Shown: piece after piece, positions 1 through 64,000 of the stretch | Layout: each line of letters begins with the position of its first letter | Numbering within the stretch: the first letter of the stretch is position 1 | NCBI RefSeq assembly: GCF_035994945.1 | Contig: NZ_CP108677.1 | Location: forward strand, 6,386,001 to 6,450,000 | DNA length: 64,000 nt | Direction: 5' to 3' | Origin: Streptomyces sp. NBC_01216 | GTDB lineage: Bacteria; Actinomycetota; Actinomycetes; Streptomycetales; Streptomycetaceae | The notes under the pieces: generated by a model | What the model was told of the DNA's origin: nothing | The model's input: the letters and a program-made list of their open reading frames with translations, nothing else | The model's database searches: none | Translations under genes and position numbers: made by a program

Positions 1-1235
1 ACGCTCTCGCAGCCCGCCTCGACGGCCATCGCGACCAGCCGTCCGAGGAGTTCGGAGCCGATGCCCCGGCGTTGCCAGTCGTCCTCGACCATCAGGGCGA
101 CCTCCGTCTCGTCGCCGTCCCAGAGCAGATGACCGAGGGCGACGAGACGGCCGGATGCCGTCTGAACGGCGAGCGTGCGTCCGTAGCGTGGGCTGAGCAG
201 GTGGTCGAGGTAGCGGTCCGCGTCACCGACCGGGCCGTGGTACCGCAGGCCCAGGGTGCGCGCGGAGCAGCGGTCGTGCATGGCGCGCGCGGGCACCAGA
301 TCGCGCTGGTCGGCGCGGCGGACGGTGATCTCGTTGCCCTCGGGCAGGGTGAGCACGTCCTGGCTGCGCGGGACGCGGGGTCCCAGCCGGGCGTCGAGTT
401 CGACGAGCGCCCGGGCGCGGGCGAACTCCGTGGGAGTGAACGGCAGGTACGGCCGCTCGATGGTGATCGCCCCGCCGTTCGGGTCGCGCAGGCGCATCAC
501 GGTGTCCTCGAGGACGCCCTCGATCGGGGCGGTCTCCCCGGTGGGCCGCCCGGTCAGGGAGACGTCGGGCAGCGAGTGGATCGTGCAGCGGCCCAGCAGC
601 TGCCGCAGCGCGAGGGGGAGTTCGGCCGCGTCCAGGGCGGTGCGGGTGGCGAGGCCGAGCAGCCGGGTCGGCGTGTCGACCAGATCGTGGGCGTCGGCCC
701 GCTCGATCCAGGTGCCGGTGCCCCCGGCCGCAGCGATCTCGCGGGTGAGGTCGCCGGCCTGCAGCGGCGCTGGCGCCCGCAGCAGGAACTCGTCGACCGT
801 GCCCACCGCGAGCGGATGGGTCTGCAGGGTCAGGATGTCCACGCCCTGGCGGGCCATCGTCGTGCACAGGGCGGCGAGGCTCCCCGGGGTGTCGCGGACG
901 GTGGTACGCATCCGCCAGAGCGCCGTCTCGACGGGCACGGAGGGCTCATCCGCCGCTGTCGAGGAGGCGGACGGCGGCGGGGCCGACCCGCCGCCGGGAT
1001 CACCGGCCGGCGGCGCGTGACTGTGGCGCCGTGCCCACCAGGTGTGGAAGGCCGCGGTCGCGATCAGGGCGATCGCCGAGAACACCAGCATGTAGGGTCC
1101 CTCGGCACCCCGAACCACCGTCTTGGCGATCGTGTCGGCCACCACGACGGCGGTGAACAGAGCGGCGAGCTCGATCAGATCGTGCCGCCAGTGGTGGGGG
1201 CGGCGGGAGGACTTCGCGGATGTCACCTTAGTCAT
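1..1235 (-). CDS. ACT-domain GNAT-family N-acetyltransferase (partial)
   Basis: The gene reads leftward from an ATG at 1235 and runs off the left edge, so its C-terminus is missing. The N-terminal ~70 residues contain hydrophobic stretches (LIELAALFTAVVVADTIAK and LVFSAIALIATAAFHTWW) that look like one or two membrane segments. A Pro/Ser-rich linker follows, then an ACT-like section (WRMRTTVRDTPGSLAALC). The last ~130 visible residues are a GNAT acetyltransferase domain, with the acetyl-CoA loop at QRRGIGSELLG. Family knowledge predicts acetyl transfer to an unknown amine, possibly controlled by a small ligand bound to the ACT region. The substrate cannot be told. No other start competes strongly. 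Confidence 0.8.
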   Translation of the reverse strand, partial: MTKVTSAKSSRRPHHWRHDLIELAALFTAVVVADTIAKTVVRGAEGPYMLVFSAIALIATAAFHTWWARRHSHAPPAGDPGGGSAPPPSASSTAADEPSVPVETALWRMRTTVRDTPGSLAALCTTMARQGVDILTLQTHPLAVGTVDEFLLRAPAPLQAGDLTREIAAAGGTGTWIERADAHDLVDTPTRLLGLATRTALDAAELPLALRQLLGRCTIHSLPDVSLTGRPTGETAPIEGVLEDTVMRLRDPNGGAITIERPYLPFTPTEFARARALVELDARLGPRVPRSQDVLTLPEGNEITVRRADQRDLVPARAMHDRCSARTLGLRYHGPVGDADRYLDHLLSPRYGRTLAVQTASGRLVALGHLLWDGDETEVALMVEDDWQRRGIGSELLGRLVAMAVEAGCES

Positions 1236-1575
1236 GACGTCACTGTGACCCAATGGTGTTGCGTGATCACGAACGCTTTGTGACTGACGGGTTAAGCGCC
1301 GATCTATGGGCGTAGTGACCGTTTTCGACCGTTTGAACGGTGAGCCGCCGGTCCCGCCGTCGAGTGCGGAGCGCAGCCGCCGGACCACGCTCCCGAGCCG
1401 GCCGCGCACCTCCGCCCGCGGTGCCCTGAGCGGGTGACCGCGGCGCTGCGGCGTTCGCGTCCAGTGGCTTGAGCAGCCCGGCCGCGTCGTCGGCCGGCCA
1501 CCGCGTCCGTCAGCCGCCCGACCGCGGTGGGCCCGGTACCGTGCCCGCGATCGTGTCCCGCGCCGGTCGCCGCCG
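1236..1575. other. Gene-free stretch, no clear feature
   Basis: About 340 bp between two leftward genes. Open frames here are GC-driven and look like no protein I recognise. I see no strong terminator or repeat. It must hold the promoter of the ACT-GNAT gene. Confidence 0.4.
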
Positions 1576-2937
1576 TCACGCGCCGCCCGTGGACGGCTCT
1601 CCGCGCCGGACCATTCGCACCGCGAGGGCGTGCTTGCACGGACCGCGGCGCCCCCGGTGATCGGCCCACCACTGGCAGGTGCAGCTCAGTACTCCGCCGG
1701 ACTCCCGCACGCGGTAACGCCGTTCGCCCGAGGCGACCGTGGCCAGGGCGCCGTCGAGCAGGACCGCGCCCTCGGCGGCCAGGGCGCGGGCGGCGACCAG
1801 CCGAGGGTTGTGGCGTTCGGCCCGGTCCGCGTCGTAGGGCAGCTCGCGGTGGAAGTAGGCGGCGTCGGCCAGGTCGTAGCCCACCCGGCCCGCCGTACCC
1901 AGCCGGGTCAGCGCGGCGCGCACCCGGGCGACCGGAAGCCCCGACCTCGCGGCCAGCTCGGCGGGGTCGACGCGCGGTTCCCAGGACAGCAGCACCGACA
2001 CCAGTTCCGCGTCCCCCGCCGCCTCCTCCGTCGCCAGTGCCTCCAGGACACCGCCCTCGCCGGAGAATCCGCGCGAGGCGTCGGGGGAGAGGGTGAGCGT
2101 GAGCCGCATGCCCGGCAGCACCAGCTCCCAGGCGCTCGCGGTGGCGGCCCCGTCCGTCGCCGGCCCGTAGACCCGCAGCGCGGTCGCGTATCGCAGGACC
2201 CGCTCCAGCGCCGCCAGCCGGTCCGGTCCGGGGAGGCACACGGCGCCGGCCGCCGACCGTGTCGTCGGACGCAGCGTCCGCCCCGCCGGTACCACCCACA
2301 ACGGGCCCAGCCCACGCCCCCGCGGCAGCGAGCGCAGGAAGCGGATCGCCTCCGGGCCCGCCAGCTCGGCCCGCAGGTCGAATCCGGCGGAGGCCACCTG
2401 CGCCTCGGCGAAGCCCCGCAGCCACCGCTCGGGCAGAGCCGCCTTCCTCTCGACGACCCGGCCCGCGAGCGTCGTCACGGCCACTTCCTCAGGCCCGACC
2501 CGCAGGTGCAGCGGATCGTCGCCCGTCATCCGGGACAGCGCTTCGCGCAGCGGGTTGTTCACGTCGACGTTCGTGGTGCCGTGCCCTGTCCCGGCACCGT
2601 CGAGCCCCTCGCTCAGCACGTCGAGGCGGGCGTACACCCCGCCGCAGCCCGAGAACGACTCGAACCGCAGCCGGTCGCCGTTGCCCGTCACCACCGGGTC
2701 CAGCGATCCCGGCCGAATCCGCTGGTGGTAGCGCGCCGCCGCCACGTCCGCGACCGCGAGCAGACCGCGCGCGGCCACCTGCGGGGACGTCAGGAAGCCG
2801 GAGAAGAAACGGGGATGGGCCTCGGCCCCGGTGGGGGTGAGGCCGCCGGAGGTCTCCAGCCCGAGCAGCCGGCCCGCCCCCGAGGGTTCCAGGACGGACG
2901 GGCGGACGTAGGCGAGCGCCTGTACGGATCGCGTCAT
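1576..2937 (-). CDS. SWIM zinc-finger domain protein
   Basis: A 453-residue protein. The C-terminus carries a SWIM zinc-binding motif, CTC followed about 12 residues later by CKH. The rest is typical of the streptomycete SWIM protein that begins MTRSVQALAYVRPS. SWIM domains bind DNA or protein, but this subfamily has no assigned reaction. I chose the ATG at 2937 because the recognised N-terminal sequence starts there. An in-frame ATG pair about 11 codons upstream is possible. No obvious Shine-Dalgarno precedes the chosen start. The gene stands alone, divergent from the serine hydrolase to its right. Confidence 0.75.
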   Translation of the reverse strand: MTRSVQALAYVRPSVLEPSGAGRLLGLETSGGLTPTGAEAHPRFFSGFLTSPQVAARGLLAVADVAAARYHQRIRPGSLDPVVTGNGDRLRFESFSGCGGVYARLDVLSEGLDGAGTGHGTTNVDVNNPLREALSRMTGDDPLHLRVGPEEVAVTTLAGRVVERKAALPERWLRGFAEAQVASAGFDLRAELAGPEAIRFLRSLPRGRGLGPLWVVPAGRTLRPTTRSAAGAVCLPGPDRLAALERVLRYATALRVYGPATDGAATASAWELVLPGMRLTLTLSPDASRGFSGEGGVLEALATEEAAGDAELVSVLLSWEPRVDPAELAARSGLPVARVRAALTRLGTAGRVGYDLADAAYFHRELPYDADRAERHNPRLVAARALAAEGAVLLDGALATVASGERRYRVRESGGVLSCTCQWWADHRGRRGPCKHALAVRMVRRGEPSTGGA

Positions 2938-3291
2938 GGTCAGGACCGTAGGACCCCGCACTGACATCATCTGCGTACCGCCTCGCGCGGCGCTTCCCGG
3001 AGCGCCCGGCCCCGTCTCGCCCGGCCGGAGCCGCGACCGCGGGCGACAGTAGCTCCCAGGCGGGCTGCCCGGCCGGGACCGACACCCGCCCGGCGTCTTC
3101 CGGTGTGGTCGCGGCCCGCATGCGGGAGGCGCCCCCTCCGTCGTGGTGTCCCGGGGTCCCCCTGACCGCCTCACGCGGGCCAAGATACGTCGGTCCCACG
3201 ACCCGGCGCCGGGGCCGCGCACGCCGGTCCCGCCCTCTTCGCGATCCCGGCAGCGCGCGACAAACATCCGCGCAGGCCGTTGAATGGACGA
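2938..3291. other. Divergent intergenic region
   Basis: About 350 bp separate two divergent genes and must carry both promoters. It is very GC-rich. I recognise no operator, RNA gene or small gene in it. Confidence 0.35.
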
Positions 3292-4845
3292 GTGAGCACC
3301 GTCCGACTGCTTGCCGCGGCCGGGTTGGCGGCGCTGCTGGGCGCCGCGGCCCCCGGACCATCGCCGCCCCCGCCCCAGCCACCGGCCCAGCTCGACGACG
3401 CGGACGTGGCCCGCGCCGTCGACCGACTCGACGGGGTCGTCGAGGCAGCCATGAAGCGCACCGGGGTCCCGGGTGTGGCCGTCGCAGTCGTCCACGACGG
3501 CAAGGTCGTCCATCTCCAGGGATACGGCGTCCGTAAGGCCGGCGAGAAGGCCGTCGTAGACGCCGACACCGTCTTCCAGCTCGCCTCCGTCTCGAAACCG
3601 ATCGCCTCCACCGTGGTCTCCGGAGCCGTGGGCACCGAGGGCTGGACCGCACCCGTCTCCCCGAACCTGCCCGATTTCCGGCTGAAGGACCCGTGGGTCA
3701 CCACCCACGTGACGGCCGCCGATCTCTTCGCGCACCACAGCGGTCTTCCCGACCACGCCGGTGACCTCCTGGAAGACCTCGGCTACGACCGCGCGTACAT
3801 CCTGTCCCACCTGCGCTACGAGCCACTCGCCCCGTTCCGCGCGAGCTACGCCTACACCAACTTCGGTCTGACGGCCGCGGCCCAGGCCGTCGCCGACGAA
3901 CAGGGCGTTTCCTGGGAGAAGCTCGCCGCCGACACCCTCTACGAGCCGGCCGGGATGAACTCCACCAGCTCGCGCTTCGAGGACTTCGAGAAGGCCGCCG
4001 ACCGCGCCTATGGCCATGTGAAGGCCGACGGTGCCTGGAAGCCCCGCTACGTCCGGGACCCGGACGCGCAGTCGCCCGCCGGAGGCGTCAGCTCCACCGC
4101 CCGTGACATGGCCACCTGGCTGCGCCTGCAGCTCGCGAACGGCAAGCTGGACGGCCGCCAGATCATCGACGCGGACGCTCTGGAACGCACCCACTGGCCC
4201 GAATCGGTCGCCGCCCCGCCGCGCGCACCCGCCGGCCGGACCGGCTTCTACGGCCTGGGCTGGAACGTGAGTTACGACGACGAGGGCCGGCTCAGGCTCT
4301 CGCACACCGGAGCGTTCGCCCAGGGCGCGCACACCAACGTGACGATGCTGCCCGGCGAGCAACTCGGCATCGTGGTCCTCACCAACGCCGCACCGGTCGG
4401 CGTCGCCGACGCCGTCGCCCTCGACTTCTTCGACATCGCGCAGACCGGTGAGGTCAGCCGCGACTGGATCCCCCTCGTCGACGCCGTGTACCGGCAACAG
4501 GCCGACGAGGCGCGCTCGGAGACCGACTACGCCCAACCCCCGTCCGCTGCCTCGCCGGCGCGGGCCGCCGACACCTACACCGGTGTCTACGACAACGCCT
4601 ACTACGGGAGGGCGGAGGTCGTCGTCGGCGCGGACGGTGTTCTGACGCTCCGTCTGGGCCCGGAGCCGCGGTCGTTCCCGCTGACGCACTACGACGGCGA
4701 CACGTTCAGCTTCGAGACCACGGGAGAGAACGCCGTCGGCCGCACCGGGGTCACCTTCACCCCGGACGGGAAGTCCTTCACCGTCGAGTACCTGGACACC
4801 CGGGGACTCGGCACCTTCACCCGCGTCGCAGGGGCGGGCGACTGA
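3292..4845 (+). CDS. Secreted beta-lactamase-family serine hydrolase
   Basis: A ~517-residue class C beta-lactamase / penicillin-binding-protein fold (Pfam Beta-lactamase). The sequence shows SVSK (the SxxK catalytic serine and lysine), YTN (the YxN tyrosine) and a later HTG (the KTG-like triad). The first ~25 residues are hydrophobic with an Ala-rich end, followed by a Pro-rich linker, so it is probably secreted. The C-terminal ~100 residues form a lipocalin-like beta domain common in this family. The start is uncertain: GTG at 3292 or TTG at 3280, neither with a strong ribosome site. The natural substrate (peptide, ester or cell-wall fragment) is unknown. The stop codon is part of a palindromic repeat. 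Confidence 0.85.
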   Translation: MSTVRLLAAAGLAALLGAAAPGPSPPPPQPPAQLDDADVARAVDRLDGVVEAAMKRTGVPGVAVAVVHDGKVVHLQGYGVRKAGEKAVVDADTVFQLASVSKPIASTVVSGAVGTEGWTAPVSPNLPDFRLKDPWVTTHVTAADLFAHHSGLPDHAGDLLEDLGYDRAYILSHLRYEPLAPFRASYAYTNFGLTAAAQAVADEQGVSWEKLAADTLYEPAGMNSTSSRFEDFEKAADRAYGHVKADGAWKPRYVRDPDAQSPAGGVSSTARDMATWLRLQLANGKLDGRQIIDADALERTHWPESVAAPPRAPAGRTGFYGLGWNVSYDDEGRLRLSHTGAFAQGAHTNVTMLPGEQLGIVVLTNAAPVGVADAVALDFFDIAQTGEVSRDWIPLVDAVYRQQADEARSETDYAQPPSAASPARAADTYTGVYDNAYYGRAEVVVGADGVLTLRLGPEPRSFPLTHYDGDTFSFETTGENAVGRTGVTFTPDGKSFTVEYLDTRGLGTFTRVAGAGD

Positions 4846-4881
4846 GAGCCTGTCGGGTGGCCTTCGGCCGACAGGCTCTGA
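4843..4881 (+). repeat. Stop-codon-abutting palindromic repeat, copy 1
   Basis: Perfect 12-bp arms AGAGCCTGTCGG (4845-4856) and CCGACAGGCTCT (4868-4879) around an 11-nt loop. It begins within the TGA stop of the serine hydrolase and is identical over 35 bp to the copy at 47,072-47,106. It could act as a transcription terminator, although no T-run follows. Confidence 0.85.
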
Positions 4882-4925
4882 GCCGAGAGGCGGGCGCCGG
4901 CCCGTCCGTCGTCCGGGCGCGGAGC

Positions 4926-5135
4926 ACGGTCTGCCAGGCGGCCGTGGTGACGGTGAACGGCTTCGTCGCCTTCTACCGGGGCGTCCAGCGCGTCGGCGTC
5001 GAACGGGCCACTCACCTCACCGGCATGATCCCGGTCGCCGCGGCGTCGACCGCTCCCTTCGTCGGCAACCGGGGCTTCGGTCTTTCGCAAGCCGCCGGCA
5101 GCGTGCTCGTGGCGGCCGGAGCGGCACGGGGACGG
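4926..5135 (+). pseudogene. Remnant of an EamA/DMT-family transporter
   Basis: The frame reads about 70 residues that resemble the C-terminal half of a drug/metabolite transporter: GFVAFYRGVQRVGVERA, then IPVAAASTAPFVG, then AAGSVLVAAGAA. There is no N-terminal half and no sensible start, because the frame runs back into the palindromic repeat at 4843-4881. I read it as a decayed fragment. The resemblance is by eye only. Confidence 0.4.
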
Positions 5136-5158
5136 GGCTGTTCGCGCGTGCGCGCCGA

Positions 5159-5989
5159 TCAGCCGCTGCAGTCCAGGATCACCCGCGCGACCAGGGCCGG
5201 GTCGTCGTTCATGGGGACGTGACCACAGCCCGGCAGCCGGACGAGACGCGCGCCGGGCACCGTGTGCTTGGCCCGGACACCCTGCCGGGGCAGTAGCAGC
5301 CGGTCGCGGCTGCCCCACGCGACGGTGACGGGCACGGCCGGGACGTCGTCGGCGAACCGCACGGTACGGCCCGCCTCCAGGGTCTGCCGAAAACCGGTGG
5401 CCTCGCGCAGGGCGAGCGTCTCGGCCACCACCGCCCGCGGTGAACGGCGCCCGGGGCGGGCGTAGATCGTGCTGGTCAGGGCGGTACGTCCGACGGTGCT
5501 GCGGGAGAGCCGCTCGATCAGCGACACCGGCATCGAGAGGGCGGCGGCGCGCATCGCCCGCAGTGTCCCGAACGCGTAGCGCCGCTCGCCCTCCGACCAG
5601 AACCCGGCCGGGGACAGCGCCGTCACCGAGCGTGCGAGCTTCTCCCGGCCGAGCTCCAGAGCGAGCAGCCCGCCCAGCGAGTTTCCGGCCACGTGCGGCC
5701 GCTCGATGCCGATCGCCTCGCAGAACGCCCCGAGGACGGGCACCACCGAGGCCAGGTCGTAGGCGTGGCCGTCCGGGAGCGCCGGTGACGCCCCGAATCC
5801 GGGCAGGTCGACGGCGACGACGTCACGTTCGGCGGCGAGGATGTCGAGCACCGGTTCCCACGCCTGCCAGTGGTGGCCGATGCCGTGGAGCAGCAGCAGA
5901 GGTGCTCCCGCGCCCCGGCGCTCGTAGGCCACGGAGGCCGTGCGCGCTCCCCCGGGGGAAGCGATCGGGAATGAGATCTGTGCGGACAT
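5159..5989 (-). CDS. Alpha/beta-fold hydrolase
   Basis: A 276-residue cytoplasmic alpha/beta hydrolase. It shows the oxyanion HG motif (LLLHGIGHH), the nucleophile elbow GNSLGG with the catalytic serine, an acidic residue in WGSRDRLLLP and the histidine in GCGHVP. The family includes esterases, lipases and C-C hydrolases, and the substrate is not predictable. The ATG at 5989 has GGAG eight nucleotides upstream (GGAGCAGTCGC). A longer frame reaches 6013 without a better ribosome site. A TACCG/CGGTA inverted repeat 40-51 bp upstream suggests control by a TetR-type repressor. Confidence 0.85.
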   Translation of the reverse strand: MSAQISFPIASPGGARTASVAYERRGAGAPLLLLHGIGHHWQAWEPVLDILAAERDVVAVDLPGFGASPALPDGHAYDLASVVPVLGAFCEAIGIERPHVAGNSLGGLLALELGREKLARSVTALSPAGFWSEGERRYAFGTLRAMRAAALSMPVSLIERLSRSTVGRTALTSTIYARPGRRSPRAVVAETLALREATGFRQTLEAGRTVRFADDVPAVPVTVAWGSRDRLLLPRQGVRAKHTVPGARLVRLPGCGHVPMNDDPALVARVILDCSG

Positions 5990-6028
5990 GCGACTGCTCC
6001 CTGTCTTAGACACCCTGTCAGCAAGAAT

Positions 6029-6040
6029 TACCGCTCGGTA
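6029..6040. promoter_or_regulatory. Candidate TetR-type operator TACCG-CT-CGGTA
   Basis: Perfect 5-2-5 inverted repeat just upstream of the alpha/beta hydrolase start. The same TACCGnnCGGTA core occurs at 13,242-13,257. Many actinobacterial TetR repressors bind such sites, but no tetR gene lies next to this copy. Confidence 0.4.
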
Positions 6041-6234
6041 GCCACGAGTTCAAGAGGTCCGACGGAAACGGGCGTGCGCGTGGCCGGGGGGCACCTGGAC
6101 AGGCCCGGACCGGTCGGCTGGGATGGGGCGGTGGCCATCGACGCGCTGACCTACGCCTTCGAGGGGCGCCGCCCCGTGCTCGCCGGCGACGCCTCCCGTG
6201 CGTCCCCGGTCGGTTCGGCGCGGCGCGGTTCGGC

Positions 6235-6287
6235 TGGGAGCCTGTCGGGTGGCCTCTGACCGGGCGGAGGTCAGCCGGCAGGCTCCG
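6235..6287 (+). repeat. Palindromic repeat, copy 2 (longer inner stem)
   Basis: Outer arms GGAGCCTGTCGG (6237-6248) and CCGGCAGGCTCC (6275-6286). Inside, CTGACC and GGTCAG form a second stem. It is a diverged member of the family at 4843 and the only clear copy not beside a stop codon I can recognise. Confidence 0.7.
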
Positions 6288-6463
6288 GGGCGTGCCCCAG
6301 TCGGCGCCGCCGCCCACCTCGCCCCGGCCCTGCCGTCGCGCCGTCCAGCGCCGCCTCCGGTCTCCGGGTCCGGGGCGATTCGCCACACATGCCGCACGGG
6401 GGTGCGAACGTCCCGTGAACGATCCGCGCCGGATGACCGGATTCGCGGACTTCCCCCGCAGGA

Positions 6464-6477
6464 TTGGTCTTGACCAA
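6464..6477. promoter_or_regulatory. DasR-like (dre-type) palindrome upstream of a GntR gene
   Basis: TTGGTCTTGACCAA is a perfect 6-2-6 inverted repeat about 100 bp before the GTG start of the GntR gene. It is close to the DasR-responsive element consensus (TGGTCTAGACCA core), suggesting control by DasR or self-control by this HutC-type regulator. Confidence 0.5.
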
Positions 6478-6577
6478 GTAGGTGCGCCGCCTTATGGTCG
6501 CAGAGTTAGTGCAGGAACCTTTAATAAACAAGGGCGCGGAAAAACTGCCGGGGACACGGCGATTGCGGAGGATCAGG

Positions 6578-7318
6578 GTGGGGACCACGCAGCTGGAAAC
6601 AGTGCCGGAGCCTAAGTACTGGCACCTCAAGACCGTGATCAGCGAGGCTCTCGACTCCGACTTCGCGGTCGGTGAGATCCTGCCCAACGAGAGGGACCTC
6701 GCAGCGCGCTTCGGTGTCGCCCGTGCCACCCTCCGGCAAGCCCTGGAACAGCTCGAGCTCGAAGGCCGCCTCCAGCGCCGCCGCGGCGTCGGCACCACCG
6801 TCGCCCCGCCCCGGGTCGGCGTGGACGTCTCGACCGCACAGCACTCCTGGCCCGGTGCCGGCGAGGAGACCTGGCAGTCCCTCGACTCCGTCACCGACAA
6901 GCCCACCGCGGCCGTGGCGCGCCTGCTGGACACCGACCCCGGCGAGCCGGTGCACATCGTCCGCCGACTGCGCGTCACCGAAGGCCAGCCGGTCGCGGCC
7001 GAGCTTCTGTACGTGCCCGTCGGCTCGGTGCCCGGACTCCCGTCCGTCGACGTCTCCGAGGGGCCCGCCCGCGCGCGCGACGTACTGCGCGAACTCGAGT
7101 GTCTCGCCCTGGACGGCCAGGACCGCTCCGTGGAACTGGGCTCGGCCCGCGCCGACGACGCCAGGGAGCTGGACCGACTGCCCGGCGCCCCCGTGCTCGT
7201 CGTGACGACCCGCTACCTCTCCGCCGGCCGCACCGCGGCGGTCTCGGTCGCCACCTACCGCGCCGACACCTGCCGTCTCACCTTCGGTGACTCCGGCGAC
7301 CTGGTCATGGCCTCCTGA
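6578..7318 (+). CDS. GntR-family (HutC-type) transcriptional regulator
   Basis: A 246-residue regulator. Residues ~15-75 form a winged helix-turn-helix (PNERDLAARFGVARATLRQALEQL then a basic wing RRRGVGTT). The C-terminal half is a UTRA/HutC ligand-binding domain (KPTAAVARLLD, EPVHIVRRLR, ELLYVP), as in DasR and other sugar- or histidine-responsive repressors. The GTG at 6578 is preceded by GGAGG with a 6-nt spacer, so I prefer it to the in-frame upstream starts. The neighbouring ROK regulator and the dre-like palindrome at 6464 hint at amino-sugar control, which is inference. Confidence 0.88.
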   Translation: MGTTQLETVPEPKYWHLKTVISEALDSDFAVGEILPNERDLAARFGVARATLRQALEQLELEGRLQRRRGVGTTVAPPRVGVDVSTAQHSWPGAGEETWQSLDSVTDKPTAAVARLLDTDPGEPVHIVRRLRVTEGQPVAAELLYVPVGSVPGLPSVDVSEGPARARDVLRELECLALDGQDRSVELGSARADDARELDRLPGAPVLVVTTRYLSAGRTAAVSVATYRADTCRLTFGDSGDLVMAS

Positions 7319-7330
7319 CCCGACCCCCGG

Positions 7331-7377
7331 CCGACGGGCGTCCCCACGGCGCGCCCGCGCCGCACCACGCCCGTCGG
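7331..7377. terminator. Bidirectional hairpin between convergent genes
   Basis: Perfect 10-bp arms CCGACGGGCG (7331-7340) and CGCCCGTCGG (7368-7377), with a further GGCGC/GCGCC stem inside. It lies between the convergent GntR and ROK genes. Confidence 0.55.
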
Positions 7378-7470
7378 ACCCTGGCAGCGCGTACGGCTCC
7401 GCGACCTCGCCCCGCACCTGTCGCCGGGCCGCCGTGCCGCCCCCGCGGGTCACGTGTCACCCCGCCGACG

Positions 7471-8628
7471 TCAGCGACGGGCCGTGACCGTCCCCTCCAC
7501 CGCGAAGAGTTGCTCCTCCACGTGGTCCAGGGCCAGGCGCAGTGCGCCGGTGCCCACGGCGGCCTCGCCGAGCAGAGACAGGACCACGCGCGGCGGACGC
7601 AGGCAGAACCGCGCCAGCTCGTCCCGTAGCGGCGGGAGCACACCGTCCAGACCGGCCGCCCAGCCGCCGACCACGACCACCTCGGGATCGAGCGCCAGCA
7701 CCAGCGCCGCCACGTCGTGGACCAGCCGCTGCGTGAACCGCTGCACCGCGGCCTCCGCCTGCGGATCGCCCTGGCGGGCCAGGGCGAACACCTCGGCGAC
7801 GGCGTGTTCGTCCAGGGGATGCAGCGGCTCGTCGGTCGTCGACAGCAGATGCTCCGGGGTGACGCCCCGGCCCAGCAGGTGCAGCGCGCCTATCTCGCCG
7901 GCCGCGCCGCCGAACCCGCGGTGCAGCCGGCCGCCGATCAGCGAACCGGCGCCGGGGCTCAGTCCCGCCAACACGAAGACGATGTCGTCGGAGTCGGTCG
8001 CCGCGCCCTTCCAGTGCTCGGCGACCGCCGCCGCGTTGGCGTCGTTCTCCACCAGCACCGGGCAGCGGAACGACCGCCGGAGCCGCTCGCCGAGCGGCAG
8101 TCCGGTCCAGCCGGGCAGCGCGGTTCCGAGCCGGACGGTCCCGTCGGCCTCCACTATCCCGGGTGTGCCGACTCCGACCGCCCGCAGGCTGGAGCGCGGC
8201 ACACCGGCCCTGCGCAGGACGTCGGCGACCACCGTGCGGACCCGGTCGAGCCGGTCGTCCTCCGAGGCCGACTCGGAGACGTCCCGGGAACCGGCGCCGA
8301 TGATCCGCCCGTCCAGCCCGGAGAGCAGCGCGGCGACCCGGTGCGGCCCGATCTCGATGCCCAGCAGATGCCCCGCCTCGGCCCGGAACCGGAACCTTCG
8401 GGCCGGACGCCCCTGACGCCGTGCCTCGCCCTCCTCGGGCGCGACCTCGATGACCAGACCGCCTTCGATGAGCCCTTCGATCACGCCCTCGACGGTCGGA
8501 CGGGACAGGCCCGTGATCCGGGTCAGGTCCGTGAGGGTGAGCGCGTCGGCGCCCCGCAGGGCGTGAAGCACCACCGCGGAATTGATCCGCCGGAGCAGTG
8601 ACGGGTCCCCGCCGGTCAGCCTGCCCAC
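7471..8628 (-). CDS. ROK-family transcriptional regulator / sugar kinase-like protein
   Basis: A 385-residue protein. Residues ~10-70 form a winged helix-turn-helix (LTDLTRITGLSRPTVEGVIEGL). The rest is the ROK ATPase-like fold, with the ENDANAAA motif and GEIGALHLLG. The cysteine cluster (CGCxxxGC) that binds zinc in most ROK repressors and kinases is absent after GEIG. It is therefore probably a regulator without sugar-kinase activity, which is inference. The GTG at 8628 follows GGGAGG at good spacing. It converges on the GntR gene. Confidence 0.85.
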   Translation of the reverse strand: MGRLTGGDPSLLRRINSAVVLHALRGADALTLTDLTRITGLSRPTVEGVIEGLIEGGLVIEVAPEEGEARRQGRPARRFRFRAEAGHLLGIEIGPHRVAALLSGLDGRIIGAGSRDVSESASEDDRLDRVRTVVADVLRRAGVPRSSLRAVGVGTPGIVEADGTVRLGTALPGWTGLPLGERLRRSFRCPVLVENDANAAAVAEHWKGAATDSDDIVFVLAGLSPGAGSLIGGRLHRGFGGAAGEIGALHLLGRGVTPEHLLSTTDEPLHPLDEHAVAEVFALARQGDPQAEAAVQRFTQRLVHDVAALVLALDPEVVVVGGWAAGLDGVLPPLRDELARFCLRPPRVVLSLLGEAAVGTGALRLALDHVEEQLFAVEGTVTARR

Positions 8629-8772
8629 CGTGTGTCCTCCCAGCTCGCGCGCCTGTCCAGCCGGATGTTACTCAATGGAACGGGGGGCGGCGAGCGCCGC
8701 CCGCGCCCCACGCGTCCGGAGACCGCCCCTGACGGGTTACCAGCTGTCGGTGCGCGCCGGTTTACTGGACCC

Positions 8773-9192
8773 ATGACGCTCGCACGGCACCTCGCCGCCA
8801 TCGACCTGCTGCGCGCCCGCGCACTCCCCGAGGCGGGCTACCACCTGGCGGAGTCGGCCGTCGCCGACGCCGTCACGCCGGAGGAACAGCCGGGGGAGTG
8901 GGGCCTGGACCAGGCGGAGGCGGAGTGTGACGCGCTCGCCCTGCTTCTCGCCGCCCGCTGGGGGCCACCGCGTCCGTTCGCCCTCCCGCACCTCCTCCTT
9001 CCCCGGTCCGAAGCGGGGGAGGAGGAGACGGAGGAGATACCGGACCCCTGGGGCCTGCTCACGGCCTCACTGCCGGACTTACGGCTCTGGCGTCCGGATG
9101 ACCGGGGCCCCTGGGTGGCGCTCGGGCTCACGGGTTCGGCCCAGGACGGCTTCCGGCTCGTCGTCTGCGTCACCGAGATCGATCCGCCGTGA
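8773..9192 (+). CDS. Hypothetical protein
   Basis: A 139-residue acidic protein starting at ATG 8773. I do not recognise a family. The N-terminal half is Ala/Leu-rich and helical. The middle is Glu-rich (EAGEEETEE), and the C-terminal half looks like a beta domain (LRLWRPDDRGPWVALGL). No signal peptide or membrane segment is visible. Codon use is host-like with very high GC at third positions, which supports a real gene. It is divergent from the ROK gene and convergent with mug. Confidence 0.65.
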   Translation: MTLARHLAAIDLLRARALPEAGYHLAESAVADAVTPEEQPGEWGLDQAEAECDALALLLAARWGPPRPFALPHLLLPRSEAGEEETEEIPDPWGLLTASLPDLRLWRPDDRGPWVALGLTGSAQDGFRLVVCVTEIDPP

Positions 9193-9223
9193 CGCCCCGG
9201 GCGGCCGTCGCGCACCCGGCTCC

Positions 9224-9814
9224 CTACGTCCGCGGGCCGGGTATGCCCGGCTCCTCCGTGCGCCGGTCCGGGACGCCCGCCCGCTCGCGGAGACGCGCGA
9301 ACTCCTCGGCCATCGCCGTGGCGGTCCAGTGCGCGTTGAGCCCGCTCGGATTGGGCAGCACCCAGATCCGGGTCTCCCCGATGGTCCGCTCCTGCGGTCC
9401 GACGGCCGCCTTGCGTTCCCCGAAGGCGGTCCGGTACGCGGTGATGCCGACGACCGCCAGCCACCGCGGGCGTAGCCGCTCCACCCGCTCCGTCAGCCGC
9501 CGGCCTCCCGCCCGGAACTCCTCGGCGGACAGCTCGTCCGCCCGCGCGGTCGCGCGCGCCACGATGTTCGTGATGCCCAGCCCGTAGGACGGAAGTTCCG
9601 CCTGTGCCGAGGGCGCCAGCCGGCGTGGCGTGAATCCCGACAGATGCAGCACCGGCCAGAAGCGGTTGCCGGGACGGGCGAAATGGTGGCCCGTCGCGGC
9701 CGACGTCAGGCCCGGGTTGATTCCGCAGAACAGCACGGAGAGGCCGCCCGCGACCACGTCGGGAACGACGCGGTCGCGGGCGGCCTCCAGCTCCCGCGGG
9801 GTGAACCCGGTCAG
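9224..9814 (-). CDS. mug: G/U(T) mismatch-specific uracil/thymine DNA glycosylase
   Basis: A ~196-residue Mug/TDG-family glycosylase that removes uracil or thymine opposite guanine in base-excision repair. The two family motifs are present: GINPG near the N-terminus (base-flipping pocket) and NPSGLNAHW near the C-terminus (DNA intercalation). No ATG or GTG gives a full-length protein at the gene junction. A CTG at 9814 overlaps the purB stop as CTGA, and an internal GTG about 18 codons in would cut the family N-terminus. The 4-base overlap with purB suggests translational coupling. Confidence 0.82.
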   Translation of the reverse strand: MTGFTPRELEAARDRVVPDVVAGGLSVLFCGINPGLTSAATGHHFARPGNRFWPVLHLSGFTPRRLAPSAQAELPSYGLGITNIVARATARADELSAEEFRAGGRRLTERVERLRPRWLAVVGITAYRTAFGERKAAVGPQERTIGETRIWVLPNPSGLNAHWTATAMAEEFARLRERAGVPDRRTEEPGIPGPRT

Positions 9815-11244
9815 AGGATCGACCCGGGGGCGTACCCGGCGACCTCCGGGTGCTGCTTCGCGATCTCCTCGATCCGCGAGACCACGACGGCGACCTGATC
9901 GGCGGCAGCACCGGTGAAGGACAGCTTGTCCGCCATCAGCGCGTCGAGCTGTCCCCTGTCCAGCGGGATCCTGTCGTCGGCGGCCAGCTTGTCGAGCAGT
10001 TCGTTGCGTTCGGCACCCTGCTCGCGCATCGCGAGGGCGGTGGCGACGGCGTTCTCCTTGATGGCCTCGTGGGCGACCTCGCGGCCGACGCCGGCGCGGA
10101 CCGCGCCCATGAGGACCTTCGTGGTGGCGAGGAACGGCAGGTAGCGGTCCAGCTCGCGGGCGACGACGGCCGGGAAGGCGCCGAACTCGTCGAGCACGGT
10201 GAGGAAGGTCTCCAGCAGGCCGTCGAAGGCGAAGAACGCGTCCGGCAGCGCGACCCGGCGTACCACCGAGCAGGACACGTCGCCCTCGTTCCACTGGTCA
10301 CCGGCCAGCTCGCCGGTCATCGAGGCGTAGCCCCGCAGGATGACCATCAGGCCGTTGACGCGCTCGCAGGAGCGGGTGTTCATCTTGTGCGGCATCGCGG
10401 AGGAGCCGACCTGGCCGGGCTTGAAGCCCTCGGTCACCAGCTCGTGGCCGGCCATCAGCCGGATCGTCTTCGCGACCGACGACGGGGCGGCGGCCAGCTG
10501 TACGAGGGCGGTGACCACGTCGTAGTCGAGCGAGCGCGGGTAGACCTGGCCCACGGAGGTGAGGGCCCGGGCGAAACCGAGGTGACCGGCGATCCGTCGC
10601 TCCAGCTCGTCCAGCTTGGCCGCGTCGCCGCCGAGCAGGTCGAGCATGTCCTGGGCGGTGCCGACCGGGCCCTTGATGCCGCGCAGCGGGTACCGCCCGA
10701 GGAGGTCCTCCAGGCGGCCGTACGCCACGAGCAGCTCGTCGGCCGCGGTCGCGAAGCGCTTGCCGAGAGTCGTGGCCTGGGCGGCGACGTTGTGCGAGCG
10801 GCCGGCCATGACCAGCTCGGCGTACTCGCCGGAGAGCTTGCCGAGACGGGCGAGGACGGCGACCGTACGGTCGCGCACCAGCTCCAGCGAGAGCCTGATC
10901 TGGAGCTGCTCGACGTTCTCGGTGAGGTCGCGCGAGGTCATGCCCTTGTGGACGTGTTCGTGACCGGCGAGAGCGTTGAACTCCTCGATCCGGGCCTTCA
11001 CGTCGTGGCGGGTGACCTTCTCACGCTCGGCGATGGAGGCGAGGTCGACCTGGTCGAGCACTCGCTCGTAGTCGGCGAGTGCCTTGTCCGGGACCTCGAT
11101 CCCGAGGTCCTTCTGGGCGCGCAGCACGGCGAGCCACAGTCGGCGCTCGAGCTTCACCTTCTGCTCGGGGGACCAGAGGACGGCGAGCTCCGCGGAGGCG
11201 TAGCGGCCGGCCAGGACATTCGGGATGCGGGGCTTGGCAGTCAC
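9811..11244 (-). CDS. purB: Adenylosuccinate lyase
   Basis: A 477-residue member of the fumarase/aspartase superfamily. It catalyses two steps of purine synthesis: release of fumarate from SAICAR and from adenylosuccinate. The superfamily signature SSAMPHKMN is present around residues 270-280, along with the HNVAAQ-type substrate-binding histidine region (GRSHNVAAQATTLGKR). Length is normal. The gene is first in a likely purB-mug transcription unit. Confidence 0.95.
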   Translation of the reverse strand: MTAKPRIPNVLAGRYASAELAVLWSPEQKVKLERRLWLAVLRAQKDLGIEVPDKALADYERVLDQVDLASIAEREKVTRHDVKARIEEFNALAGHEHVHKGMTSRDLTENVEQLQIRLSLELVRDRTVAVLARLGKLSGEYAELVMAGRSHNVAAQATTLGKRFATAADELLVAYGRLEDLLGRYPLRGIKGPVGTAQDMLDLLGGDAAKLDELERRIAGHLGFARALTSVGQVYPRSLDYDVVTALVQLAAAPSSVAKTIRLMAGHELVTEGFKPGQVGSSAMPHKMNTRSCERVNGLMVILRGYASMTGELAGDQWNEGDVSCSVVRRVALPDAFFAFDGLLETFLTVLDEFGAFPAVVARELDRYLPFLATTKVLMGAVRAGVGREVAHEAIKENAVATALAMREQGAERNELLDKLAADDRIPLDRGQLDALMADKLSFTGAAADQVAVVVSRIEEIAKQHPEVAGYAPGSIL

Positions 11245-11412
11245 GTGACGTGATTCTACTGGCGGTTCGTGCAGGCCGGCGCCACGACCGGCTTCGTCTC
11301 TTGCTACGAGACGCGTGCCACGTCCCCGTCGACGACCGCCGCGCCCACCGGGACGCCGGGGCCGGGCCGTCGTCCCGGTAGGGCTGCCCGCGGGCGACCG
11401 CGCGCTGTCTCG

Positions 11413-12090
11413 TCAGCTCGCCAGGGCGGACACCGCGTCCCCCACGTACTTGCCGCCGAGCACGACGAGCAGCGTCGCCATGATGGCGGCGTTGTGGACC
11501 GCCATCCACGCCTTCCATCCGGCCAGTACCCGGGTGGACCGGTCCCCGCCGGACAGGTACACGGTGAGCGGGGCGAGGGCGCACAGCGACGCGATGAGCA
11601 CCATGAGCAGACCGGCGACGGCCCGCCCGCCCGCGGTGGCGTCGGACGAGGCGATGGCCACGGCGCCGCCGACGGCGAGCACCAGGTTCTTGGGATTGGC
11701 GACCGCCAGGACCACGGCCAGGCCCGCCGCCTTGGCCGGGGTGAAGGAGTCGACGGCCCGTATCCAGCGCGGCATGCCGTCGCCTTCGGCATCGCGGTGC
11801 CTGCCGCGCCACTGCCGCGCGGCGAGCAGGAGGAAGGACACACCGAGGGCCAGCTTCAGCCACGAGGTCCAGGTCGCCGGACCCTCCGCGCCGGACGCGT
11901 CGGCTCCCACGCCCAGCGTCACGACCACGGTGACGAGGACCGCCAGCGACACCATCCAGCTCGCCGTGAAGGCGATGCCGTCGGCCCGGCCGCGGGGAGA
12001 GGCGAGCATGAGCACCATTGCGATCACGGGCACGGGACTGATGGCGATACCGACGGCCGAGACGAGCATCTGCCCGACGGCGTCCCCCAT
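11413..12090 (-). CDS. GAP-family (SfLAP-like) integral membrane protein
   Basis: A 225-residue membrane protein with about six hydrophobic segments, resembling the GAP/Sap family of actinobacterial membrane proteins (N-terminus SAVGIAISPVPVIAMVLML, then SPRGRADGIAF, with VLAVANPKNLVLA in the middle). The family is distantly related to LysE-type exporters and is linked in mycobacteria to glycopeptidolipid export, but the cargo here is unknown. The ATG at 12090 has GGAGG with a short spacer (GGAGGTCGCTC). Confidence 0.8.
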   Translation of the reverse strand: MGDAVGQMLVSAVGIAISPVPVIAMVLMLASPRGRADGIAFTASWMVSLAVLVTVVVTLGVGADASGAEGPATWTSWLKLALGVSFLLLAARQWRGRHRDAEGDGMPRWIRAVDSFTPAKAAGLAVVLAVANPKNLVLAVGGAVAIASSDATAGGRAVAGLLMVLIASLCALAPLTVYLSGGDRSTRVLAGWKAWMAVHNAAIMATLLVVLGGKYVGDAVSALAS

Positions 12091-12450
12091 GAGCGACCTC
12101 CACGGCTTCGCGGGACATGACGGAACGGGGAACGTACGCGTCGAGGCCCGACCACGGACGACCGCCCGCTCCCGAACCCGTCGCGGGCGAAACGGTCGTG
12201 GGATCGAACTCGTCCCGTTCCGAAGACGTCTCGTGCCGGAGCCGTTCCGGAGTGCGCGACTTTCCCGTGGGTCCTGCCCGGCCGGGTAGGAGCAGCGGTG
12301 CCTCCCGCGACCGGGTGACGAGGCGTCACGCCGGTGGACCCCGCCGGCGTGTTCCGATCATGTCCCCGGCCCGGCACCGCCGCCACCGGGCTCACCCGTC
12401 GGTGGCCGTCCGGCGGGAGGGGTGTGTCTCAGAGGCCACCCGACAGGCAT
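12091..12450. other. Gene-free stretch with one repeat copy
   Basis: About 360 bp upstream of the GAP-family gene and downstream of the SGNH gene. The only structure I see is the partial palindromic repeat at 12,427-12,453. Open frames here look non-coding. Confidence 0.4.
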
Positions 12451-12453
12451 TCA
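12427..12453 (-). repeat. Stop-codon-abutting repeat, copy 3 (half element)
   Basis: Read on the minus strand, the SGNH gene stop TGA is followed at once by ATGCCTGTCGGGTGGCCTC, matching the left half of the family. The right arm is missing. Confidence 0.65.
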
Positions 12454-13230
12454 GGGCGCCGGAGGCTCGAACGGAAGCAGCTCCGGGCGTTTCGCCGGGC
12501 GGCCGTCACCCGAGGAGCGGCCCGTCAGGCGACGCCCGATCCAGGGGCCGAGGTGCTCCCTGGCGAAGCGCGCGTCTCCGACCCGCCGGCTCACCCAGCC
12601 CGGTGGCGCGGTGGTCGGCAGGGGGGTGCGCCAGTCGCTCTCCGGCGCGAGGCCGAGGATCTGCCACACGGCCTCCGCGACCCGCCGGTGGCCCTCGTCC
12701 GTCAGATGCAGTCGGTCCACGTCCCACAGGCGCGGATCGCCGAGCGCCGGCGCGCCGTACAGGTCGGCCACCAGAGCCCCGTGGCGGGCGGCGAGTTCGT
12801 CGACGATGACGAAGAGTTCCTCCATGCGGGGCCGGAAGCGCTCCATGACGGGACCGTCGCGGCCCGGACTGCGCATGAGGACCAGTTGCCCGCAGGACGG
12901 CGTCAGCCTCTCGACCGCTTCGGTGAGCAGTGCGCGCACCCGCCCCATGTCGCACTTCGGCCGCAGTGTGTCGTTCAGCCCGCCCACGAGGGTCACCACG
13001 TCCGCCTTCATGGCGGCGGCCGCGTCGACCTGCTCGTCCACGATCTGGCCGATCAGCTTGCCGCGGACGGCGAGGTTCGCGTAGCGGAAGCCGGGTGCGC
13101 GCGCGGCGAGACGTCCGGCGAGGAGGTCGGCCCAGCCCCGGTAGGACCCGTCCGGCAGGCGGTCCGACATACCCTCGGTGAAGCTGTCGCCGACGGCGAC
13201 AAGACTGGTGTAGGCGGCATTCATCTCCAT
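12451..13230 (-). CDS. SGNH/GDSL-family hydrolase
   Basis: A 259-residue SGNH hydrolase. Block I is GDSFTEG with the catalytic serine, the block II glycine is in NLAVRGKL, block III is GGLND and the block V pair is DRLHLTDEGH. Such enzymes are esterases or lipases acting on acyl groups, and the substrate is unknown. There is no signal peptide, so it is cytoplasmic. The start is ATG 13230, or ATG 13224 two codons in. A perfect CATACCG/CGGTATG palindrome lies 12 bp upstream, so it is probably under repressor control. Confidence 0.87.
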   Translation of the reverse strand: MEMNAAYTSLVAVGDSFTEGMSDRLPDGSYRGWADLLAGRLAARAPGFRYANLAVRGKLIGQIVDEQVDAAAAMKADVVTLVGGLNDTLRPKCDMGRVRALLTEAVERLTPSCGQLVLMRSPGRDGPVMERFRPRMEELFVIVDELAARHGALVADLYGAPALGDPRLWDVDRLHLTDEGHRRVAEAVWQILGLAPESDWRTPLPTTAPPGWVSRRVGDARFAREHLGPWIGRRLTGRSSGDGRPAKRPELLPFEPPAP

Positions 13231-13241
13231 GGCGGTCCGAT

Positions 13242-13257
13242 CATACCGAACGGTATG
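13242..13257. promoter_or_regulatory. Candidate TetR-type operator CATACCG-AA-CGGTATG
   Basis: Perfect 7-2-7 inverted repeat immediately upstream of the SGNH hydrolase start, where a repressor would block transcription. It shares its TACCGnnCGGTA core with the site at 6029-6040. Confidence 0.55.
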
Positions 13258-13317
13258 GAGTGCGGGACGCCGGAGCCGGGGGACGGCCCTGGTGTGTGGC
13301 GACCGCCCCGTGACACG

Positions 13318-13349
13318 CCGGGCCCGGGACGCGAGCGTCCCGGGCCCGG
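13318..13349. terminator. Strong hairpin after the CNNM gene pair
   Basis: Perfect 14-bp arms CCGGGCCCGGGACG and CGTCCCGGGCCCGG around a CGAG loop. It lies about 50 bp downstream of the second CNNM gene on the minus strand. There is no T-run, as is usual for streptomycetes. Confidence 0.75.
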
Positions 13350-13397
13350 AGCGGTCCGTACGGAAGCGGTCCGCAGGGAAGCTGCCCGCCGAAGCGG

Positions 13398-14417
13398 CTA
13401 CGGCCCCGCCGGGCGGCCCACCAGCTCGCGCAGCACGTCCTCCATCGTGACCAGGCCGGCCAGTTTGCCGTCCTCGCCCAGGACCGCCGCGAGGTGCGTC
13501 CGTCCGCGGCGCATAGCCGTCAGCACGTCGTCCATCGGCGACGCCGCCCGGACCCGTGCGATCGGCCGCAGGGCCGAGACAGGGAAGGGCAGGTCGCGCG
13601 GTGTGACGTCGAGGGCGTCCTTCACGTGGAGATAGCCCAGGATCCCGCGGGCCGAGTCGACCACCGGGAACCGGGAGAACCCCGACTGCGCGGAGAGGGC
13701 CTCCAGCTCCTCAGGCGTCGTGCCCACCGCGGTGTACACGACCTTCTCCACCGGCATCACCACGTCCCGCACCGGACGGCGGCCCAGCTCCAGGGCGTCG
13801 TGCAGCCGCTCCGTGGCCCGGTCGTCGAGCAGACCGGCGACTCCGGAGTCGGTGACCATCCGGGCGAGCTCGTCGTCCGAGAACGTCGCCGAGACCTCGT
13901 TCTTGACCTCCACTCGCAGGAGTGTGAGCAGCGCGTTGGCGAAGGCGTTGACCGTGAAGATCACCGGGCGCAGCGCCCGCGCGAGAGTCACCAGCGGAGG
14001 GCCGAGGATCAGCGCCGTGCGGACCGGCTCCGCCAGCGCGATGTTCTTCGGGACCATCTCCCCGAGCAGCATGTGGAGGTAGGTCGCCACGGACAGCGCG
14101 ATCACGAACGAGATCGGGTGCACCAGGCCGTGCGGCACGCCGACCGCGTCGAAGACGGGCTCCAGGAGGTGGGCGATCGCCGGCTCTGCGACGATGCCGA
14201 GCACCAGGGTGCACAGTGTGATGCCGAGCTGCGCCGCGGCGAGCAGTGCCGAGACGTGTTCCAGACCCCACAGGACGCTGCGCGCCCGACGGTTCCCCTC
14301 CTCGGCCTGCGGTTCGACCTGGCTGCGGCGTACGGAGATCAAGGCGAACTCCGCGCCGACGAAGAAGGCGTTCACGACCAGGGTCAGCAGGCCGATCAGC
14401 AGTTGGATCGCGATCAT
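13398..14417 (-). CDS. CNNM/CorB-type membrane protein with CBS domains
   Basis: A 339-residue protein of the hemolysin-C/CNNM transporter family (often linked to magnesium or cobalt export). The N-terminal ~190 residues are the CNNM/DUF21 membrane domain with four hydrophobic segments. A CBS pair follows (VMPVEKVVYTAVGTTPEELE, then FPVVDSARGILGYLHVKDAL and LVTMEDVLRELVG). It lacks the C-terminal CorC/HlyC domain that its upstream neighbour carries. The ATG overlaps the neighbour's stop by 4 bp, so the two are co-translated and may form a heteromer. Confidence 0.87.
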   Translation of the reverse strand: MIAIQLLIGLLTLVVNAFFVGAEFALISVRRSQVEPQAEEGNRRARSVLWGLEHVSALLAAAQLGITLCTLVLGIVAEPAIAHLLEPVFDAVGVPHGLVHPISFVIALSVATYLHMLLGEMVPKNIALAEPVRTALILGPPLVTLARALRPVIFTVNAFANALLTLLRVEVKNEVSATFSDDELARMVTDSGVAGLLDDRATERLHDALELGRRPVRDVVMPVEKVVYTAVGTTPEELEALSAQSGFSRFPVVDSARGILGYLHVKDALDVTPRDLPFPVSALRPIARVRAASPMDDVLTAMRRGRTHLAAVLGEDGKLAGLVTMEDVLRELVGRPAGP

Positions 14418-15817
14418 CGGCCGGCCTCCCCGGTCCCGTTCCGTCCGGGACGGTCGCCACCGGCCACCCTGTCGGGTGCCCCGTCGTCGTCATCGCCGTA
14501 CTCGTCCGGCTCCTGCGGCGGCGCGTGCATCAGCACACGGGCGGCGCGCCGGCCGGAGGCGTCCACCACGTCGAGCCGCCAGCCGGCCAGTTCCACGCTG
14601 TCGCCGACGGACGGGATCCGTCCGAGTTCGGTGGCGAGTATGCCGGCCAGCGTCTCGTACGGGCCGTCCGGCACCCGCAGGCCGATGGCCTCCAGCTGGT
14701 CCGTACGGGCGGCACCGTCCGCGGACCAGAGCTCGCGCCCCTCCGTGTCGGCGCCCGCCCTGGCCAGGTCGGGCGTCTCGTGCGGGTCGTGCTCGTCGCG
14801 GACCTCGCCGACGACCTCCTCGACGATGTCCTCAAGGGTCGCCACACCGGCCGTGCCACCGTATTCGTCGATGACGACGGCCATCGTCTGCCGGCCGGAG
14901 AGCCGGTCGAGCAGCTTGTCCACGGTCAGCGTCTCCGGCACCAGCAGCGGCTCGCGCAGGATGTCCCCGACGCGCCGGCGGGGGCGTTCCCCGGCCGGTA
15001 TCGCCAGGACGTCCTTGATGTGGGCGATGCCGACCACCGAGTCGAGACTCCCCCGGTACACGGGAAAGCGGGACAGGCCGGTCGCGCGGGTCGCGTTGGC
15101 GACGTCCTCGGCCGTGGCCTGCACCTCCAGCGCCGTGACCTGGACACGCGGGGTCATCACGTTCTCCGCCGTGAGCTTGGCGAGGCTCAGGGTCCGGACG
15201 AACAGCTCGGCGGTGTCCGCCTCCAGCGCGCCCGCCTTGGCGGAGTGGCGTGCCAGGGCCACCAGCTCCTGCGGGGAGCGGGCGGAGGCCAGCTCCTCGG
15301 CGGGTTCCAGACCGAGCCGGTGCACGATCCGGTTGGCGGAGTTGTTCAGATGGCTGATCAGCGGCTTGAAGGCGGCGGTGAAGACCCGCTGCGGGGTCGC
15401 CACCACCTTGGCGACCGCCAGGGGTGAGGAGATGGCCCAGTTCTTGGGGACCAGCTCACCGACGACCATCAGGACGACGGTCGACAGGGCGGTTCCGATG
15501 ACCAGGGCCGCGGAGGAGGCGACCGCGGGCGACAGGCCCAGGGCCTCGACGGGCCCCCGGATCAGTTTGGCGATCGACGGTTCGGAGAGCATGCCGACGA
15601 CCAGGTTGGTGACGGTGATGCCGAGCTGGGCGCCGGAGAGCTGGAAGGTGAGGGACTTGACGGCCTTGAGCGCGCCGGCCGCGCCGCGCTCGCCCCGCTC
15701 GACGGCCGCTTCGAGCTCGCCGCGCTCCACGGTGGTCAGCGAGAACTCCGCCGCGACGAAGGCACCGCAGGCGAGGGACAGCAACACCGCCACCACGAGC
15801 AGGATCACTTCGGTCAT
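14414..15817 (-). CDS. CNNM/CorB-type membrane protein with CBS and CorC/HlyC domains
   Basis: A 467-residue CNNM-family protein. The N-terminal membrane domain (~1-200) is followed by a CBS pair (VMTPRVQVTALEV, SRFPVYRGSLDSVVGIAHIK, MAVVIDEYGGTAGVATLED) and a C-terminal CorC_HlyC domain (YETLAGILATELGRIPSVGD) that in homologues senses or modulates ion flux. The family is implicated in Mg/Co efflux, but the ion here is not shown. The gene is first of a two-gene operon ending at the hairpin at 13,318. A GGAGGTGA-like ribosome site precedes ATG 15817. Confidence 0.88.
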   Translation of the reverse strand: MTEVILLVVAVLLSLACGAFVAAEFSLTTVERGELEAAVERGERGAAGALKAVKSLTFQLSGAQLGITVTNLVVGMLSEPSIAKLIRGPVEALGLSPAVASSAALVIGTALSTVVLMVVGELVPKNWAISSPLAVAKVVATPQRVFTAAFKPLISHLNNSANRIVHRLGLEPAEELASARSPQELVALARHSAKAGALEADTAELFVRTLSLAKLTAENVMTPRVQVTALEVQATAEDVANATRATGLSRFPVYRGSLDSVVGIAHIKDVLAIPAGERPRRRVGDILREPLLVPETLTVDKLLDRLSGRQTMAVVIDEYGGTAGVATLEDIVEEVVGEVRDEHDPHETPDLARAGADTEGRELWSADGAARTDQLEAIGLRVPDGPYETLAGILATELGRIPSVGDSVELAGWRLDVVDASGRRAARVLMHAPPQEPDEYGDDDDGAPDRVAGGDRPGRNGTGEAGR

Positions 15818-16189
15818 CGGTTCACCTCCGTCCCATGATCAGTCAGGGGAAGGGGGAACGCTCGATGTCGGTCCCGGCCGTGTCGCAGGCTGCTACTGGG
15901 AGGCTCGCCCATGGGCGGACGCTCACACCTTTCGGTCGTGGTGGAAGAAGGAACCCCCATGGTAAAGGATGAGCAAAAGAGGGTGGTCGTCAGCCTGTGA
16001 GCGGCTTCACCCAGCGGGTCGGCCACTCCTGCGGCCCGTACGAGGCGGCCCGCCAGGCGTGCTGCCCGAGTTCGTTTCACCCCGCCCGGAAGGGCGTCGG
16101 CCGTGTTTCGCCGTACGGACGGCGGTGCCACGCGCACCGCTGCCGTTGGGCGCGCTCCCGCTTGGGGCCGGTGCCGCCGCCCCGACGGG
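15818..16189. other. Long leader/intergenic region before the CNNM pair
   Basis: About 370 bp. It must carry the promoter of the leftward CNNM operon and the end of the methyltransferase transcript. It contains the palindrome GCCCATGGGC near 15,910 and other short complementary blocks. I compared it by eye with the M-box and yybP-ykoY riboswitches, which would fit an ion transporter, and could not match either. Confidence 0.35.
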
Positions 16190-16855
16190 TCAGTCCCGCC
16201 GCGCGACGCCCAGCACGCAGAAGGAGGAGGGCAGTCGGGGTCCGCCCTCCGGAAGGGTGAAGGCACGGCAGGCGGTCGTCTCGAAGCCCGCGGCCTCGAT
16301 CGCCGCGAGCGGGTCGCGCGCCGTGTGGCAGCCGCCGAACAGCGGGGGCCACACCGTGCGGTCCAGCGCCCGCTGCGCGCGGGCCATTCCGCGCCCCGGG
16401 GCCAGGCCGTGTTCGAGGAAGCGGAGTTCGCCGCCCGGCCGCAGCACCCGGCGCAGTTCGGCGAGCGCGCGCGGAACGTCCCGGACCGTGCAGAGCACCA
16501 GCGAGGCCACCGCAGCGTCGAATGCCTCGCTCTTGACCGGCAGCGCCTCCGCCACGGCCGGCACCACGTCCACCGGAACCCGGGCGCGCCGCCCGGCGTC
16601 GGCCGCCGACCGGCGCAGGCGGCGCTCGGGTTCGATCGCGACCACCTCGGACACCGCTCCCGGATAGTGCGCGAAGTTCAGCCCGTTCCCGGCCCCGATC
16701 TCGACGACCCGTCCCGACAGACCGGCCAGCAGTTCCTTCCGCAGGGGCGCCATGCCGCCCCGCACCTCGGCGGCGACGCTGCACCGCTCGTAGAACCGGG
16801 CGAACAGCGGATGGTGGACGGTGTCCCGGGGGACCCGGGCGGAACGCGGTGACAT
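16190..16855 (-). CDS. SAM-dependent class I methyltransferase
   Basis: A 221-residue methyltransferase of the UbiE/Methyltransf_11 type. Motif I is VVEIGAGNGLNFAHYP, the acidic ribose-binding residue lies in VVAIEPERRL, and motif post-I is FDAAVASLVLCTV. The C-terminal part has EHGLAPGRG. The substrate is unknown. The ATG at 16855 is preceded by GGAGGAGG with a short spacer. A longer frame to 16963 has no ribosome site and a low-complexity N-terminus. The protein is related to human METTL7-like enzymes. Confidence 0.83.
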   Translation of the reverse strand: MSPRSARVPRDTVHHPLFARFYERCSVAAEVRGGMAPLRKELLAGLSGRVVEIGAGNGLNFAHYPGAVSEVVAIEPERRLRRSAADAGRRARVPVDVVPAVAEALPVKSEAFDAAVASLVLCTVRDVPRALAELRRVLRPGGELRFLEHGLAPGRGMARAQRALDRTVWPPLFGGCHTARDPLAAIEAAGFETTACRAFTLPEGGPRLPSSFCVLGVARRD

Positions 16856-16922
16856 CGCGGACCTCCTCCGACGCGCGGGGGCGTGGACACGGACGGGGGG
16901 ATTCTGCCCCGTGCCGCCCTGA

Positions 16923-17267
16923 TCACCCCGTGACGAAGCAGAACTCGTTGCCTTCGGGGTCACGCATCACCTGGAAGGAACCCTGGTCGTCGGTGACGGT
17001 CCCGCCGACGCGTACGGCCCCGCGGCCGGTCGCCGCGTCCGCCGCCGCGCCGACCTCGGGCACCTCCAGATCGAGGTGGAGCCGGTTCTTGCCCGCCTTG
17101 CCCTCGGGTACACGCTGGAAGGCGATCCGTACGGACTCCGGCGGATCGACGTACGACCAGTCGGGGGCCCGGTCCACCGCCGCACCACCCAGCAGCCCGG
17201 CCCAGAACCGTGCCAGGCCGGAGGGGTCCGAGCAGTCGAAGACGATCTCCTGGAGGTGTGCGCGCAT
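16923..17267 (-). CDS. VOC-family (glyoxalase-fold) protein
   Basis: A 114-residue single-domain vicinal-oxygen-chelate protein. It has the typical VFDCSDPSGLARFWAGLLG start, KNRLHLDLEV, and an end of MRDPEGNEFCFV. The family includes glyoxalases, dioxygenases and antibiotic-binding proteins. Two of the usual metal ligands (HLDLE and EGNEF) are present. The function is unknown. A longer VOC protein of similar type lies at 43,296. Confidence 0.82.
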   Translation of the reverse strand: MRAHLQEIVFDCSDPSGLARFWAGLLGGAAVDRAPDWSYVDPPESVRIAFQRVPEGKAGKNRLHLDLEVPEVGAAADAATGRGAVRVGGTVTDDQGSFQVMRDPEGNEFCFVTG

Positions 17268-17333
17268 GCGCTCAGCCTACGGAGGCACCGACCGGCGCGC
17301 CGAGCGGCTGGGAACACTCCCCGCCGCGGCGGG

Positions 17334-18050
17334 TCAGGCCCGGTGTGAGGAGGCGAATGCCTCCGCGTCCCAGTCGCCGCCGAGCGCGGGAGCCAGCCAG
17401 CCGCCCGCGCCCGCCCGGAAGGCCGCCGGGCCCAGTGCTCCCGCGCCCTCCGGTACCGCTCCGAGCAGCGGCGCACCGGCCGCCTCCGGCAGGTCCCTCA
17501 GGTTGCAGCGCTGGGCCAGGTCCGGAGCGGCCGGCCAGCTGCCGACCACCACGCCCGACTGCGTGATGCCCCGTGCCCGCAGCGCCTCCGCCGTCAGGGC
17601 GGTCGCGTTGAGGGTGCCGAGTCCCGCCGGCGCCACCACGAGCACCGGCGCGCCGAGCAACCGGGCCGCGTCGGCGAGCGTGCCGCCCCCGGCGTCGAAG
17701 CGGACCAGCAGCCCGCCCGCTCCCTCCAGCAGCACCAGATCGTGGTCGGCGGCCAGCTCCCGGGCCGCGTCGGCGATCTCCAGCGGTCCGACCGGGGCCA
17801 TCCCGGCCCGCCGCGCGGCCGTTGCCGGGGCCAGCGGTTCAGGGAACCTGGCCAGTTCGACCGAGGTCACGGCGCCGCCGAGCCGGACCACCTCGTCGGC
17901 GTCCCCCCGATCGCCCGGCGCGAGTCCGGTCTGCGCCGGCTTGAGCACGGCCACCGACCGGCCGCCGGCCGTGGCCACGGCGGCCACGGCGGCGGTCACG
18001 ATCGTCTTGCCGATCTCCGTACCCGTACCGCTGACGACGATGACGGTCAT
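17334..18050 (-). CDS. bioD: Dethiobiotin synthetase
   Basis: A 238-residue P-loop enzyme. It closes the ureido ring of dethiobiotin from 7,8-diaminopelargonate, CO2 and ATP, the third step of the late biotin pathway. The Walker A motif GTGTEIGKT is at residues 8-16, with KPAQTG and the EGAGGLLVRF segment typical of BioD. ATG 18050 starts the recognised MTVIVVSGTG sequence. It is third in the bioB-bioA-bioD operon, 44 bp after bioA. Confidence 0.95.
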   Translation of the reverse strand: MTVIVVSGTGTEIGKTIVTAAVAAVATAGGRSVAVLKPAQTGLAPGDRGDADEVVRLGGAVTSVELARFPEPLAPATAARRAGMAPVGPLEIADAARELAADHDLVLLEGAGGLLVRFDAGGGTLADAARLLGAPVLVVAPAGLGTLNATALTAEALRARGITQSGVVVGSWPAAPDLAQRCNLRDLPEAAGAPLLGAVPEGAGALGPAAFRAGAGGWLAPALGGDWDAEAFASSHRA

Positions 18051-18094
18051 GCCTGGGTGCTTCCTCTCCGGTCGCCCGCGCCGATGCGGGCGGG

Positions 18095-19375
18095 TCAGGC
18101 CGCCGACGCGGCGGCGCGGACCGCGGCGCAGATCCGCGCCACGTCGCCGTCGCCGGTCACGAACGGCGGCATGGTGTAGATCAGGTCGCGGAACGGCCGC
18201 AGCCACACGCCCGCCCGGACGGCCGCGTCGGTCGCCGCGGCCATGTCCACCTCGTGGTCGAGCTGGACCACGCCGATGGCACCGAGCACCCGCACGTCGA
18301 CGACCCCGGGCACCTCCACGCAACCGGCCAGCCCCGCCCGGAGCCCCGCCTCGATCCGCTTGACCTCCGTTGCCCAGTCCTGGGACAGCAGCAGGTCGAT
18401 CGAGGCGCAGGCCACCGCCGCGGCCAGCGGATTGCCCATGAAAGTGGGCCCGTGCGCCAGCACCGGAACCTCGCCGCGCGAGATCCCCTCGGCCACCCGC
18501 GAGGTGCAGAGCGTCGCCGCCATCGACAGGTACCCGCCGGTCAGCGCCTTGCCCACGCACATGACGTCCGGGGCGACGCCCGCGTGACCGGCGGCGAACA
18601 ACGAGCCCGTACGGCCGAATCCGGTCGCGATCTCGTCGAAGACCAACAGCACGTCGTGCTCGTCGCACGCCTCGCGCAGCACCCGGAGGTACTCGGGAGC
18701 GTGGAACCGCATGCCGCCCGCGCCCTGCACCACCGGCTCCACGATGACCGCGGCCAGTTCGTCGGCGTGCCGGCCGATCCGTTCGCGCAGCAGCTCCGCG
18801 TACGACTCCTCGTAGCCCGTGGGCGGCGCGTCCGCGAAGACCTGACGCGGGAGCACGCCCGACCACAGCTCGTGCATCCCTCCCTCGGGATCGCACACCG
18901 ACATCGGCTGCCAGGTGTCGCCGTGGTATCCGCCGCGCCAGGTGAACAGCCGCTGCTTGCCGGGCCGCCCCACCGACCGCCAGTACTGGAGGCACATCTT
19001 GGCGGCGACCTCGACGGCGACGGAACCCGAGTCGCTGAGGAAGACGTGCCGGAGCGGCTCGGGGGTGATCTCGACCAGCCGAGTGGCGAGCCCGACGGCG
19101 GGCTCGTGGGTGAGCCCGCCGAACATCACATGGCTCATCCGGTCCAGCTGACCACGTGCCGCCTCGTTGAGCACCGGGTGGTTGTAGCCGTGGATCGCGG
19201 ACCACCACGAGGACATTCCGTCGATCAACTCGGTCCGGTCGAAGGCCGCTTCCGCGAGCTGGAGACGAACCCCGGACGCGGACGCGACGACCAGCGGGTC
19301 CGTACGGCCGGGCATCGGGCCGTAGGGATGCCAGACGTGCGCCCGGTCCAGGGCCACCAGTTCGCCGCTACGCAT
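18095..19375 (-). CDS. bioA: Adenosylmethionine-8-amino-7-oxononanoate aminotransferase
   Basis: A 426-residue PLP-dependent class III aminotransferase that makes 7,8-diaminopelargonate using SAM as amino donor. Visible landmarks are [25 protein letters not shown], the [13 protein letters not shown] segment holding the PLP-binding aspartate, and [11 protein letters not shown] with the Schiff-base lysine. ATG 19375 overlaps the bioB stop by 8 bp, showing translational coupling. Length is normal. Confidence 0.95.
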
Positions 19376-20621
19376 TCGGCGCGATGTCCGTGCCGGCTCC
19401 GCGACGGCGGACGGCCACCAGATCGGTGCGGGCGTTCGCCTCCTCGGCGTCCCCCGCCGCGACGCCCTCCCGAGGCGCCGAGGCCGGGACGCTCTCCGCC
19501 GGCGCCGCGTGCCCGCCGCACGGGCCGCAGCCGCCGGACTGCCCGTGCCCGCCGCACGCCGCGCCCGACCCGGCCTCGGCGTGCGCACCGCAGCCCCCGG
19601 CATTCGCGGCGGCGTCCACCCGGTGGCGGGGCAGCGTCGTCGTCCCCGCGCCCTCCACCTCGAACCCCGCGTCCGCGATCATGTCGAGGTCCGCCTGCCC
19701 GGCCTGCCCCTCACTGGTGAGGTAGTCGCCCAGGAAGATGGAGTTCGCCACGTGCAGGGCCAGCGGCTGCATCGAGCGCAGATGCACCTCACGGCCACCG
19801 GCGATCCGCACCTCCACGTCGGGGCAGACGAAGCGGACCATCGCCAGGATGCGCAGACAGCGTTGCGGGGTGAGGTTCCACTCCTTGGCCAGCGGGGTGC
19901 CCTCGAAGGGGATCAGGAAGTTCACCGGCACCGAGTCCGAGTCCAGCTCACGCAGCGCGTAGACGACGTCGACCAGGTCCGCGTCGCTCTCGCCCATGCC
20001 CGCGATCAGGCCCGAGCAGGCCGACAGACCGGCGGCGTGCGCCTTCCGCACGGTGTCCACGCGATCCGCGTAGGTGTGCGTGCTGGTGATCTCCCCGTAC
20101 GTCCCCTCGGAGGTGTTGAGGTTGTGGTTGTAGGCGTCGGCGCCCGCGGCCCGCAGCCGTTCCGCCTGGCCGTCCGAGAGCAGGCCGAGGCACGCGCATA
20201 CCTCGACGCCCTCGTTCTGCTCCTTGATGGTCTCGATGGTCCTGCCGACCCGGTCCACGTCCCGGTCCGTCGGACCGCGTCCACTGGCCACCAGACAGAC
20301 CCGCTTCGCACCGCCCGCGACACCGGCCGCGGCGGCGTCGGATGCCTCGTCCGGCTTCAGCCAGGTGTACTTCAGGATCCCGGCCGTCGAGCCCAGCCGC
20401 TGCGAGCAGTACGAGCAGTCCTCGGGGCACAGCCCTGACTTCAGATTGACCAGATAGTTCAGCTTCACCCGGCGGCCGAACCACTGGCGGCGTACCTTGC
20501 CGGCCGCGGCCACCACATCGAGCAGTTCGTCGTCGGAGGTCGCCAGCACGGCGAGCGCTTCTTCACGGGTCGGCAGCTCGCGCCGCAGCCCCTTGTCCAC
20601 CAGCGTGTTCAGCAGGTCCAT
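19368..20621 (-). CDS. bioB: Biotin synthase with Cys/His-rich C-terminal tail
   Basis: A 417-residue radical SAM enzyme that inserts sulfur into dethiobiotin. The radical SAM cluster motif CPEDCSYC and downstream [19 protein letters not shown] and [12 protein letters not shown] segments are clear. After residue ~340 there is an unusual tail with [28 protein letters not shown], rich in Cys, His and Gly, followed by ~40 residues of variable sequence. E. coli BioB (346 residues) has no such tail. It could bind metal or help rebuild the Fe-S cluster, which is inference. ATG 20621 starts the family N-terminus ([12 protein letters not shown]). It is first in the operon. Confidence 0.95.
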
Positions 20622-20671
20622 AAAGGCTGATCCTGACGTACGGCACACCCTGCGGCCAAGGAGGAACTGAA

Positions 20672-20687
20672 CAAACGAGCCCGTTTG
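20672..20687. promoter_or_regulatory. Candidate biotin operator, CAAACG-AGCC-CGTTTG
   Basis: Perfect 6-4-6 palindrome in the 144-bp divergent region between bioB and bioF, with flanking TGAAC and TTTGA. A second inverted pair, GGTGTG and CACACC, lies just to its right near 20,690-20,707. Position and symmetry suit a repressor acting on both promoters, for example a BioQ-type TetR regulator. No regulator gene is adjacent. Confidence 0.5.
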
Positions 20688-20765
20688 AGGTGTGTGCATG
20701 GCCACACCCTGACCTCGCCCGAGGAGAGTTAGGGTCTGTGCGCTGCCTACAAAAGGATCTGCCCC

Positions 20766-21926
20766 ATGCACCGGGACGAGGACACGCGCCCGAAGGCGTT
20801 CGACTGGATCGACGCCGAGGCACGCCGACGCGCCGAAGCCGGACTCGTCCGCACCCTCCGGCCGCGCCCCGCCGAATCGGATCTCCTCGACCTCGCGAGC
20901 AACGACTACCTGGGCCTGACCCGGCGCCCGGAGGTCACCGAGGCGGCGGCCGAGGCCGCCCGCCGCTGGGGCGCGGGCTCCACCGGGTCCCGGCTGGTCA
21001 CCGGCTCCACCCGGCTGCACGCCCGGCTCGAACGCGAACTCGCCGAGTTCTGCGGATTCGAGGCGGCCCTCGTCTTCTCCTCCGGCTACACCGCCAACCT
21101 CGCCGCGCTCACCGCGCTGAGCGACCGCGACGGGCTGGTCGTGTCGGACGCGGGCAACCACGCCTCGATCGTGGACGGCTGCCGGCTCTCCCGCGCCGAG
21201 ACGGCCGTGGTACCGCACGCCGATCCGGAGGCGGTGGACAAGACCCTGCGGAGCCACCGCGGTCGCCGGGCCCTCGTGGTCAGCGACTCGGTCTTCTCCG
21301 TCGACGGCGACAAGGCACCCCTGCCGGAACTCGCCGCCGCCTGCCGGGCGCACGGGGCGGCGCTCGTCGTCGACGACGCCCACGGTCTGGGTGTGCTCGG
21401 CGCCGGCGGCCGGGGTGCCCCGCACGCCGCCGGACTCGCGGGCGCCCCGGACGTCGTCGCCACGCTCACCCTCTCCAAGTCGCTGGGCAGCCAGGGCGGC
21501 GCTGTCCTCGGCCCCGCCCGCGTCATCGAGCACCTGGTGAACACGGCCCGTACCTTCATCTTCGACACCGGACTCGCCCCCGCCGCGGTGGGGGCGGCGC
21601 TCGCGGGCCTCCGCCTGGTCCGGAAGGAACCCGGGCTCGCCGAGCGGGCACGGACGGTCGCGACGACACTGCACCGGCTGCTCACGGAAGCCGGCCTGAC
21701 GGCGACGCGCCCCGACGCGGCCGTCGTCTCGGTCCGCGCACCCTCACCGGAAGCGGCGCTGGCCTGGGCGGCGGACTGCCGAGAACAAGACCTGGCCGTG
21801 GGCTGTTTCCGCCCGCCGTCGGTCCCGGACGGCATCTCACGGCTGCGCCTGACAGCCCGTGCGGACCTCAGCGACGCCGAGATCGACCGAGCCGTCGCCA
21901 CCGTCCTCCGTACGGCCCGGCGGTAG
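20766..21926 (+). CDS. bioF: 8-amino-7-oxononanoate synthase
   Basis: A 386-residue PLP enzyme of the alpha-oxoamine synthase family that condenses pimeloyl-thioester and alanine, the first committed step of biotin ring assembly. It shows [33 protein letters not shown] with the PLP aspartate, and the Schiff-base lysine in [16 protein letters not shown] precedes ATG 20766 with a ~9-nt spacer. It is transcribed away from bioBAD. Confidence 0.95.
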
Positions 21927-22302
21927 CACGTCCCCGGGTGACGGGTGACGGGGGTCTCGCCCTCGCCCGCATACGCCGGACCGTGGAGCGCCGGTGGTTC
22001 CGGACCCCCGCCCGACCCGTTTCGCTCCCCCCGGCGGCCCGCGGCGCCCGGTCCGACGCCGTACCTCCGCCGGTCCTGCGCCGCACCTCCGCTCCCGGAG
22101 GCCGTCCCGGAGCGGACGGTGGCCGTCGCCACGGCGGAGTCCTCCGCTGCCCCGGCCCACGGCCGATAGCAGAGTTCACTGCTTCCGACGATGGATATGT
22201 GGATATCTTGGTGGATCGACACCCATGACGGCACGGGAAGTGGCAGTCTGGCGCGAAGCGCGATCCGGGGCGGGCCCCGGTGCGGAAAGGGACTACGTCG
22301 CC
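21927..22302. other. Intergenic region with likely promoter
   Basis: About 375 bp. The left three quarters are very GC-rich with no gene I can support. The right end (22,160-22,230) is relatively AT-rich (GATGGATATGTGGATATCTT) and is a plausible promoter for the anti-sigma-type ATPase. Confidence 0.35.
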
Positions 22303-22734
22303 ATGGCAGATCACCAGGAAGCAACCGTCACTCTGCCGAGCGATCCGGCCTCGGTCTTTGTGGCCCGGAGGTTCGTCGCGGACGTCCTGACCGAGTGGGG
22401 ACTCCCGCTAGGCGACGACATGGCCGAGACCGTGCGGCTCGTCGTCTCGGAGCTGGCCACCAACGCCGTCCAGCACACCTTCGGGCAGTCGCCCACCTTC
22501 ACCGTCGACGTCCGCCTGGAGCGCGAGGAGCAGCTCCGCATCGGTGTCACCGACAGTTATCCGCGCTGGCCCAGACGGCTGCCCGCGGCGGTCCAGCAGG
22601 ACAACGGCCGCGGCATGGTCATCGTCCGCATCCTCACGGCCGAGGCGAAGGGACGGCTCTCGGTCACCCCCACCGACGACGGCGGCAAGACTGTCTGGAT
22701 CAGCCTTCCGTGGACACCCCCGCTGCCTCGGTAG
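22303..22734 (+). CDS. Anti-sigma-type ATP-binding protein (HATPase_c)
   Basis: A 143-residue single GHKL ATPase domain like SpoIIAB/RsbW-family kinases, which streptomycetes have in large numbers. The N box is LVVSELATNAVQH, the G1 region is RIGVTDSYPRWP and the G2 region is DNGRGMVIV. It would bind and may phosphorylate an anti-anti-sigma partner, but none is adjacent. Start choice: ATG 22303, preceded by GGAAAGG, rather than an in-frame ATG at 22225. Its 3' end overlaps the convergent lysR-type gene by 35 bp. Confidence 0.82.
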   Translation: MADHQEATVTLPSDPASVFVARRFVADVLTEWGLPLGDDMAETVRLVVSELATNAVQHTFGQSPTFTVDVRLEREEQLRIGVTDSYPRWPRRLPAAVQQDNGRGMVIVRILTAEAKGRLSVTPTDDGGKTVWISLPWTPPLPR

Positions 22735-23668
22735 CGCCCCGCCCGCCAGGAGGGCCGGTCCGGGGCGCCCGGTCGAACCCGCCGCGCAGCAGGGCCCGCA
22801 GCGACCGTGCCGCCGGGCCCGACTCCTCTCCGCGGTGCGCCACCGAGATGGTCCGCCGGAAGGACACGGGTTCCAGGGCCCGGACCCCGAGCGGCTCCGG
22901 CGCCATCGAGGCGACCATCTCCGGTACCACCGCCACGCCGAGTCCCGCGCTGACCAGTGCGCACACCAGGGCGTAGCCGGGTGTCCGGCAGACCACCGCC
23001 GGAGTGGCGCCGATCCGTGCCAGCGCGTCCTCCACACCCCGACGTGGGGGATGGCCCGGCGCGCTGCTGATCAGCGGACGGCCCGCCAGCTCCGCGAGGG
23101 GCAGCCGGCCGGTGCCCTTCGCCAGGGCATGGCCCGGCTCCGTCACCAGGACCAGCTCCTCCACCAGCAGGGTCTCCAGCTCCACGCCCGGCGGTGGCGG
23201 GGTGGACTCCGCCGGCTCGTACGTGTGGGTCAGCGCGAGATCCACCTCGCCGGACGCGACCGCCCGGACACCGGCCGGCGGCTCGTACTCCGCGACCGTC
23301 AGCTCCACGTCCGGATGCGCCCGGCGGAACGCGCTGAGCACCGGTGGCAGCAGATGGACGCCGACCGTGGTGAACGTGCCCACCCGCAGCCGGCCGCCGG
23401 ACAGCCCGCTGATCCGGGCCAGTTCGTGACGCGCGCGCTCCATCTCGTCGAGGACGCGCCGCGCCCGGGTGACCAGCAACTCGCCTGCGGGCGTCAGCCG
23501 TGCCCCGCGGTGGTGCCGCACGAGCAGCGCCGCACCCGCCTCCCGTTCCAGCTTGGCGAGCTGCTGCGAGAGCGCGGGCGGAGTGTAGCCCAGCCGGGTG
23601 GCGGCCCGGGTGATCGAGCCGTCCTCGGCGACCGCGACCAGCGCGGCGAGCCGCACCAGATCCTGCAT
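22700..23668 (-). CDS. LysR-family transcriptional regulator
   Basis: A 322-residue LTTR. The N-terminal helix-turn-helix is LAALVAVAEDGSITRAATRLGYTPPALSQQLAKLE. The effector domain starts at GRLRVGTFTTVGVHLLP. It is divergent from the LysE-type exporter gene with a 72-bp gap, the classic LysR/LysE arrangement, so it probably activates that exporter in response to its substrate. Confidence 0.9.
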   Translation of the reverse strand: MQDLVRLAALVAVAEDGSITRAATRLGYTPPALSQQLAKLEREAGAALLVRHHRGARLTPAGELLVTRARRVLDEMERARHELARISGLSGGRLRVGTFTTVGVHLLPPVLSAFRRAHPDVELTVAEYEPPAGVRAVASGEVDLALTHTYEPAESTPPPPGVELETLLVEELVLVTEPGHALAKGTGRLPLAELAGRPLISSAPGHPPRRGVEDALARIGATPAVVCRTPGYALVCALVSAGLGVAVVPEMVASMAPEPLGVRALEPVSFRRTISVAHRGEESGPAARSLRALLRGGFDRAPRTGPPGGRGATEAAGVSTEG

Positions 23669-23740
23669 GAAGCGTTCCTTTGGGCAGACCCACGAGATTC
23701 CGTCTTCACCCTAGAGGCAGGGCGGGGGCAGTCTGGGGCC

Positions 23741-24370
23741 ATGGACGGACAACTGATCGCCTTTCTCGGGGTCGCGGCGGGCATGGTGGCCATGCCCGGC
23801 GCCGACTTCACCGTCGTCGTACGCGGCGCGCTCGCCGGGCGCCGGACCGGGGTCGCCTGTGCCGTCGGTGTGGCGGGCGGGCTGCTGGTGCACACCGCGC
23901 TCGCCGTGGCGGGCCTCGCCGCCGTGCTGATCGCGGTACCGGCGCTCTACCGTGCCCTCCAGATCGCCGGTGGGATCTACGTGCTCCTGCTCGGTGTCCA
24001 GGCGCTACGCGAGGCGCTGCGGGCGTCGACGGGGGAGCCCGCGGACACGGCCGGTGAGCCGGGGGTGCTGCGCGGGCTGCGGCAGGGCTTCCTGACCAAT
24101 GTGCTCAATCCCAAGGCCCCGGTCCTGTTCCTGAGTCTGCTGCCGCAGTTCGTGCCGGACGGCGCGGCCGTGGTGCCCCGCACGCTGCTGCTGGCGACGG
24201 TCGTGGTGCTGCTGGCGCTCGTCTGGTTTCCGCTGGTCGCGGTGTCGGTGGACCGGCTCGGTCCCTGGCTGCGCCGTCCCCGGACCGCGCGCACCGTGTG
24301 CGGGGTGACCGGGGGCGCGCTGGCCGCGCTGGGGCTGTCCCTGCTCGCGGCCCCGCTCTCGGCGGGCTGA
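23741..24370 (+). CDS. LysE-family amino-acid/metabolite exporter
   Basis: A 209-residue membrane protein with about six hydrophobic segments. It has the family marks AAGMVAMPGADFTVVVR near the N-terminus, GGIYVLLLGVQALR and GFLTNVLNPKAPVLFLSLLPQF. It probably exports an amino acid or small metabolite and is divergent from a LysR regulator. ATG 23741. The TGA stop is the first triplet of a palindromic repeat copy. Confidence 0.88.
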   Translation: MDGQLIAFLGVAAGMVAMPGADFTVVVRGALAGRRTGVACAVGVAGGLLVHTALAVAGLAAVLIAVPALYRALQIAGGIYVLLLGVQALREALRASTGEPADTAGEPGVLRGLRQGFLTNVLNPKAPVLFLSLLPQFVPDGAAVVPRTLLLATVVVLLALVWFPLVAVSVDRLGPWLRRPRTARTVCGVTGGALAALGLSLLAAPLSAG

Positions 24371-24383
24371 GAGCCTGTCGGCT
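24368..24383 (+). repeat. Stop-codon-abutting repeat, copy 4 (left arm)
   Basis: TGAGAGCCTGTCGGCTC follows the end of the LysE gene: the stop codon TGA is the start of the family's left arm. Scrambled pieces (GGTGGCC and GCCTGTC) appear again at 24,419-24,452. Confidence 0.6.
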
Positions 24384-24389
24384 CTCGCG

Positions 24390-24416
24390 CCCCGCCGTCG
24401 CTCCGGGACGGCGGGG
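24390..24416. terminator. Hairpin between convergent genes
   Basis: Perfect 10-bp arms CCCCGCCGTC and GACGGCGGGG with a 7-nt loop, between the convergent LysE and NlpC/P60 genes. Confidence 0.6.
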
Positions 24417-24465
24417 AGGGTGGCCTCCTGTGGTGAGTGCCTGTCAGGAGCCGCGGGTGAGGGAG

Positions 24466-24942
24466 TCAGCGGACGCGGCCGTAGTAGACCTTCGACGACC
24501 AGATCTTGTCGAGCTTGACCCAGGACCCGGTCTTGGGGGCGTGCCAGATCCGGCCGCTCCCGGCGTAGATGCCGACGTGGTACACCCTGCCACCGGTGTG
24601 GAAGAAGACCAGGTCGCCCTTCTGCCTGCCGGCGGCCCGGATGTGCCGGGTCTTGTCGTACTGCTGCTGCGCCGTACGGGGCAGCGACTTGCCCGCCCGC
24701 TTGTACGAGTAGAGCGTGAGCCCCGAGCAGTCGAACCGGGTGGGTCCGGTCGCCCCGTACCTGTACGGGGCGCCCTTCTTCGAGGCCGCGACGTTCAGCG
24801 CCTTGCCGGCGTACGAGGTGGCGGCCTCGGCCTCCGGCGTGGCGCCCGGTGCCAGCAGTGTGCCGCCGACGGCGGCCAGGGTGAGAGCCGAGACGGCTCC
24901 GGCCCGGAACAGCAAGGACGGGACATGTGCCTGCGCGGTCAT
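24466..24942 (-). CDS. Secreted NlpC/P60 cell-wall hydrolase
   Basis: A 158-residue cysteine peptidase of the NlpC/P60 family that cuts peptide stems of peptidoglycan. It has an N-terminal signal peptide (hydrophobic SALTLAAVGGTLLAPGA, cleavage near AEAAT). The catalytic cysteine is in RFDCSGLTLYSYK, the histidine in YHVGIYAGSG and the third residue near HAPKTG. The ATG at 24942 has GAAGGG upstream. It lies directly behind a c-di-AMP (ydaO) riboswitch, as do other Streptomyces wall-remodelling enzymes. Confidence 0.92.
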   Translation of the reverse strand: MTAQAHVPSLLFRAGAVSALTLAAVGGTLLAPGATPEAEAATSYAGKALNVAASKKGAPYRYGATGPTRFDCSGLTLYSYKRAGKSLPRTAQQQYDKTRHIRAAGRQKGDLVFFHTGGRVYHVGIYAGSGRIWHAPKTGSWVKLDKIWSSKVYYGRVR

Positions 24943-24958
24943 GCGCAACCCTTCGTCA

Positions 24959-25140
24959 GCCGCCTGTGAAGGATGACCTGTCGGGTTCGGGCTGGCGAAG
25001 TCGCCCGGCCGCGGCTGCGGCTTCACCCCGAGGAACGGCCCCACCGGCCGGCCGTCCCGTAGTGCTCGGGTCCTCCACTCCTGCCGATCCACTCCTGTCG
25101 ACCAGGCATCCGGGACGGCGGCAGGACTCGGCGTCCGCCC
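24959..25140 (-). promoter_or_regulatory. ydaO-type c-di-AMP riboswitch
   Basis: On the minus strand, just upstream of the NlpC/P60 gene, the conserved blocks appear in order: CGCCGAGTCCTGCCGCC, GGCAGGAGTGGAGGACCC, CTCGGGGTGAAGCCG, GGCGACTTCGCCAGCCCGAA, and CCCGACAGGTCATCC with CACAGGCG. These match the ydaO/yuaA motif. In streptomycetes this switch lowers expression of wall hydrolases when c-di-AMP is high. It ends about 15 bp before the start codon. Confidence 0.88.
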
Positions 25141-25457
25141 GGACCGCCCCGCCGCGGTGGCGGGGGCTTGTCGTCGTCACGGATCTTGACCCACGAACCG
25201 GTCGAAAACCGAGCTGAAACGGCGATATGTGAGGCTCCTCACGACTGATCCGTTCGGGTGGACAGGCTGGTTTGGCGATCTTCGGAGGGGTGCCTGCAGG
25301 GCCCCGCACCAGCGACGGAACCCCCGGTGCACCCAGATGTGTGCACCTGTCGCGCAACTCGCCCCGGTCGTAAGCGGATTCGCCGGCTACGCCGAACGAG
25401 GGAGCGATTCCGTCGACCCGCTGGGCCGACTGGGTCTGGACGCGACACGCCCTCGTG
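25141..25457. other. Promoter/leader region upstream of the riboswitch
   Basis: About 315 bp between the small gene at 25,458 and the riboswitch, both read leftward. It must hold the promoter of the riboswitch transcript. It contains the palindrome at 25,229-25,242. No gene is supported. Confidence 0.4.
25229..25242. promoter_or_regulatory. Palindrome GTGAGG-CT-CCTCAC
   Basis: Perfect 6-2-6 inverted repeat about 90 bp upstream of the riboswitch, next to AT-richer DNA. GTG-N8-CAC is reminiscent of Crp-type sites, but the inner bases do not match the Streptomyces consensus fully. Confidence 0.35.
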
Positions 25458-25763
25458 TCAACTCGTCTGAGCACTCGGCACCGTGACGCGTCCGGCCCGC
25501 CGCTCCCCGTCCAGTACGCGCAGCGCCCGGGCCAACGTGTCCGCGTGCACCTCGCTTTCGCCGCGTCCGTGCATCGTGGCCAGCGCGTCGCGCAGCGCGG
25601 TCGCGCGCCCCACCAGGGCCTGTGCGGCCCGGAGCGCGCCGTAGGTGTGCGAAGCCCTGGACGGGTTGACGCGGCCGAGCAGGTCCACGACCTCCAGGTA
25701 GGCGTCGACGAGTTCGCCCTCGGCGCGCGTCAGCGCGGGCAGCGGCGGCAACTCGGGCACCAC
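25458..25763 (-). CDS. Small hypothetical protein downstream of clpP-like gene
   Basis: A ~101-residue, mostly helical protein (LTRAEGELVDAYLEVVDLLGRVN ... ALRAAQALVGRATALRDALATMHG). I do not recognise a family. The GTG at 25763 is preceded by GTGAGG, formed by the end of the clpP-like gene 8 bp away, so it is probably co-translated with it. It could be an adaptor or partner of that protein, by position only. Confidence 0.6.
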   Translation of the reverse strand: MVPELPPLPALTRAEGELVDAYLEVVDLLGRVNPSRASHTYGALRAAQALVGRATALRDALATMHGRGESEVHADTLARALRVLDGERRAGRVTVPSAQTS

Positions 25764-25770
25764 GGCCGCC

Positions 25771-26403
25771 TCACCGCGCCCCGAGGCCGCCGGCCGCGGG
25801 GCGATGGTGGACCACGTGGTCCACCAGGCCGTAGGCGGTCGCCGCCCCGGCGTCCAGGACGGTGGTCCGGTCGATGTCGGCGTCGATCCGTTCGCGGCTC
25901 CGGCCGGTGTGGGTGGCCAGCATCCCGGCCACCATGGTGCGCAGGCGCAGCAACTCCCCGGCCTGGATGACGAGATCGCTCGGCTGCCCGCGCAGCGGCT
26001 CGTCCGTCGAGGGCTGCCGGAGCAGGACCCGCGCACCGGGCAGGATCAGCCGTTTCCCCGGCGCCCCCGCCGCGAGCAGGACGGCGGCGGTGGACGCCGC
26101 CTGGCCGAGGCAGGTGGTCTCCACGTCGCAGGTGACGACCTGCATCGTGTCGTAGATCGCCGACATGGCGCTGAGCGAGCCGCCGGGGGAGTTGATGTAC
26201 AGCGAGATGTCCCGGTCCGGCGCGGCGTACTCCAGGTGCAGGAGCTGTGCGATGACGTCGTTCGCCGAGGTCTCGTCGATCGGTGTGCCCAGGAAGACGA
26301 TCCGCCCCTCCAGAAGCCTTGAGTACGGATCGAGGGTGCGGTCGCCGTAGGCGCTCCGCTCGGTGAACTCGGGCAGCACGGAGCGGGCGTCGGGTCGGGT
26401 CAT
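25771..26403 (-). CDS. ClpP-family protein lacking catalytic His and Asp
   Basis: A 210-residue protein with a clear ClpP fold ([42 protein letters not shown]). The nucleophile Ser104 is kept. The usual triad histidine (MIHQP in normal ClpP) is Arg129 (LLRQP), and the triad aspartate aligns with Thr180 (IDRTTVL). It is therefore probably proteolytically inactive by itself, like ClpR subunits, and may act by joining other ClpP rings. ATG 26403 has GGAGG upstream with a 9-nt spacer. It is divergent from a Phd-type antitoxin. Confidence 0.87.
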
Positions 26404-26445
26404 GGCGGTGCGCCTCCATCGGTGGCCTCGTGGATCTGTCAAAAA

Positions 26446-26460
26446 TGTACAGGACGTACA
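26446..26460. promoter_or_regulatory. Candidate operator TGTAC-AGGAC-GTACA
   Basis: Perfect 5-5-5 inverted repeat, continuing as a direct repeat GTACAGG, in the 75-bp gap between the clpP-like gene and the phd-type gene. It is probably the antitoxin's own binding site and could control both genes. Confidence 0.5.
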
Positions 26461-26478
26461 GGCCGTAAGATGAGAGTC

Positions 26479-26766
26479 ATGGCCTACGAGATTCCGGTGA
26501 CGCAAGCACGTGCTGAGCTCGCCGACTTGATCAACCGCGTGGTGTACGGCGACGAGCGCGTCGTCGTGACCCGGCACGGAAAGCCGCTCGTGGCGCTCGT
26601 CTCCGCAGCTGACCTGGAACGACTGGAGGCGGAGGAGGCGCGCGAGGCATCGGAGGCCGAGGAGCAGGTCGTCTCGTCGCTCTCCCGCGTCCGCACCCTC
26701 GCGTCCGCTCCGGGCGAACAGGGCCGCTTCGGCATCGCCGCGCGCCACCGCGAGCCGGGCGTCTGA
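26479..26766 (+). CDS. Phd/YefM-family antitoxin-like protein
   Basis: A 95-residue protein. Residues 1-55 are the Phd/YefM DNA-binding fold ([17 protein letters not shown], then [23 protein letters not shown]). The C-terminal ~40 residues are acidic then variable and would bind a toxin. No Doc, RelE/YoeB or PIN toxin gene follows, so it is an orphan antitoxin or a plain repressor. Start: ATG 26479, or ATG 26470 three codons earlier. It is divergent from the clpP-like gene. Confidence 0.82.
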
Positions 26767-26927
26767 CCACCAGCAGGGCACCCGGTCGGACGCCGTGGGC
26801 GCGCGCCCTCCTCGTCACCGCCCAGGCCGTCGTCGCCCGGCGGGCACTCCTCGGCGACGCCGCGGTCGAGGTCCTGGTGGGCGGGCTGCGCGGGCTCATG
26901 TCCATGCGGCCGCCAAGCCCGAGTTAA
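26763..26927 (+). CDS. Possible short coupled gene after phd (uncertain)
   Basis: A 54-codon frame opens at CTG 26763, overlapping the phd stop as CTGA. It reads [19 protein letters not shown] ... [14 protein letters not shown] with host-like third-position GC. No ribosome site and no known family. It could be the missing partner of the antitoxin or only a chance frame. The rest of 26,928-27,063 is AT-richer and must hold the urease promoter. Confidence 0.25.
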
Positions 26928-27063
26928 CGCGCCGGAAAAACTTCCGCCCTAACGTGCAAAGTCCGGCTCGGCGGCCCGTCATCGCAGCTCAACGGAGTAT
27001 CGAAGATCGGTAAGGTCCGCTGCTGTCCGGGGAGAGCCCGCTGGACGACTGTGAGGTGGAAGA

Positions 27064-27366
27064 GTGCAACTGACCCCGCACGAACAGGAACGCCTGCTCG
27101 TCCATGTGGCGGCGGACGTGGCGGAGAAGCGCAGGGCGCGCGGTGTGAGGCTCAACCACCCGGAGGCCGTCGCCCTGATCACCTCCCACATCCTGGAGGG
27201 TGCCCGCGACGGCCGGACCGTCGCCGAGCTCATGTCCAGTGGACGCGAGGTACTCACCCGCGACGAGGTCATGACCGGGATCCCCGAGATGCTGCACGAC
27301 GTCCAGGTCGAGGCCACCTTCCCGGACGGCACCAAGCTCGTCACCGTCCATGACCCGATCGTGTGA
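27064..27366 (+). CDS. ureA: Urease subunit gamma
   Basis: A 100-residue gamma subunit of the nickel urease, which splits urea into ammonia and carbamate in the cytoplasm. Family landmarks are the start [35 protein letters not shown], and the end [14 protein letters not shown] start at 27064. It is first of the six-gene operon ureABCFGD, and ureB follows after 16 bp. Confidence 0.96.
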
Positions 27367-27382
27367 GGAAGGAGCGCCGCCG

Positions 27383-27730
27383 ATGATCCCGGGAGAGATC
27401 CTGCACGGTGACGGCCCGATCGTCCTCAACCAGGGCCGTGCCGTCACCCGCCTCACCGTCCTCAACGCCGCCGACCGGCCCGTCCAGGTCGGCTCCCACT
27501 ACCACTTCGCCGAGGCCAACCCCGGCCTGGACTTCGACCGCGCCGCGGCCCGCGGCCGGCGGTTGCACATCGCCGCCGGTACCGCCGTGCGCTTCGAGCC
27601 CGGCATTCCGGTCGAGGTCGAACTCGTCCCGCTGGCAGGCCGGCGGATCGTCCCGGGTCTGCGGGCGGAGACCGCCGGCCCCCTCGACGCCCCGGCGGGC
27701 GCCGGGGCGGAGGAGGCCCACCGTGCCTGA
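27383..27730 (+). CDS. ureB: Urease subunit beta
   Basis: A 115-residue beta subunit ([55 protein letters not shown]). GAAGGAG lies 9 nt before ATG 27383. It overlaps ureC by 8 bp. The C-terminal ~15 residues are Ala/Gly-rich and variable. Confidence 0.96.
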
Positions 27731-29444
27731 GCTGCACCGCGCCGTCTACGCCGACCTGTTCGGTCCCACCGTCGGCGACCGTATCCGGCTCGCCGACACC
27801 GCCCTGCTCGTCGAGATCGAGGAGGACCGCTCCGGCGGCCCCGGCCGGGCCGGCGACGAAGCCGTCTTCGGTGGCGGCAAGGTCATCCGGGAATCGATGG
27901 GCCAGTCGCGGACCACCCGCGCCCAGGGCGCACCCGACACCGTCGTCACCGGCGCCGTGGTCCTCGACCACTGGGGTGTCGTCAAAGCCGACGTCGGCAT
28001 CCGCGACGGCCGGATCACCGGCATCGGCAAGGCCGGGAACCCGGACACCATGGACGGGGTCCACCCTGACCTCGTGATCGGCCCCGAGACCGAGATCATC
28101 GTCGGCAACGGCCGGATCGTCACCGCGGGCGCCGTCGACGCCCACGTCCACTTCATCTCCCCGGGTCTCGTCGACGAGGCGCTCGCCGCCGGGATCACGA
28201 CCCTGGTCGGTGGTGGCACCGGACCCGCCGAGGGCACGAAGGCCACCACGATCACCCCCGGTCCCTGGCACCTGGCGCGCATGTTCGCGGCTCTGGAGAA
28301 CGCGCCCGTGAACATCGGTCTGCTCGGCAAGGGCAACACCATGTCCCGTGACGCCATGTACTCCCAGCTCCGGGGCGGCGCCCTGGGATTCAAGATCCAC
28401 GAGGACTGGGGGGCGACCCCGGCGGTCATCGACGCCTGCCTCGGCGTCTGTGAGGAGACCGGCGTCCAGCTCGCCGTCCACACCGACACCCTCAACGAAG
28501 CGGGATTCGTCCGGGACACCCTCGCCGCGATCGCCGGGCGCACCATCCACGCCTACCACACCGAGGGTGCGGGCGGCGGACACGCGCCGGACATCATCAC
28601 GGTGGTCTCCGAGCCGCACGTACTGCCCAGCTCCACCAACCCCACACGGCCGCACACCGTCAACACCATCGAGGAGCACCTCGACATGCTGATGGTCTGT
28701 CATCACCTCAACCCGGCCGTCCCGGAGGACCTGGCCTTCGCCGAATCCCGCATCCGGCCCTCGACGATCGCCGCCGAGGACCACCTCCACGACCTCGGCG
28801 CCGTCTCGATCATCTCCTCCGACTCCCAGGCCATGGGACGCGTCGGTGAAGTGATCATGCGGACCTGGCAGACGGCGCACGTGATGAAGCTGCGTCGCGG
28901 AGCGCTGCCCGGCGACGGCCGCGCGGACAACCACCGGGCCCGCCGCTACGTCGCGAAGTACACCATCAATCCCGCGATCGCCCAGGGCCTCGACCACGAG
29001 ATCGGCTCCGTCGAGACCGGAAAGCTCGCCGACCTGGTCCTCTGGGAGCCGGCCTTCTTCGGAGTGAAGCCCCTGGTCGTGCTGAAGGGCGGCCAGATCG
29101 CCTACGCGCAGATGGGCGACGCCAACGCCTCCATCCCCACACCCCAGCCGGTCCTGCCCCGGCCGATGTTCGGGGCCCTCGGCAAGGCCCCGGCGGCCAA
29201 CTCCGTCAACTTCGTCAGCCAGGCGGCGATCGAGGACGACCTCCCCGGACGTCTGGGGCTGGACAAGGGGTTCACGGCGATCCGGAGCACCCGGCGGATC
29301 ACGAAGGCTGACATGCGGGAGAACGACGCCATGCCGCGTGTCGAGGTCGACGCCGACACCTTCACGGTGACGATCGACGGCGATCCGGTCGAGCCTGCGC
29401 CCGCCGCCGAACTTCCGATGGCCCAGCGGTACTTCCTCTTCTGA
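27723..29444 (+). CDS. ureC: Urease subunit alpha (catalytic)
   Basis: A 573-residue catalytic subunit. Nickel ligands are visible: the HVHF pair near residue 140, the lysine that is carbamylated (GFKIHEDWG), HTDTLNE and the [15 protein letters not shown] active-site block. The flap region MVCHHLNP is also present. GTG 27723 overlaps the ureB stop. Length is normal, and no active-site residue appears lost. Confidence 0.97.
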
Positions 29445-30121
29445 TGGACGCGCACACGCCCAGCCGGGCCGCCCTGCTGGTGCTCGCCGACGGCCGCTTC
29501 CCCGCCGGCGGGCACGCCCACTCCGGCGGAGTCGAGGCCGCCGTCGCGGCGGGCCGGATCACCGACGCGGCCGGCCTGGCGGCCTTCTGCCGGGGCCGCC
29601 TGCACACCACGGGGCTGACCGCGGCGGCGCTGGCCGCGGCGGCGGCGTTCGGACACGACCCTGCCGAACTCGACGCCGCCGCCGACGCGCGGACGCCGTC
29701 TCCCGCCCTGCGGGCCGCCGCCCGCAAACTGGGCCGCCAGATGATGCGGGCCGCGCGCGCCGCCTGGCCCTGCCCCGAACTCGACGCGCTCGCCACCGCG
29801 TTCCCCCGTGGCGCCCACCAGCCCGTCGTCCTCGGCACCGCCGCCCGCGCCGCCGGACTCGGACCCTTCGACGCCGCGTCCTGCGTCGCGTACGAGACCG
29901 TCAGCGGCCCCGCGACCGCCGCCGTGCGCCTCCTCGGCCTCGACCCCTTCCAGGCCACGGCCGTCCTCGCCCGTCTCGCACCCGAACTGGACCGGGTCGC
30001 CGAGCGGGCCGCCGCTGCCGCCCGGCAGGGAGCGGACGCGCTGCCCGCCGCCTCGGCGCCGCTGCTGGACATCACCGCGGAGCAGCACGCGACCTGGCCC
30101 GTCCGCCTCTTCGCCTCCTGA
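29444..30121 (+). CDS. ureF: Urease accessory protein UreF
   Basis: A 225-residue accessory protein that, with UreD and UreG, delivers nickel to urease. It shows the [23 protein letters not shown] start and helical Ala-rich body typical of UreF in high-GC Gram-positives. Start and stop overlap the neighbour as TGATG. Confidence 0.92.
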
Positions 30122-30149
30122 CCCTCCCACGGACACCCGGAGCCGCCCC

Positions 30150-30830
30150 ATGCACCTCGACCACCACCACCACCACGACGGCGCCGCCCTCTCCGCGGAC
30201 GCCCACCGCCCCGACGGCACCCGGCGCGCCCTGCGGATCGGCCTCGGCGGCCCCGTCGGCTCCGGCAAGACCGCCACCGTAGCGGCGCTCTGCCGCGCCC
30301 TGCGCGACCAGCTCTCCATCGCCGTCGTCACCAACGACATCTACACCCGTGAGGACGCCGAGTTCCTGCTCCGCAACGCCGTTCTGCCACCCGAGCGCAT
30401 CCGCGCCGTCGAGACCGGCGCCTGTCCCCACACCGCGATCCGGGACGACATCTCGGCCAATCTCGAAGCCGTCGAGGAACTGGAGGAGTCCGTCGGTCCC
30501 CTGGATCTGATCCTGGTCGAGTCCGGCGGCGACAACCTCACCGCCACCTTCTCCCGGGGGCTGGTCGACGCTCAGGTCTTCGTCATCGACGTGGCCGGCG
30601 GTGACGACATCCCGCGCAAGGGCGGCCCCGGCGTCACGACATCCGACCTGTTGGTCGTCAACAAGACCGACCTCGCCCCGCATGTCGGTTCCGACCTGCG
30701 GCGAATGGCGCGCGACGCGGCGCGACAGCGGGGCGACCTGCCCGTCGCGTTCACCTCCCTGACCGGCGTGGAGGGTGTCGCCCCCGTCGCCGCCTGGGTC
30801 CGCGAGCGGCTCGCCGCCTGGTCCGCATGA
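30150..30830 (+). CDS. ureG: Urease accessory GTPase UreG with His-rich N-terminus
   Basis: A 226-residue SIMIBI-class GTPase driving nickel insertion. It has the P-loop [24 protein letters not shown], the metal-site motif [20 protein letters not shown] and the guanine motif NKTDL. Residues 2-8 (HLDHHHH) form a histidine-rich start. No ureE (nickel metallochaperone) is present in the operon, so the His cluster may take over nickel binding, which is inference. It overlaps ureD by 4 bp. Confidence 0.96.
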
Positions 30831-31570
30831 GCGTGCGCGCCACCGCCCGGCTCGTCGCAGACGCCGACGGCGGGCTGCCGCTCCTGGAGAGCGACGGGCC
30901 TCTCGCCCTGCGCCGCACCCGCGGCACCGGCACCCGCACCCGGGTCACCGTCGTCGGCGCCATGAGCGCCCCCCTCGGCGGTGACCGGCTCGCCGTCGAG
31001 GCGGAGGCGCGTGCCGGCGCCCGGCTCCAGGTCGGCTCGGCCGCCGCCACGATCGCGCTTCCCGGCCCGACCGCCGAGCCCGCCTCCTACGACGTCCGGC
31101 TGACCGTCGGTGCCCACGCGGAGCTGCGCTGGCTGCCCGAGCCGCTCGTCTCCGCCCGCGGGTCCCTCCTGCGGATGCGGACGACCGCCGAACTCGCCGC
31201 CACCGCGCGGCTGGTACTGCGCGAGGAGCAGATCCTCGGCCGCCACGGCGAGACACCGGGGACGCTCGCCAGCCGGCTGACCGTCCGCCGCGCCGGCCGG
31301 CCGCTGCTCGACCAGGAACTCGGCTACGGACCCGGCGCCCCCGACGGCTGGGACGGCGGAGCCGTCCTGGCCGGCCATCGGGCGACCGGGCAACTCCTCG
31401 TCGTCGCACCCGAGTTCGAAGACAAGCCGGTAGAGCCGCGACTGCTCGGCGAGAACGCCGTCCTCGTCCCGCTGGCCGGGCCCGCGGCACTGGTCACCGC
31501 GGTGGCACCCGACGCGCTCCGGCTGCGCCGCGTCCTGGACGAGGCGCTGCTCGCCCTGGCGCCCGCCTGA
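30827..31570 (+). CDS. ureD: Urease accessory protein UreD
   Basis: A 247-residue UreD/UreH scaffold protein that forms the UreDFG complex on apo-urease. Features: [19 protein letters not shown] start, a beta-rich core ([27 protein letters not shown]) and [28 protein letters not shown] overlaps the ureG stop as ATGA. It is last in the operon, and its stop is followed by a repeat copy. Confidence 0.92.
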
Positions 31571-31612
31571 GCTGATCACCCGTCGGGTCGCCTTCGGTCG
31601 ACAGGCTCTGAG
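31568..31612 (+). repeat. Stop-codon-abutting repeat, copy 5 (diverged)
   Basis: It starts at the ureD TGA and reads CACCCGTCGGGTCGCC, then TTCGGTCGACAGGCTCTGAG. The right arm is intact, while the left arm has drifted. It may serve as the urease operon terminator. Confidence 0.6.
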
Positions 31613-31813
31613 TGCCCGTCGACCCGTCCGGAGCCCACCCGGGGCGTGGGGCTCACCGCTCAGCGGTACCCCCCTGTCCGGTTATGGGTTCGGCAAAGAA
31701 ACGCCTGTGCGCCCTTTTGCCGTGAGCGGCTCGGACGAAAGGATCCCCCGGGACGGACCGACCGATTTCACGGCGCCGCGACGAGGGCGGCGCCGACACG
31801 AGGGGGAAACCAC

Positions 31814-33394
31814 GTGAGACGCGTGAGTATGCTCGGCTCGACCGGCGCCCTGATAGCCGGCGTGCTGTCGGCCACGGTGCTGGCGGCACCACCCGCCGGA
31901 GCCGACAGCCGCGACCACCGTTCCCACGCGGAGTACCGCGGTGCCGTGATCGCCGCCGACCGGGCCGCGCGGCGGGGCATCGACTGGGCGGACTGCCCGG
32001 CCGGCTGGGGGCTGGAGAAACCGATCCAGTGCGGCCGGGTGACCGTTCCCCTCGACTACGCCCGGCCGTACGGCCGGCAGATCGAGATCGCCGTCGACCG
32101 TGTCGCCGCCACCGGCACCGCCGCCGAGCACCAGGGTGCGCTCGTGTACAACCCCGGCGGCCCCGGGGGATCCGGCCTGCGTTTCCCGCGCCGGGTCGTC
32201 ACCAGGAACGCGATCTGGGCGAACACCGCCAGGGCCTACGACTTCGTGGGCTTCGACCCGCGCGGAGTCGGCCACTCGGCCCCCCTCTCCTGCGTCGACC
32301 CGGCCGAGTTCGTCAAGGGTCCCAAGCCCGACCCGGTCCCCGACACCGAGGCCGACAAGCGTGCCCAGCGCAAGCTCGCCGCCGAGTACGCCGCCGGATG
32401 CGCCGAGAAGAGCGGCGACCTGCTGCCGCACATGAACACCCCCGACACCGCCCGGGACCTGGACGTCATCCGGGCCGCACTCGGCGAACGGAAGCTCAAC
32501 TTCGTCGGAGTCTCCTACGGCACCTACCTCGGAGCCGTCTACGGCAGCCTCTTTCCGGCCCACGTCCGGCGCATGGTGCTCGACAGCGTCGTGAACCCCT
32601 CGACGCGCAAGATCTGGTATGGGGTCAACCTCGACCAGGACATCGCCTTCGAGGGCCGGCTCGAGGACTGGATGACCTGGGTCGCCCGCAACGACGCCAC
32701 CTACCACCTCGGCGACACCTACGCCGAGGTCCGCCGCCAGTGGGAGACCCTGCGCGCCGCGGCCAAGGAGCACCCGCTCGGGGGCACGGTCGGCCCGGCC
32801 GAGCTCATCGGCTTCTTCCAGAACGCCCCGTACTACGACTCCATGTGGGCCCCCGTCGCCGCGGCGTGGAGCTCCTACGCCGCCGGCGACCCCCAGCCGC
32901 TCGTGGACGCCGCCGCCGGGGACCCCACCGACACGGCCGGCAACATCGCCGCGGAGAACGGCAACGCCGTCTACAACGCCGTCGAGTGCGGCGACGCGCC
33001 CTGGCCGACCGACTGGCGGACCTGGGACCGGGACAACAGCCGGCTGCACGCGCGCTACCCGTTCATGACCTGGGCCAACGCCTGGATGAACCTGCCCTGC
33101 GCCACCTGGTCCGCGCCGCCGCGCCGGCCGACCGAGATCCGCACCGGCCGGGGACTCCCGCCGGTGCTCATCGCGCAGTCCGAGCGCGACGCGGCCACGC
33201 CGTACGCCGGAGCCGTCGAGCTGCACAAGCGGTTCAAGGGCTCGCGGCTGATCACCGAGAGGGACGCCGGGTCACACGGCATCACCACCCTGGTCAACCC
33301 GTGCCTCAACACCAGGGTGGAGGCGTACCTGCTGACCGGGCGACTGGACCACGCGGACGTGACCTGCGGGCCGCACGCTCCGCCCCGCCCGTAA
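31814..33394 (+). CDS. Secreted tripeptidyl aminopeptidase (alpha/beta hydrolase)
   Basis: A 526-residue exported S33-type peptidase related to Streptomyces tripeptidyl aminopeptidases. The N-terminal signal peptide is MLGSTGALIAGVLSATVLAAP with cleavage near AGADS. The oxyanion region is YNPGGPGGSG, the nucleophile GVSYGTYLGA, the acid in AQSERDAATP and the histidine in GSHGI. A TAP-like C-terminal domain carries cysteines (PCATW, NPCLN, VTCG) likely to form disulfides. GTG 31814 is preceded by GAGGGGGAAA. It would release N-terminal tripeptides from extracellular proteins. Confidence 0.88.
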   Translation: MRRVSMLGSTGALIAGVLSATVLAAPPAGADSRDHRSHAEYRGAVIAADRAARRGIDWADCPAGWGLEKPIQCGRVTVPLDYARPYGRQIEIAVDRVAATGTAAEHQGALVYNPGGPGGSGLRFPRRVVTRNAIWANTARAYDFVGFDPRGVGHSAPLSCVDPAEFVKGPKPDPVPDTEADKRAQRKLAAEYAAGCAEKSGDLLPHMNTPDTARDLDVIRAALGERKLNFVGVSYGTYLGAVYGSLFPAHVRRMVLDSVVNPSTRKIWYGVNLDQDIAFEGRLEDWMTWVARNDATYHLGDTYAEVRRQWETLRAAAKEHPLGGTVGPAELIGFFQNAPYYDSMWAPVAAAWSSYAAGDPQPLVDAAAGDPTDTAGNIAAENGNAVYNAVECGDAPWPTDWRTWDRDNSRLHARYPFMTWANAWMNLPCATWSAPPRRPTEIRTGRGLPPVLIAQSERDAATPYAGAVELHKRFKGSRLITERDAGSHGITTLVNPCLNTRVEAYLLTGRLDHADVTCGPHAPPRP

Positions 33395-33454
33395 CTCCGG
33401 TGGGCGTGGGCGGCCGTGCGCCACGGCCCCGCCCCGCCCGCGGGAAGCGGTACA

Positions 33455-33501
33455 CGGGAGCCGCCCTTCCGGTACACGACGGCCGGACGCGACGGCTCCC
33501 G
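33455..33501. terminator. Possible bidirectional terminator
   Basis: Arms CGGGAGCCG (33,455-33,463) and CGGCTCCCG (33,493-33,501), with a TCCGG/CCGGA pair nested inside. It lies between the convergent aminopeptidase and PlsC genes. Confidence 0.4.
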
Positions 33502-33553
33502 GTGCGCCGGCCGCGGCACCCCCACCGCGCCGTCGCTCCGCTCGCCGGACCCG

Positions 33554-34297
33554 TCAGCGGCCCCTGCGCGGGAACCCGCGCGTCCGCCGAGTGCTCCGCG
33601 CCCCGGCCCCCGGCGGGACCTCCGCCTCGGCCTCCTTGACGCGGGCCGCGTAGGCGTCCACGTACTCCTGCCCGGACAGCGCCAGGATCTCGTACATGAT
33701 CTCGTCCGTGACCGCGCGGATCGCCGCCTTCTCGCCCTCCATGCCCGCGTAGCGGGAGAAGTCCAGCGGCGCCCCGAAGCGGATGGTGACCCGCCTGACC
33801 CTCGGTACGATCCTGCCGGGTGGCTGGATCTCGAAGGTGCCCACCATCGCGCACGGAATCACCGGGACACCGGCCGTGACCGCCATGACCGCGACCCCGA
33901 CCTTGCCCTTGTACAGCCGTCCGTCGTGCGAGCGGGTCCCCTCGGGATAGATGCCGAGTAACTCGCCCCGGGCCAGCACGCCGAGACCCTCGCGGATCGC
34001 GGCCCGTCCCGCTTCCTTCCCGGACCGGTCCACCGGGATCTGCCCCACGCTGCGGAAGAAGGCGGCGGTGAGACGGCCCTTCAGACCCGGACCCGTGAAG
34101 TACTCCTGCTTGGCCAGGAAGGTGATCCGCCGCTTGAGCACGACCGGCATCAGGAAATGGTCGGAGAACGACAGGTGGTTCCCGGCGATGATGGCGGCGC
34201 CGTCCTCCGGAACGTGCTCCAGTCCCTCGATCCGCGGGCGGAAGGCCACCCTCAGCAGCGGTCCGAGCAGAACGTACTTGAGCACGTAGTAGAACAC
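33554..34297 (-). CDS. plsC: 1-acyl-sn-glycerol-3-phosphate acyltransferase
   Basis: A ~247-residue PlsC-family enzyme that adds the second acyl chain in phosphatidic-acid synthesis at the membrane. Motif I NHLSFSD (HxxxxD) and motif III YPEGTRS are clear, and the first ~20 residues are hydrophobic. The GTG at 34297 gives the family N-terminus (FYYVLKYVLLGPLL). The C-terminal ~25 residues are basic and of low complexity. Confidence 0.9.
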   Translation of the reverse strand: MFYYVLKYVLLGPLLRVAFRPRIEGLEHVPEDGAAIIAGNHLSFSDHFLMPVVLKRRITFLAKQEYFTGPGLKGRLTAAFFRSVGQIPVDRSGKEAGRAAIREGLGVLARGELLGIYPEGTRSHDGRLYKGKVGVAVMAVTAGVPVIPCAMVGTFEIQPPGRIVPRVRRVTIRFGAPLDFSRYAGMEGEKAAIRAVTDEIMYEILALSGQEYVDAYAARVKEAEAEVPPGAGARSTRRTRGFPRRGR

Positions 34298-34380
34298 CGG
34301 CGGCCCCCGTCCATGTCTGAGGGTTCCTTTGTAACGACTTGGGCGGGCGCGGTCCACCGCAGGGGAGCACACTGGGACCG

Positions 34381-35406
34381 ATGGCAGCCGAGCGTCGACG
34401 TCCACGGCCCGGCGCAGCCGTCGCCGTGCTGTTGTGCGCGGTGATGACCGCCGGGTCGTACGGATGCTCCGACGCGGGCACACCCCGGCCCGTGCCCGCG
34501 TCCGCTCCGGCCACCCCCAGCACTCCGGTGGCACCCGCCACCCCCCGCCCGTCCGGTCTCTCACCGCTTACCGGCCTGCCCGCCCGGCCCGCGCCGGTAC
34601 TCGGCGTGAAGATCGACAACGCTGCGGCGGCCCGCCCGCACACCGGCCTGGGCGCGGCCGACCTGGTCTACGTCGAGCAGGTCGAGGGCGGCCAGACCCG
34701 GCTCCTCGCGGTCTTCTCCTCCCGGCTCCCCGAACGCACCGGTCCGGTCCGCAGCGCCCGGGAGTCCGACATCGAGCTGCTCGCCCAGTTCGGTGAGCCG
34801 GCACTGGCCTACTCGGGTTCCCAGAGCGCCCTCGAACCGCTCCTCACCGCCGCTCCGCTGATCGCCCTGCCGCAGGAGGCGGCCCCCGGGGCCTTCGTCC
34901 GCGGCTCCGCCCGCGCCGCGCCCCACAACCTGTACCTGCTGCCCGGACGGGCTCTCGCGGCGGCTCCCGGGGCGAGCCTCGCCCGGGACATCGGCTTCCG
35001 GTTCGGGCCGGCCCCCGAGGGCGGTACCCCGGTCCGCGAGCACACCGTGCGCTACCCCGCCGCCCGCTACGCCTTCACCTGGTCCGTCGCGGACGGGGCA
35101 TGGCGGGTGGCGATGGACGGCACGGCGGCGCGGACCACCGACGAGGGACCGCTGCGGGCGGCGACCGTCGTGGTCCAGTACGTCGACATCCGGCCGTCGC
35201 GCTTCCACGACTTCCTCGGGAACACCTCCCCGTTCACGGTGACCACCGGCTCCGGGACCGCGCTCGTGCTGCGCGACGGACGGGCCTACGAAGCCCGCTG
35301 GAACCGGCCCGATGCCACGGCCGGCACCAGTTTCACCACGCCGGCCGGGGCGCCGCTGGACTTCGCCGCCGGCCAGGTCTGGGTCGTGCTCGCGCCGCGC
35401 GTCTGA
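34381..35406 (+). CDS. DUF3048 domain lipoprotein (YerB-like)
   Basis: A 341-residue exported protein. A hydrophobic N-terminus (AVAVLLCAVMTAGSYGC) ends in a cysteine that may be a lipoprotein attachment site, followed by a Pro/Ala/Thr linker. The body is DUF3048 (LTGLPARPAPVLGVKIDN; RPHTGLGAADLVYVEQVEGG; GPVRSARESDIEL) plus the C-terminal DUF3048_C (PFTVTTGSGTALVLRDGRAYEARW). B. subtilis YerB is a related lipoprotein of unclear function. ATG 34381. Confidence 0.85.
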   Translation: MAAERRRPRPGAAVAVLLCAVMTAGSYGCSDAGTPRPVPASAPATPSTPVAPATPRPSGLSPLTGLPARPAPVLGVKIDNAAAARPHTGLGAADLVYVEQVEGGQTRLLAVFSSRLPERTGPVRSARESDIELLAQFGEPALAYSGSQSALEPLLTAAPLIALPQEAAPGAFVRGSARAAPHNLYLLPGRALAAAPGASLARDIGFRFGPAPEGGTPVREHTVRYPAARYAFTWSVADGAWRVAMDGTAARTTDEGPLRAATVVVQYVDIRPSRFHDFLGNTSPFTVTTGSGTALVLRDGRAYEARWNRPDATAGTSFTTPAGAPLDFAAGQVWVVLAPRV

Positions 35407-35419
35407 CCGCGCCGCGTGC

Positions 35420-35626
35420 TCAGCTCTGGGGTCCCGGTCGGCCGGGACCGCGCCGCGGTGCCACCGGAACGTTGCTGTCCGCGGCGGCCAGCCCGATCGT
35501 GATCACGCCGAGCACCACCCAGCCGAACCACAACAGGCCGTTGCTCCCCAGTGCCACCGTGTACGCCGTCGTCAGCACCAGGGCCGCGACGGTGATCACG
35601 CTCATCGCCTTCGTGGGACCGGACAT
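35420..35626 (-). CDS. Small two-helix membrane protein
   Basis: A 68-residue protein with two hydrophobic segments (MSVITVAALVLTTAYTVAL and GLLWFGWVVLGVITIGLAA) and a basic Pro-rich tail. The ribosome site GAGGAGG before ATG 35626 supports a real gene. I recognise no family function. Confidence 0.75.
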   Translation of the reverse strand: MSGPTKAMSVITVAALVLTTAYTVALGSNGLLWFGWVVLGVITIGLAAADSNVPVAPRRGPGRPGPQS

Positions 35627-35774
35627 GGGTCCGCCCTCCTCATGACGGGGCCGTCGGGCCCATCGTCACCCCGGAGGAGGGGTGCGCGCTACTCCCGGGA
35701 CGCCACCGGGCCGGTGCGCCGCCCCGGATGGCCTTCGCGGCACCCGGGGCCTACGCTGCGGGACCCGCGGCGGT

Positions 35775-36725
35775 CTACTGCTCGCGGGTCCGCAGCGAGG
35801 CCAGATAGGCGTTGTACGCCTCCAGCTCCCTGTCCCCGTCGCGGTCGGCCGCCCGGTCCTTGCGCACGGCCTGCCGCTGTTCGGAGTGGTACCACTGGTA
35901 GACGAGGGCGATGAGCACCAGGACGGACGGGATCTCGCTGAACGCCCAGGCGATACCGCCCGCCGCGTTCTGGTCGGCGAGCGCGTCGATCGCCAGCGAG
36001 GCCGGCGGGTTCTCGTACACCTCGACCATCGGCTGCGTCGCCATCATCAGGGCGATGCCGAAGAAGGCGTGGAACGGCATGCCCGCGAAGAGCTCCAGCA
36101 TCCGCATCACGTAGCCGGGGCGGTGCGGGCCCGGGTCCACGCCCATGATCGGCCAGAAGAAGACGAGACCCACCGCGAGGAAGTGCACCATCATGCCGAT
36201 GTGCCCCACCTTCGACCCCATCAGGGTGTCGAAGAGCGGCGTGAAGTACAGGCCGTAGAGGCTCGCGATGAACAACGGGATCGTGAACGCCGGATGCGTG
36301 ACGAACCGCAGGTACCGGCTGTGCAGGAGCATCAGCAGCCACTCGCGGGGCCCCTTCGTCCCCCGGGCCGCGACCGGCAGGGCCCGCAGTGCCAGGGTCA
36401 CCGGCGCGCCGAGCAGCAGCAGGATCGGCGACAGCATCGAGATGACCATGTGCTGCACCATGTGCACGCTGAACATGACCATGCCGTAGTCGTTCAGCTT
36501 GGTGCACATCATCAGGGCGATGCTCAGCACGCCGGCCGCGAAGAACACCGTCCGGCTGACCGGCCAGCCGTCGCCGCGAGCCCGTAGCCGCGCCACACCC
36601 CAGCCGTACAGGGCGAGGCCCGCCGCACACCCGACGAGGAAGAAGGGGTCCGCGGAGAACTCCAGCCCCCGCCCCAGCGTGAACGGCGGCAGATCCATGG
36701 TCATGCCGTGCCCGCTGTGATCCAT
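35775..36725 (-). CDS. Cytochrome c oxidase assembly factor CtaG-type
   Basis: A 316-residue polytopic membrane protein of the caa3_CtaG family, with about seven hydrophobic segments and histidine-bearing motifs (MFSVHMVQHMVISML; GHIGMMVHFLAVGLVFFWP; FHAFFGIALMM). It begins MDHSGHGMTMD, rich in His and Met, which suggests copper binding near the membrane surface. It probably helps insert copper into cytochrome c oxidase, by analogy. Confidence 0.88.
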   Translation of the reverse strand: MDHSGHGMTMDLPPFTLGRGLEFSADPFFLVGCAAGLALYGWGVARLRARGDGWPVSRTVFFAAGVLSIALMMCTKLNDYGMVMFSVHMVQHMVISMLSPILLLLGAPVTLALRALPVAARGTKGPREWLLMLLHSRYLRFVTHPAFTIPLFIASLYGLYFTPLFDTLMGSKVGHIGMMVHFLAVGLVFFWPIMGVDPGPHRPGYVMRMLELFAGMPFHAFFGIALMMATQPMVEVYENPPASLAIDALADQNAAGGIAWAFSEIPSVLVLIALVYQWYHSEQRQAVRKDRAADRDGDRELEAYNAYLASLRTREQ

Positions 36726-36774
36726 CCGTGTACTCCTGGAGCCCGATTCGCGCTTGTTGTCCGCACCAGACTAG

Positions 36775-36810
36775 AACCGCCCCCGGTCGCGGACGCGACC
36801 GGGGGCGGTT
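36775..36810. terminator. Strong terminator hairpin after pfkA
   Basis: A perfect 16-bp stem, AACCGCCCCCGGTCGC with GCGACCGGGGGCGGTT, around a GGAC tetraloop, 20 bp downstream of the pfkA stop. It is among the strongest hairpins in the window. Confidence 0.85.
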
Positions 36811-36830
36811 CGGGACGTACGTGGCGTGGG

Positions 36831-37856
<1,026 letters not shown>

Positions 37857-38168
37857 AGCCCGAAATACCTTTGCAACGTGGGCCGACTCCCGGACCACGT
37901 CGTCCGGTTGGATCCCCGCCACCCTATCGGTGTGGGGTGGTGGGGCCGAACCGGATGTCCGCACCGTGGACATCGTAGATTCGTACGAAAGATCGTCGGG
38001 GCCTCGGAGGGGTTCGGTCGGCCTTCGGTCGCAAGGCGGAACCGGCGGCGTGTGTGTGATTGCCAGGCCGGGACGCCCTCGCGGTGGAGGAACGAGGGTG
38101 TCCCGGCATCACCGGAAGCGCGCGGTCCGGAGGCGTGACCGTCCGGCCGGAGGCCACCCGCCGGGCGC
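37857..38168. other. Intergenic region: pfkA promoter and gatD terminator
   Basis: About 310 bp. The left half (37,857-38,030) is relatively AT-rich and should carry the pfkA promoter. The right half holds the hairpin at 38,068 and a diverged repeat copy at 38,141. No gene is supported. Confidence 0.5.
38068..38106. terminator. Terminator hairpin after murT-gatD
   Basis: CCGGGACGCCCTCG pairs with CGAGGGTGTCCCGG over 14 bp with one G-T wobble and an 11-nt loop, about 60 bp past the gatD stop. Confidence 0.7.
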
Positions 38169-38171
38169 TCA
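38141..38171 (-). repeat. Stop-codon-abutting repeat, diverged copy after gatD
   Basis: On the minus strand the gatD stop TGA runs into GCGCCCGGCGGGTGGCC then TCCGGCCGGACGGTC. The central CGGGTGGCC and CGGCCG blocks match the family, while both arms are altered. Confidence 0.45.
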
Positions 38172-38897
38172 GGCGGGCTGCGTGGCCGCCTCGATGCGCT
38201 CGGCGCGCAGTGCCTCGTACCAGCGGTCGTCCGTCGGCGGCAGCGCGTTCACGTCGAGGGCCAGCTTGAGCAGCAGGTCCGCGATCTGCGGGTTGCGTGC
38301 CATCACGGGGCCGTGCATGTACGTGCCGAACACGGTGTCGTTGTAGGCGCCCTCGGTCCCGTCCCCGGTGCCGTTGCCCCGGCCCAGGAGGGTGCGGGCG
38401 AACGGGCGGGCGGTCGGCCCGAGGTGGGTGATGCCCTGGTGGTTCTCGAAGCCGGTGAGCTGGGGGAGGCCGAGTCGCGGGTCGATGTCCGCGAGGACGT
38501 CACCGACGCAGCGGTCGCCCTCGCCACGGGTGGAGGTCACGTCGATCAGACCGAGTCCGGCCTCGCGTTCGCCCAGGTCGTTGATGAACTCATGGCCCAG
38601 GATCTGGTAGCCGGCGCAGACGGAGAAGATGATCGCGCCGTTGGACGCGGCGCGGGAGAGGCCGCCGTCACGCCGCAGCCGCTCGGCCGCGAGCCGCTGC
38701 GGCCGGTCCTCGCCGCCGCCGACCAGGTAGATGTCGCCGGAAGTCGGCACCGGCTGGTCGCTGCGGACGTCGACGCGCTGGACGTCCAGGCCGCGCTGGC
38801 GGGCGCGGCGCTCGACGACCAGGGCGTTGCCCTGGTCGCCGTAGGTGCTGAGCAGGTCCGGGTAGACCCAGACCAGACGCAGGCTGCTGTCACTCAT
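38169..38897 (-). CDS. gatD: Lipid II isoglutaminyl synthase, glutamine amidotransferase subunit GatD
   Basis: A 242-residue class I (CobB/CobQ-like) glutaminase. It strips ammonia from glutamine and passes it to MurT for amidation of D-glutamate in lipid II. The nucleophile is the cysteine in SVCAGYQILG, the histidine is in YMHGPV, and the N-terminus YPDLLSTYGDQGN is typical. It lies 19 bp after murT in the same operon. Confidence 0.93.
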   Translation of the reverse strand: MSDSSLRLVWVYPDLLSTYGDQGNALVVERRARQRGLDVQRVDVRSDQPVPTSGDIYLVGGGEDRPQRLAAERLRRDGGLSRAASNGAIIFSVCAGYQILGHEFINDLGEREAGLGLIDVTSTRGEGDRCVGDVLADIDPRLGLPQLTGFENHQGITHLGPTARPFARTLLGRGNGTGDGTEGAYNDTVFGTYMHGPVMARNPQIADLLLKLALDVNALPPTDDRWYEALRAERIEAATQPA

Positions 38898-38916
38898 GCT
38901 GCAAGTCCTCTACGGG

Positions 38917-40164
38917 TCAGTTGCCGACGCGGCGGCGGACGTCCTGGAACGCGGTGTAGTTGGCGATCAGCTCGATCTGGCCGGGCGGGGCCTGGCGGAC
39001 GGCCTCGTCGATCGACTCGCACACCCGGAACTCCACACCCGCGACCTCCAGGCGGACCGCCAGGTCCAGCTTGCGGTCGCCGATGACCATGATCGGGTGA
39101 CCGGCGAGACGGCCGTAGTCGACGTCCCACAGCCAGGAGGTGTCGGTGCCGTCGGCGCCGCGCGCGTTGACGGAGAGGATCACCGGCGTCGGCGGCTGGT
39201 CGATGAGGGAGAAGGTCTCCAGCCAGCCCGCGGGGTTCTTCGCGAGCAACAGGCGCAGGTCCCGGTCCTGGAAGCGGACCACGTCGTACCGGCCGGCCAC
39301 GGCCTGTACCTGGTACATCCGCTCCAGCGCGACCTGCGGCGGTACCCCGAACACCGCGGCGACGGCGGCGGAGGTCGCGGCGTTGGCCTTGTTGGCGCGG
39401 CCGGGCAGCTGCAGGTGGATGGGCCAGGCGGAACCGTGCGGGTCCAGCACGTGGTCGCCGTTGAGCGCCCAGCTCGGCGCCGGGCGGCGGAAACCGCACT
39501 CGCCGCAGAACCAGTCGTCGCCCGGCCGCTGCATCACGCCGCCGCAGGAGGGGCACGACCAGGCGTCGTCCTTCCACTCCTGGCCCGCGGCGACCCACAC
39601 CACGTTGGCGGAGGAGGAGGCGGCCCACACGATCAGCGGGTCGTCGGCGTTGGCGATCACCACGGCCTTGCTGCCGGAGAGGCCCTCGCGCCACTTCTCG
39701 GCGAGCATCCGGGTCTCGGCCGCGCGGTCGAGCTGGTCGCGGGAGAGGTTGAGCAGCGCGATCGCCTTGGGGGTGGTGTCCCGGGCGACACCGGCCAGGT
39801 ACTTCTCGTCGACCTCGATCACGCCGTACTTGGCGTCTGAGCCGCCGGCCAGCGCCGAGGTGATGCCGGCGGGCATGTTCGCGCCCAGGGCGTTGGAGAC
39901 GACCGGGCCGCTGGCGCGCAGGGCCTCCGCGATCAGCCGGGTGGTGGTGGTCTTGCCGTTGGTCGCGGACACCAGGACGACGTCGAGATGCTGCGCCAGG
40001 CGACCCAGCAGATCCGGGTCGAGCTTGAGCGCCACCCGGCCGCCGATCACCGATCCGCTGCCGCGCCCGGCCGCGCGCGACACCGCGGCGGCTGCCTTGC
40101 CCGCCGTCACGGCCAGTTTGGCGCGCGGCGACAGCGGCTCTGGATTACCGGGGTGTCCTGACAT
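38917..40164 (-). CDS. murT: Lipid II isoglutaminyl synthase subunit MurT
   Basis: A 415-residue Mur-ligase homologue that activates the D-Glu carboxylate of lipid II with ATP and amidates it with ammonia from GatD. The P-loop SATNGKTTTTRL, the VIEVDEKYL and NLSRDQLDR motifs and the C-terminal DUF1727 are present. A zinc-ribbon insert (CPSCGG ... CGECGF) lies near residue 215. It is normally essential in actinobacteria. Confidence 0.94.
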   Translation of the reverse strand: MSGHPGNPEPLSPRAKLAVTAGKAAAAVSRAAGRGSGSVIGGRVALKLDPDLLGRLAQHLDVVLVSATNGKTTTTRLIAEALRASGPVVSNALGANMPAGITSALAGGSDAKYGVIEVDEKYLAGVARDTTPKAIALLNLSRDQLDRAAETRMLAEKWREGLSGSKAVVIANADDPLIVWAASSSANVVWVAAGQEWKDDAWSCPSCGGVMQRPGDDWFCGECGFRRPAPSWALNGDHVLDPHGSAWPIHLQLPGRANKANAATSAAVAAVFGVPPQVALERMYQVQAVAGRYDVVRFQDRDLRLLLAKNPAGWLETFSLIDQPPTPVILSVNARGADGTDTSWLWDVDYGRLAGHPIMVIGDRKLDLAVRLEVAGVEFRVCESIDEAVRQAPPGQIELIANYTAFQDVRRRVGN

Positions 40165-40290
40165 CTTCCTTGTTCCTCCTTGCGTCGGTCCGGGCTCAGC
40201 CTATCGAGATCGGGTCCCGGCCCTGAACAGCGGCACCGTACGGGCCTCGTCCGGAACGGCGAGGTCACGGCGGACCGTACCCTTACGCCC

Positions 40291-40857
40291 ATGCGAAACC
40301 GGCCGATCCCCGGCAGTTCCGGCCTTGTCCGAGCCATGACGATGCTCGGCGCCCCGGTCCTGCACACGCCCTGTGAACCCGTCACCGACTTCGGACCGGT
40401 CCTCGACCGGCTGATCGAGGACATGTTCGCCACGATGTACGCCGCGAACGGGGTCGGTCTCGCGGCGAACCAGGTGGGGGTGGGCCTGCGGGTGTTCGTC
40501 TACGACTGCCCGGACGACGAGGACGAGCGTCATCTGGGGCACCTGGTCAATCCGCGGCTGGTGGAAGCGGACGGGGACGAGATACGCGGCCCCGAGGGCT
40601 GTCTGTCCCTGCCCGGCCTGGAGGCGCCCACGCCGCGCTTCGACCGGGCGGTCGTCGAGGGCTTCCGGAGGGACGGCACCCCGGTCCGCGTGGCGGGCAC
40701 GGGCTTCTTCGCCCGCTGCCTCCAGCATGAGTGCGACCATCTGGAGGGCGGCGTCTACGCGGACCGCGTCACGGGGTGGCGCAGGTCGCGCCTGCTGAGG
40801 GCGATCCGCAAGGAGCCCTGGGGCGTGGACACCCGGGCCTGGGGGAGTGGGAGCTGA
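40291..40857 (+). CDS. def: Peptide deformylase
   Basis: A 188-residue iron-dependent hydrolase that removes formyl groups from new N-termini. The three motifs are present: GVGLAANQVG, EGCLSLPG with the metal-binding cysteine, and QHECDHLEGG with the two metal-binding histidines and catalytic Glu. The C-terminus is longer than in E. coli and basic. Start ATG 40291, or ATG 40336. Its stop TGA starts a repeat copy. Confidence 0.93.
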   Translation: MRNRPIPGSSGLVRAMTMLGAPVLHTPCEPVTDFGPVLDRLIEDMFATMYAANGVGLAANQVGVGLRVFVYDCPDDEDERHLGHLVNPRLVEADGDEIRGPEGCLSLPGLEAPTPRFDRAVVEGFRRDGTPVRVAGTGFFARCLQHECDHLEGGVYADRVTGWRRSRLLRAIRKEPWGVDTRAWGSGS

Positions 40858-41013
40858 GAGCCTGCCGGGTGGCCTCTGACCTGGCGGGCACGCGCGCTGC
40901 CGGTGTTGCGGACATGCCCCGGTAGCTCTCTACAGCGGCATCCCGGCGCCTTGGAATCGCACGCACCAGACCGCGTCCGCCTGCCGGCCGAAGGCCACCC
41001 GACAGGCTCCGAG
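40855..41013. repeat. Composite element: two palindromic repeats in inverted orientation
   Basis: At 40,855 the deformylase stop TGA leads into GAGCCTGCCGGGTGGCC (copy 6). At 40,981-41,013 a near-complete copy lies in reverse, reading GGAGCCTGTCGGGTGGCC on the minus strand (copy 7). The two enclose about 100 bp with no gene, which gives the outline of a small MITE-like unit. The rest up to 41,134 shows nothing further. Confidence 0.6.
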
Positions 41014-41134
41014 GGTGCCGGCGCCCCCCGGGCCGCGGCGTCGGACACCTCCGCGGGTCCCGGTGCCGGACGGTTCGCGTGAGGGCGGTGCGGGCCACTC
41101 GGGAGACGGTGGTGCGCTCCTGGGAGCGGTGCGC

Positions 41135-41782
41135 TCAGAAGACCGGGCCGCCGTCACGGTCGCCCGCTTCCGCCAACCGGCCCCACAGGAGGTCGGCCAG
41201 GCTGCGGACCAGTTCGGCGCGGGAGCAGGGGCGCTCGCCGAGCCACCAGTCACCGGCCGCGTGCATCATGCCCACGATGCCGTGCCCCCAGATCCGGGCC
41301 TGCGCCTCGCCGCCGGGGCCGAGGTCGATCCGCTCGGCGACGACCTGACCCAGCTCCTCGCCCATCCGCCGCAGCAGCGGGGCCGAGTGCCGTCCCACGT
41401 CGAAACGCTGCTCGGCCTGCTGGGTCTCCTCCGCCGGGTGCATAAGGAAGCGGTAGACCTGCGGCATGGCCTCGATGGAGGCGAGGTAGGTGTCGAGGGT
41501 GGCCTCGACCCTCCGGCGCCGGTCGGCCGGAGCGTCGAGCGCCGCCCGCAGCGCGCCGAGCAGCGCGTCGGTGTGGCGCGTGGCCAGGGCGCGGTAGAGC
41601 CCGCCCTTGTCGCCGAAGTGTCGGTAGAGGATGGGCTTGGTGATCCCGGCCTCCGCGGCGATCGCGTTCATCGAGGCGCCGGGCCCGTCCCGGAGCACCA
41701 CCCGGTCCGCCGCCTCCAGCAGTTCGCGGCGCCGCTGCTCGGCCGTCTTCTGCTGGTCGGTGGTCCGATGTGTGGTCTCCAT
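41135..41782 (-). CDS. TetR-family transcriptional regulator
   Basis: A 215-residue repressor. The N-terminal helix-turn-helix is AADRVVLRDGPGASMNAIAAEAGITKPILYRHFGDK. The C-terminal ligand domain ends with WGHGIVGMMHAAGDWWL. GGGGAG precedes ATG 41782. It is divergent from an acyl-CoA dehydrogenase with a palindromic operator between them, so it probably represses that gene and responds to an acyl-CoA. Confidence 0.9.
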   Translation of the reverse strand: METTHRTTDQQKTAEQRRRELLEAADRVVLRDGPGASMNAIAAEAGITKPILYRHFGDKGGLYRALATRHTDALLGALRAALDAPADRRRRVEATLDTYLASIEAMPQVYRFLMHPAEETQQAEQRFDVGRHSAPLLRRMGEELGQVVAERIDLGPGGEAQARIWGHGIVGMMHAAGDWWLGERPCSRAELVRSLADLLWGRLAEAGDRDGGPVF

Positions 41783-41907
41783 AGCGCGTCTCCCCGCCCG
41801 TGCGATTCCGTGAGGCTGTCGCAACGTAACACCCGACCGGCTTCCCGTGTCGGTCGGCCCGAAGCGCTCCGTCGCAGGTTGACAGGGCCTACTTGCCGGT
41901 AACACAC

Positions 41908-41920
41908 TGCGGTTACCGCA
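41908..41920. promoter_or_regulatory. Candidate TetR operator TGCGGTTACCGCA
   Basis: Perfect 13-bp palindrome in the gap between tetR and the acyl-CoA dehydrogenase, 25 bp before the latter's start. A related half, CTTGCCGGTAAC, lies just to the left (41,892-41,903), giving a longer interrupted inverted repeat with GGTTACCGCAAG. Confidence 0.65.
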
Positions 41921-41944
41921 AGTAACGTACTGCTGGGAGGGAAC

Positions 41945-43174
41945 ATGTCCGAGTTCACGCTCGAACTCAACGACGACCAGAAGCAGGTCCGTGACTGGCT
42001 GCACGGATTCGCCGAGGACGTGATGCGCCCCGCCGCCGCGGAGTGGGACGAGCGTGAGGAGACTCCCTGGCCGATCATCCAGGAAGCCGCCAAGATAGGC
42101 ATCTACTCTCTCGACTTCTACGCGCAGCAGTTCTTCGACCCGACCGGTCTCGGCATCCCGATGGCCATGGAGGAGCTGTTCTGGGGCGACGCGGGCATCG
42201 CCCTGTCCATCGTCGGTACCGGACTGGCCGCCGTCGGCGTCCTCGCCAACGGTACCGAGGAACAGATCGGCACCTGGATCCCCCAGATGTACGGTGACGT
42301 CGACGACGTCAAGGTCGCCGCCTTCTGCTCCTCCGAGCCCGACGCCGGCTCCGACGTCGCCTCGATGCGCACCCGGGCCGTCTACGACGAGGCCAAGGAC
42401 GAGTGGGTCCTCGACGGCACCAAGACCTGGGCGACCAACGGCGGCATCGCCAACGTCCACGTCGTCGTCGCGGTCGTCGACCCCGAGCTCGGCTCCAGGG
42501 GGCACGCCTCCTTCATCGTCCCGCCGGGCACCCCCGGCCTCTCCCAGGGGCAGAAGTTCAAGAAGCACGGCATCCGCGCCTCGCACACCGCCGAGGTCGT
42601 CCTGGAGGACGTCCGCGTCCCCGGCCACTGCCTCCTCGGTGGCAAGGAGAAGCTCGACGAGCGTCTCGCCCGCGCCCGGGAGAAGGCGAAGGCCGGTGGC
42701 GGGGGGAGTGTCAAGAACGCCGCCATGGCCACCTTCGAGGCGTCCCGCCCCGCGGTCGGCGCCATGGCCGTAGGCACCGCCCGCGCCGCCTACGACTACG
42801 CGCTCGAGTACGCCAGGACCCGCGAGCAGTTCGGCCGCCCGATCATCGACAACCAGGGCATCGCCTTCCAGCTCGCCGACATGCGCACCCGGATCGACGC
42901 CGCGCGCCTGCTGGTCTGGCGCGCCTCGTGGATGGCGACGGCGGGCAAGCCGTTCACGTCGGCCGAGGGCTCCATGTCCAAGCTGTTCGCCAGCGAGACG
43001 GCCAGGGAGGTCACCGCCCAGGCGATCCAGATCCTCGGCGGCAACGGCTTCACGCGGGAGTACCCGGTGGAGCGGATGCACCGCGATGCCGCGATCTACA
43101 CGATCTTCGAGGGCACCAGCGAGATCCAGCGGCTGGTGATCGCCCGTACCCTCTCGGGCATGCCGATCCGCTGA
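41945..43174 (+). CDS. Acyl-CoA dehydrogenase
   Basis: A 409-residue FAD flavoenzyme that introduces the alpha-beta double bond in acyl-CoA oxidation. It shows AAFCSSEPDAGSDVASMRT and LDGTKTWATNGG in the middle domain, then ARTREQFGRPIIDNQ. Near the C-terminus YTIFEGTSEIQ holds the usual catalytic glutamate. GGGAGGG precedes ATG 41945. Chain-length preference is not predictable. It is divergent from its likely TetR repressor. Confidence 0.93.
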   Translation: MSEFTLELNDDQKQVRDWLHGFAEDVMRPAAAEWDEREETPWPIIQEAAKIGIYSLDFYAQQFFDPTGLGIPMAMEELFWGDAGIALSIVGTGLAAVGVLANGTEEQIGTWIPQMYGDVDDVKVAAFCSSEPDAGSDVASMRTRAVYDEAKDEWVLDGTKTWATNGGIANVHVVVAVVDPELGSRGHASFIVPPGTPGLSQGQKFKKHGIRASHTAEVVLEDVRVPGHCLLGGKEKLDERLARAREKAKAGGGGSVKNAAMATFEASRPAVGAMAVGTARAAYDYALEYARTREQFGRPIIDNQGIAFQLADMRTRIDAARLLVWRASWMATAGKPFTSAEGSMSKLFASETAREVTAQAIQILGGNGFTREYPVERMHRDAAIYTIFEGTSEIQRLVIARTLSGMPIR

Positions 43175-43233
43175 CCCGGCGGCCGGACCGGAGGTGTCCC
43201 CGGCCGCACCCGAAGCCCCCGGTCCCGCGCGCC

Positions 43234-43266
43234 ACGGCGGTCCCCGTCGACGACGGGGACCGCCGT
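43234..43266. terminator. Bidirectional terminator
   Basis: A perfect 15-bp stem ACGGCGGTCCCCGTC / GACGGGGACCGCCGT with a 3-nt loop, between the convergent acyl-CoA dehydrogenase and VOC genes. Confidence 0.8.
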
Positions 43267-43295
43267 CGTGCCGGGCCCGCGCCTCGGCGGTCACG

Positions 43296-43763
43296 TCAGA
43301 CCACGCAGAACTCGTTGCCCTCCGGGTCCCGGAGCACCACCGCGTAGTAGTCCATCCCGTTCGGCTCGTCCATCGTGCGGAGGACCGACGCGCCGAGCGC
43401 CGTCAGCCGTGCCACCTCGCCGTCGACCCGCTCGCGCCGCACCGCCAACGGCACCTCGCGCCCACCGCCCACCTTCAGGTCGAGATGGAGCCGGTTCTTG
43501 ACGGTCTTCGGCTCCGGTACCTGCTGGAACCAGACCCGCGGACCGATGCCCCGCGGGTCCACGATCGACTCGGGCGACTCCCCGGCCCCCTCGGGCAGTT
43601 CCTCCTCCGGCACCCCCGTCGCCGCCCAGTACTCCCGCCAGCTGGAGTGCCCCTCGGGCGGCGGCTGCGGCACGTACCGCAGCGCCGCCGCCCAGAAGGG
43701 CACGAGCCTCACCGGCTCGGCGCAGTCGATGGTCAGCTGCAGGGTCATCTCGATCGGCTCCAT
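43296..43763 (-). CDS. VOC-family (glyoxalase-fold) protein
   Basis: A 155-residue VOC protein (LTIDCAEPVRLVPFWAAAL; VWFQQVPEPKTVKNRLHLDL; VVLRDPEGNEFCVV). It is longer than the one at 16,923 because of an acidic loop near residue 55. ATG 43763 has GGGAGG upstream. The role is unknown. Confidence 0.8.
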   Translation of the reverse strand: MEPIEMTLQLTIDCAEPVRLVPFWAAALRYVPQPPPEGHSSWREYWAATGVPEEELPEGAGESPESIVDPRGIGPRVWFQQVPEPKTVKNRLHLDLKVGGGREVPLAVRRERVDGEVARLTALGASVLRTMDEPNGMDYYAVVLRDPEGNEFCVV

Positions 43764-43908
43764 CCCGTAAGCCTCCCAGATGCCACCGACAACGCCGCCG
43801 ATCAAGCCAACCGGCCTGATCCGGACGGGTGTTCGCCCGTCCCTACCGGCGGGTCACCCGGTGCGGCACAATCACCGGGACGGGACCAACAAGGGGGAGA
43901 CCGCACGC

Positions 43909-45273
43909 ATGGCCACCACCAGCACCCACGTGCCCAGCCCCGCGGGGACACCCCTGCTCGGCTCGATGCTCGACCTCAGGAAGGACGCCCTCGGCACCTT
44001 CCTGCGCTCCCAGCGCGAACTCGGGGACGTCGTCCGCTTCACCGCCGGCCCACCCGGTCTGCGCTCCGTCGTCTACGGCGTCTTCTCCGCCGCCGGAGCC
44101 CAGCAGGTCCTGGCCACCGAATCCGCCAACTTCCGCAAGGACAACGCCTTCTACCAGGAGGTCCGCGAGTCCTTCGGCAACGGCCTGCTGACCAGCCAGG
44201 ACCAGGACTACCTGAGGCAGCGCCGGCTCGTCCAGCCGCTCTTCACCCGCCGCCGCGTGGACGGCTACGCCGAGGCCGTCGCCGTCGAGGTCGCCGCGGT
44301 CCTCGCGTCCTGGCGGGACGGCGGCAGGACCTCCGTCGACGTCCTCGACGAGATGACCGTGCTCGCCCTGCGCGCGGTCGCCCGCATTCTCTTCGGCACG
44401 GACGTGGCCGAGGCCGTCGAGGTCGTCGAACGCTGCTTCCCCGTTCTCGGCGACTACGTCCTGCGCCGCGCGTACGCACCCGTGACCATCCCGCGGGACT
44501 GGCCGACCCCGGGCAACCGCCGCGCCGCCGCCGTCCACGCGGAGCTGTACGCCGTCTGCGACCGCATCGTCGCCGAGCGCCGCGGCTCCGGGACCGACCA
44601 GGGGGACCCCGACCTGCTGAGCCTCCTCGCCGAGGCCGAGAGCGCCGAGGACGGCAGCTTCGACGCCTCCGAGCTGCGCGAACAGGTCCTGATCTTCCTG
44701 CTCGCCGGCCACGAGACGACGGCCACCTCCCTCGCCTTCGCGCTCCACCTGCTCTCGCTCCACCCCGAGGAGCAGAAGCGCGCCCACGAGGAGGTCGACC
44801 GCGTCCTCGCCGGACGCACCCCGACGGCCGCCGATCTCGACGCCCTGCCCTACCTCACCCAGGTCCTCAAGGAGGCCATGCGGCTCTTCCCCGCCGCCCC
44901 GGTGATCGGCCGCCGGGCCGTCGAGGCCACCGTCGTCGACGGGCACACCATCCCGGCCGGCGCCGACGTGATCGTCGCCCCCTGGGTCACCCACCGGCAC
45001 ACCGACTACTGGACGGACCCGGAACGCTTCGACCCCGACCGCTTCACCCCGGAGAACGAGGCCGCCCGCCCCCGGTACGCCTGGTTCCCGTTCGGCGGAG
45101 GCCCCCGCGCCTGCATCGGGCAGCACTTCTCGATGCTGGAGTCGGTGATCGCACTGGCGATGATCCTCCAGGAGTACGGCTTCGAGGCGATCGACACCGA
45201 GGTGCCCCTCGGCTCGGCGATCACTCTCCGGGCGCACGGCCCGGCCCGCTGCGCCCTGCGCCCGCGCACATAG
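43909..45273 (+). CDS. Cytochrome P450
   Basis: A 454-residue heme-thiolate monooxygenase. Landmarks are the I-helix oxygen motif AGHETTATS, the K-helix EAMR, the meander region FDPDRF and the heme loop FPFGGGPRACIG with the axial cysteine. The substrate is unknown. No ferredoxin or ferredoxin reductase gene is adjacent, so electron supply is from elsewhere. GGGGGAGA lies upstream of ATG 43909. Confidence 0.93.
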   Translation: MATTSTHVPSPAGTPLLGSMLDLRKDALGTFLRSQRELGDVVRFTAGPPGLRSVVYGVFSAAGAQQVLATESANFRKDNAFYQEVRESFGNGLLTSQDQDYLRQRRLVQPLFTRRRVDGYAEAVAVEVAAVLASWRDGGRTSVDVLDEMTVLALRAVARILFGTDVAEAVEVVERCFPVLGDYVLRRAYAPVTIPRDWPTPGNRRAAAVHAELYAVCDRIVAERRGSGTDQGDPDLLSLLAEAESAEDGSFDASELREQVLIFLLAGHETTATSLAFALHLLSLHPEEQKRAHEEVDRVLAGRTPTAADLDALPYLTQVLKEAMRLFPAAPVIGRRAVEATVVDGHTIPAGADVIVAPWVTHRHTDYWTDPERFDPDRFTPENEAARPRYAWFPFGGGPRACIGQHFSMLESVIALAMILQEYGFEAIDTEVPLGSAITLRAHGPARCALRPRT

Positions 45274-45277
45274 CGGC

Positions 45278-45308
45278 CGGGGCCCGCCCGCGAGCCGGGC
45301 GGGCCCCG
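45278..45308. terminator. Bidirectional terminator
   Basis: A perfect 13-bp stem CGGGGCCCGCCCG / CGGGCGGGCCCCG with a 5-nt loop, between the convergent P450 and methyltransferase genes. Confidence 0.8.
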
Positions 45309-45310
45309 CG

Positions 45311-46099
45311 TCAGCCGCGGGTGGCGACGACCACGGTCGCGTACCACTCCTCCGAGACCTCCACGCGCGGACTCAGCCCGTGGCCGGCGAGCACCGCGAC
45401 GGCCTGACCGGCCTGCCGCTCGCTCGTCTCCACCAGCAGGTGCCCGCCCGGCGCCAGCCAGCCCGCGGCCTTCGCCGCCACCCGCCGCAGCACCTCCAGC
45501 CCGTCCGCGCCGCCGTCCAGCGCCACCAGCGGTTCGTGATCGCGCGCCTCGGACGGCAGCAGGGCGACCTCCCCGCTCGGGACGTACGGCACGTTCGCCA
45601 CCAGCACCTCGACCCGTCCGCGCAGCCCCTCCGGCAACGGGGCGAAGAGGTCACCCTCGTGGACCCGCCCCCCGAGCGGCTCGACGTTCCGCCGCGCGCA
45701 CCGCACGGCCGCCGGTTCGATGTCACAGGCGTGCACCTCGGCGCCCGCCACGGCGGAGAGCAGCACCGCGCCGGCCGCGCCCGATCCGCAGCACAGATCG
45801 ACGCACACGGCACCGTCACCGGCCAGGCCGACCGCCCGCGCCACGAGGAACTCCGTACGCCGACGGGGCACGAACACCCCCGGATCGACGGCGATCCGCA
45901 GACCGGCGAACGCGGCCCACCCCACGACGTGTTCCAGGGGGAGTCCGGCGACGCGCCGCTCGACCATGGTGCCGAGTTCGAGGGCGCTGTCCGCCGCGCC
46001 GAAGAGGAGCTCCGCCTCGTCCTCGGCGAACACGCACCCCGCGGCGCGCAATCGGGAGACGGTGGCGGAGCGAAGGGGAAGAGAGGGGGCAAGCGACAT
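45311..46099 (-). CDS. HemK/PrmC-like protein (N5)-glutamine methyltransferase
   Basis: A 262-residue class I methyltransferase resembling PrmC. Motif I is CVDLCCGSGAAG, and the substrate motif is NVPYVP where true N5-glutamine methyltransferases have NPPY. The Pro-to-Val change leaves the exact substrate open. The N-terminal helical domain is short (PLEHVVGWAAFAGL, VDPGVFVPRRRTEFLV). ATG 46099 has GGAAGG upstream. Confidence 0.85.
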   Translation of the reverse strand: MSLAPSLPLRSATVSRLRAAGCVFAEDEAELLFGAADSALELGTMVERRVAGLPLEHVVGWAAFAGLRIAVDPGVFVPRRRTEFLVARAVGLAGDGAVCVDLCCGSGAAGAVLLSAVAGAEVHACDIEPAAVRCARRNVEPLGGRVHEGDLFAPLPEGLRGRVEVLVANVPYVPSGEVALLPSEARDHEPLVALDGGADGLEVLRRVAAKAAGWLAPGGHLLVETSERQAGQAVAVLAGHGLSPRVEVSEEWYATVVVATRG

Positions 46100-46290
46100 G
46101 AGACCTTCCGGGAAGCGATGGGGCGCTCCCGTGGTCACCTCTGTCGGGCGGACCGCACGGTCGACGAAGGGAAGCACCCAGCCTGCGTGGCGTTGATGAG
46201 TCCCACCTCCTCGGTCGATCACTGCCTGAGCCGGACACATTACATGATCGACATCATCGGCACCGCGCGAACCGCCCCCACACGACCCGG

Positions 46291-46776
46291 TCAGGCGGAG
46301 AGCTGGGCCTCGATCGCCGCGAGCACCTCGGGGGCGTCCGGCTCGGTACGCGGACGGAAGCGGGTCACCCGGCCGTCCCGGCCGATCAGGAACTTCTCGA
46401 AGTTCCACTGGATGTCACCGGACTGGCCCTCGGCGTCCGCCGCTTTCGTCAGCTCTGTGTAGAGCGGGTGACGGCCCTCGCCGTTCACGTCGGTCTTCTC
46501 CAGCAGCGGGAAGGACACGCCGTACGTCGCGGAACAGAAGGTCGCGATCTCCTCCGCGTTCCCCGGCTCCTGACCCGCGAACTGGTTGCAGGGCACGCCG
46601 AGAACGGTGAAGCCGCGGTCCCCGTACTCCTTCTGGAGCCGTTCCAGACCGGCGTACTGCGGCGTCAGACCACACTGGGACGCCACGTTCACGACCAGGA
46701 CGGCCCGGTCGCGGTAGTCGGCCAGGGAGACCGGGGCGCCGGTCAGGGTGCGCAGCGGGATGTCGTACAGGCTCAT
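46291..46776 (-). CDS. Glutathione peroxidase-family thiol peroxidase
   Basis: A 161-residue peroxidase. The peroxidatic cysteine is in NVASQCGLTPQY. A second cysteine in LGVPCNQFAGQEPGN and the WNFEKFLI motif complete the family. It has Cys rather than selenocysteine and, since actinobacteria lack glutathione, probably uses thioredoxin or mycothiol. GAGGAG lies upstream of ATG 46776. Confidence 0.92.
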   Translation of the reverse strand: MSLYDIPLRTLTGAPVSLADYRDRAVLVVNVASQCGLTPQYAGLERLQKEYGDRGFTVLGVPCNQFAGQEPGNAEEIATFCSATYGVSFPLLEKTDVNGEGRHPLYTELTKAADAEGQSGDIQWNFEKFLIGRDGRVTRFRPRTEPDAPEVLAAIEAQLSA

Positions 46777-46824
46777 GGAATGCTCCTCGTGAGAACGCGG
46801 TCGTGCATGGGGTTTGATCCCAGC

Positions 46825-47037
46825 ATGAGTGAAGAACCGACGGCAATCGTGATCGATTCCGGGTCCGGCGAAGAGCACCGGCGTGTGTGCTGTCGCCTGT
46901 GCGGCCGGCCACTGACCGGGGCCCGGTCCCGGCGCACCGGACTGGGCCCCTCCTGCGACGCCAAGCTCCGCCCGCCGGGCCCCGACATCCGCTCCCACCG
47001 CCACGAGGTCGCGCAGGACCCGCTCCCGGGCATCTGA
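46825..47037 (+). CDS. Small zinc-binding protein (DUF6011-like)
   Basis: A 70-residue protein with CCRLCGRPLTGARSR followed by GLGPSCDAKL, matching the DUF6011 pattern of a CxxC plus GPxC metal site. ATG 46825. It is divergent from the peroxidase gene. Role unknown. The TGA stop is built into the terminator stem that follows. Confidence 0.75.
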   Translation: MSEEPTAIVIDSGSGEEHRRVCCRLCGRPLTGARSRRTGLGPSCDAKLRPPGPDIRSHRHEVAQDPLPGI

Positions 47038-47072
47038 GCCGGGGGCGCCGGGTCCCCCGCGCCCCCGGCTCA
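47035..47072. terminator. Terminator hairpin
   Basis: TGAGCCGGGGGCGC (47,035-47,048) pairs with GCGCCCCCGGCTCA (47,059-47,072) over 14 bp. It starts at the stop codon of the small zinc protein and directly adjoins the next palindromic repeat. Confidence 0.75.
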
Positions 47073-47108
47073 GAGCCTGTCGGGTGGCCTTCGGCCGACA
47101 GGCTCTCA
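47072..47108 (-). repeat. Stop-codon-abutting repeat, copy 8 (complete)
   Basis: Arms AGAGCCTGTCGG (47,072-47,083) and CCGACAGGCTCT (47,095-47,106), identical to the copy at 4845-4879. On the minus strand it begins right at the tesB stop TGA. Confidence 0.85.
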
Positions 47109-47969
47109 GAGCTTCCGGAACAGCCCCTCCTGCACCACCGACACCAGCAGCCTGCCCTCACGGTCGTAGATCCGGCCGCGGGCCAGGCCCCGGCCGCCCG
47201 TCGCGATCGGGGACTCCTGGTCGTAGAGGAACCACTCGTCCGCCCGGAAGGGACGGTGGAACCACATCGCGTGGTCCAGTGACGCCATGTCGAAGCCGCG
47301 CGGGCCCCACAGCGGCTCGACCGGGAGACGGACCGCGTCCAGCAGCGTCATGTCCGAGGCGTAGGTGAGCGCGCAGGTGTGCACCAGCGGATCGTCACCC
47401 AGCGGCCCGACCGCCCGCATCCAGACCGCACTGCGCGGTTCCGCGCCCCTGACCTCCTCCTTCGACCAGCGCAGCCGGTCGACGTAGCGGATGTCGAAGG
47501 GCTGCCGGCGCGCCATCCGCTCCAGTGTCTCCGGCAGCACCCCCAGGTGGTCGCGGATCTCGTCCGCGACCTTCGGCAGTGTCTCCGGGGCCGGGACGTG
47601 CCGAGGCGCCAGCTGGTGCTCCGGACCCGACTCCTCCGGCCGGTGGAAGGAGGCCGTCAGATGGAAGATCGTCCGCCCCTGCTGGACGGCCGTCACCCGG
47701 CGCGTGGTGAACGAACGCCCGTCCCGCACCCGCTCCACCTGGTACACGATCGGGACGCCAGGCCGGCCCGGCCGAAGGAAGTACGCGTGCAGCGAGTGGA
47801 CCGGCCGGTCGCCCTCGGTGGTCCGCCCGGCCGCGACCAGGGCCTGACCGGCGACCTGGCCGCCGAAGACCCGCTGCAGCGACTCCTGCGGGCTCCGGCC
47901 GCGGAAGATGTCCGCCTCGATCCGCTCCAGGTCGAGCAGGCCGACGAGTCCGTCGGAGGGATGGGTCAT
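47106..47969 (-). CDS. tesB: Acyl-CoA thioesterase II
   Basis: A 287-residue double-hotdog thioesterase that hydrolyses acyl-CoA to free acid. It shows RVFGGQVAGQALVAAGRT, HSLHAYFLRPG, the ALTYASDMTLLD segment with the catalytic Asp, and SLDHAMWFHRPFRADEW near the end. It is 12 bp downstream of the helicase gene on the same strand, probably in one transcript. Confidence 0.92.
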   Translation of the reverse strand: MTHPSDGLVGLLDLERIEADIFRGRSPQESLQRVFGGQVAGQALVAAGRTTEGDRPVHSLHAYFLRPGRPGVPIVYQVERVRDGRSFTTRRVTAVQQGRTIFHLTASFHRPEESGPEHQLAPRHVPAPETLPKVADEIRDHLGVLPETLERMARRQPFDIRYVDRLRWSKEEVRGAEPRSAVWMRAVGPLGDDPLVHTCALTYASDMTLLDAVRLPVEPLWGPRGFDMASLDHAMWFHRPFRADEWFLYDQESPIATGGRGLARGRIYDREGRLLVSVVQEGLFRKL

Positions 47970-47981
47970 GACCGCGCTCCT

Positions 47982-50495
47982 CTACAGCTGGCCCACGGAC
48001 GTCACGCGGACGACCGCCCGGCCTTCTTCCTCGGAGGCGGCCAGATCCACCTCCGCGCCGATGCCCCAGTCATGGTCGCCGTTCGGGTCGGCGAACGTCT
48101 GCCGCACGCGCCACAGACCGTGCGCCGCGTCCTCCTCGATCGACAGCAGCTTCGGGCCACGCGCGTCCGGGCCGGTGCCGAGGTCGTCGTACTCGTCCCA
48201 GTACGCGTCCATCGCCTCGCCCCAGGCGTCCGCGTCCCAGCCGGACTCGGCGTCGAGGTCCCCCAGCGCGTCCACGTTGTCCAGGGCGGCCAGCTCCACC
48301 CGGCGGAACATCGCGTTGCGCACCAGCACCCGGAAGGCGCGGGCGTTCGCCGTGACCGGCTTGACCTGGTCGGCCTTCTCCTGGGCCTCCTCGGCCGTCT
48401 CGACCTCGGGATTGGCCAGCTGCTCCCACTCGTCCAGCAGCGAGGAGTCGACCTGGCGCACCATCTCGCCGAGCCACTCGATGAGGTCCTCCAGATCCTC
48501 GGTCTTCAGATCGTCCGGAATGGTGTGGTCCAGCGCCTTGTACGCGCTCGCGAGGTAGCGCAGCACGATGCCCTCGGTCCGCGCCAGTTCGTACCACGAG
48601 GTGAACTCGGTGAAGGTCAGAGCCCGTTCGTACATGTCACGGATGACGGACTTGGGCGACACCGGATGGTCGCCGACCCACGGATGGGACGTCCGGTAGA
48701 CGTTGTAGGCGTGCCAGAGCTCCTCCTCCAGCGGCTTCGGGTACGAGATCTCCTGGAGCCGCTCCATGCGCTCCTCGTACTCGACGCCGTCCGCCTTCAT
48801 CCGCCCGACCGCCTCGCCGCGCGCCTTGTTCTGCATGGCGGCCAGGATCTGGCGCGGGTCGTCGAGCGTCGACTCCACCACCGAGACCATGTCGAGCGCG
48901 TACGACGGGGACTCCGGGTCCAGCAGGTCGAACGCGGCGAGCGCGAACGTGGAGAGCGGCTGGTTGAGTGCGAAGTCCTGCTGGAGGTCGACCGTCAGCC
49001 GGATGGTCCGGCCCTCGGCGTCCGGCGTGTCGAGCTGCTCCACGACTCCGCCGTCGAGCAGCGAGCGGTAGATCGCGATCGCCCGGCGGATGTGCCGCAG
49101 CTGCGCCTTGCGCGGCTCGTGGTTGTCCTCCAGCAGCTTGCGCATCGCCCCGAAGGCATCGCCCGGACGGGCGATCACGGACAGCAGCATGATGTTCGTG
49201 ACCTTGAAGCGCGAGGTCAGCGGCTCGGGTTCGGCGCCGATCAGCTTCTCGAAGGTGGTGTCGCTCCAGGCGACGAAGCCCTCGGGCGCCTTCTTGCGGA
49301 CGACCTTGCGGCGCTTCTTGGGATCGTCGCCCGCCTTGGCCAGCGCCTTCTCGTTCTCGATGACGTGCTCGGGCGCCTGCGCGACGACGAAGCCCGCCGT
49401 GTCGAAACCCGCGCGTCCTGCCCGCCCCGCGATCTGGTGGAACTCACGCGCCCGCAGTGTCCGCACCCGCTTGCCGTCGTACTTCGTGAGCGCCGTGAAC
49501 AGCACCGTACGGATCGGCACGTTGACGCCGACACCGAGGGTGTCCGTCCCGCAGATCACCTTCAGCAGTCCCGCCTGGGCCAGCTTCTCCACGAGACGCC
49601 GGTACTTGGGCAGCATGCCCGCGTGATGCACGCCGATGCCGTGCCGTACGTAGCGCGAGAGGTTCTGCCCGAACTTGGTGGTGAACCGGAAGCCGCCGAT
49701 CAGCTCGGCGATCCTGTCCTTCTCCTCACGCGTGCACATGTTGATGCTCATCAGCGACTGCGCCCGCTCGACGGCCTGCGCCTGCGTGAAGTGGACGATG
49801 TAGACCGGGGCCTGCCGGGTCTCCAGGAGTTCGGTCAGCGTCTCCGTGATCGGGGTGAGCTCGTACGCGTAGGAGAGCGGGACCGGCCGGTGAGCCGAGC
49901 GGACCACCGAGGTCGGACGTCCGGTACGCCGCGTCAGATCCTTCTCGAACATGGAGACGTCGCCGAGCGTCGCCGACATGAGGACGAACTGGGCCTGCGG
50001 GAGTTCCAGCAGCGGGATCTGCCAGGCCCAGCCGCGGTCCGGCTCCGCGTAGAAGTGGAACTCGTCCATCACGACCTGGCCGATGTCGGCGTCCTTGCCG
50101 TCGCGCAGCGCGATCGAGGCCAGTACCTCGGCCGTACAGCAGATGACCGGCGCGTCCGCGTTCACGGAGGCGTCGCCGGTCAGCATGCCGACGTTCTCGG
50201 TACCGAAGAGCTTGCAGAGGTCGAAGAACTTCTCCGAGACCAGGGCCTTGATCGGCGCGGTGTAGAACGTCACCTGGTCGTTGGCGAGCGCGGTGAAGTG
50301 GGCGCCCGCCGCCACCAGGGACTTTCCCGAACCGGTGGGCGTGGAAAGAATCACGTTGGCGCCGGAGACCACTTCGATCAGCGCCTCTTCCTGGGCGGGG
50401 TAGAGCGTGGTGCCCCGGCCCTCCGCCCATGAGGTGAACGCCTCGAAGAGGGCGTCGGGGTCGGCGGTCGGTGGGAGCTGATCGATAAGGGTCAC
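47982..50495 (-). CDS. DEAD/DEAH-box RNA/DNA helicase (Ski2-like)
   Basis: An 837-residue superfamily 2 helicase. It carries a Q-like region (LYPAQEEALIEV), motif I STPTGSGKS, motif Ia APIKAL, motif II MDEFHFY (DEFH variant), motif III MSATL, motif IV region VYIVHFTQAQAVERA, GVHHAGMLPKYR, motif V TDTLGVGVNVP and motif VI QIAGRAGRAG. The C-terminal DUF3516-type domain follows. The architecture matches actinobacterial Ski2-related helicases. GTG 50495 is preceded by a G-rich site. It probably acts in RNA turnover or nucleic acid repair. Confidence 0.92.
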   Translation of the reverse strand: MTLIDQLPPTADPDALFEAFTSWAEGRGTTLYPAQEEALIEVVSGANVILSTPTGSGKSLVAAGAHFTALANDQVTFYTAPIKALVSEKFFDLCKLFGTENVGMLTGDASVNADAPVICCTAEVLASIALRDGKDADIGQVVMDEFHFYAEPDRGWAWQIPLLELPQAQFVLMSATLGDVSMFEKDLTRRTGRPTSVVRSAHRPVPLSYAYELTPITETLTELLETRQAPVYIVHFTQAQAVERAQSLMSINMCTREEKDRIAELIGGFRFTTKFGQNLSRYVRHGIGVHHAGMLPKYRRLVEKLAQAGLLKVICGTDTLGVGVNVPIRTVLFTALTKYDGKRVRTLRAREFHQIAGRAGRAGFDTAGFVVAQAPEHVIENEKALAKAGDDPKKRRKVVRKKAPEGFVAWSDTTFEKLIGAEPEPLTSRFKVTNIMLLSVIARPGDAFGAMRKLLEDNHEPRKAQLRHIRRAIAIYRSLLDGGVVEQLDTPDAEGRTIRLTVDLQQDFALNQPLSTFALAAFDLLDPESPSYALDMVSVVESTLDDPRQILAAMQNKARGEAVGRMKADGVEYEERMERLQEISYPKPLEEELWHAYNVYRTSHPWVGDHPVSPKSVIRDMYERALTFTEFTSWYELARTEGIVLRYLASAYKALDHTIPDDLKTEDLEDLIEWLGEMVRQVDSSLLDEWEQLANPEVETAEEAQEKADQVKPVTANARAFRVLVRNAMFRRVELAALDNVDALGDLDAESGWDADAWGEAMDAYWDEYDDLGTGPDARGPKLLSIEEDAAHGLWRVRQTFADPNGDHDWGIGAEVDLAASEEEGRAVVRVTSVGQL

Positions 50496-50627
50496 GCCCC
50501 CATCTTGCCTGGATTCCGGCCGGAGGAGGGAACCGGCCGTCGAGCGGAAGATCGCGGACGATACGCTCTCTTGTCGACCGGTCGTCAACCGAGCGCCGGC
50601 ACACGAGGAATCGGGGCGGGACGACCC

Positions 50628-51431
50628 ATGATGGGACCGGCGCATTCGCTGTCCGGAGCAGCGGCCTGGCTGGGTGTCGGAGCCGCGACGGCCGCCGCGG
50701 GACACCCGATGCCGTGGCCGGTACTGGTCGTCGGCGCACTCATCTGCGCCGGAGCGGCCCTCGCTCCCGACCTGGACCACAAGTCGGCGACCATATCGCG
50801 CGCCTTCGGCCCCGTCTCCAAGGGCCTGTGCGAGATCGTCGACAAACTCTCGTACGCCGTCTACAAGGCCACCCGCTCGACCGCGGACCCGCGCAGGTCC
50901 GGCGGCCACCGCACGCTGACCCACACATGGCTCTGGGCCGTGCTGATCGGGTCGGGAGCCTCGGCCGCCGCGGTCGTCGGCGGCCGGTGGGCCGTCCTGG
51001 GGATCCTCTTCGTCCACCTGGTGCTGGCCGTCGAGGGCCTGCTGTGGCGGGCGGCCCGCGTCTCCAGCGACATCCTGGTCTGGTTGCTCGGAGCCACCAG
51101 CGCCTGGATCCTGGCAGGCATCCTGGACCAGCCGGGGAACGGCTCGGACTGGTTCATCGCCGGCCTCGGCGACGGTCCCGCACAGCAGTACCTGTGGCTG
51201 GGCCTGCCGATCGTCCTGGGCGCTCTCGTGCACGACATCGGTGACGCGCTGACCGTCTCCGGCTGCCCGATCCTGTGGCCGATACCGGTGGGCCGCAAGC
51301 GCTGGTACCCGATCGGCCCGCCGAAGGCGATGCGGTTCCGCGCCGGCAGCTGGGTCGAGCTGAAGGTCCTGATGCCCGCCTTCATGGTGCTCGGCGGCGT
51401 CGGCGGCGCGGCGGCCCTCGGCTTCTTCTGA
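50628..51431 (+). CDS. YdjM-type metal-dependent hydrolase / membrane protein
   Basis: A 267-residue polytopic membrane protein of the YdjM/LexA-binding hydrolase group. It starts MGPAHSLSGAAAWLG, and carries GALICAGAALAPDLDHKSATISRAFG, GGHRTLTHTWLWA and a later ALVHDIGDALTVSG. These His/Asp clusters suggest a metal site at the membrane. The reaction is unknown. Starts ATG 50628 or 50631. Confidence 0.83.
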   Translation: MMGPAHSLSGAAAWLGVGAATAAAGHPMPWPVLVVGALICAGAALAPDLDHKSATISRAFGPVSKGLCEIVDKLSYAVYKATRSTADPRRSGGHRTLTHTWLWAVLIGSGASAAAVVGGRWAVLGILFVHLVLAVEGLLWRAARVSSDILVWLLGATSAWILAGILDQPGNGSDWFIAGLGDGPAQQYLWLGLPIVLGALVHDIGDALTVSGCPILWPIPVGRKRWYPIGPPKAMRFRAGSWVELKVLMPAFMVLGGVGGAAALGFF

Positions 51432-51571
51432 CCCGGCCGGGAAGCCGGGGCGGGTGCCCGGCAGGCGCCCACGAGGGGGCCGGCACCGGGGCGCACGGCC
51501 GCGCTTGCGGACCGGGTCTCCGCCCCCTCCGCGGGCCCCGGCCCACGGACGGTCCGGGACACGGCCGCCGG

Positions 51572-53353
51572 TCATCCGTGCCACGACCTCCACAGCGCCG
51601 CGTACGCCCCGTCCGCCGCCACCAGTTCGTCGTGGCTGCCCAGCTCGCTGATCCGGCCCCCCTCGACCACCGCGATCACGTCCGCGTCGTGCGCCGTGTG
51701 CAGCCGGTGGGCGATCGCGACGACCGTACGGCCGTCCAGGACCCTGGCCAGGGAACGCTCCAGGTGCCGTGCCGCCCGGGGGTCCAGGAGCGAGGTCGCC
51801 TCGTCCAGGACCAGGGTGTGCGGATCGGCGAGGACCAGCCGGGCCAGCGCGATCTGCTGGGCCTGAGCCGGCGTCAGCGCGACCCCGCCCGAACCCACCT
51901 CGGTGTCCAGACCCTTCTCCAGGGCACGCGCCCAGCCGTCCGCGTCGACCGCGCCGAGCGCCGCCCACAGCTCGGCGTCCTCGGCGCCCGTCCGGGCGAG
52001 CAGCAGGTTGTCGCGCAGCGACCCGACGAACACATGGTGCTCCTGGTTCACCAGCGCCACATGGGCCCGGACGCGCTCCGCCGGCATGCGCGCCAGCTCG
52101 GCGGCGCCGAGCGTGACCGTTCCGCTGCCTGGGGCGTAGATGCCGGCGAGAAGCCGGCCGAGCGTCGACTTGCCGGCACCGGAAGGGCCGACCAGCGCGA
52201 CCCGGGTGCCCGCGGGCACGTCCATCGAGACCCGGTGCAGCACGTCGACGCCCTCGCGGTAGCCGAAACGCACCTCGTCCGCGCGCACCGCACGCCCCTC
52301 GGGCCGTACCTCCTCGTCGCCCGCGTCCGGTTCGATCTCCCGCACTCCGACGAGCCGCGCCAGCGACACCTGCGCCACCTGGAGCTCGTCGTACCAGCGC
52401 AGGACGATCCCGATCGGCTCCACGAGCATCTGCGCGAGCAGCGCCCCCGTGGTCAGCTGCCCGACGTCGATCCAGCCCCGGAGGACGAACGCGCCGCCCA
52501 GCAGGAGCACCGACGCGAGGACGGTGATGTGCGTGACGTTGACGACCGGGAAGAGCACCGACCGCAGGAACAGGGTGTACCGCTCCCATGCGGTCCACTC
52601 CCGGACCCGCTGGTCGGAGAGGGCGATCCGGCGGGCTCCGAGCCGGTGTGCCTCGACGGTGCGGCCCGCGTCGACGGTCTCGGCGAGCGAGGCGGCCACC
52701 GCCGCGTACCCGGCGGCCTCCGAGCGGTACGCGGACGGTGCCCGCCGGAAGTACCAGCGGCACCCCACGATCAGCAAGGGTGCCGCCACCAGGACCGCCA
52801 GGGCCAGCGGAGGCGCGGTGACGGCCAGGCCGCCGATCAGCAGGACGACCCAGACCACCCCGATGACGAGCTGCGGCACCGCCTCACGCATCGCGTTGGC
52901 CAGCCGGTCGACATCGGTGGTGATACGGGAGAGCAGATCACCGGTTCCGGCCCGCTCCAGCACGCCGGGCGGCAGCCCGACCGACCGCACCAGGAAGTCC
53001 TCGCGCAGATCGGCCAGCATCTCCTCGCCCAGCATCGCGCCTCTGAGCCGCACCAGCCGTACGAAGACGGTCTGGACGGCCAAGGCGAGTGCGAACAGCC
53101 CGATCGTGCGTTCCAGGCGCAGATCACGGGACCCGTCCGAGAGCCGCTCGACAAGCGAACCGAACAGCTGCGGGCCTGCCATCGAGGCGAGCACGGCGAC
53201 GGCGTTCACGGCGATCAGCACGGCGAACGCCGTACGGTGACGGCGCAGCAGGTCCCGCACGTAGCCGCGGACCGTCAGGGCCGTCCCGACGGGCAGCGTG
53301 GTCGCCGATTCCGGGGCCGCCGGATCGTACGCGGGTGGCGCTTGGCCCCTCAT
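51572..53353 (-). CDS. ABC exporter half-transporter with degenerate signature motif
   Basis: A 593-residue fused membrane-ATPase half-transporter. Six membrane segments precede an ATPase domain with an intact Walker A (GPSGAGKST), Walker B (TLVLDEATS) and switch histidine (AIAHRL). The ABC signature is LTPAQ instead of LSGGQ. Its partner encoded upstream has the opposite defects, so the pair should form a heterodimer with one working ATP site. ATG 53353 overlaps the partner's stop as ATGA. The operon's 5' end has been cut off by the integrated element, so expression is doubtful. Confidence 0.9.
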
Positions 53354-54975
53354 GCCGTCTCTCCTTCCAGTTCGGGTACGTCCCCGGCCGGCACGGAATC
53401 GTGCGCGGTGGATGCGACGCCCTCCGAGGCGCCGACCGGAGCCGGAGACCCGGCGGGGTCCCCGGGCCCCGCGCCGGCGGTGGGCCGGGCCGGGCGCCCT
53501 CCGTCGGTCTCGCGGGTCACGACCGCCCGGTAGCGCGGATCGTCGCGCAGCAGCGCGCGATGCGTCCCCACGGCCGCCACCGCGTCCCCGTCGAGCAGGA
53601 CGACCCGGTCGGCGAGGTCGAGCAGTAGCGGTGACGAGGTCAGCACCACCGTCGTCGCGCCCGCCCGCAGTCGTCTGACGCCCGCCGCGACCCGGGCCTC
53701 GGTGTGCGAGTCCACCGCGGAGGTCGGCTCGTCGAGGACGAGCACCTCCGGGTCGGTGACCAGGGAGCGGGCCAGGGCGAGCCGCTGGCGCTGGCCGCCC
53801 GAGAGCGACCGGCCGCGTTCGGTGATCCGAGTCCGCAGAGGGTCGCCGCCGGAGTCCGCGGATGCCTGGGCGAGGGCGTCGAGCACGTCCCCGCACTCGG
53901 CGGCCGCCAGCGCGTCCCGCGGGCGGACCGTGCCCGGCGAGGGCACGTCCAGCAGTTCGCGCAACGTCCCCGACAGCAGCACCGGGTCCTTGTCCTGCAC
54001 CAGGACCGCCGTCCGTGCCGAGTCGAGCGCCAGTTCGTCGAGCGGCACAGCACCCAGCAGCACCGAGCGGTGCCCGGTGCCCGGATCGGTCGGGTGCCCG
54101 CCGAGCCGCTCCGCCAGCCGTCCGGCGGCGTCCGGGTCCCCGCACACCACCGCGGTGAAGCCGCCGGCCGGAGCCAGCAGTCCGGTCACCGGGTCGTACA
54201 GGTCGCCGGACGCCTTGCGCCCCTCCTCGCCGCGCGCCGGGCCACTCGTGGAGCGGGTCAGCGCCAGCACCCGGGCGGCGCGCCTCGCGGACGGCCGGGA
54301 GAAAGAGAACGCCATCGCGATCTCCTCGAAGTTCCGCAACGGATGGTGGGTCAGCATCACCGTGCCGTAGACGGTGACGAGCTGACCGACCGTGATCCGC
54401 CCGTCCAGGGCGAGGCGTGCCCCGTGCGCCACCACCACGATGAGCAGGACACCCGGCAGCAGGACCTGGATCGCCGCGATCAGCGCCCACATGCGGGCGC
54501 TGCGGACGGCGGCCCGACGCACCTCCTGCGAGGCGGCGCGGTAGCGGCCGAGGAACAGCTCCTCGCCGCCGATGCCGCGCAGGACGCGAAGCCCCGCCAC
54601 CGTGTCGGAGGCCAGCTCGGTGGCCCGGCCCGCCTTCTCGCGCTGTACGTCGGCCCGTCGGGTCGCCCGGGGGAGAAGCGGCAGCGCGGCGAGCGCGAGG
54701 ACGGGCACGCCGACGGCGACGACGACGCCCAGCGCGGGCTGGTAGACCATCAGACCGACGCAGACCGCGACCAGGGTCAGGGCCGCCGCGGCGAAGCGCG
54801 ACAGCGCCTCCACGAACCAGCCGATCTTCTCGACGTCCCCGGTGGACACCGCGACGACCTCACCCGCGGCGACCCGGCGGGTCAGCAGCGAACCGAGTTC
54901 CGCGGTCTTGCGGGAGAGCAGTTGCTGCACCCGCGCGGCGGCCGTGATCCAGTTGGTGACCGCGTACTGGATGGG
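53350..54975 (-). pseudogene. ABC exporter half-transporter, 5' end removed by the integrated element
   Basis: The frame encodes about 540 residues of an ABC exporter subunit but has lost its N-terminus, and a stop at 54,985-54,987 closes the frame just upstream. Recognisable coding ends near [18 protein letters not shown]; roughly the first 80-100 residues should lie beyond the far end of the element. The ATPase domain has a canonical signature (LSGGQRQR) and Walker B (VLVLDEPTS). The Walker A is replaced by [13 protein letters not shown], and the switch His position reads LTSSPLL. A truncated protein could start at GTG 54930. Confidence 0.85.
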
Positions 54976-55016
54976 ATTACGGCATCACTCAGAGCCATCT
55001 ACCGAGGTCAGAGTAG
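54960..55016. other. Element-chromosome junction (approximate attL)
   Basis: Host coding similarity stops at about 54,975 and the integrase gene begins at 55,017-55,035, so the left attachment site must lie in this interval. The crossover dinucleotide cannot be fixed without the empty site or the right end. Base composition drops from here rightward. Confidence 0.6.
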
Positions 55017-55034
55017 GTGGAACGAGGAGTCGAG

Positions 55035-56720
55035 TTGACAGACCAGAGTGTCACACTCCAACCTGCATCCATGAACAAAAGTCTCACACTCCAACTTCCT
55101 GCACGCCCCAAGTCGGACACGCTCCGGCTCCTGGGCGAAGTTCGGCTGTCCCGTGAGACTGAGACGAGCACGAGCCCCGAGCGGCAGCACGAGTCCATCG
55201 ACGGCATCGTGAAGATGGTCCTGGGCACCCTCGTCCACGTCTGTGACGACCTTGATGTCTCCGGCCGGGTGTACCCGCAGCACCGGCCGAAGCTCGGGCG
55301 CTGGTTCCGCGCTCTCGAACCGGCCTGCGAGACCTCCGAGTGCTGGCACACCCCCGACGAGCCCTGCATGGGGCAGTGGGATGCCCTCGTGGCCTGGAAG
55401 ATGGACCGGATCACCCGCCGCGCCCTCCACTTCCACACCCTCATGGAATGGATGAAGAAGTACGGCAAGGCCATCATCACCTCCGACGGCGTGAACACCA
55501 CGACTAAGGCCGGCCGTCAGATGGCCGAGATGATGGCCATGGTCGCCTCCTGGGAGTGGGAGGCCATTCAGGAGCGCAACCAAGGGGCCGCGGAGAAGAT
55601 GCGGCAACTCGGCCGATGGAAGGGCGGCGTCGTCCCCTACGGCTACAAGGCTGTACCGAGCCCCGTACACGACGAGGGCTGGTTCCTCGTCTTCGAGGAC
55701 GACACGATCCGCCACGTACAGACGATGATCAACCTCTCCGAAGACCACTCGATGAAGGACATCACTGCCCACCTCAACGAGAACCGGATCGTGAGCCCGA
55801 GTGAGTGGCGGAGGCGCAATCAACTGATAGCCAAGGGCGAGATCACCCCCGAAGAGGCGGCACAGCGCGACCCCGGGCGCTGGAATCAGTCCACCGTGCA
55901 CGTCATCCTTACGAACCGCGTCCTCACAGGCGAGTCTTGGAAGGACGGGAAGCCGATCCGAGGCAAGGACGGCCTTCCCGTGATCCGAGCGCAGGCTCTG
56001 ATGTCCAAGCCTGACTTCGAAGCCATGCTTCGGCGCTTCAAGACCCGGAACAAGGCCCAAGGGACCGTCACCAAGAACGCGACAGACCTCCGAGAGGTCG
56101 CCTACTGCATGAACTGCCTTGCTGTCCTCTACGAATCGAACTCAAGCAGGACCCGGAACGGCAAGACCCAGCACTACAACTACTTCCGGTGCTCCACGAA
56201 CAACACTCCTGGGGCCAAGTGCCACGAGGATGCCAAGAACATGAACGGTCATGAACTGAAAGCCCTCGTGGAGAAGTACTTCCTGAACGAAGTCGGAGCC
56301 GAAGACGCTCAGGTGAAGGTCTTCGTGCCTGGAAACGATGTGGCAGCCGAGAAGGACCGGTACGAAACCGCCCTCAAGGAACTATCCGAGGAGTGGGACA
56401 TGGAGCTCTACGACTATGAGGGGGGAAGGCAAGATTACTTGAGCCGGAAGAAGAACCTCATGGAAAGGTTGAAAAAGGTCGAAACGGCAGAAATGGTGAA
56501 GCCTCACCATGAATGGCAGTCAATGGGGAAGACCTACGCGGAAGCCTGGGCTGAGATGAGCTGGAAGGAGCGCGGCGACCTGCTCCGGAAGTGCGGAGTG
56601 AAGGTCCTGGCCTGGCCCACGCCTAAGCAGAGCGACCCTCCGCGCCTTCTGCTCGACTTCCCGGACGACATGCTGGATCGACTCCGAGAGCACGTGACGG
56701 TCAGTTCACTCAAGGGCTGA
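55035..56720 (+). CDS. int: Large serine integrase
   Basis: A ~561-residue site-specific recombinase of the large serine type. An N-terminal catalytic domain has EVRLSRETETSTSPERQ with the serine nucleophile region, then AWKMDRITRRALHFHTLMEWM. The recombinase domain follows (GVVPYGYKAV; NQSTVHVILTNRVLTGESW). A zinc ribbon (CMNCLAVLY ... YNYFRCS ... AKC) and a coiled-coil segment near residues 420-480 complete the family. TTG 55035 has GAGGAG 5 nt upstream. GTG 55017 and ATG 55071 are alternatives. Two copies of the GTTGGARTGTGAS motif sit reversed in its first codons, suggesting repression of the gene. Confidence 0.93.
   Translation: MTDQSVTLQPASMNKSLTLQLPARPKSDTLRLLGEVRLSRETETSTSPERQHESIDGIVKMVLGTLVHVCDDLDVSGRVYPQHRPKLGRWFRALEPACETSECWHTPDEPCMGQWDALVAWKMDRITRRALHFHTLMEWMKKYGKAIITSDGVNTTTKAGRQMAEMMAMVASWEWEAIQERNQGAAEKMRQLGRWKGGVVPYGYKAVPSPVHDEGWFLVFEDDTIRHVQTMINLSEDHSMKDITAHLNENRIVSPSEWRRRNQLIAKGEITPEEAAQRDPGRWNQSTVHVILTNRVLTGESWKDGKPIRGKDGLPVIRAQALMSKPDFEAMLRRFKTRNKAQGTVTKNATDLREVAYCMNCLAVLYESNSSRTRNGKTQHYNYFRCSTNNTPGAKCHEDAKNMNGHELKALVEKYFLNEVGAEDAQVKVFVPGNDVAAEKDRYETALKELSEEWDMELYDYEGGRQDYLSRKKNLMERLKKVETAEMVKPHHEWQSMGKTYAEAWAEMSWKERGDLLRKCGVKVLAWPTPKQSDPPRLLLDFPDDMLDRLREHVTVSSLKG
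55049..55062 (-). promoter_or_regulatory. GTTGGARTGTGAS motif, copy a (in int 5' end)
   Basis: On the minus strand: GTTGGAGTGTGACA. It lies inside the first codons of int and overlaps the palindrome GAGTGTCACACTC. Confidence 0.65.
55081..55095 (-). promoter_or_regulatory. GTTGGARTGTGAS motif, copy b (in int 5' end)
   Basis: On the minus strand: GTTGGAGTGTGAGAC, 32 bp from copy a and in the same orientation, about three helical turns apart. Confidence 0.65.
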
Positions 56721-56771
56721 CCGGGTGCGAACTCGCTGGATCGCCTATTTTGTAGCGTGGACTGTACTGCG

Positions 56772-56784
56772 GTTAGTTCATTCA
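56772..56784 (+). repeat. GTTAGTTCATTCA repeat, copy 1
   Basis: GTTAGTTCATTCATTCATG, about 50 bp after the int stop. The other copies are at 57,212, 57,317 and (reversed) 57,395. Confidence 0.6.
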
Positions 56785-56805
56785 TTCATGACTGTTGCTT
56801 CATCC

Positions 56806-56827
56806 CCCGCCCCCACGAGGGGGCGGG
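56806..56827 (+). terminator. Hairpin terminator after int
   Basis: CCCGCCCCC (56,806-56,814), ACGA loop, GGGGGCGGG (56,819-56,827). A perfect 9-bp GC stem 85 bp past the int stop. Confidence 0.7.
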
Positions 56828-56916
56828 CCGGCGCTCAAACCGGTCCGATGATGCCCTCCTGGGTGGGGTAAGGTCAGCTTGTCCTGGACGGCCCGCAGTA
56901 CACGGCCAGGACCAAG

Positions 56917-56953
56917 GACCCCTTCGTCGGCCTCGGTCGGTGAGGGGGTCTTT
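56917..56953 (+). terminator. Rho-independent terminator
   Basis: GACCCC (56,917-56,922) pairs with GGGGTC (56,945-56,950) around a 22-nt GC-rich loop that can fold further (TCGGCC/GGTCGG), followed by TTTCT. Just before it, GTCCTGG (56,881-56,887) and CCAGGAC (56,906-56,912) form another hairpin. Confidence 0.65.
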
Positions 56954-57211
56954 CTGTTGGTTGAGACCTCGCTCATGAAGGCATGTAACCCCCCTCAAAA
57001 GAAATGTCGGCGTCTTTAGCCTGCCGACTGGACACTAGCCCTCACGAAAGAGACCCGTATCACATCAACTGGCAGTTGATTCGAGCCTGCGGAGCCGGTA
57101 AAGGGCGAAAATTCGCCCCCTAAGCGCTGTGCAGGGCCATCCAGGGCCACAAGAGAGTCCGGGGAGAGGTTTTGGGTGGGTAGGTGCCGGCGGGCACTCA
57201 GGGGCCCGTCA

Positions 57212-57221
57212 GTTAGTTCAT
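57212..57221 (+). repeat. GTTAGTTCAT repeat, copy 2 (partial)
   Basis: The first ten bases of the repeat family, then divergence. Confidence 0.45.
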
Positions 57222-57316
57222 ACCCGTACACGATCGAAGGAAGGCACCCCTGGTGGGTCCTTTGAATGAATGCACAGGTATTACCCCCGTATGCATATGC
57301 GTGTGCGTGTGTGCGA

Positions 57317-57408
57317 GTTAGTTCATTCACTATGTGGTGGTTAATGCGCAATATCTCTAACGCCATTCCAGCTAGCGCCCGATATTCACTGAGAGTGAAT
57401 GAACTAAC
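57317..57408. repeat. GTTAGTTCATTCAC inverted pair (copies 3 and 4)
   Basis: GTTAGTTCATTCAC at 57,317-57,330 and its exact reverse complement GTGAATGAACTAAC at 57,395-57,408: perfect 14-bp arms separated by 64 bp. Such spacing suits protein binding with looping better than a simple RNA hairpin. Confidence 0.7.
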
Positions 57409-57813
57409 TGTAATCGCTGGGTATCCATGCCTATGCGGAGCGTTACGGAATGAGCGTGTCGATATGTAGTGACAGGAATCACATTTCAATGACACATATA
57501 GCACGCTCGGGAATGTGCTAGCGGTCAAGGGAGGTGTGTATTGCATCACTAATAGGGCACAGGTTCTCAGGGTGCGCATTCTGTAGATGTCCACCATGGA
57601 GTGCGGCTGGATATTGTAGGGTGTCCACATAGACATGTCGGGGCGGGTGTGTATTTTAGGGCCCATTGGTGTGACGCTGATCATGTAATTCCCTATTGAC
57701 ATTTGATGTGTTGCATGGTTTCGCGTGCGTCTCCCTTGATATTCAAGGGCTCTATGCGTGTTGATACAAATGGCAATACATATCTTTGACGCGTGCATGA
57801 CGTAGACACTCAA

Positions 57814-57826
57814 GTTGGAATGTGAC
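57814..57826 (+). promoter_or_regulatory. GTTGGARTGTGAS motif, copy c
   Basis: GTTGGAATGTGAC followed by AGTG. Flanking ACACT (57,806-57,810) and AGTGT (57,827-57,831) are complementary. The GTG at 57,828 opens a short frame. Confidence 0.65.
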
Positions 57827-57827
57827 A

Positions 57828-58019
57828 GTGTTCTTCCTGTCAGCGAGACACCGACCGGAAAGGCCAACCGAAACCCACCCGCTAAGCGGGGATGCGGATA
57901 CGGGGCCTGAATCTGAATCCGGCATCAGGGACGCGACAGGAGCGCTTAGAGCGACTCCCAAAGGAAGTACGGACCACAACCTAGGTACTAGGAACAGGTC
58001 CCTGTGTAAGAGCCTCTAG
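57828..58019 (+). CDS. Possible small gene (63 residues)
   Basis: A GTG start two nucleotides past motif copy c gives a 63-residue basic/polar product (FFLSARHRPERPTETHPL ... SGIRDATGALRATP). There is no known family, and coding character is weak. The start-codon position relative to the motif matches the genes at 59,179 and 59,759, which is the main argument for it. Its 3' end overlaps a structured region, so it may instead be non-coding. Confidence 0.3.
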   Translation: MFFLSARHRPERPTETHPLSGDADTGPESESGIRDATGALRATPKGSTDHNLGTRNRSLCKSL

Positions 58020-58151
58020 GGCTTACAGGGAAACCGACTAGGAACATCACATAGGCCACACCTGGCGAAGCGAATAACCAGGGAGTGAGCGCGTACCGGA
58101 GCGGAGTGAATCCCGCTATGAACGGCGCGCTACGTGAGCGGATAGCGGGAT
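57987..58151 (+). ncRNA. Candidate structured RNA region
   Basis: Three hairpins in a row: TCCCTG(TG)TAAG with CTTACAGGGA (57,999-58,031), CCTGG with CCAGG (about 58,061-58,082), and ATCCCGCTAT with ATAGCGGGAT (58,110-58,151, perfect 10 bp). A direct repeat ACTAGGAACA occurs at 57,987 and 58,037. No open frame fits it well. The strand is assumed from gene direction. Confidence 0.35.
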
Positions 58152-58343
58152 GTGATCGCCCCGACATGGATAGATCAATGCACTACTGAGATTGACTCTC
58201 ACACACCCAATCGACACGACGTGTCCAGCGTACCGGGACAAAGCCACGAGCAACGGCCCACAGTGCGTCTCTAAGCGTCTGAGAGTGGATGTGTGGGGGT
58301 GAGTGACAGTAAGGCACTCAGAACTACTGAAAGGGGAACAAGG

Positions 58344-59162
58344 GTGGAACGTATTGCGGAGGACTCGCCCCGTAAGGGCTTCCGTATCAGCCGCTTTGCT
58401 CGTGAATATGCGGAGCGCTCACCGCACACCTATGGTGGCGGGGAATTCGGAACGTACGGCATGTGGGACATGCGCGGAAGCGCGGAAAGCCTCACGGTGG
58501 CCAAGGGATTCGGTCTGATCGAAGACGCCGACGGGGCGCCCCTGTCTGACTGGGATTCGCGTGGCTACTACGGCTGCGACTGCACCGAACGCACGAACCG
58601 CGTGAATGCGGAAGTGGCGCACGCTGCCTTTGAAGCGGCTGGGGTCGAGCACTGGGAATGGCGAGGCATGATCGCATTTGATGCGGGCGACATTCGAGGG
58701 CTGAGAATTGCCCGTCAGATCTCCGATTGCCTGGCCGGGTGGTCGATCCTGGACGACGACCGGCATTCTGAATTGGAGTGGGATGATGCGTGCAAGATGA
58801 TCGAGGATCAGTACACCCTGCCCGAAGGTGTGGAGGCTGGCGACGTGATTAACAAAATGCCGGAAGTCCCGCACTGCTCTAACTGCTCATCCTGTGACGT
58901 TGACGACGCAATGGAAGCCCTCGGATATCTCCAGTGCCAGGACTGCGACACCTGGTTGAAGACTGAGACTGAAGGTGCAATGTGCCGCGACTGCACGGAG
59001 CGAGAGGAGGAGGGCGAATGCACCTGCGTAGCAAGCTACGTGGATACGCTTAAGCACACGGGGACCTACGCCACTATGGCCGACGTGCGGACGATTCAGC
59101 GCTCTTGCGACACTTGCTATCCGGAGATCTGGCCTCACGTCTCCCTAACCCTCGCAGGCTGA
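58344..59162 (+). CDS. Element protein with C-terminal zinc-binding cysteine cluster
   Basis: A ~272-residue acidic protein. The N-terminal half (RKGFRISRFAREYAERSPHTYGG, then WDMRGSAESLTVAKGFGL) resembles no family I can name. The C-terminal third is cysteine-rich: CSNCSSC, CQDCDTW, CRDCTE, CTC, and finally CDTCYPEIW, probably two zinc sites. GTG 58344 has AAAGGGG 7 nt upstream, so I prefer it to GTG 58293 or 58299. It is first in the rightward gene string. Confidence 0.75.
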   Translation: MERIAEDSPRKGFRISRFAREYAERSPHTYGGGEFGTYGMWDMRGSAESLTVAKGFGLIEDADGAPLSDWDSRGYYGCDCTERTNRVNAEVAHAAFEAAGVEHWEWRGMIAFDAGDIRGLRIARQISDCLAGWSILDDDRHSELEWDDACKMIEDQYTLPEGVEAGDVINKMPEVPHCSNCSSCDVDDAMEALGYLQCQDCDTWLKTETEGAMCRDCTEREEEGECTCVASYVDTLKHTGTYATMADVRTIQRSCDTCYPEIWPHVSLTLAG

Positions 59163-59165
59163 AAG

Positions 59166-59180
59166 GTTGGAATGTGACAT
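59166..59180 (+). promoter_or_regulatory. GTTGGARTGTGAS motif, copy d (ends at an ATG)
   Basis: GTTGGAATGTGAC then ATG. The motif supplies the GGAA ahead of the start codon of the next gene, so it covers the ribosome-binding site. Confidence 0.7.
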
Positions 59181-59322
59181 GAAGGATTGTCTGGCCGGTG
59201 CGCGACTCAAGGAAAAGATGACATGCGACGTGGAGGGTCACTGTCCGGTCAAATCGCGTGAAGTGTGGGAATGGCACGTGACCGTGTGCCTCACGTGTAA
59301 GGAAGAGGAGAGCAATGGGTAA
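59179..59322 (+). CDS. Small cysteine-containing element protein (47 residues)
   Basis: MKDCLAGARLKEKMTCDV, then HCPVKSREVWEW, then CLTCKEEE. Four or five cysteines including CxxC suggest a single zinc site. It starts directly after motif copy d and overlaps the next gene by 8 bp. Function unknown. Confidence 0.65.
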   Translation: MKDCLAGARLKEKMTCDVEGHCPVKSREVWEWHVTVCLTCKEEESNG

Positions 59323-59539
59323 GGGTGTAAGTAAAGGAATGGTGGAGCACACAAAGGTGCTCTATGGTGGTCGCATAGGTTGCTACGTCCTCGGGTGCGA
59401 GGAACCCGCGACGCGATGGATTGATATGGAGCGCTACGGGATACGCCGCTGGCTGTCCACTTCATACTGTGAGGCTCACGGGGACTCTGATATGGCCGAC
59501 CCTCACCATGTGTACCGAGTGCGAAAGATCGAGAACTGA
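59315..59539 (+). CDS. Small element protein (74 residues)
   Basis: Basic N-terminus (MGKGVSKGMVEHTKVLYGG), then CYVLGCEEPATRW, and a later CEAHGDSDMADPHH that resembles a Cys/His metal site. GGAAGAGGAG lies just upstream of ATG 59315. It is translationally coupled to the preceding gene. Function unknown. Confidence 0.7.
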   Translation: MGKGVSKGMVEHTKVLYGGRIGCYVLGCEEPATRWIDMERYGIRRWLSTSYCEAHGDSDMADPHHVYRVRKIEN

Positions 59540-59562
59540 GCAGAATTCAGGCACCCTCGAAA

Positions 59563-59577
59563 GTTGGAGTGTGAGAT
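59563..59577 (+). promoter_or_regulatory. GTTGGARTGTGAS motif, copy e
   Basis: GTTGGAGTGTGAGAT, with the next start codon (ATG 59580) two nucleotides beyond. GGAG in the motif would serve as its ribosome site. Confidence 0.7.
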
Positions 59578-59579
59578 CG

Positions 59580-59723
59580 ATGGATAGTGAAGTTTTCCAC
59601 GAGCCGTGTGCCGTGTGTGCTGCGGACTGCCCAGAAGAAGATCTGACGCCCGTGGGTATCGGCGGAGTGGAAGAGATGGTCTGTTACCGCTGCGCCCCGG
59701 GGTGTGAGGCAGTCGAGGGCTGA
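59580..59723 (+). CDS. Small double-CxxC element protein (47 residues)
   Basis: MDSEVFHEPCAVCAADCPEE, then PVGIGGVEEMVCYRCAPGCE. Two cysteine pairs separated by ~25 residues are typical of a zinc ribbon. The only ribosome site is inside motif copy e. Function unknown. Confidence 0.7.
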   Translation: MDSEVFHEPCAVCAADCPEEDLTPVGIGGVEEMVCYRCAPGCEAVEG

Positions 59724-59745
59724 GGGTCTTTAGTCGGGTCCGCAT

Positions 59746-59760
59746 GTTGGAATGTGACAT
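59746..59760 (+). promoter_or_regulatory. GTTGGARTGTGAS motif, copy f (in a hairpin, ends at an ATG)
   Basis: GTTGGAATGTGAC then ATG. Flanks TCCGCATGT (59,739-59,747) and ACATGCGGA (59,757-59,765) pair perfectly over 9 bp, placing the motif core in the loop and the ATG in the stem. Confidence 0.7.
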
Positions 59761-59800
59761 GCGGATGCGGCTATGGACTCTCAGACAGGCGAGAGTGTGA
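59759..59800 (+). CDS. Possible 13-residue leader peptide
   Basis: ATG 59759 at the end of motif copy f opens MRMRLWTLRQARV and stops at TGA 59798-59800. The ATG of the next gene follows with no gap. It could couple or attenuate translation of that gene. Too short to be sure. Confidence 0.3.
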   Translation: MRMRLWTLRQARV

Positions 59801-60061
59801 ATGAAAGGTAGGGGAATGGAAACCGTCCACCTTGACCAGATGGACCGAAACGAACTGACTACGGGTAAGCGGGTCCGTATCAAGTTGCCCCACTGTCGGT
59901 ATACGGGTCGGTCGGCTGGAAACTACCGAGGGACGATCGAATACGTGAAGGGTGACCATGTGGGAATCTGGGTGCCCTTTAAGGGATACGGTGCGGCCGA
60001 TGGATTCCTTACCGGCGCGTCGCGCATGGACGGTCACGGTACCTGGATTGAGGGCCGCTGA
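59801..60061 (+). CDS. Small element protein (86 residues)
   Basis: MKGRGMETVHLDQMDRNE, then a beta-rich middle (TTGKRVRIKLPHCRYTG; GTIEYVKGDHVGIWVPF) like a small SH3/KOW-type barrel. Start ATG 59801 or ATG 59816, which has AGGGG just before it. It is followed after 2 bp by the next gene. Function unknown. Confidence 0.65.
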   Translation: MKGRGMETVHLDQMDRNELTTGKRVRIKLPHCRYTGRSAGNYRGTIEYVKGDHVGIWVPFKGYGAADGFLTGASRMDGHGTWIEGR

Positions 60062-60063
60062 AT

Positions 60064-60255
60064 ATGCAGACATACGAGATTGAGGTCTACCAGTCGGCCA
60101 CCTACCGCTTTGAGGTCGAAGCAGAGAACGAGGAAATGGCGCAGGGCAGGGCGGGCGAGTTCTGGAGCACCGTTCCCGCCTCGGAAGAGGTCAAGTATCT
60201 GCACAGCGTCTATGACTCGCTCGTGGACAGCGTGACTCTAAAGGGTGGTAAATGA
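60064..60255 (+). CDS. Small element protein (63 residues)
   Basis: An acidic, beta-alpha-type peptide (MQTYEIEVYQSATYRFEVEA, then EEMAQGRAGEFW), like the small MQ-YEV-type proteins common in phages and plasmids. It overlaps the next gene by 4 bp. Function unknown. Confidence 0.65.
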   Translation: MQTYEIEVYQSATYRFEVEAENEEMAQGRAGEFWSTVPASEEVKYLHSVYDSLVDSVTLKGGK

Positions 60256-60803
60256 TGCGGCTCAATCCGTGCGGAATGGTTGAGTGCTCGGACTGCGGAA
60301 TGGACCTCGGGGCCTATCCGTCCGACTACGACGTGGGCCCGGAAGGCGATGTGTACTGCGGTCACTGCGAGAACGAGCGGCACGAATGCCCGGTACCTGT
60401 GGATGAATCGGCTGCGTCCAAGGTGCTCCGCGACGCTATCGCCCGGATCAAGTGGCATGAGTGTCAGTGGCGCCTAAAGGGCGTCGGCCCGGACCATCGC
60501 GAGTTCCTGCGGTCGCTCCTAGGTGAGTTCCAGACCCAGGCCCAGGCCGGCCGGGGGAGTGACCGGCCTTACACAGTCGTCATGGATTGGGAATCGGACT
60601 TCTTCGATCACGGCGCTGACGACGTTCGCAGCGAGTACGGCCAAGACGATCCCGTGACGTTTCACGTGTGGGCCCCGAATGCATCCGACGCAAGTGATGC
60701 CGCTCGGGAGCGTGCAGAAGAGACCTTCAAGGAAGCGGCCGATTATCTGGGGAGCGTAGCGGTTCTCCATGGACACGCGCCCCTGGTGCGAGACGGAGAG
60801 TAA
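60252..60803 (+). CDS. Element protein with N-terminal zinc ribbon (183 residues)
   Basis: It begins MMRLNPCGMVECSDCGMDLG with a second pair VYCGHCENERHEC, giving a zinc ribbon in residues ~7-46. The rest is acidic and helical, with VVMDWESDFFDHGADD. ATG 60252 or 60255. I do not recognise the C-terminal part. Confidence 0.7.
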   Translation: MMRLNPCGMVECSDCGMDLGAYPSDYDVGPEGDVYCGHCENERHECPVPVDESAASKVLRDAIARIKWHECQWRLKGVGPDHREFLRSLLGEFQTQAQAGRGSDRPYTVVMDWESDFFDHGADDVRSEYGQDDPVTFHVWAPNASDASDAARERAEETFKEAADYLGSVAVLHGHAPLVRDGE

Positions 60804-60808
60804 CCCCA

Positions 60809-61129
60809 ATGACGATGATTCAAGAGATCACCCGCGCGATCCGCTCCGACGTGGTGAAGATGGGCGAGCGTGCGGCGGCGCTTAGCGGCGAGGTTCACGA
60901 ACCGGTCTACGTCTGGACTCGCGAGGACATATCTAACGCGGTCAACAACGGTGTGGACCTGGTGGCTGATGAACTCGCCGGGAGTGAGCGGGATGCGGAC
61001 CTGATGAACATGGTTGTAAACGCCGCCATGACCCTTCTGGAGAACCCGCACTACACCTTGGATGAGGTCATCCAGGAGTGTTACGACGAGGACCCGGAAG
61101 AGGTTCGCTCGTGGTGGTCGGGATGGTAA
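60809..61129 (+). CDS. Small element protein (106 residues)
   Basis: An acidic, mostly helical protein (MIQEITRAIRSDVVKMGERAAAL; NNGVDLVADELAG; EEVRSWWSGW). Start ATG 60809, or ATG 60815. It overlaps the next gene's ATG by 7 bp. Function unknown. Confidence 0.65.
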   Translation: MTMIQEITRAIRSDVVKMGERAAALSGEVHEPVYVWTREDISNAVNNGVDLVADELAGSERDADLMNMVVNAAMTLLENPHYTLDEVIQECYDEDPEEVRSWWSGW

Positions 61130-61365
61130 GCCCCGCCGCCGTTCAGATAAACATGTGGGTCACGTTTAAGACCATTCACGGCCACAGTCTCACTGGGCAA
61201 GTGATCGGCTGCGTATACGGCAATGACGGAAAGATGAAGCGCGACAACATCACGCATCTCGTTATCCGTGGCCGGTACGACGTAGAGCAGAACCGTCCCA
61301 TCTTCCACCCGCTCTCACACCCGGACGTGATCCCGCTGGATCGCATCCGCAAGTACAAGGGATAA
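61123..61365 (+). CDS. Small element protein (80 residues)
   Basis: A beta-rich small protein: NMWVTFKTIHGHSLTGQVIG, HLVIRGRYDV, VIPLDRIRKYKG. It resembles small barrel folds seen in many phage early proteins. ATG 61123 overlaps the previous gene; ATG 61153 is the alternative. Function unknown. Confidence 0.6.
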   Translation: MVSPAAVQINMWVTFKTIHGHSLTGQVIGCVYGNDGKMKRDNITHLVIRGRYDVEQNRPIFHPLSHPDVIPLDRIRKYKG

Positions 61366-61371
61366 AAAACC

Positions 61372-61905
61372 ATGCGTCAGATCTATGCCGCCTGTCTCGC
61401 CTCGTACAACCACGGCATCCTTCACGGTGAGTGGATCGATGCGACACAGGACCCTGATTCGATCGGTCATGAGATCGAGCTCATGTTGAAAGCCTCCCCG
61501 ATACCGGGGGCGGAAGAGTTTGCAATCCACGACTACGAAGACTTCGGCGGCATCCAGCTTGGGGAGTACGAGTCGCTTGAAGAACTCCACCTGATCGCGC
61601 TCGCGCTGGACGACTTCCCGGCCGTGGTGGTACGGCACTTCCACGGGGAGGTGGACGCGGAAGACCTCTACGAGACCTGCCAAGACCGCTACATCGGCAA
61701 GGTTGAAGAGGAGGCCGGGCCGGAGGAGAACGCGTACGCCGCGTACATCCTCGCAGAGGAAGACCACTTCTGGGATGAACTCCCGAAGCAGTACCGCAGC
61801 CACATGCGGGCCATCGCAATCAGCGAGGCGGAGGAACGGCTTATCTGCGGTGAGACGGCTCTGTATGAGGGTGCCGGTACTTGGCACTTCGTACGTGACT
61901 ACTGA
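61372..61905 (+). CDS. ArdA-like antirestriction protein
   Basis: A 177-residue very acidic protein. The start RQIYAACLASYNHGILHGEWID and the EFAIHDYEDFGG segment match the ArdA family, whose DNA-mimic proteins block type I restriction enzymes. Abundant Asp/Glu (EEEAGPEENAY; AEEDHFW) fits DNA mimicry. The last ~30 residues are less typical. It would protect incoming element DNA. Confidence 0.8.
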   Translation: MRQIYAACLASYNHGILHGEWIDATQDPDSIGHEIELMLKASPIPGAEEFAIHDYEDFGGIQLGEYESLEELHLIALALDDFPAVVVRHFHGEVDAEDLYETCQDRYIGKVEEEAGPEENAYAAYILAEEDHFWDELPKQYRSHMRAIAISEAEERLICGETALYEGAGTWHFVRDY

Positions 61906-61925
61906 TCTTTAGCGGCTGGACATCA

Positions 61926-61951
61926 GGGGCTCAAGTTGGAATGTGAGCCCC
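61926..61951 (+). promoter_or_regulatory. GTTGGARTGTGAS motif, copy g (in a hairpin)
   Basis: The motif GTTGGAATGTGAG is at 61,935-61,947. Flanks GGGGCTCA (61,926-61,933) and TGAGCCCC (61,944-61,951) pair perfectly over 8 bp. A reversed degenerate copy (GGGCTCACTCCAACACC) follows at about 61,969-61,985, so a larger stem is possible. The next gene starts at 62,002. Confidence 0.65.
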
Positions 61952-62001
61952 TGGTTTCGAGTCTCTAAGGGCTCACTCCAACACCAAGAAGGAACCGAGA
62001 A

Positions 62002-62241
62002 GTGGGACGCATGAAGGCGTACAACTCAGACCGCGCGGCGGTGCGTTGGGAAGCGGAAGAGGCGGCGCATGAGCCGACACACGAGGGGCGTATGACCCAC
62101 ATGGAGCGGGTCTGGGAGATGTGCGGCACGTCCGCGAACGGATACCACTGCCCGACCGCAGTGGCAGAAATGCTGGTGAAGGAAGCGGTGTCCGCCTTCC
62201 TGGACTCGCGCACCACCCTGATCCTGGACGAGGTGGCTTGA
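62002..62241 (+). CDS. Small element protein (79 residues)
   Basis: GRMKAYNSDRAAVRWEAEEA, then MERVWEMCGTSANGYHC, helical with a possible single Cys/His site. GTG 62002 has AAGGA 9 nt upstream. It is separated by 1 bp from the next gene. Function unknown. Confidence 0.65.
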   Translation: MGRMKAYNSDRAAVRWEAEEAAHEPTHEGRMTHMERVWEMCGTSANGYHCPTAVAEMLVKEAVSAFLDSRTTLILDEVA

Positions 62242-62242
62242 G

Positions 62243-62701
62243 ATGGATTTCCTCATCCCGGAACAGCGAATGTGTGACGTGTGCTGTGTCCCTCTCAACG
62301 GATACAGGGGCCTCACCTTCGGGGATGTCTCCTACCGTCACCCGGATTGGGAGGGAGTCACGTGGGACCACGACGCGGCCCCTGTCCCCGTGGACCCACA
62401 ACGGCTGGCTTCCATCTGTGACTTCTGCTCTTCCGGCCGCACGGTGACCGCCTTCGAGACGGTCAAGGCAATCGTCATGATTCAGGGCCCCTACACGAAT
62501 GTGTTCTCCGATCCGTGGGATGCGTGCGAGCGATGCGCGGTCCACATTCGGAGGCGGACGCTGCACCTGTTGCTCGACCGTGTGGTCGCGGTACTGCCTG
62601 GGGACCTCAACCGTCCACAGAGGCGGGAGCGTCGCCGTGAACTCAAGGCGCTTTACGTGAAGTTCTTTGCGGCGGAGCCGATCGAGATTGGGAAGCGTTG
62701 A
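62243..62701 (+). CDS. Element protein with multiple CxxC pairs (152 residues)
   Basis: It has CDVCCVPLNGYRGL, then ICDFCSSGRTV and ACERCAVHIRRRTL, three cysteine pairs likely to bind one or two zinc ions. The C-terminus is Arg-rich and helical (PQRRERRRELKALYVKFF), suggesting nucleic-acid binding. Function unknown. Confidence 0.7.
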   Translation: MDFLIPEQRMCDVCCVPLNGYRGLTFGDVSYRHPDWEGVTWDHDAAPVPVDPQRLASICDFCSSGRTVTAFETVKAIVMIQGPYTNVFSDPWDACERCAVHIRRRTLHLLLDRVVAVLPGDLNRPQRRERRRELKALYVKFFAAEPIEIGKR

Positions 62702-62702
62702 C

Positions 62703-62993
62703 ATGCGACCGACTGAACAGACCGTGATCCGCAACGCGGCCGACTGCTGGCGGGCGTCCGCGCCCGGCTCGAAGAAGTGGGTCTACGACGCGCACGGTCG
62801 CGCGTCCCTGGTCGAGGCGGACCTGTTGGAACGGCTCGATGCTCTCGGCTGGGCCATGCGGTACGTGGACGACTGGCGGGTGTACTACCCGGAGAGCCAC
62901 GCGGCTTGGGCGAAGGCCAGCGAGGAGGCCGGCCGTTCACTGGACCCGGAGAAGTGGCACCACGAGTGGGTCAAGGCAGGCAAGCCCCAATGA
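62703..62993 (+). CDS. Small element protein (96 residues)
   Basis: A Trp-rich small protein (NAADCWRASAPGSKKWVYD; LERLDALGWAMRYVDDWRV; KWHHEWVKAG). ATG 62703 follows the previous stop at once. It overlaps the next gene by 4 bp as ATGA. Function unknown. Confidence 0.65.
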   Translation: MRPTEQTVIRNAADCWRASAPGSKKWVYDAHGRASLVEADLLERLDALGWAMRYVDDWRVYYPESHAAWAKASEEAGRSLDPEKWHHEWVKAGKPQ

Positions 62994-63334
62994 AGGAGGC
63001 CGCAGCCGAAAACGTGAGCCTGGTCGAGTCGCTGCGGGTGGCGGTGCCGCTTCACATGATGCAGCTCGGTTCCCGCTCACCGGAGGAGCTGCAACGGATC
63101 GCGGTGGAGTCCGCCTCGGTCATCGGTTCCCAAGGGGACGTGTTGCAGTTCCGGTCCCCGAAGCGAGGCGAGACGGCGAAGGCGTTCAACGGCCTCGCAC
63201 GTGGGCTCGCTGCTGCCGCCCTGATCGCCTGGGGCGGTGCCACCTTCGCCGGCCTGCACTGGTGCACGGTCCGACGCTGTCCGGGTCCTGATGCCGAACA
63301 CCCCAATCCCACAGAAGGAAAGACGCATGAGTGA
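62990..63334 (+). CDS. Element protein with one C-terminal hydrophobic segment (114 residues)
   Basis: The N-terminal half is amphipathic and helical (SLVESLRVAVPLHMMQLG; PEELQRIAVESASVIG). Residues ~70-90 (LARGLAAAALIAWGGATFAGL) form a probable membrane segment, followed by CTVRRCPG. It overlaps the next gene by 8 bp. Function unknown. Confidence 0.65.
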   Translation: MKEAAAENVSLVESLRVAVPLHMMQLGSRSPEELQRIAVESASVIGSQGDVLQFRSPKRGETAKAFNGLARGLAAAALIAWGGATFAGLHWCTVRRCPGPDAEHPNPTEGKTHE

Positions 63335-63596
63335 TATCGACCTGTCCCGTTATCCCTGCCCTGTCGAAGAGTGTGACTTCTTCTTGGAGATGACCGTCCC
63401 CATGTACCTGGATGTCTGGGCGGACGAGGACGGGGCGGCGCACTTCACGTTCGCCGGAAGCGACACGCCCACCTTCTTTAGCTGCGGGGGGGAAGAAGCG
63501 CATGGGGTGTTGGACTTCCCCACGATTCTCGTGAACCAGGTAACGGAACGTCTCAACCTTGCTGAGACGGCGATGCACGAGGAGAACTACGGCTAA
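63327..63596 (+). CDS. Small element protein (89 residues)
   Basis: SDIDLSRYPCPVEECDFFLE and a later FFSCGGEEAHG give three spaced cysteines. The rest is acidic. AAGGA precedes ATG 63327 at a good distance. It is last of the string before a terminator. Function unknown. Confidence 0.65.
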   Translation: MSDIDLSRYPCPVEECDFFLEMTVPMYLDVWADEDGAAHFTFAGSDTPTFFSCGGEEAHGVLDFPTILVNQVTERLNLAETAMHEENYG

Positions 63597-63617
63597 CCGG
63601 ATTCGGTGGCTTTGATG

Positions 63618-63645
63618 AGGGCCCGGCTTCGGCCGGGCCCTTTGT
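63618..63645 (+). terminator. Rho-independent terminator
   Basis: AGGGCCCGGC and GCCGGGCCCT form a perfect 10-bp stem with a TTCG tetraloop, followed by TTGTC. It lies between the small-gene string and the lsr2-like gene. Confidence 0.85.
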
Positions 63646-63689
63646 CATGGCTGATCGAAACACGATCAGACGGATAGAGGGATACACGC

Positions 63690-64000
63690 ATGGCTAAGAA
63701 GCAGGTCACGACCTACATTGACGACCTCGACGGCACGGAGTCCACTGACCCGCGCGAGATCCGAACGGTTGACTTCGGGATCGACGGGGCGCTGTACGAG
63801 ATCGACCTGACCGACGCGAACGCGGACCAGCTCCGCGAACTCCTCGCCCCCTACAAGGAAGCCGCACGCCGAACGGGCCAAGGGCAGACCCAGGCCGGCC
63901 GTCCCGAGGCCCGTCCTTCGGTCCGCGGTGGTGACGCCCTGAACGCGAAGACGGTCCGGGCCTGGGCGAAGGAGCACGGGTACGAGCTGAACGATCGTGG
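63690..64000 (+). CDS. lsr2: Lsr2-like nucleoid-associated protein (partial)
   Basis: It is cut by the right edge after ~103 residues. The N-terminal dimerisation domain (MAKKQVTTYIDDLDGTE; TVDFGIDGALYEIDL; LRELLAPYKEAARR), a variable linker and the start of the C-terminal DNA-binding domain (TVRAWAKEHGYELNDRG) match Lsr2, an H-NS-like silencer of AT-rich DNA in actinobacteria. The RGR-type AT-hook begins exactly at the edge. Its place on the element suggests self-silencing of element genes or interference with host Lsr2. It follows its own terminator-bounded promoter region. Confidence 0.88.
   Translation, partial: MAKKQVTTYIDDLDGTESTDPREIRTVDFGIDGALYEIDLTDANADQLRELLAPYKEAARRTGQGQTQAGRPEARPSVRGGDALNAKTVRAWAKEHGYELNDR

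Follow-up and report, generated by a model that had tools for sequence, protein, structure and literature searches.

The 13-mer GTTGGARTGTGAS, which is repeated through a prophage of Streptomyces sp. NBC_01216, is very probably an asymmetric site bound by the repressor that the prophage itself encodes; at ~22 sites this protein would block promoters or act as a roadblock to RNA polymerase. The original prediction, made for the 64,000-nucleotide stretch of DNA analysed here (the window), had proposed either stoperators like those of mycobacteriophages or RegA-type translational operators. Several observations support the stoperator reading: the presence of a repressor gene, how many sites there are and how they are placed and oriented, host DNA without exact copies, and coordinated change of site and repressor. 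As judged from the sequence, one repressor monomer would occupy each of the sites in a lysogen. Promoter copies, probably 57814, the three ahead of the repressor gene and the one upstream of the integrase, would block initiation, and a block at 57814 would cover the early non-coding RNA and the first early genes. Intergenic copies would serve as one-way roadblocks (stoperators) that silence the early and late operons. When the prophage is induced, or when a cell without immunity is infected, the sites would be free and the operons transcribed.

Motif copies in the prophage

Motif searches of the window revealed exact copies of GTTGGARTGTGAS on the forward strand at 57814, 59166, 59563, 59746 and 61935, as originally placed, and on the reverse strand at 55050-55062 and 55083-55095. 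The reverse copies had been placed 1-2 bases too low, and their starts differ by 33 bp, not 32 bp. With up to two mismatches allowed, 12 matches were found, compared with 2.98 +/- 1.58 in 100 shuffles, whose maximum stayed below 12. The reported degenerate reversed copy near 61,970 exists as a two-mismatch match (61970-61982, reverse strand), but an alignment of four relatives did not show it as a conserved feature; it adjoins a hairpin arm and is probably not a true site. All 15 exact copies in the whole genome lie inside the prophage (C1:6441050-6498377) and none outside, and no exact copy arose when the element was simulated 30 times with an order-2 Markov model. The ~22 sites of the prophage, 15 of them exact, share the asymmetric extended consensus AAGTTGGAATGTGACAY; two-mismatch matches at 6465883, 6497547, 6498406 and 6447970 were left out of the site counts, as was 6444972, which lies inside a gene.

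Eighteen of 22 sites are intergenic, two lie at gene 3' ends and two within genes; copy 6464239 (one mismatch), located within a tape-measure-like gene, speaks against the repressor-site reading. Nineteen sites point along the gene ahead, and the remaining three have no element gene ahead. These counts used genes from a simple caller of our own, supplemented by visual inspection with two small genes, and placed the integrase start by hand at 6441070 instead of 6441071, which altered no class. The strand of the late structural genes carries four copies, and three precede the repressor gene, so that the proposed switch for integration and early genes has a wider scope.

All five rightward copies are intergenic, as predicted, whereas their relation to start codons held in part. 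The candidate site at 59166-59178 (+) abuts ATG 59179 of a plausible gene (59179-59322), but the ATG after the 59746 copy opens a mere 13-codon frame within a hairpin arm. Likewise, gene-edge analysis placed the candidate site at 59563-59575 (+) 4 nt before ATG 59580, but the GTG after the 57814 copy falls in a conserved non-coding region.

The prophage interrupts an ABC transporter gene. The attL core candidate GTGACCGC (54956-54963) recurs as eight identical bases at C1:6498448 (attR) and was chosen among six 8-base matches because the two parts of the split ABC reading frame run on across it. A large serine integrase is encoded at 55071-56720 (+), with ATG 55071 as the probable start and TTG 55035 or GTG 55017 as possible ones. 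Both reversed copies run opposite to this gene. Their assignment to its first codons holds for a start at TTG 55035 or GTG 55017; with ATG 55071, the candidate site at 55050-55062 (-) lies just upstream and only that at 55083-55095 (-) is coding (codons 5-9). The related prophage in G145 has a lone reversed copy ~14 bp before its integrase ATG. The reversed orientation of the integrase copies speaks against a stoperator role for them, as orientation is reported to matter for L5 stoperators (PMC9283540).

The repressor and its relatives

The search for the element's repressor, suggested in the original prediction, revealed a putative immunity repressor gene beyond the window (C1:6478168-6478653, +). 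Its 161-aa product is homologous to L5 gp71 and the TipsytheTRex repressor and shows 26-36% identity to phage records among the matches listed (40 of 93). The predicted fold comprises an HTH and a Stoperator domain, as in cluster A repressors; the model reaches intermediate confidence (pLDDT 74.9, pTM 0.57; rmsd 8.4 A) and the PDB sequence match weak (E 0.027). The predicted target is a duplex containing AAGTTGGAATGTGACAC. R45 and W50 of TipsytheTRex, numbered on the assumption that they are the R and W of VTRQAVSW, align opposite G32 and K37 of the Streptomyces prophage repressor, and the L5/TipsytheTRex specificity is therefore not transferable to it. The protein falls outside the L5/TipsytheTRex specificity group (A2), with the R45/W50 contacts absent and the site AAGTTGGAATGTGACAY in place of GGTGGMTGTCAAG.

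Repressor relatives were detected in 10 of 295 genus genomes, the own genome counted. Searches of genome contigs and viral contigs gave two and four loci, respectively, and these six seem to represent four prophages, one of them that of G145. The repressors of related prophages are 56-83% identical. Sites are present at equivalent positions in the related elements, in part through descent since the synteny partners are relatives, and the site variants change together with the repressor; L070 displays the full own consensus at only 4 of 12 sites. Site identity was 0.87 versus 0.56 for the flanks (44 pairs), a value partly built in because sites were chosen by a pattern allowing up to two mismatches. 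Gene edges gave no G145 partner for 6443814, 6445166, 6445563 and 6464239, but alignment of the non-coding RNA did for 6443814 (57814 in the window). De novo motif searches recovered the own, Ibantik and R4 sites, while other relatives were swamped by codon bias: G258, G030, G290, G239 and G024 gave no convincing repeated site, nor did a second G034 prophage, which was included in part of the motif searches only. The related repressors, each paired with its own slightly altered site, form a naturally occurring panel for studying how one protein reads an asymmetric site with two domains.

Early non-coding RNA and site-bearing hairpins

The candidate site at 57814-57826 (+) lies at the 5' end of a conserved structured non-coding RNA candidate (57835-58309, +; the span of predicted pairs, not mapped ends), which is followed by the first early gene (58344-59162, +). 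This position fits a candidate early lytic promoter operator, although neither 57814 nor the region ahead of the integrase showed a convincing promoter. The non-coding RNA also occurs in phage Success, and Janus, SqueakyClean, Animus and GirlDinner match it over 61 nt. A DNA search of 199 relatives' genomes returned the own copy only, and nhmmer found nothing similar in the final 1.7 kb of R4. Rfam searches yielded nothing over threshold in 54900-64000 of the window, with one match at E 0.99 outside the hairpins and non-coding RNA, and none in L153 and L107. In L5, the early operator at Pleft is followed by a ~500-nt non-coding RNA that is abundant and toxic (PMC5712189). The RNA at the presumed master operator here parallels the Pleft RNA, and its role could be tested in a second host genus.

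Folding placed two further candidate sites in apical loops of covarying intercistronic hairpins, namely 59746-59758 (+) in a type B hairpin (59720-59784, +) and 61935-61947 (+) in a type A hairpin (61908-61969, +). Hairpins do not explain the motif in general, since a folding z < -2 was reached by only 4 of the 22 own sites. Across own and related elements 15 of 84 sites reached z < -2.5, 12 of them long early-region hairpins, in a tally that counts the G296 sites in 3656-6000 twice. Controls gave 3/25 for R4 and 3/14 for Ibantik (25 of 33 and 14 of 16 predicted sites taken). Most relatives do not preserve the outer pairs of type A hairpins, and extra pair types in the B and C hairpins did not exceed shuffles (352/500 and 96/500 shuffles reached the count).

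A first hairpin pattern, CTTTAGTC...GGCTATGG, was too narrow, matching the own genome only among 295, and its reversed-pattern control matched in some others. The hairpin pattern occurred in at least 120 viral stretches, and 6 of the 120 listed occurrences passed a pairing filter. L153 (identical to phage LuckySocke) and L207 look right, L132 is the own record of relative G295, and L136, L158 and L227 look like chance.

More tentatively, these loci may be composite DNA/RNA elements, in which the apical loop of a covarying intercistronic hairpin has received the repressor site; other Streptomyces phages and prophages carry hairpins of this family that lack the site. The same ~70 bp could then stop RNA polymerase as repressor-bound DNA during lysogeny and, as RNA made in lytic growth, serve as a structured signal (for processing, for termination or as a leader), with operator 57814 gating a ~500-nt structured RNA as first lytic transcript; DNA hairpin extrusion might compete with repressor binding. 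The hairpin-borne sites raise the question of whether roadblock and RNA structure are built as one unit.

Other explanations and known systems

An RNA-binding protein of the RegA kind, recognising the motif in transcripts at ribosome sites, would account for copy 59166 abutting an ATG, for 59563 lying 4 nt before one and for the sites in RNA hairpin loops. It is very unlikely, since the distance to the downstream start ranges from 0 to 3034 nt and is below 20 nt in only 5 of 19 cases, two sites overlap gene 3' ends, one precedes the ~500-nt non-coding stretch, the folding z is better than -2 at just those 4 of 22 sites, and the regulator that covaries with the site has a predicted HTH DNA-binding fold. 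We consider it similarly improbable that a phage or host sigma factor uses the copies as promoter elements. The sequence GGAAT resembles an ECF -35 box, many copies precede genes, and T-runs precede three of the four late-gene copies, as expected for a promoter behind a terminator; however, no second conserved box was found within 60 nt among 23 aligned sites, and copies occur at gene 3' ends and in groups of two or three. A role in replication, packaging or partition, which dispersed and element-specific repeats could suggest, is hardly credible, as site orientation tracks transcription on both strands and a different repeat, GTTAGTTCATTCATT, forms an iteron-like cluster.

The repressor-site reading has its closest parallels in cluster A phages (L5 gp71, Bxb1 gp69, TipsytheTRex), which have homologous repressors of the predicted two-domain fold and 13-bp asymmetric sites (24 in L5, 26 in TipsytheTRex, 34 in Bxb1; PMC3029335, PMC9283540). 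As in the Streptomyces prophage, these sites are mostly intergenic and oriented with transcription. At L5 Pleft an early operator precedes a ~500-nt non-coding RNA (PMC5712189), an arrangement that candidate operator 57814 would share. The prophage differs in its Streptomyces host, in its site sequence (L5 GGTGGMTGTCAAG, Bxb1 GTTACGWDTCAAG; PMC3029335) and in carrying some sites in covarying hairpin loops. For the R4-like (BD) Streptomyces phages a repressor-stoperator mechanism has been stated (PMC10276819). R4 gp29 is annotated as 'similar to L5 gp71' and likewise lies between late and early regions, and sites found de novo in R4 run mostly along the gene direction; however, the R4 site is ~ACTGTGCAAGTGTCACAA and its repressor 28% identical in alignment. 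The nearest isolated phages by capsid (65%), Ibantik and Success, have a mirror-image gene order with the repressor in the same place but other site sequences, and the titles and abstract openings of the papers listed revealed no recognisable account of sites in them; our analysis would extend repressor-stoperator immunity to this group of prophages. Cluster K SAS/ESAS elements have a 13-bp motif tied to start codons, with inverted repeats adjoining about half of the copies, for which the authors report little support for RNA hairpins (PMC3203893); in contrast, the prophage site lies inside the hairpin loop, with covariation.

Probable repressor sites in the prophage and its relatives

A pattern search of the window revealed seven exact copies of GTTGGARTGTGAS and a reversed copy at 61970 with two mismatches, in agreement with the seven-copy motif of the original prediction. 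The window corresponds to positions 6386001-6450000 of the source contig (C1) in a 7.72-Mb genome whose protein matches indicate Streptomyces. In the whole genome all 15 exact copies fall within C1 positions 6441050-6498377, i.e. in the prophage, and host DNA contains no exact copy. Inclusion of near matches gave 22 well supported sites, besides weak ones. The information of the site is confined to about AAGTTGGAATGTGACAY, and no second conserved box was detected in the 60 nt searched on each side. Eighteen of the 22 sites are wholly intergenic, two lie across a gene 3' end and two within genes, a count that assumes an ATG start for the integrase (unaltered gene calls give 17 intergenic, two overlapping and three inside). 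A same-strand gene lies ahead of 19/22 sites; the three without an element gene ahead are the two integrase copies (55050-55062 and 55083-55095), which are also opposed to the integrase, and the right-end copy facing attR. All four late-region copies share the minus strand with the late genes; a T-run precedes three of these copies.

Among 295 genus genomes, more than two near copies were found only in the genome under study and in G145, which also encodes the nearest other repressor. G145 has 23 sites, mainly of the form GTTGGGATGTGA, and 18 of our 22 sites can be paired by gene edge with a total of 16 G145 sites. Sites at equivalent places also occur in four 20-kb loci around the repressors of relatives, where positions 6, 7 and 13 are shifted throughout a locus. 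With up to two mismatches allowed, G occupies position 6 in 12/15 matches in L074 and 12/14 in L075, and position 7 in 13/13 in L073; a few of these matches are probably due to chance. Whole-record searches of three relatives detected 19, 18 and 12 copies; all 19 copies in G295 lie inside about 55 kb of its 8.4-Mb genome. The scan of the complete element and related prophages that had been proposed recovered the motif at equivalent positions. Over 44 pairs the identity was 0.87 for sites vs 0.56 for flanks, part of this difference being imposed by the search pattern itself.

Comparison of five repressors showed an invariant recognition helix segment, QAVNKAL, and a segment following the IPW motif that differs by class. 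According to a report on TipsytheTRex (PMC9283540), the region aligned to this segment begins the Stoperator domain and contacts the variable middle of the site. The variable site bases may be read by the repressor segment after the IPW motif. The motif very probably represents the operators and stoperators of a cluster A-type repressor, which upholds the stoperator reading first put forward. Compared with known repressor-stoperator systems, the hairpin-borne sites and the structured early RNA are the unusual parts; a search by title and abstract start, with subscription papers mostly outside its coverage, revealed no literature on these sites in Ibantik-like prophages or on hairpin-borne stoperators.

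Upstream of the repressor gene, five relatives share a conserved inverted repeat, GGCCCCGG..CCGGGGCC, which is flanked by a tRNA-like stretch on one side and the repressor sites on the other. In phage Success (L007/L008), candidate repressor sites WAGTTGCCTCCTGGGTR (seven copies, one G for C) are located at 6361, 8125, 13823, 20420, 21301, 56606 and 56739.

Possible operators at the integrase and early genes

The integrase start region comprises TTGACA at 55035, the site at 55050-55062 and ATG at 55071; in G145 a single reversed site likewise lies between TTGACA and the integrase ATG. This arrangement suggests that the integrase copies are promoter operators, not stoperators, in which case their orientation would matter less. 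The integrase promoter was called by eye only. Promoter scans found none at either of these two places or at 57814, where the failure of the sigma-70 scan is weak evidence in Streptomyces.

Homologues of the stretch between site 57814 and the first early gene occur in L106 (87%), L107, G145, G034 and Success; G030 gives a weak match. Directly after the site lies a conserved candidate structured non-coding RNA of ~500 nt (57835-58309), for which Rfam gave no match. Alignment of six phages and prophages showed 102 predicted pairs, 38 of them with a double change. Paired cells amounted to 90.1% vs at most 47.3% in slid versions, and none of 500 shuffles reached any of five measures, the structure having been predicted from the same six-sequence alignment. 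The repressor site is found at the 5' end of this candidate in our prophage, L106, L107 and G145; G034 and Success carry repeated sites of their own there or close by. In mycobacteriophage L5, too, a ~500-nt non-coding RNA follows the early operator (Pleft, PMC5712189). Site 57814 is therefore read as a putative early operator.

Site-bearing hairpins

Sites 59746 (z -7.5) and 61935 (z -5.1) lie in the loops of strong predicted hairpins (type B, 59720-59784, and type A, 61908-61969). Comparable places in relatives likewise have hairpins with the site in the loop although the stem sequences differ, which makes 12 such hairpins over five prophages. The structures were derived from the tested sequences themselves, which favours the unslid version in the following figures: paired cells were 90.2% vs at most 46.2% slid for types B and C (7 sequences) and 87.1% vs at most 53.6% for type A (5 sequences). 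The covariation of flanking stems sought among relatives is seen as double changes in 8/16 pairs for B/C (reached by 10/500 shuffles) and in 6/28 for type A (2/500). Further pair types were no more numerous than in shuffles for the seven B/C sequences, and the outermost type A pairs are broken in most sequences.

G296 and G034 additionally contain site-less hairpins that match the B/C model (E 5e-5 to 0.012). The pattern-found L153 agrees exactly in sequence with part of Streptomyces phage LuckySocke, and sequence matches of 84-85% occur in Alone3 and GiJojo. For six of the seven B/C sequences together with four site-less ones, paired cells were 91.8% vs at most 42.7% slid, and a model of B/C and site-less hairpins detected one place in our genome at E <=0.001. 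Members of the family occupy intergenic positions in Streptomyces phages and prophages (window 59720-59784, L107:92-171, L059:13680-13769, L153:3384-3466). Their core CUUU/AUGG (U-G beside a U-U mismatch) is nearly invariant, whether the loop holds a repressor site or not. The hairpin is therefore a separate family, in some copies of which the loop is a predicted repressor site. In LuckySocke it follows a stop codon and precedes the next gene (126/127), a placement that suggests an intercistronic RNA signal. Because the majority of stoperators lie outside hairpins, the hairpins are an addition to the stoperator system, not its foundation.

A further strong hairpin, GGCTTTGATGAGGGCCCGG..CCGGGCCCTTTGTCATGGC (63608-63651), precedes the Lsr2-like gene. 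By eye it looks like a distant family member; the family model gives no match there at E 1.

Prophage layout

Flank comparison placed a candidate 8-base core, GTGACCGC, at C1 positions 6440956 and 6498448, with the two halves of an ABC transporter gene on either side; it was preferred over five other 8-base matches since the ABC reading frame stays intact across it. The prophage of ~57.5 kb comprises the integrase and small early genes (+), structural genes (-), the repressor candidate (+) and replication genes (+). Profile matches back the Lsr2-like protein, capsid, portal, terminase subunits and repressor; the endolysin, tape measure, RecB/Cas4-like exonuclease, DnaB-like helicase and DNA polymerase were named from sequence and the Ibantik/Success gene order. 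By capsid, Success and Ibantik are the closest isolated phages (65%).

The large terminase apparently consists of two ORFs (C1:6475016-6476630, minus strand), as in the annotation of phage Ponzi (ATPase and nuclease). Genes for a 4HBT-type thioesterase and a protein with an MmyB-like ligand-binding domain (C1:6478759-6479843, minus strand) face the opposite way between the repressor and early genes, and ORFs resembling them occupy this position in G145. In L002 a tRNA-Ala(CGC) (17651-17722, minus strand) lies between the terminase genes and the repressor; Ibantik and Success have tRNAs at the equivalent place.

A second repeat, GTTAGTTCATTCATT, has four copies grouped in the non-coding gap 3' of the integrase (C1:6442773, 6443213, 6443318 and 6443399; window 56773-57399) and occurs at six other places. 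It may be an origin or a partition site; similar repeats occur in G145, Ibantik, G034 and G258.
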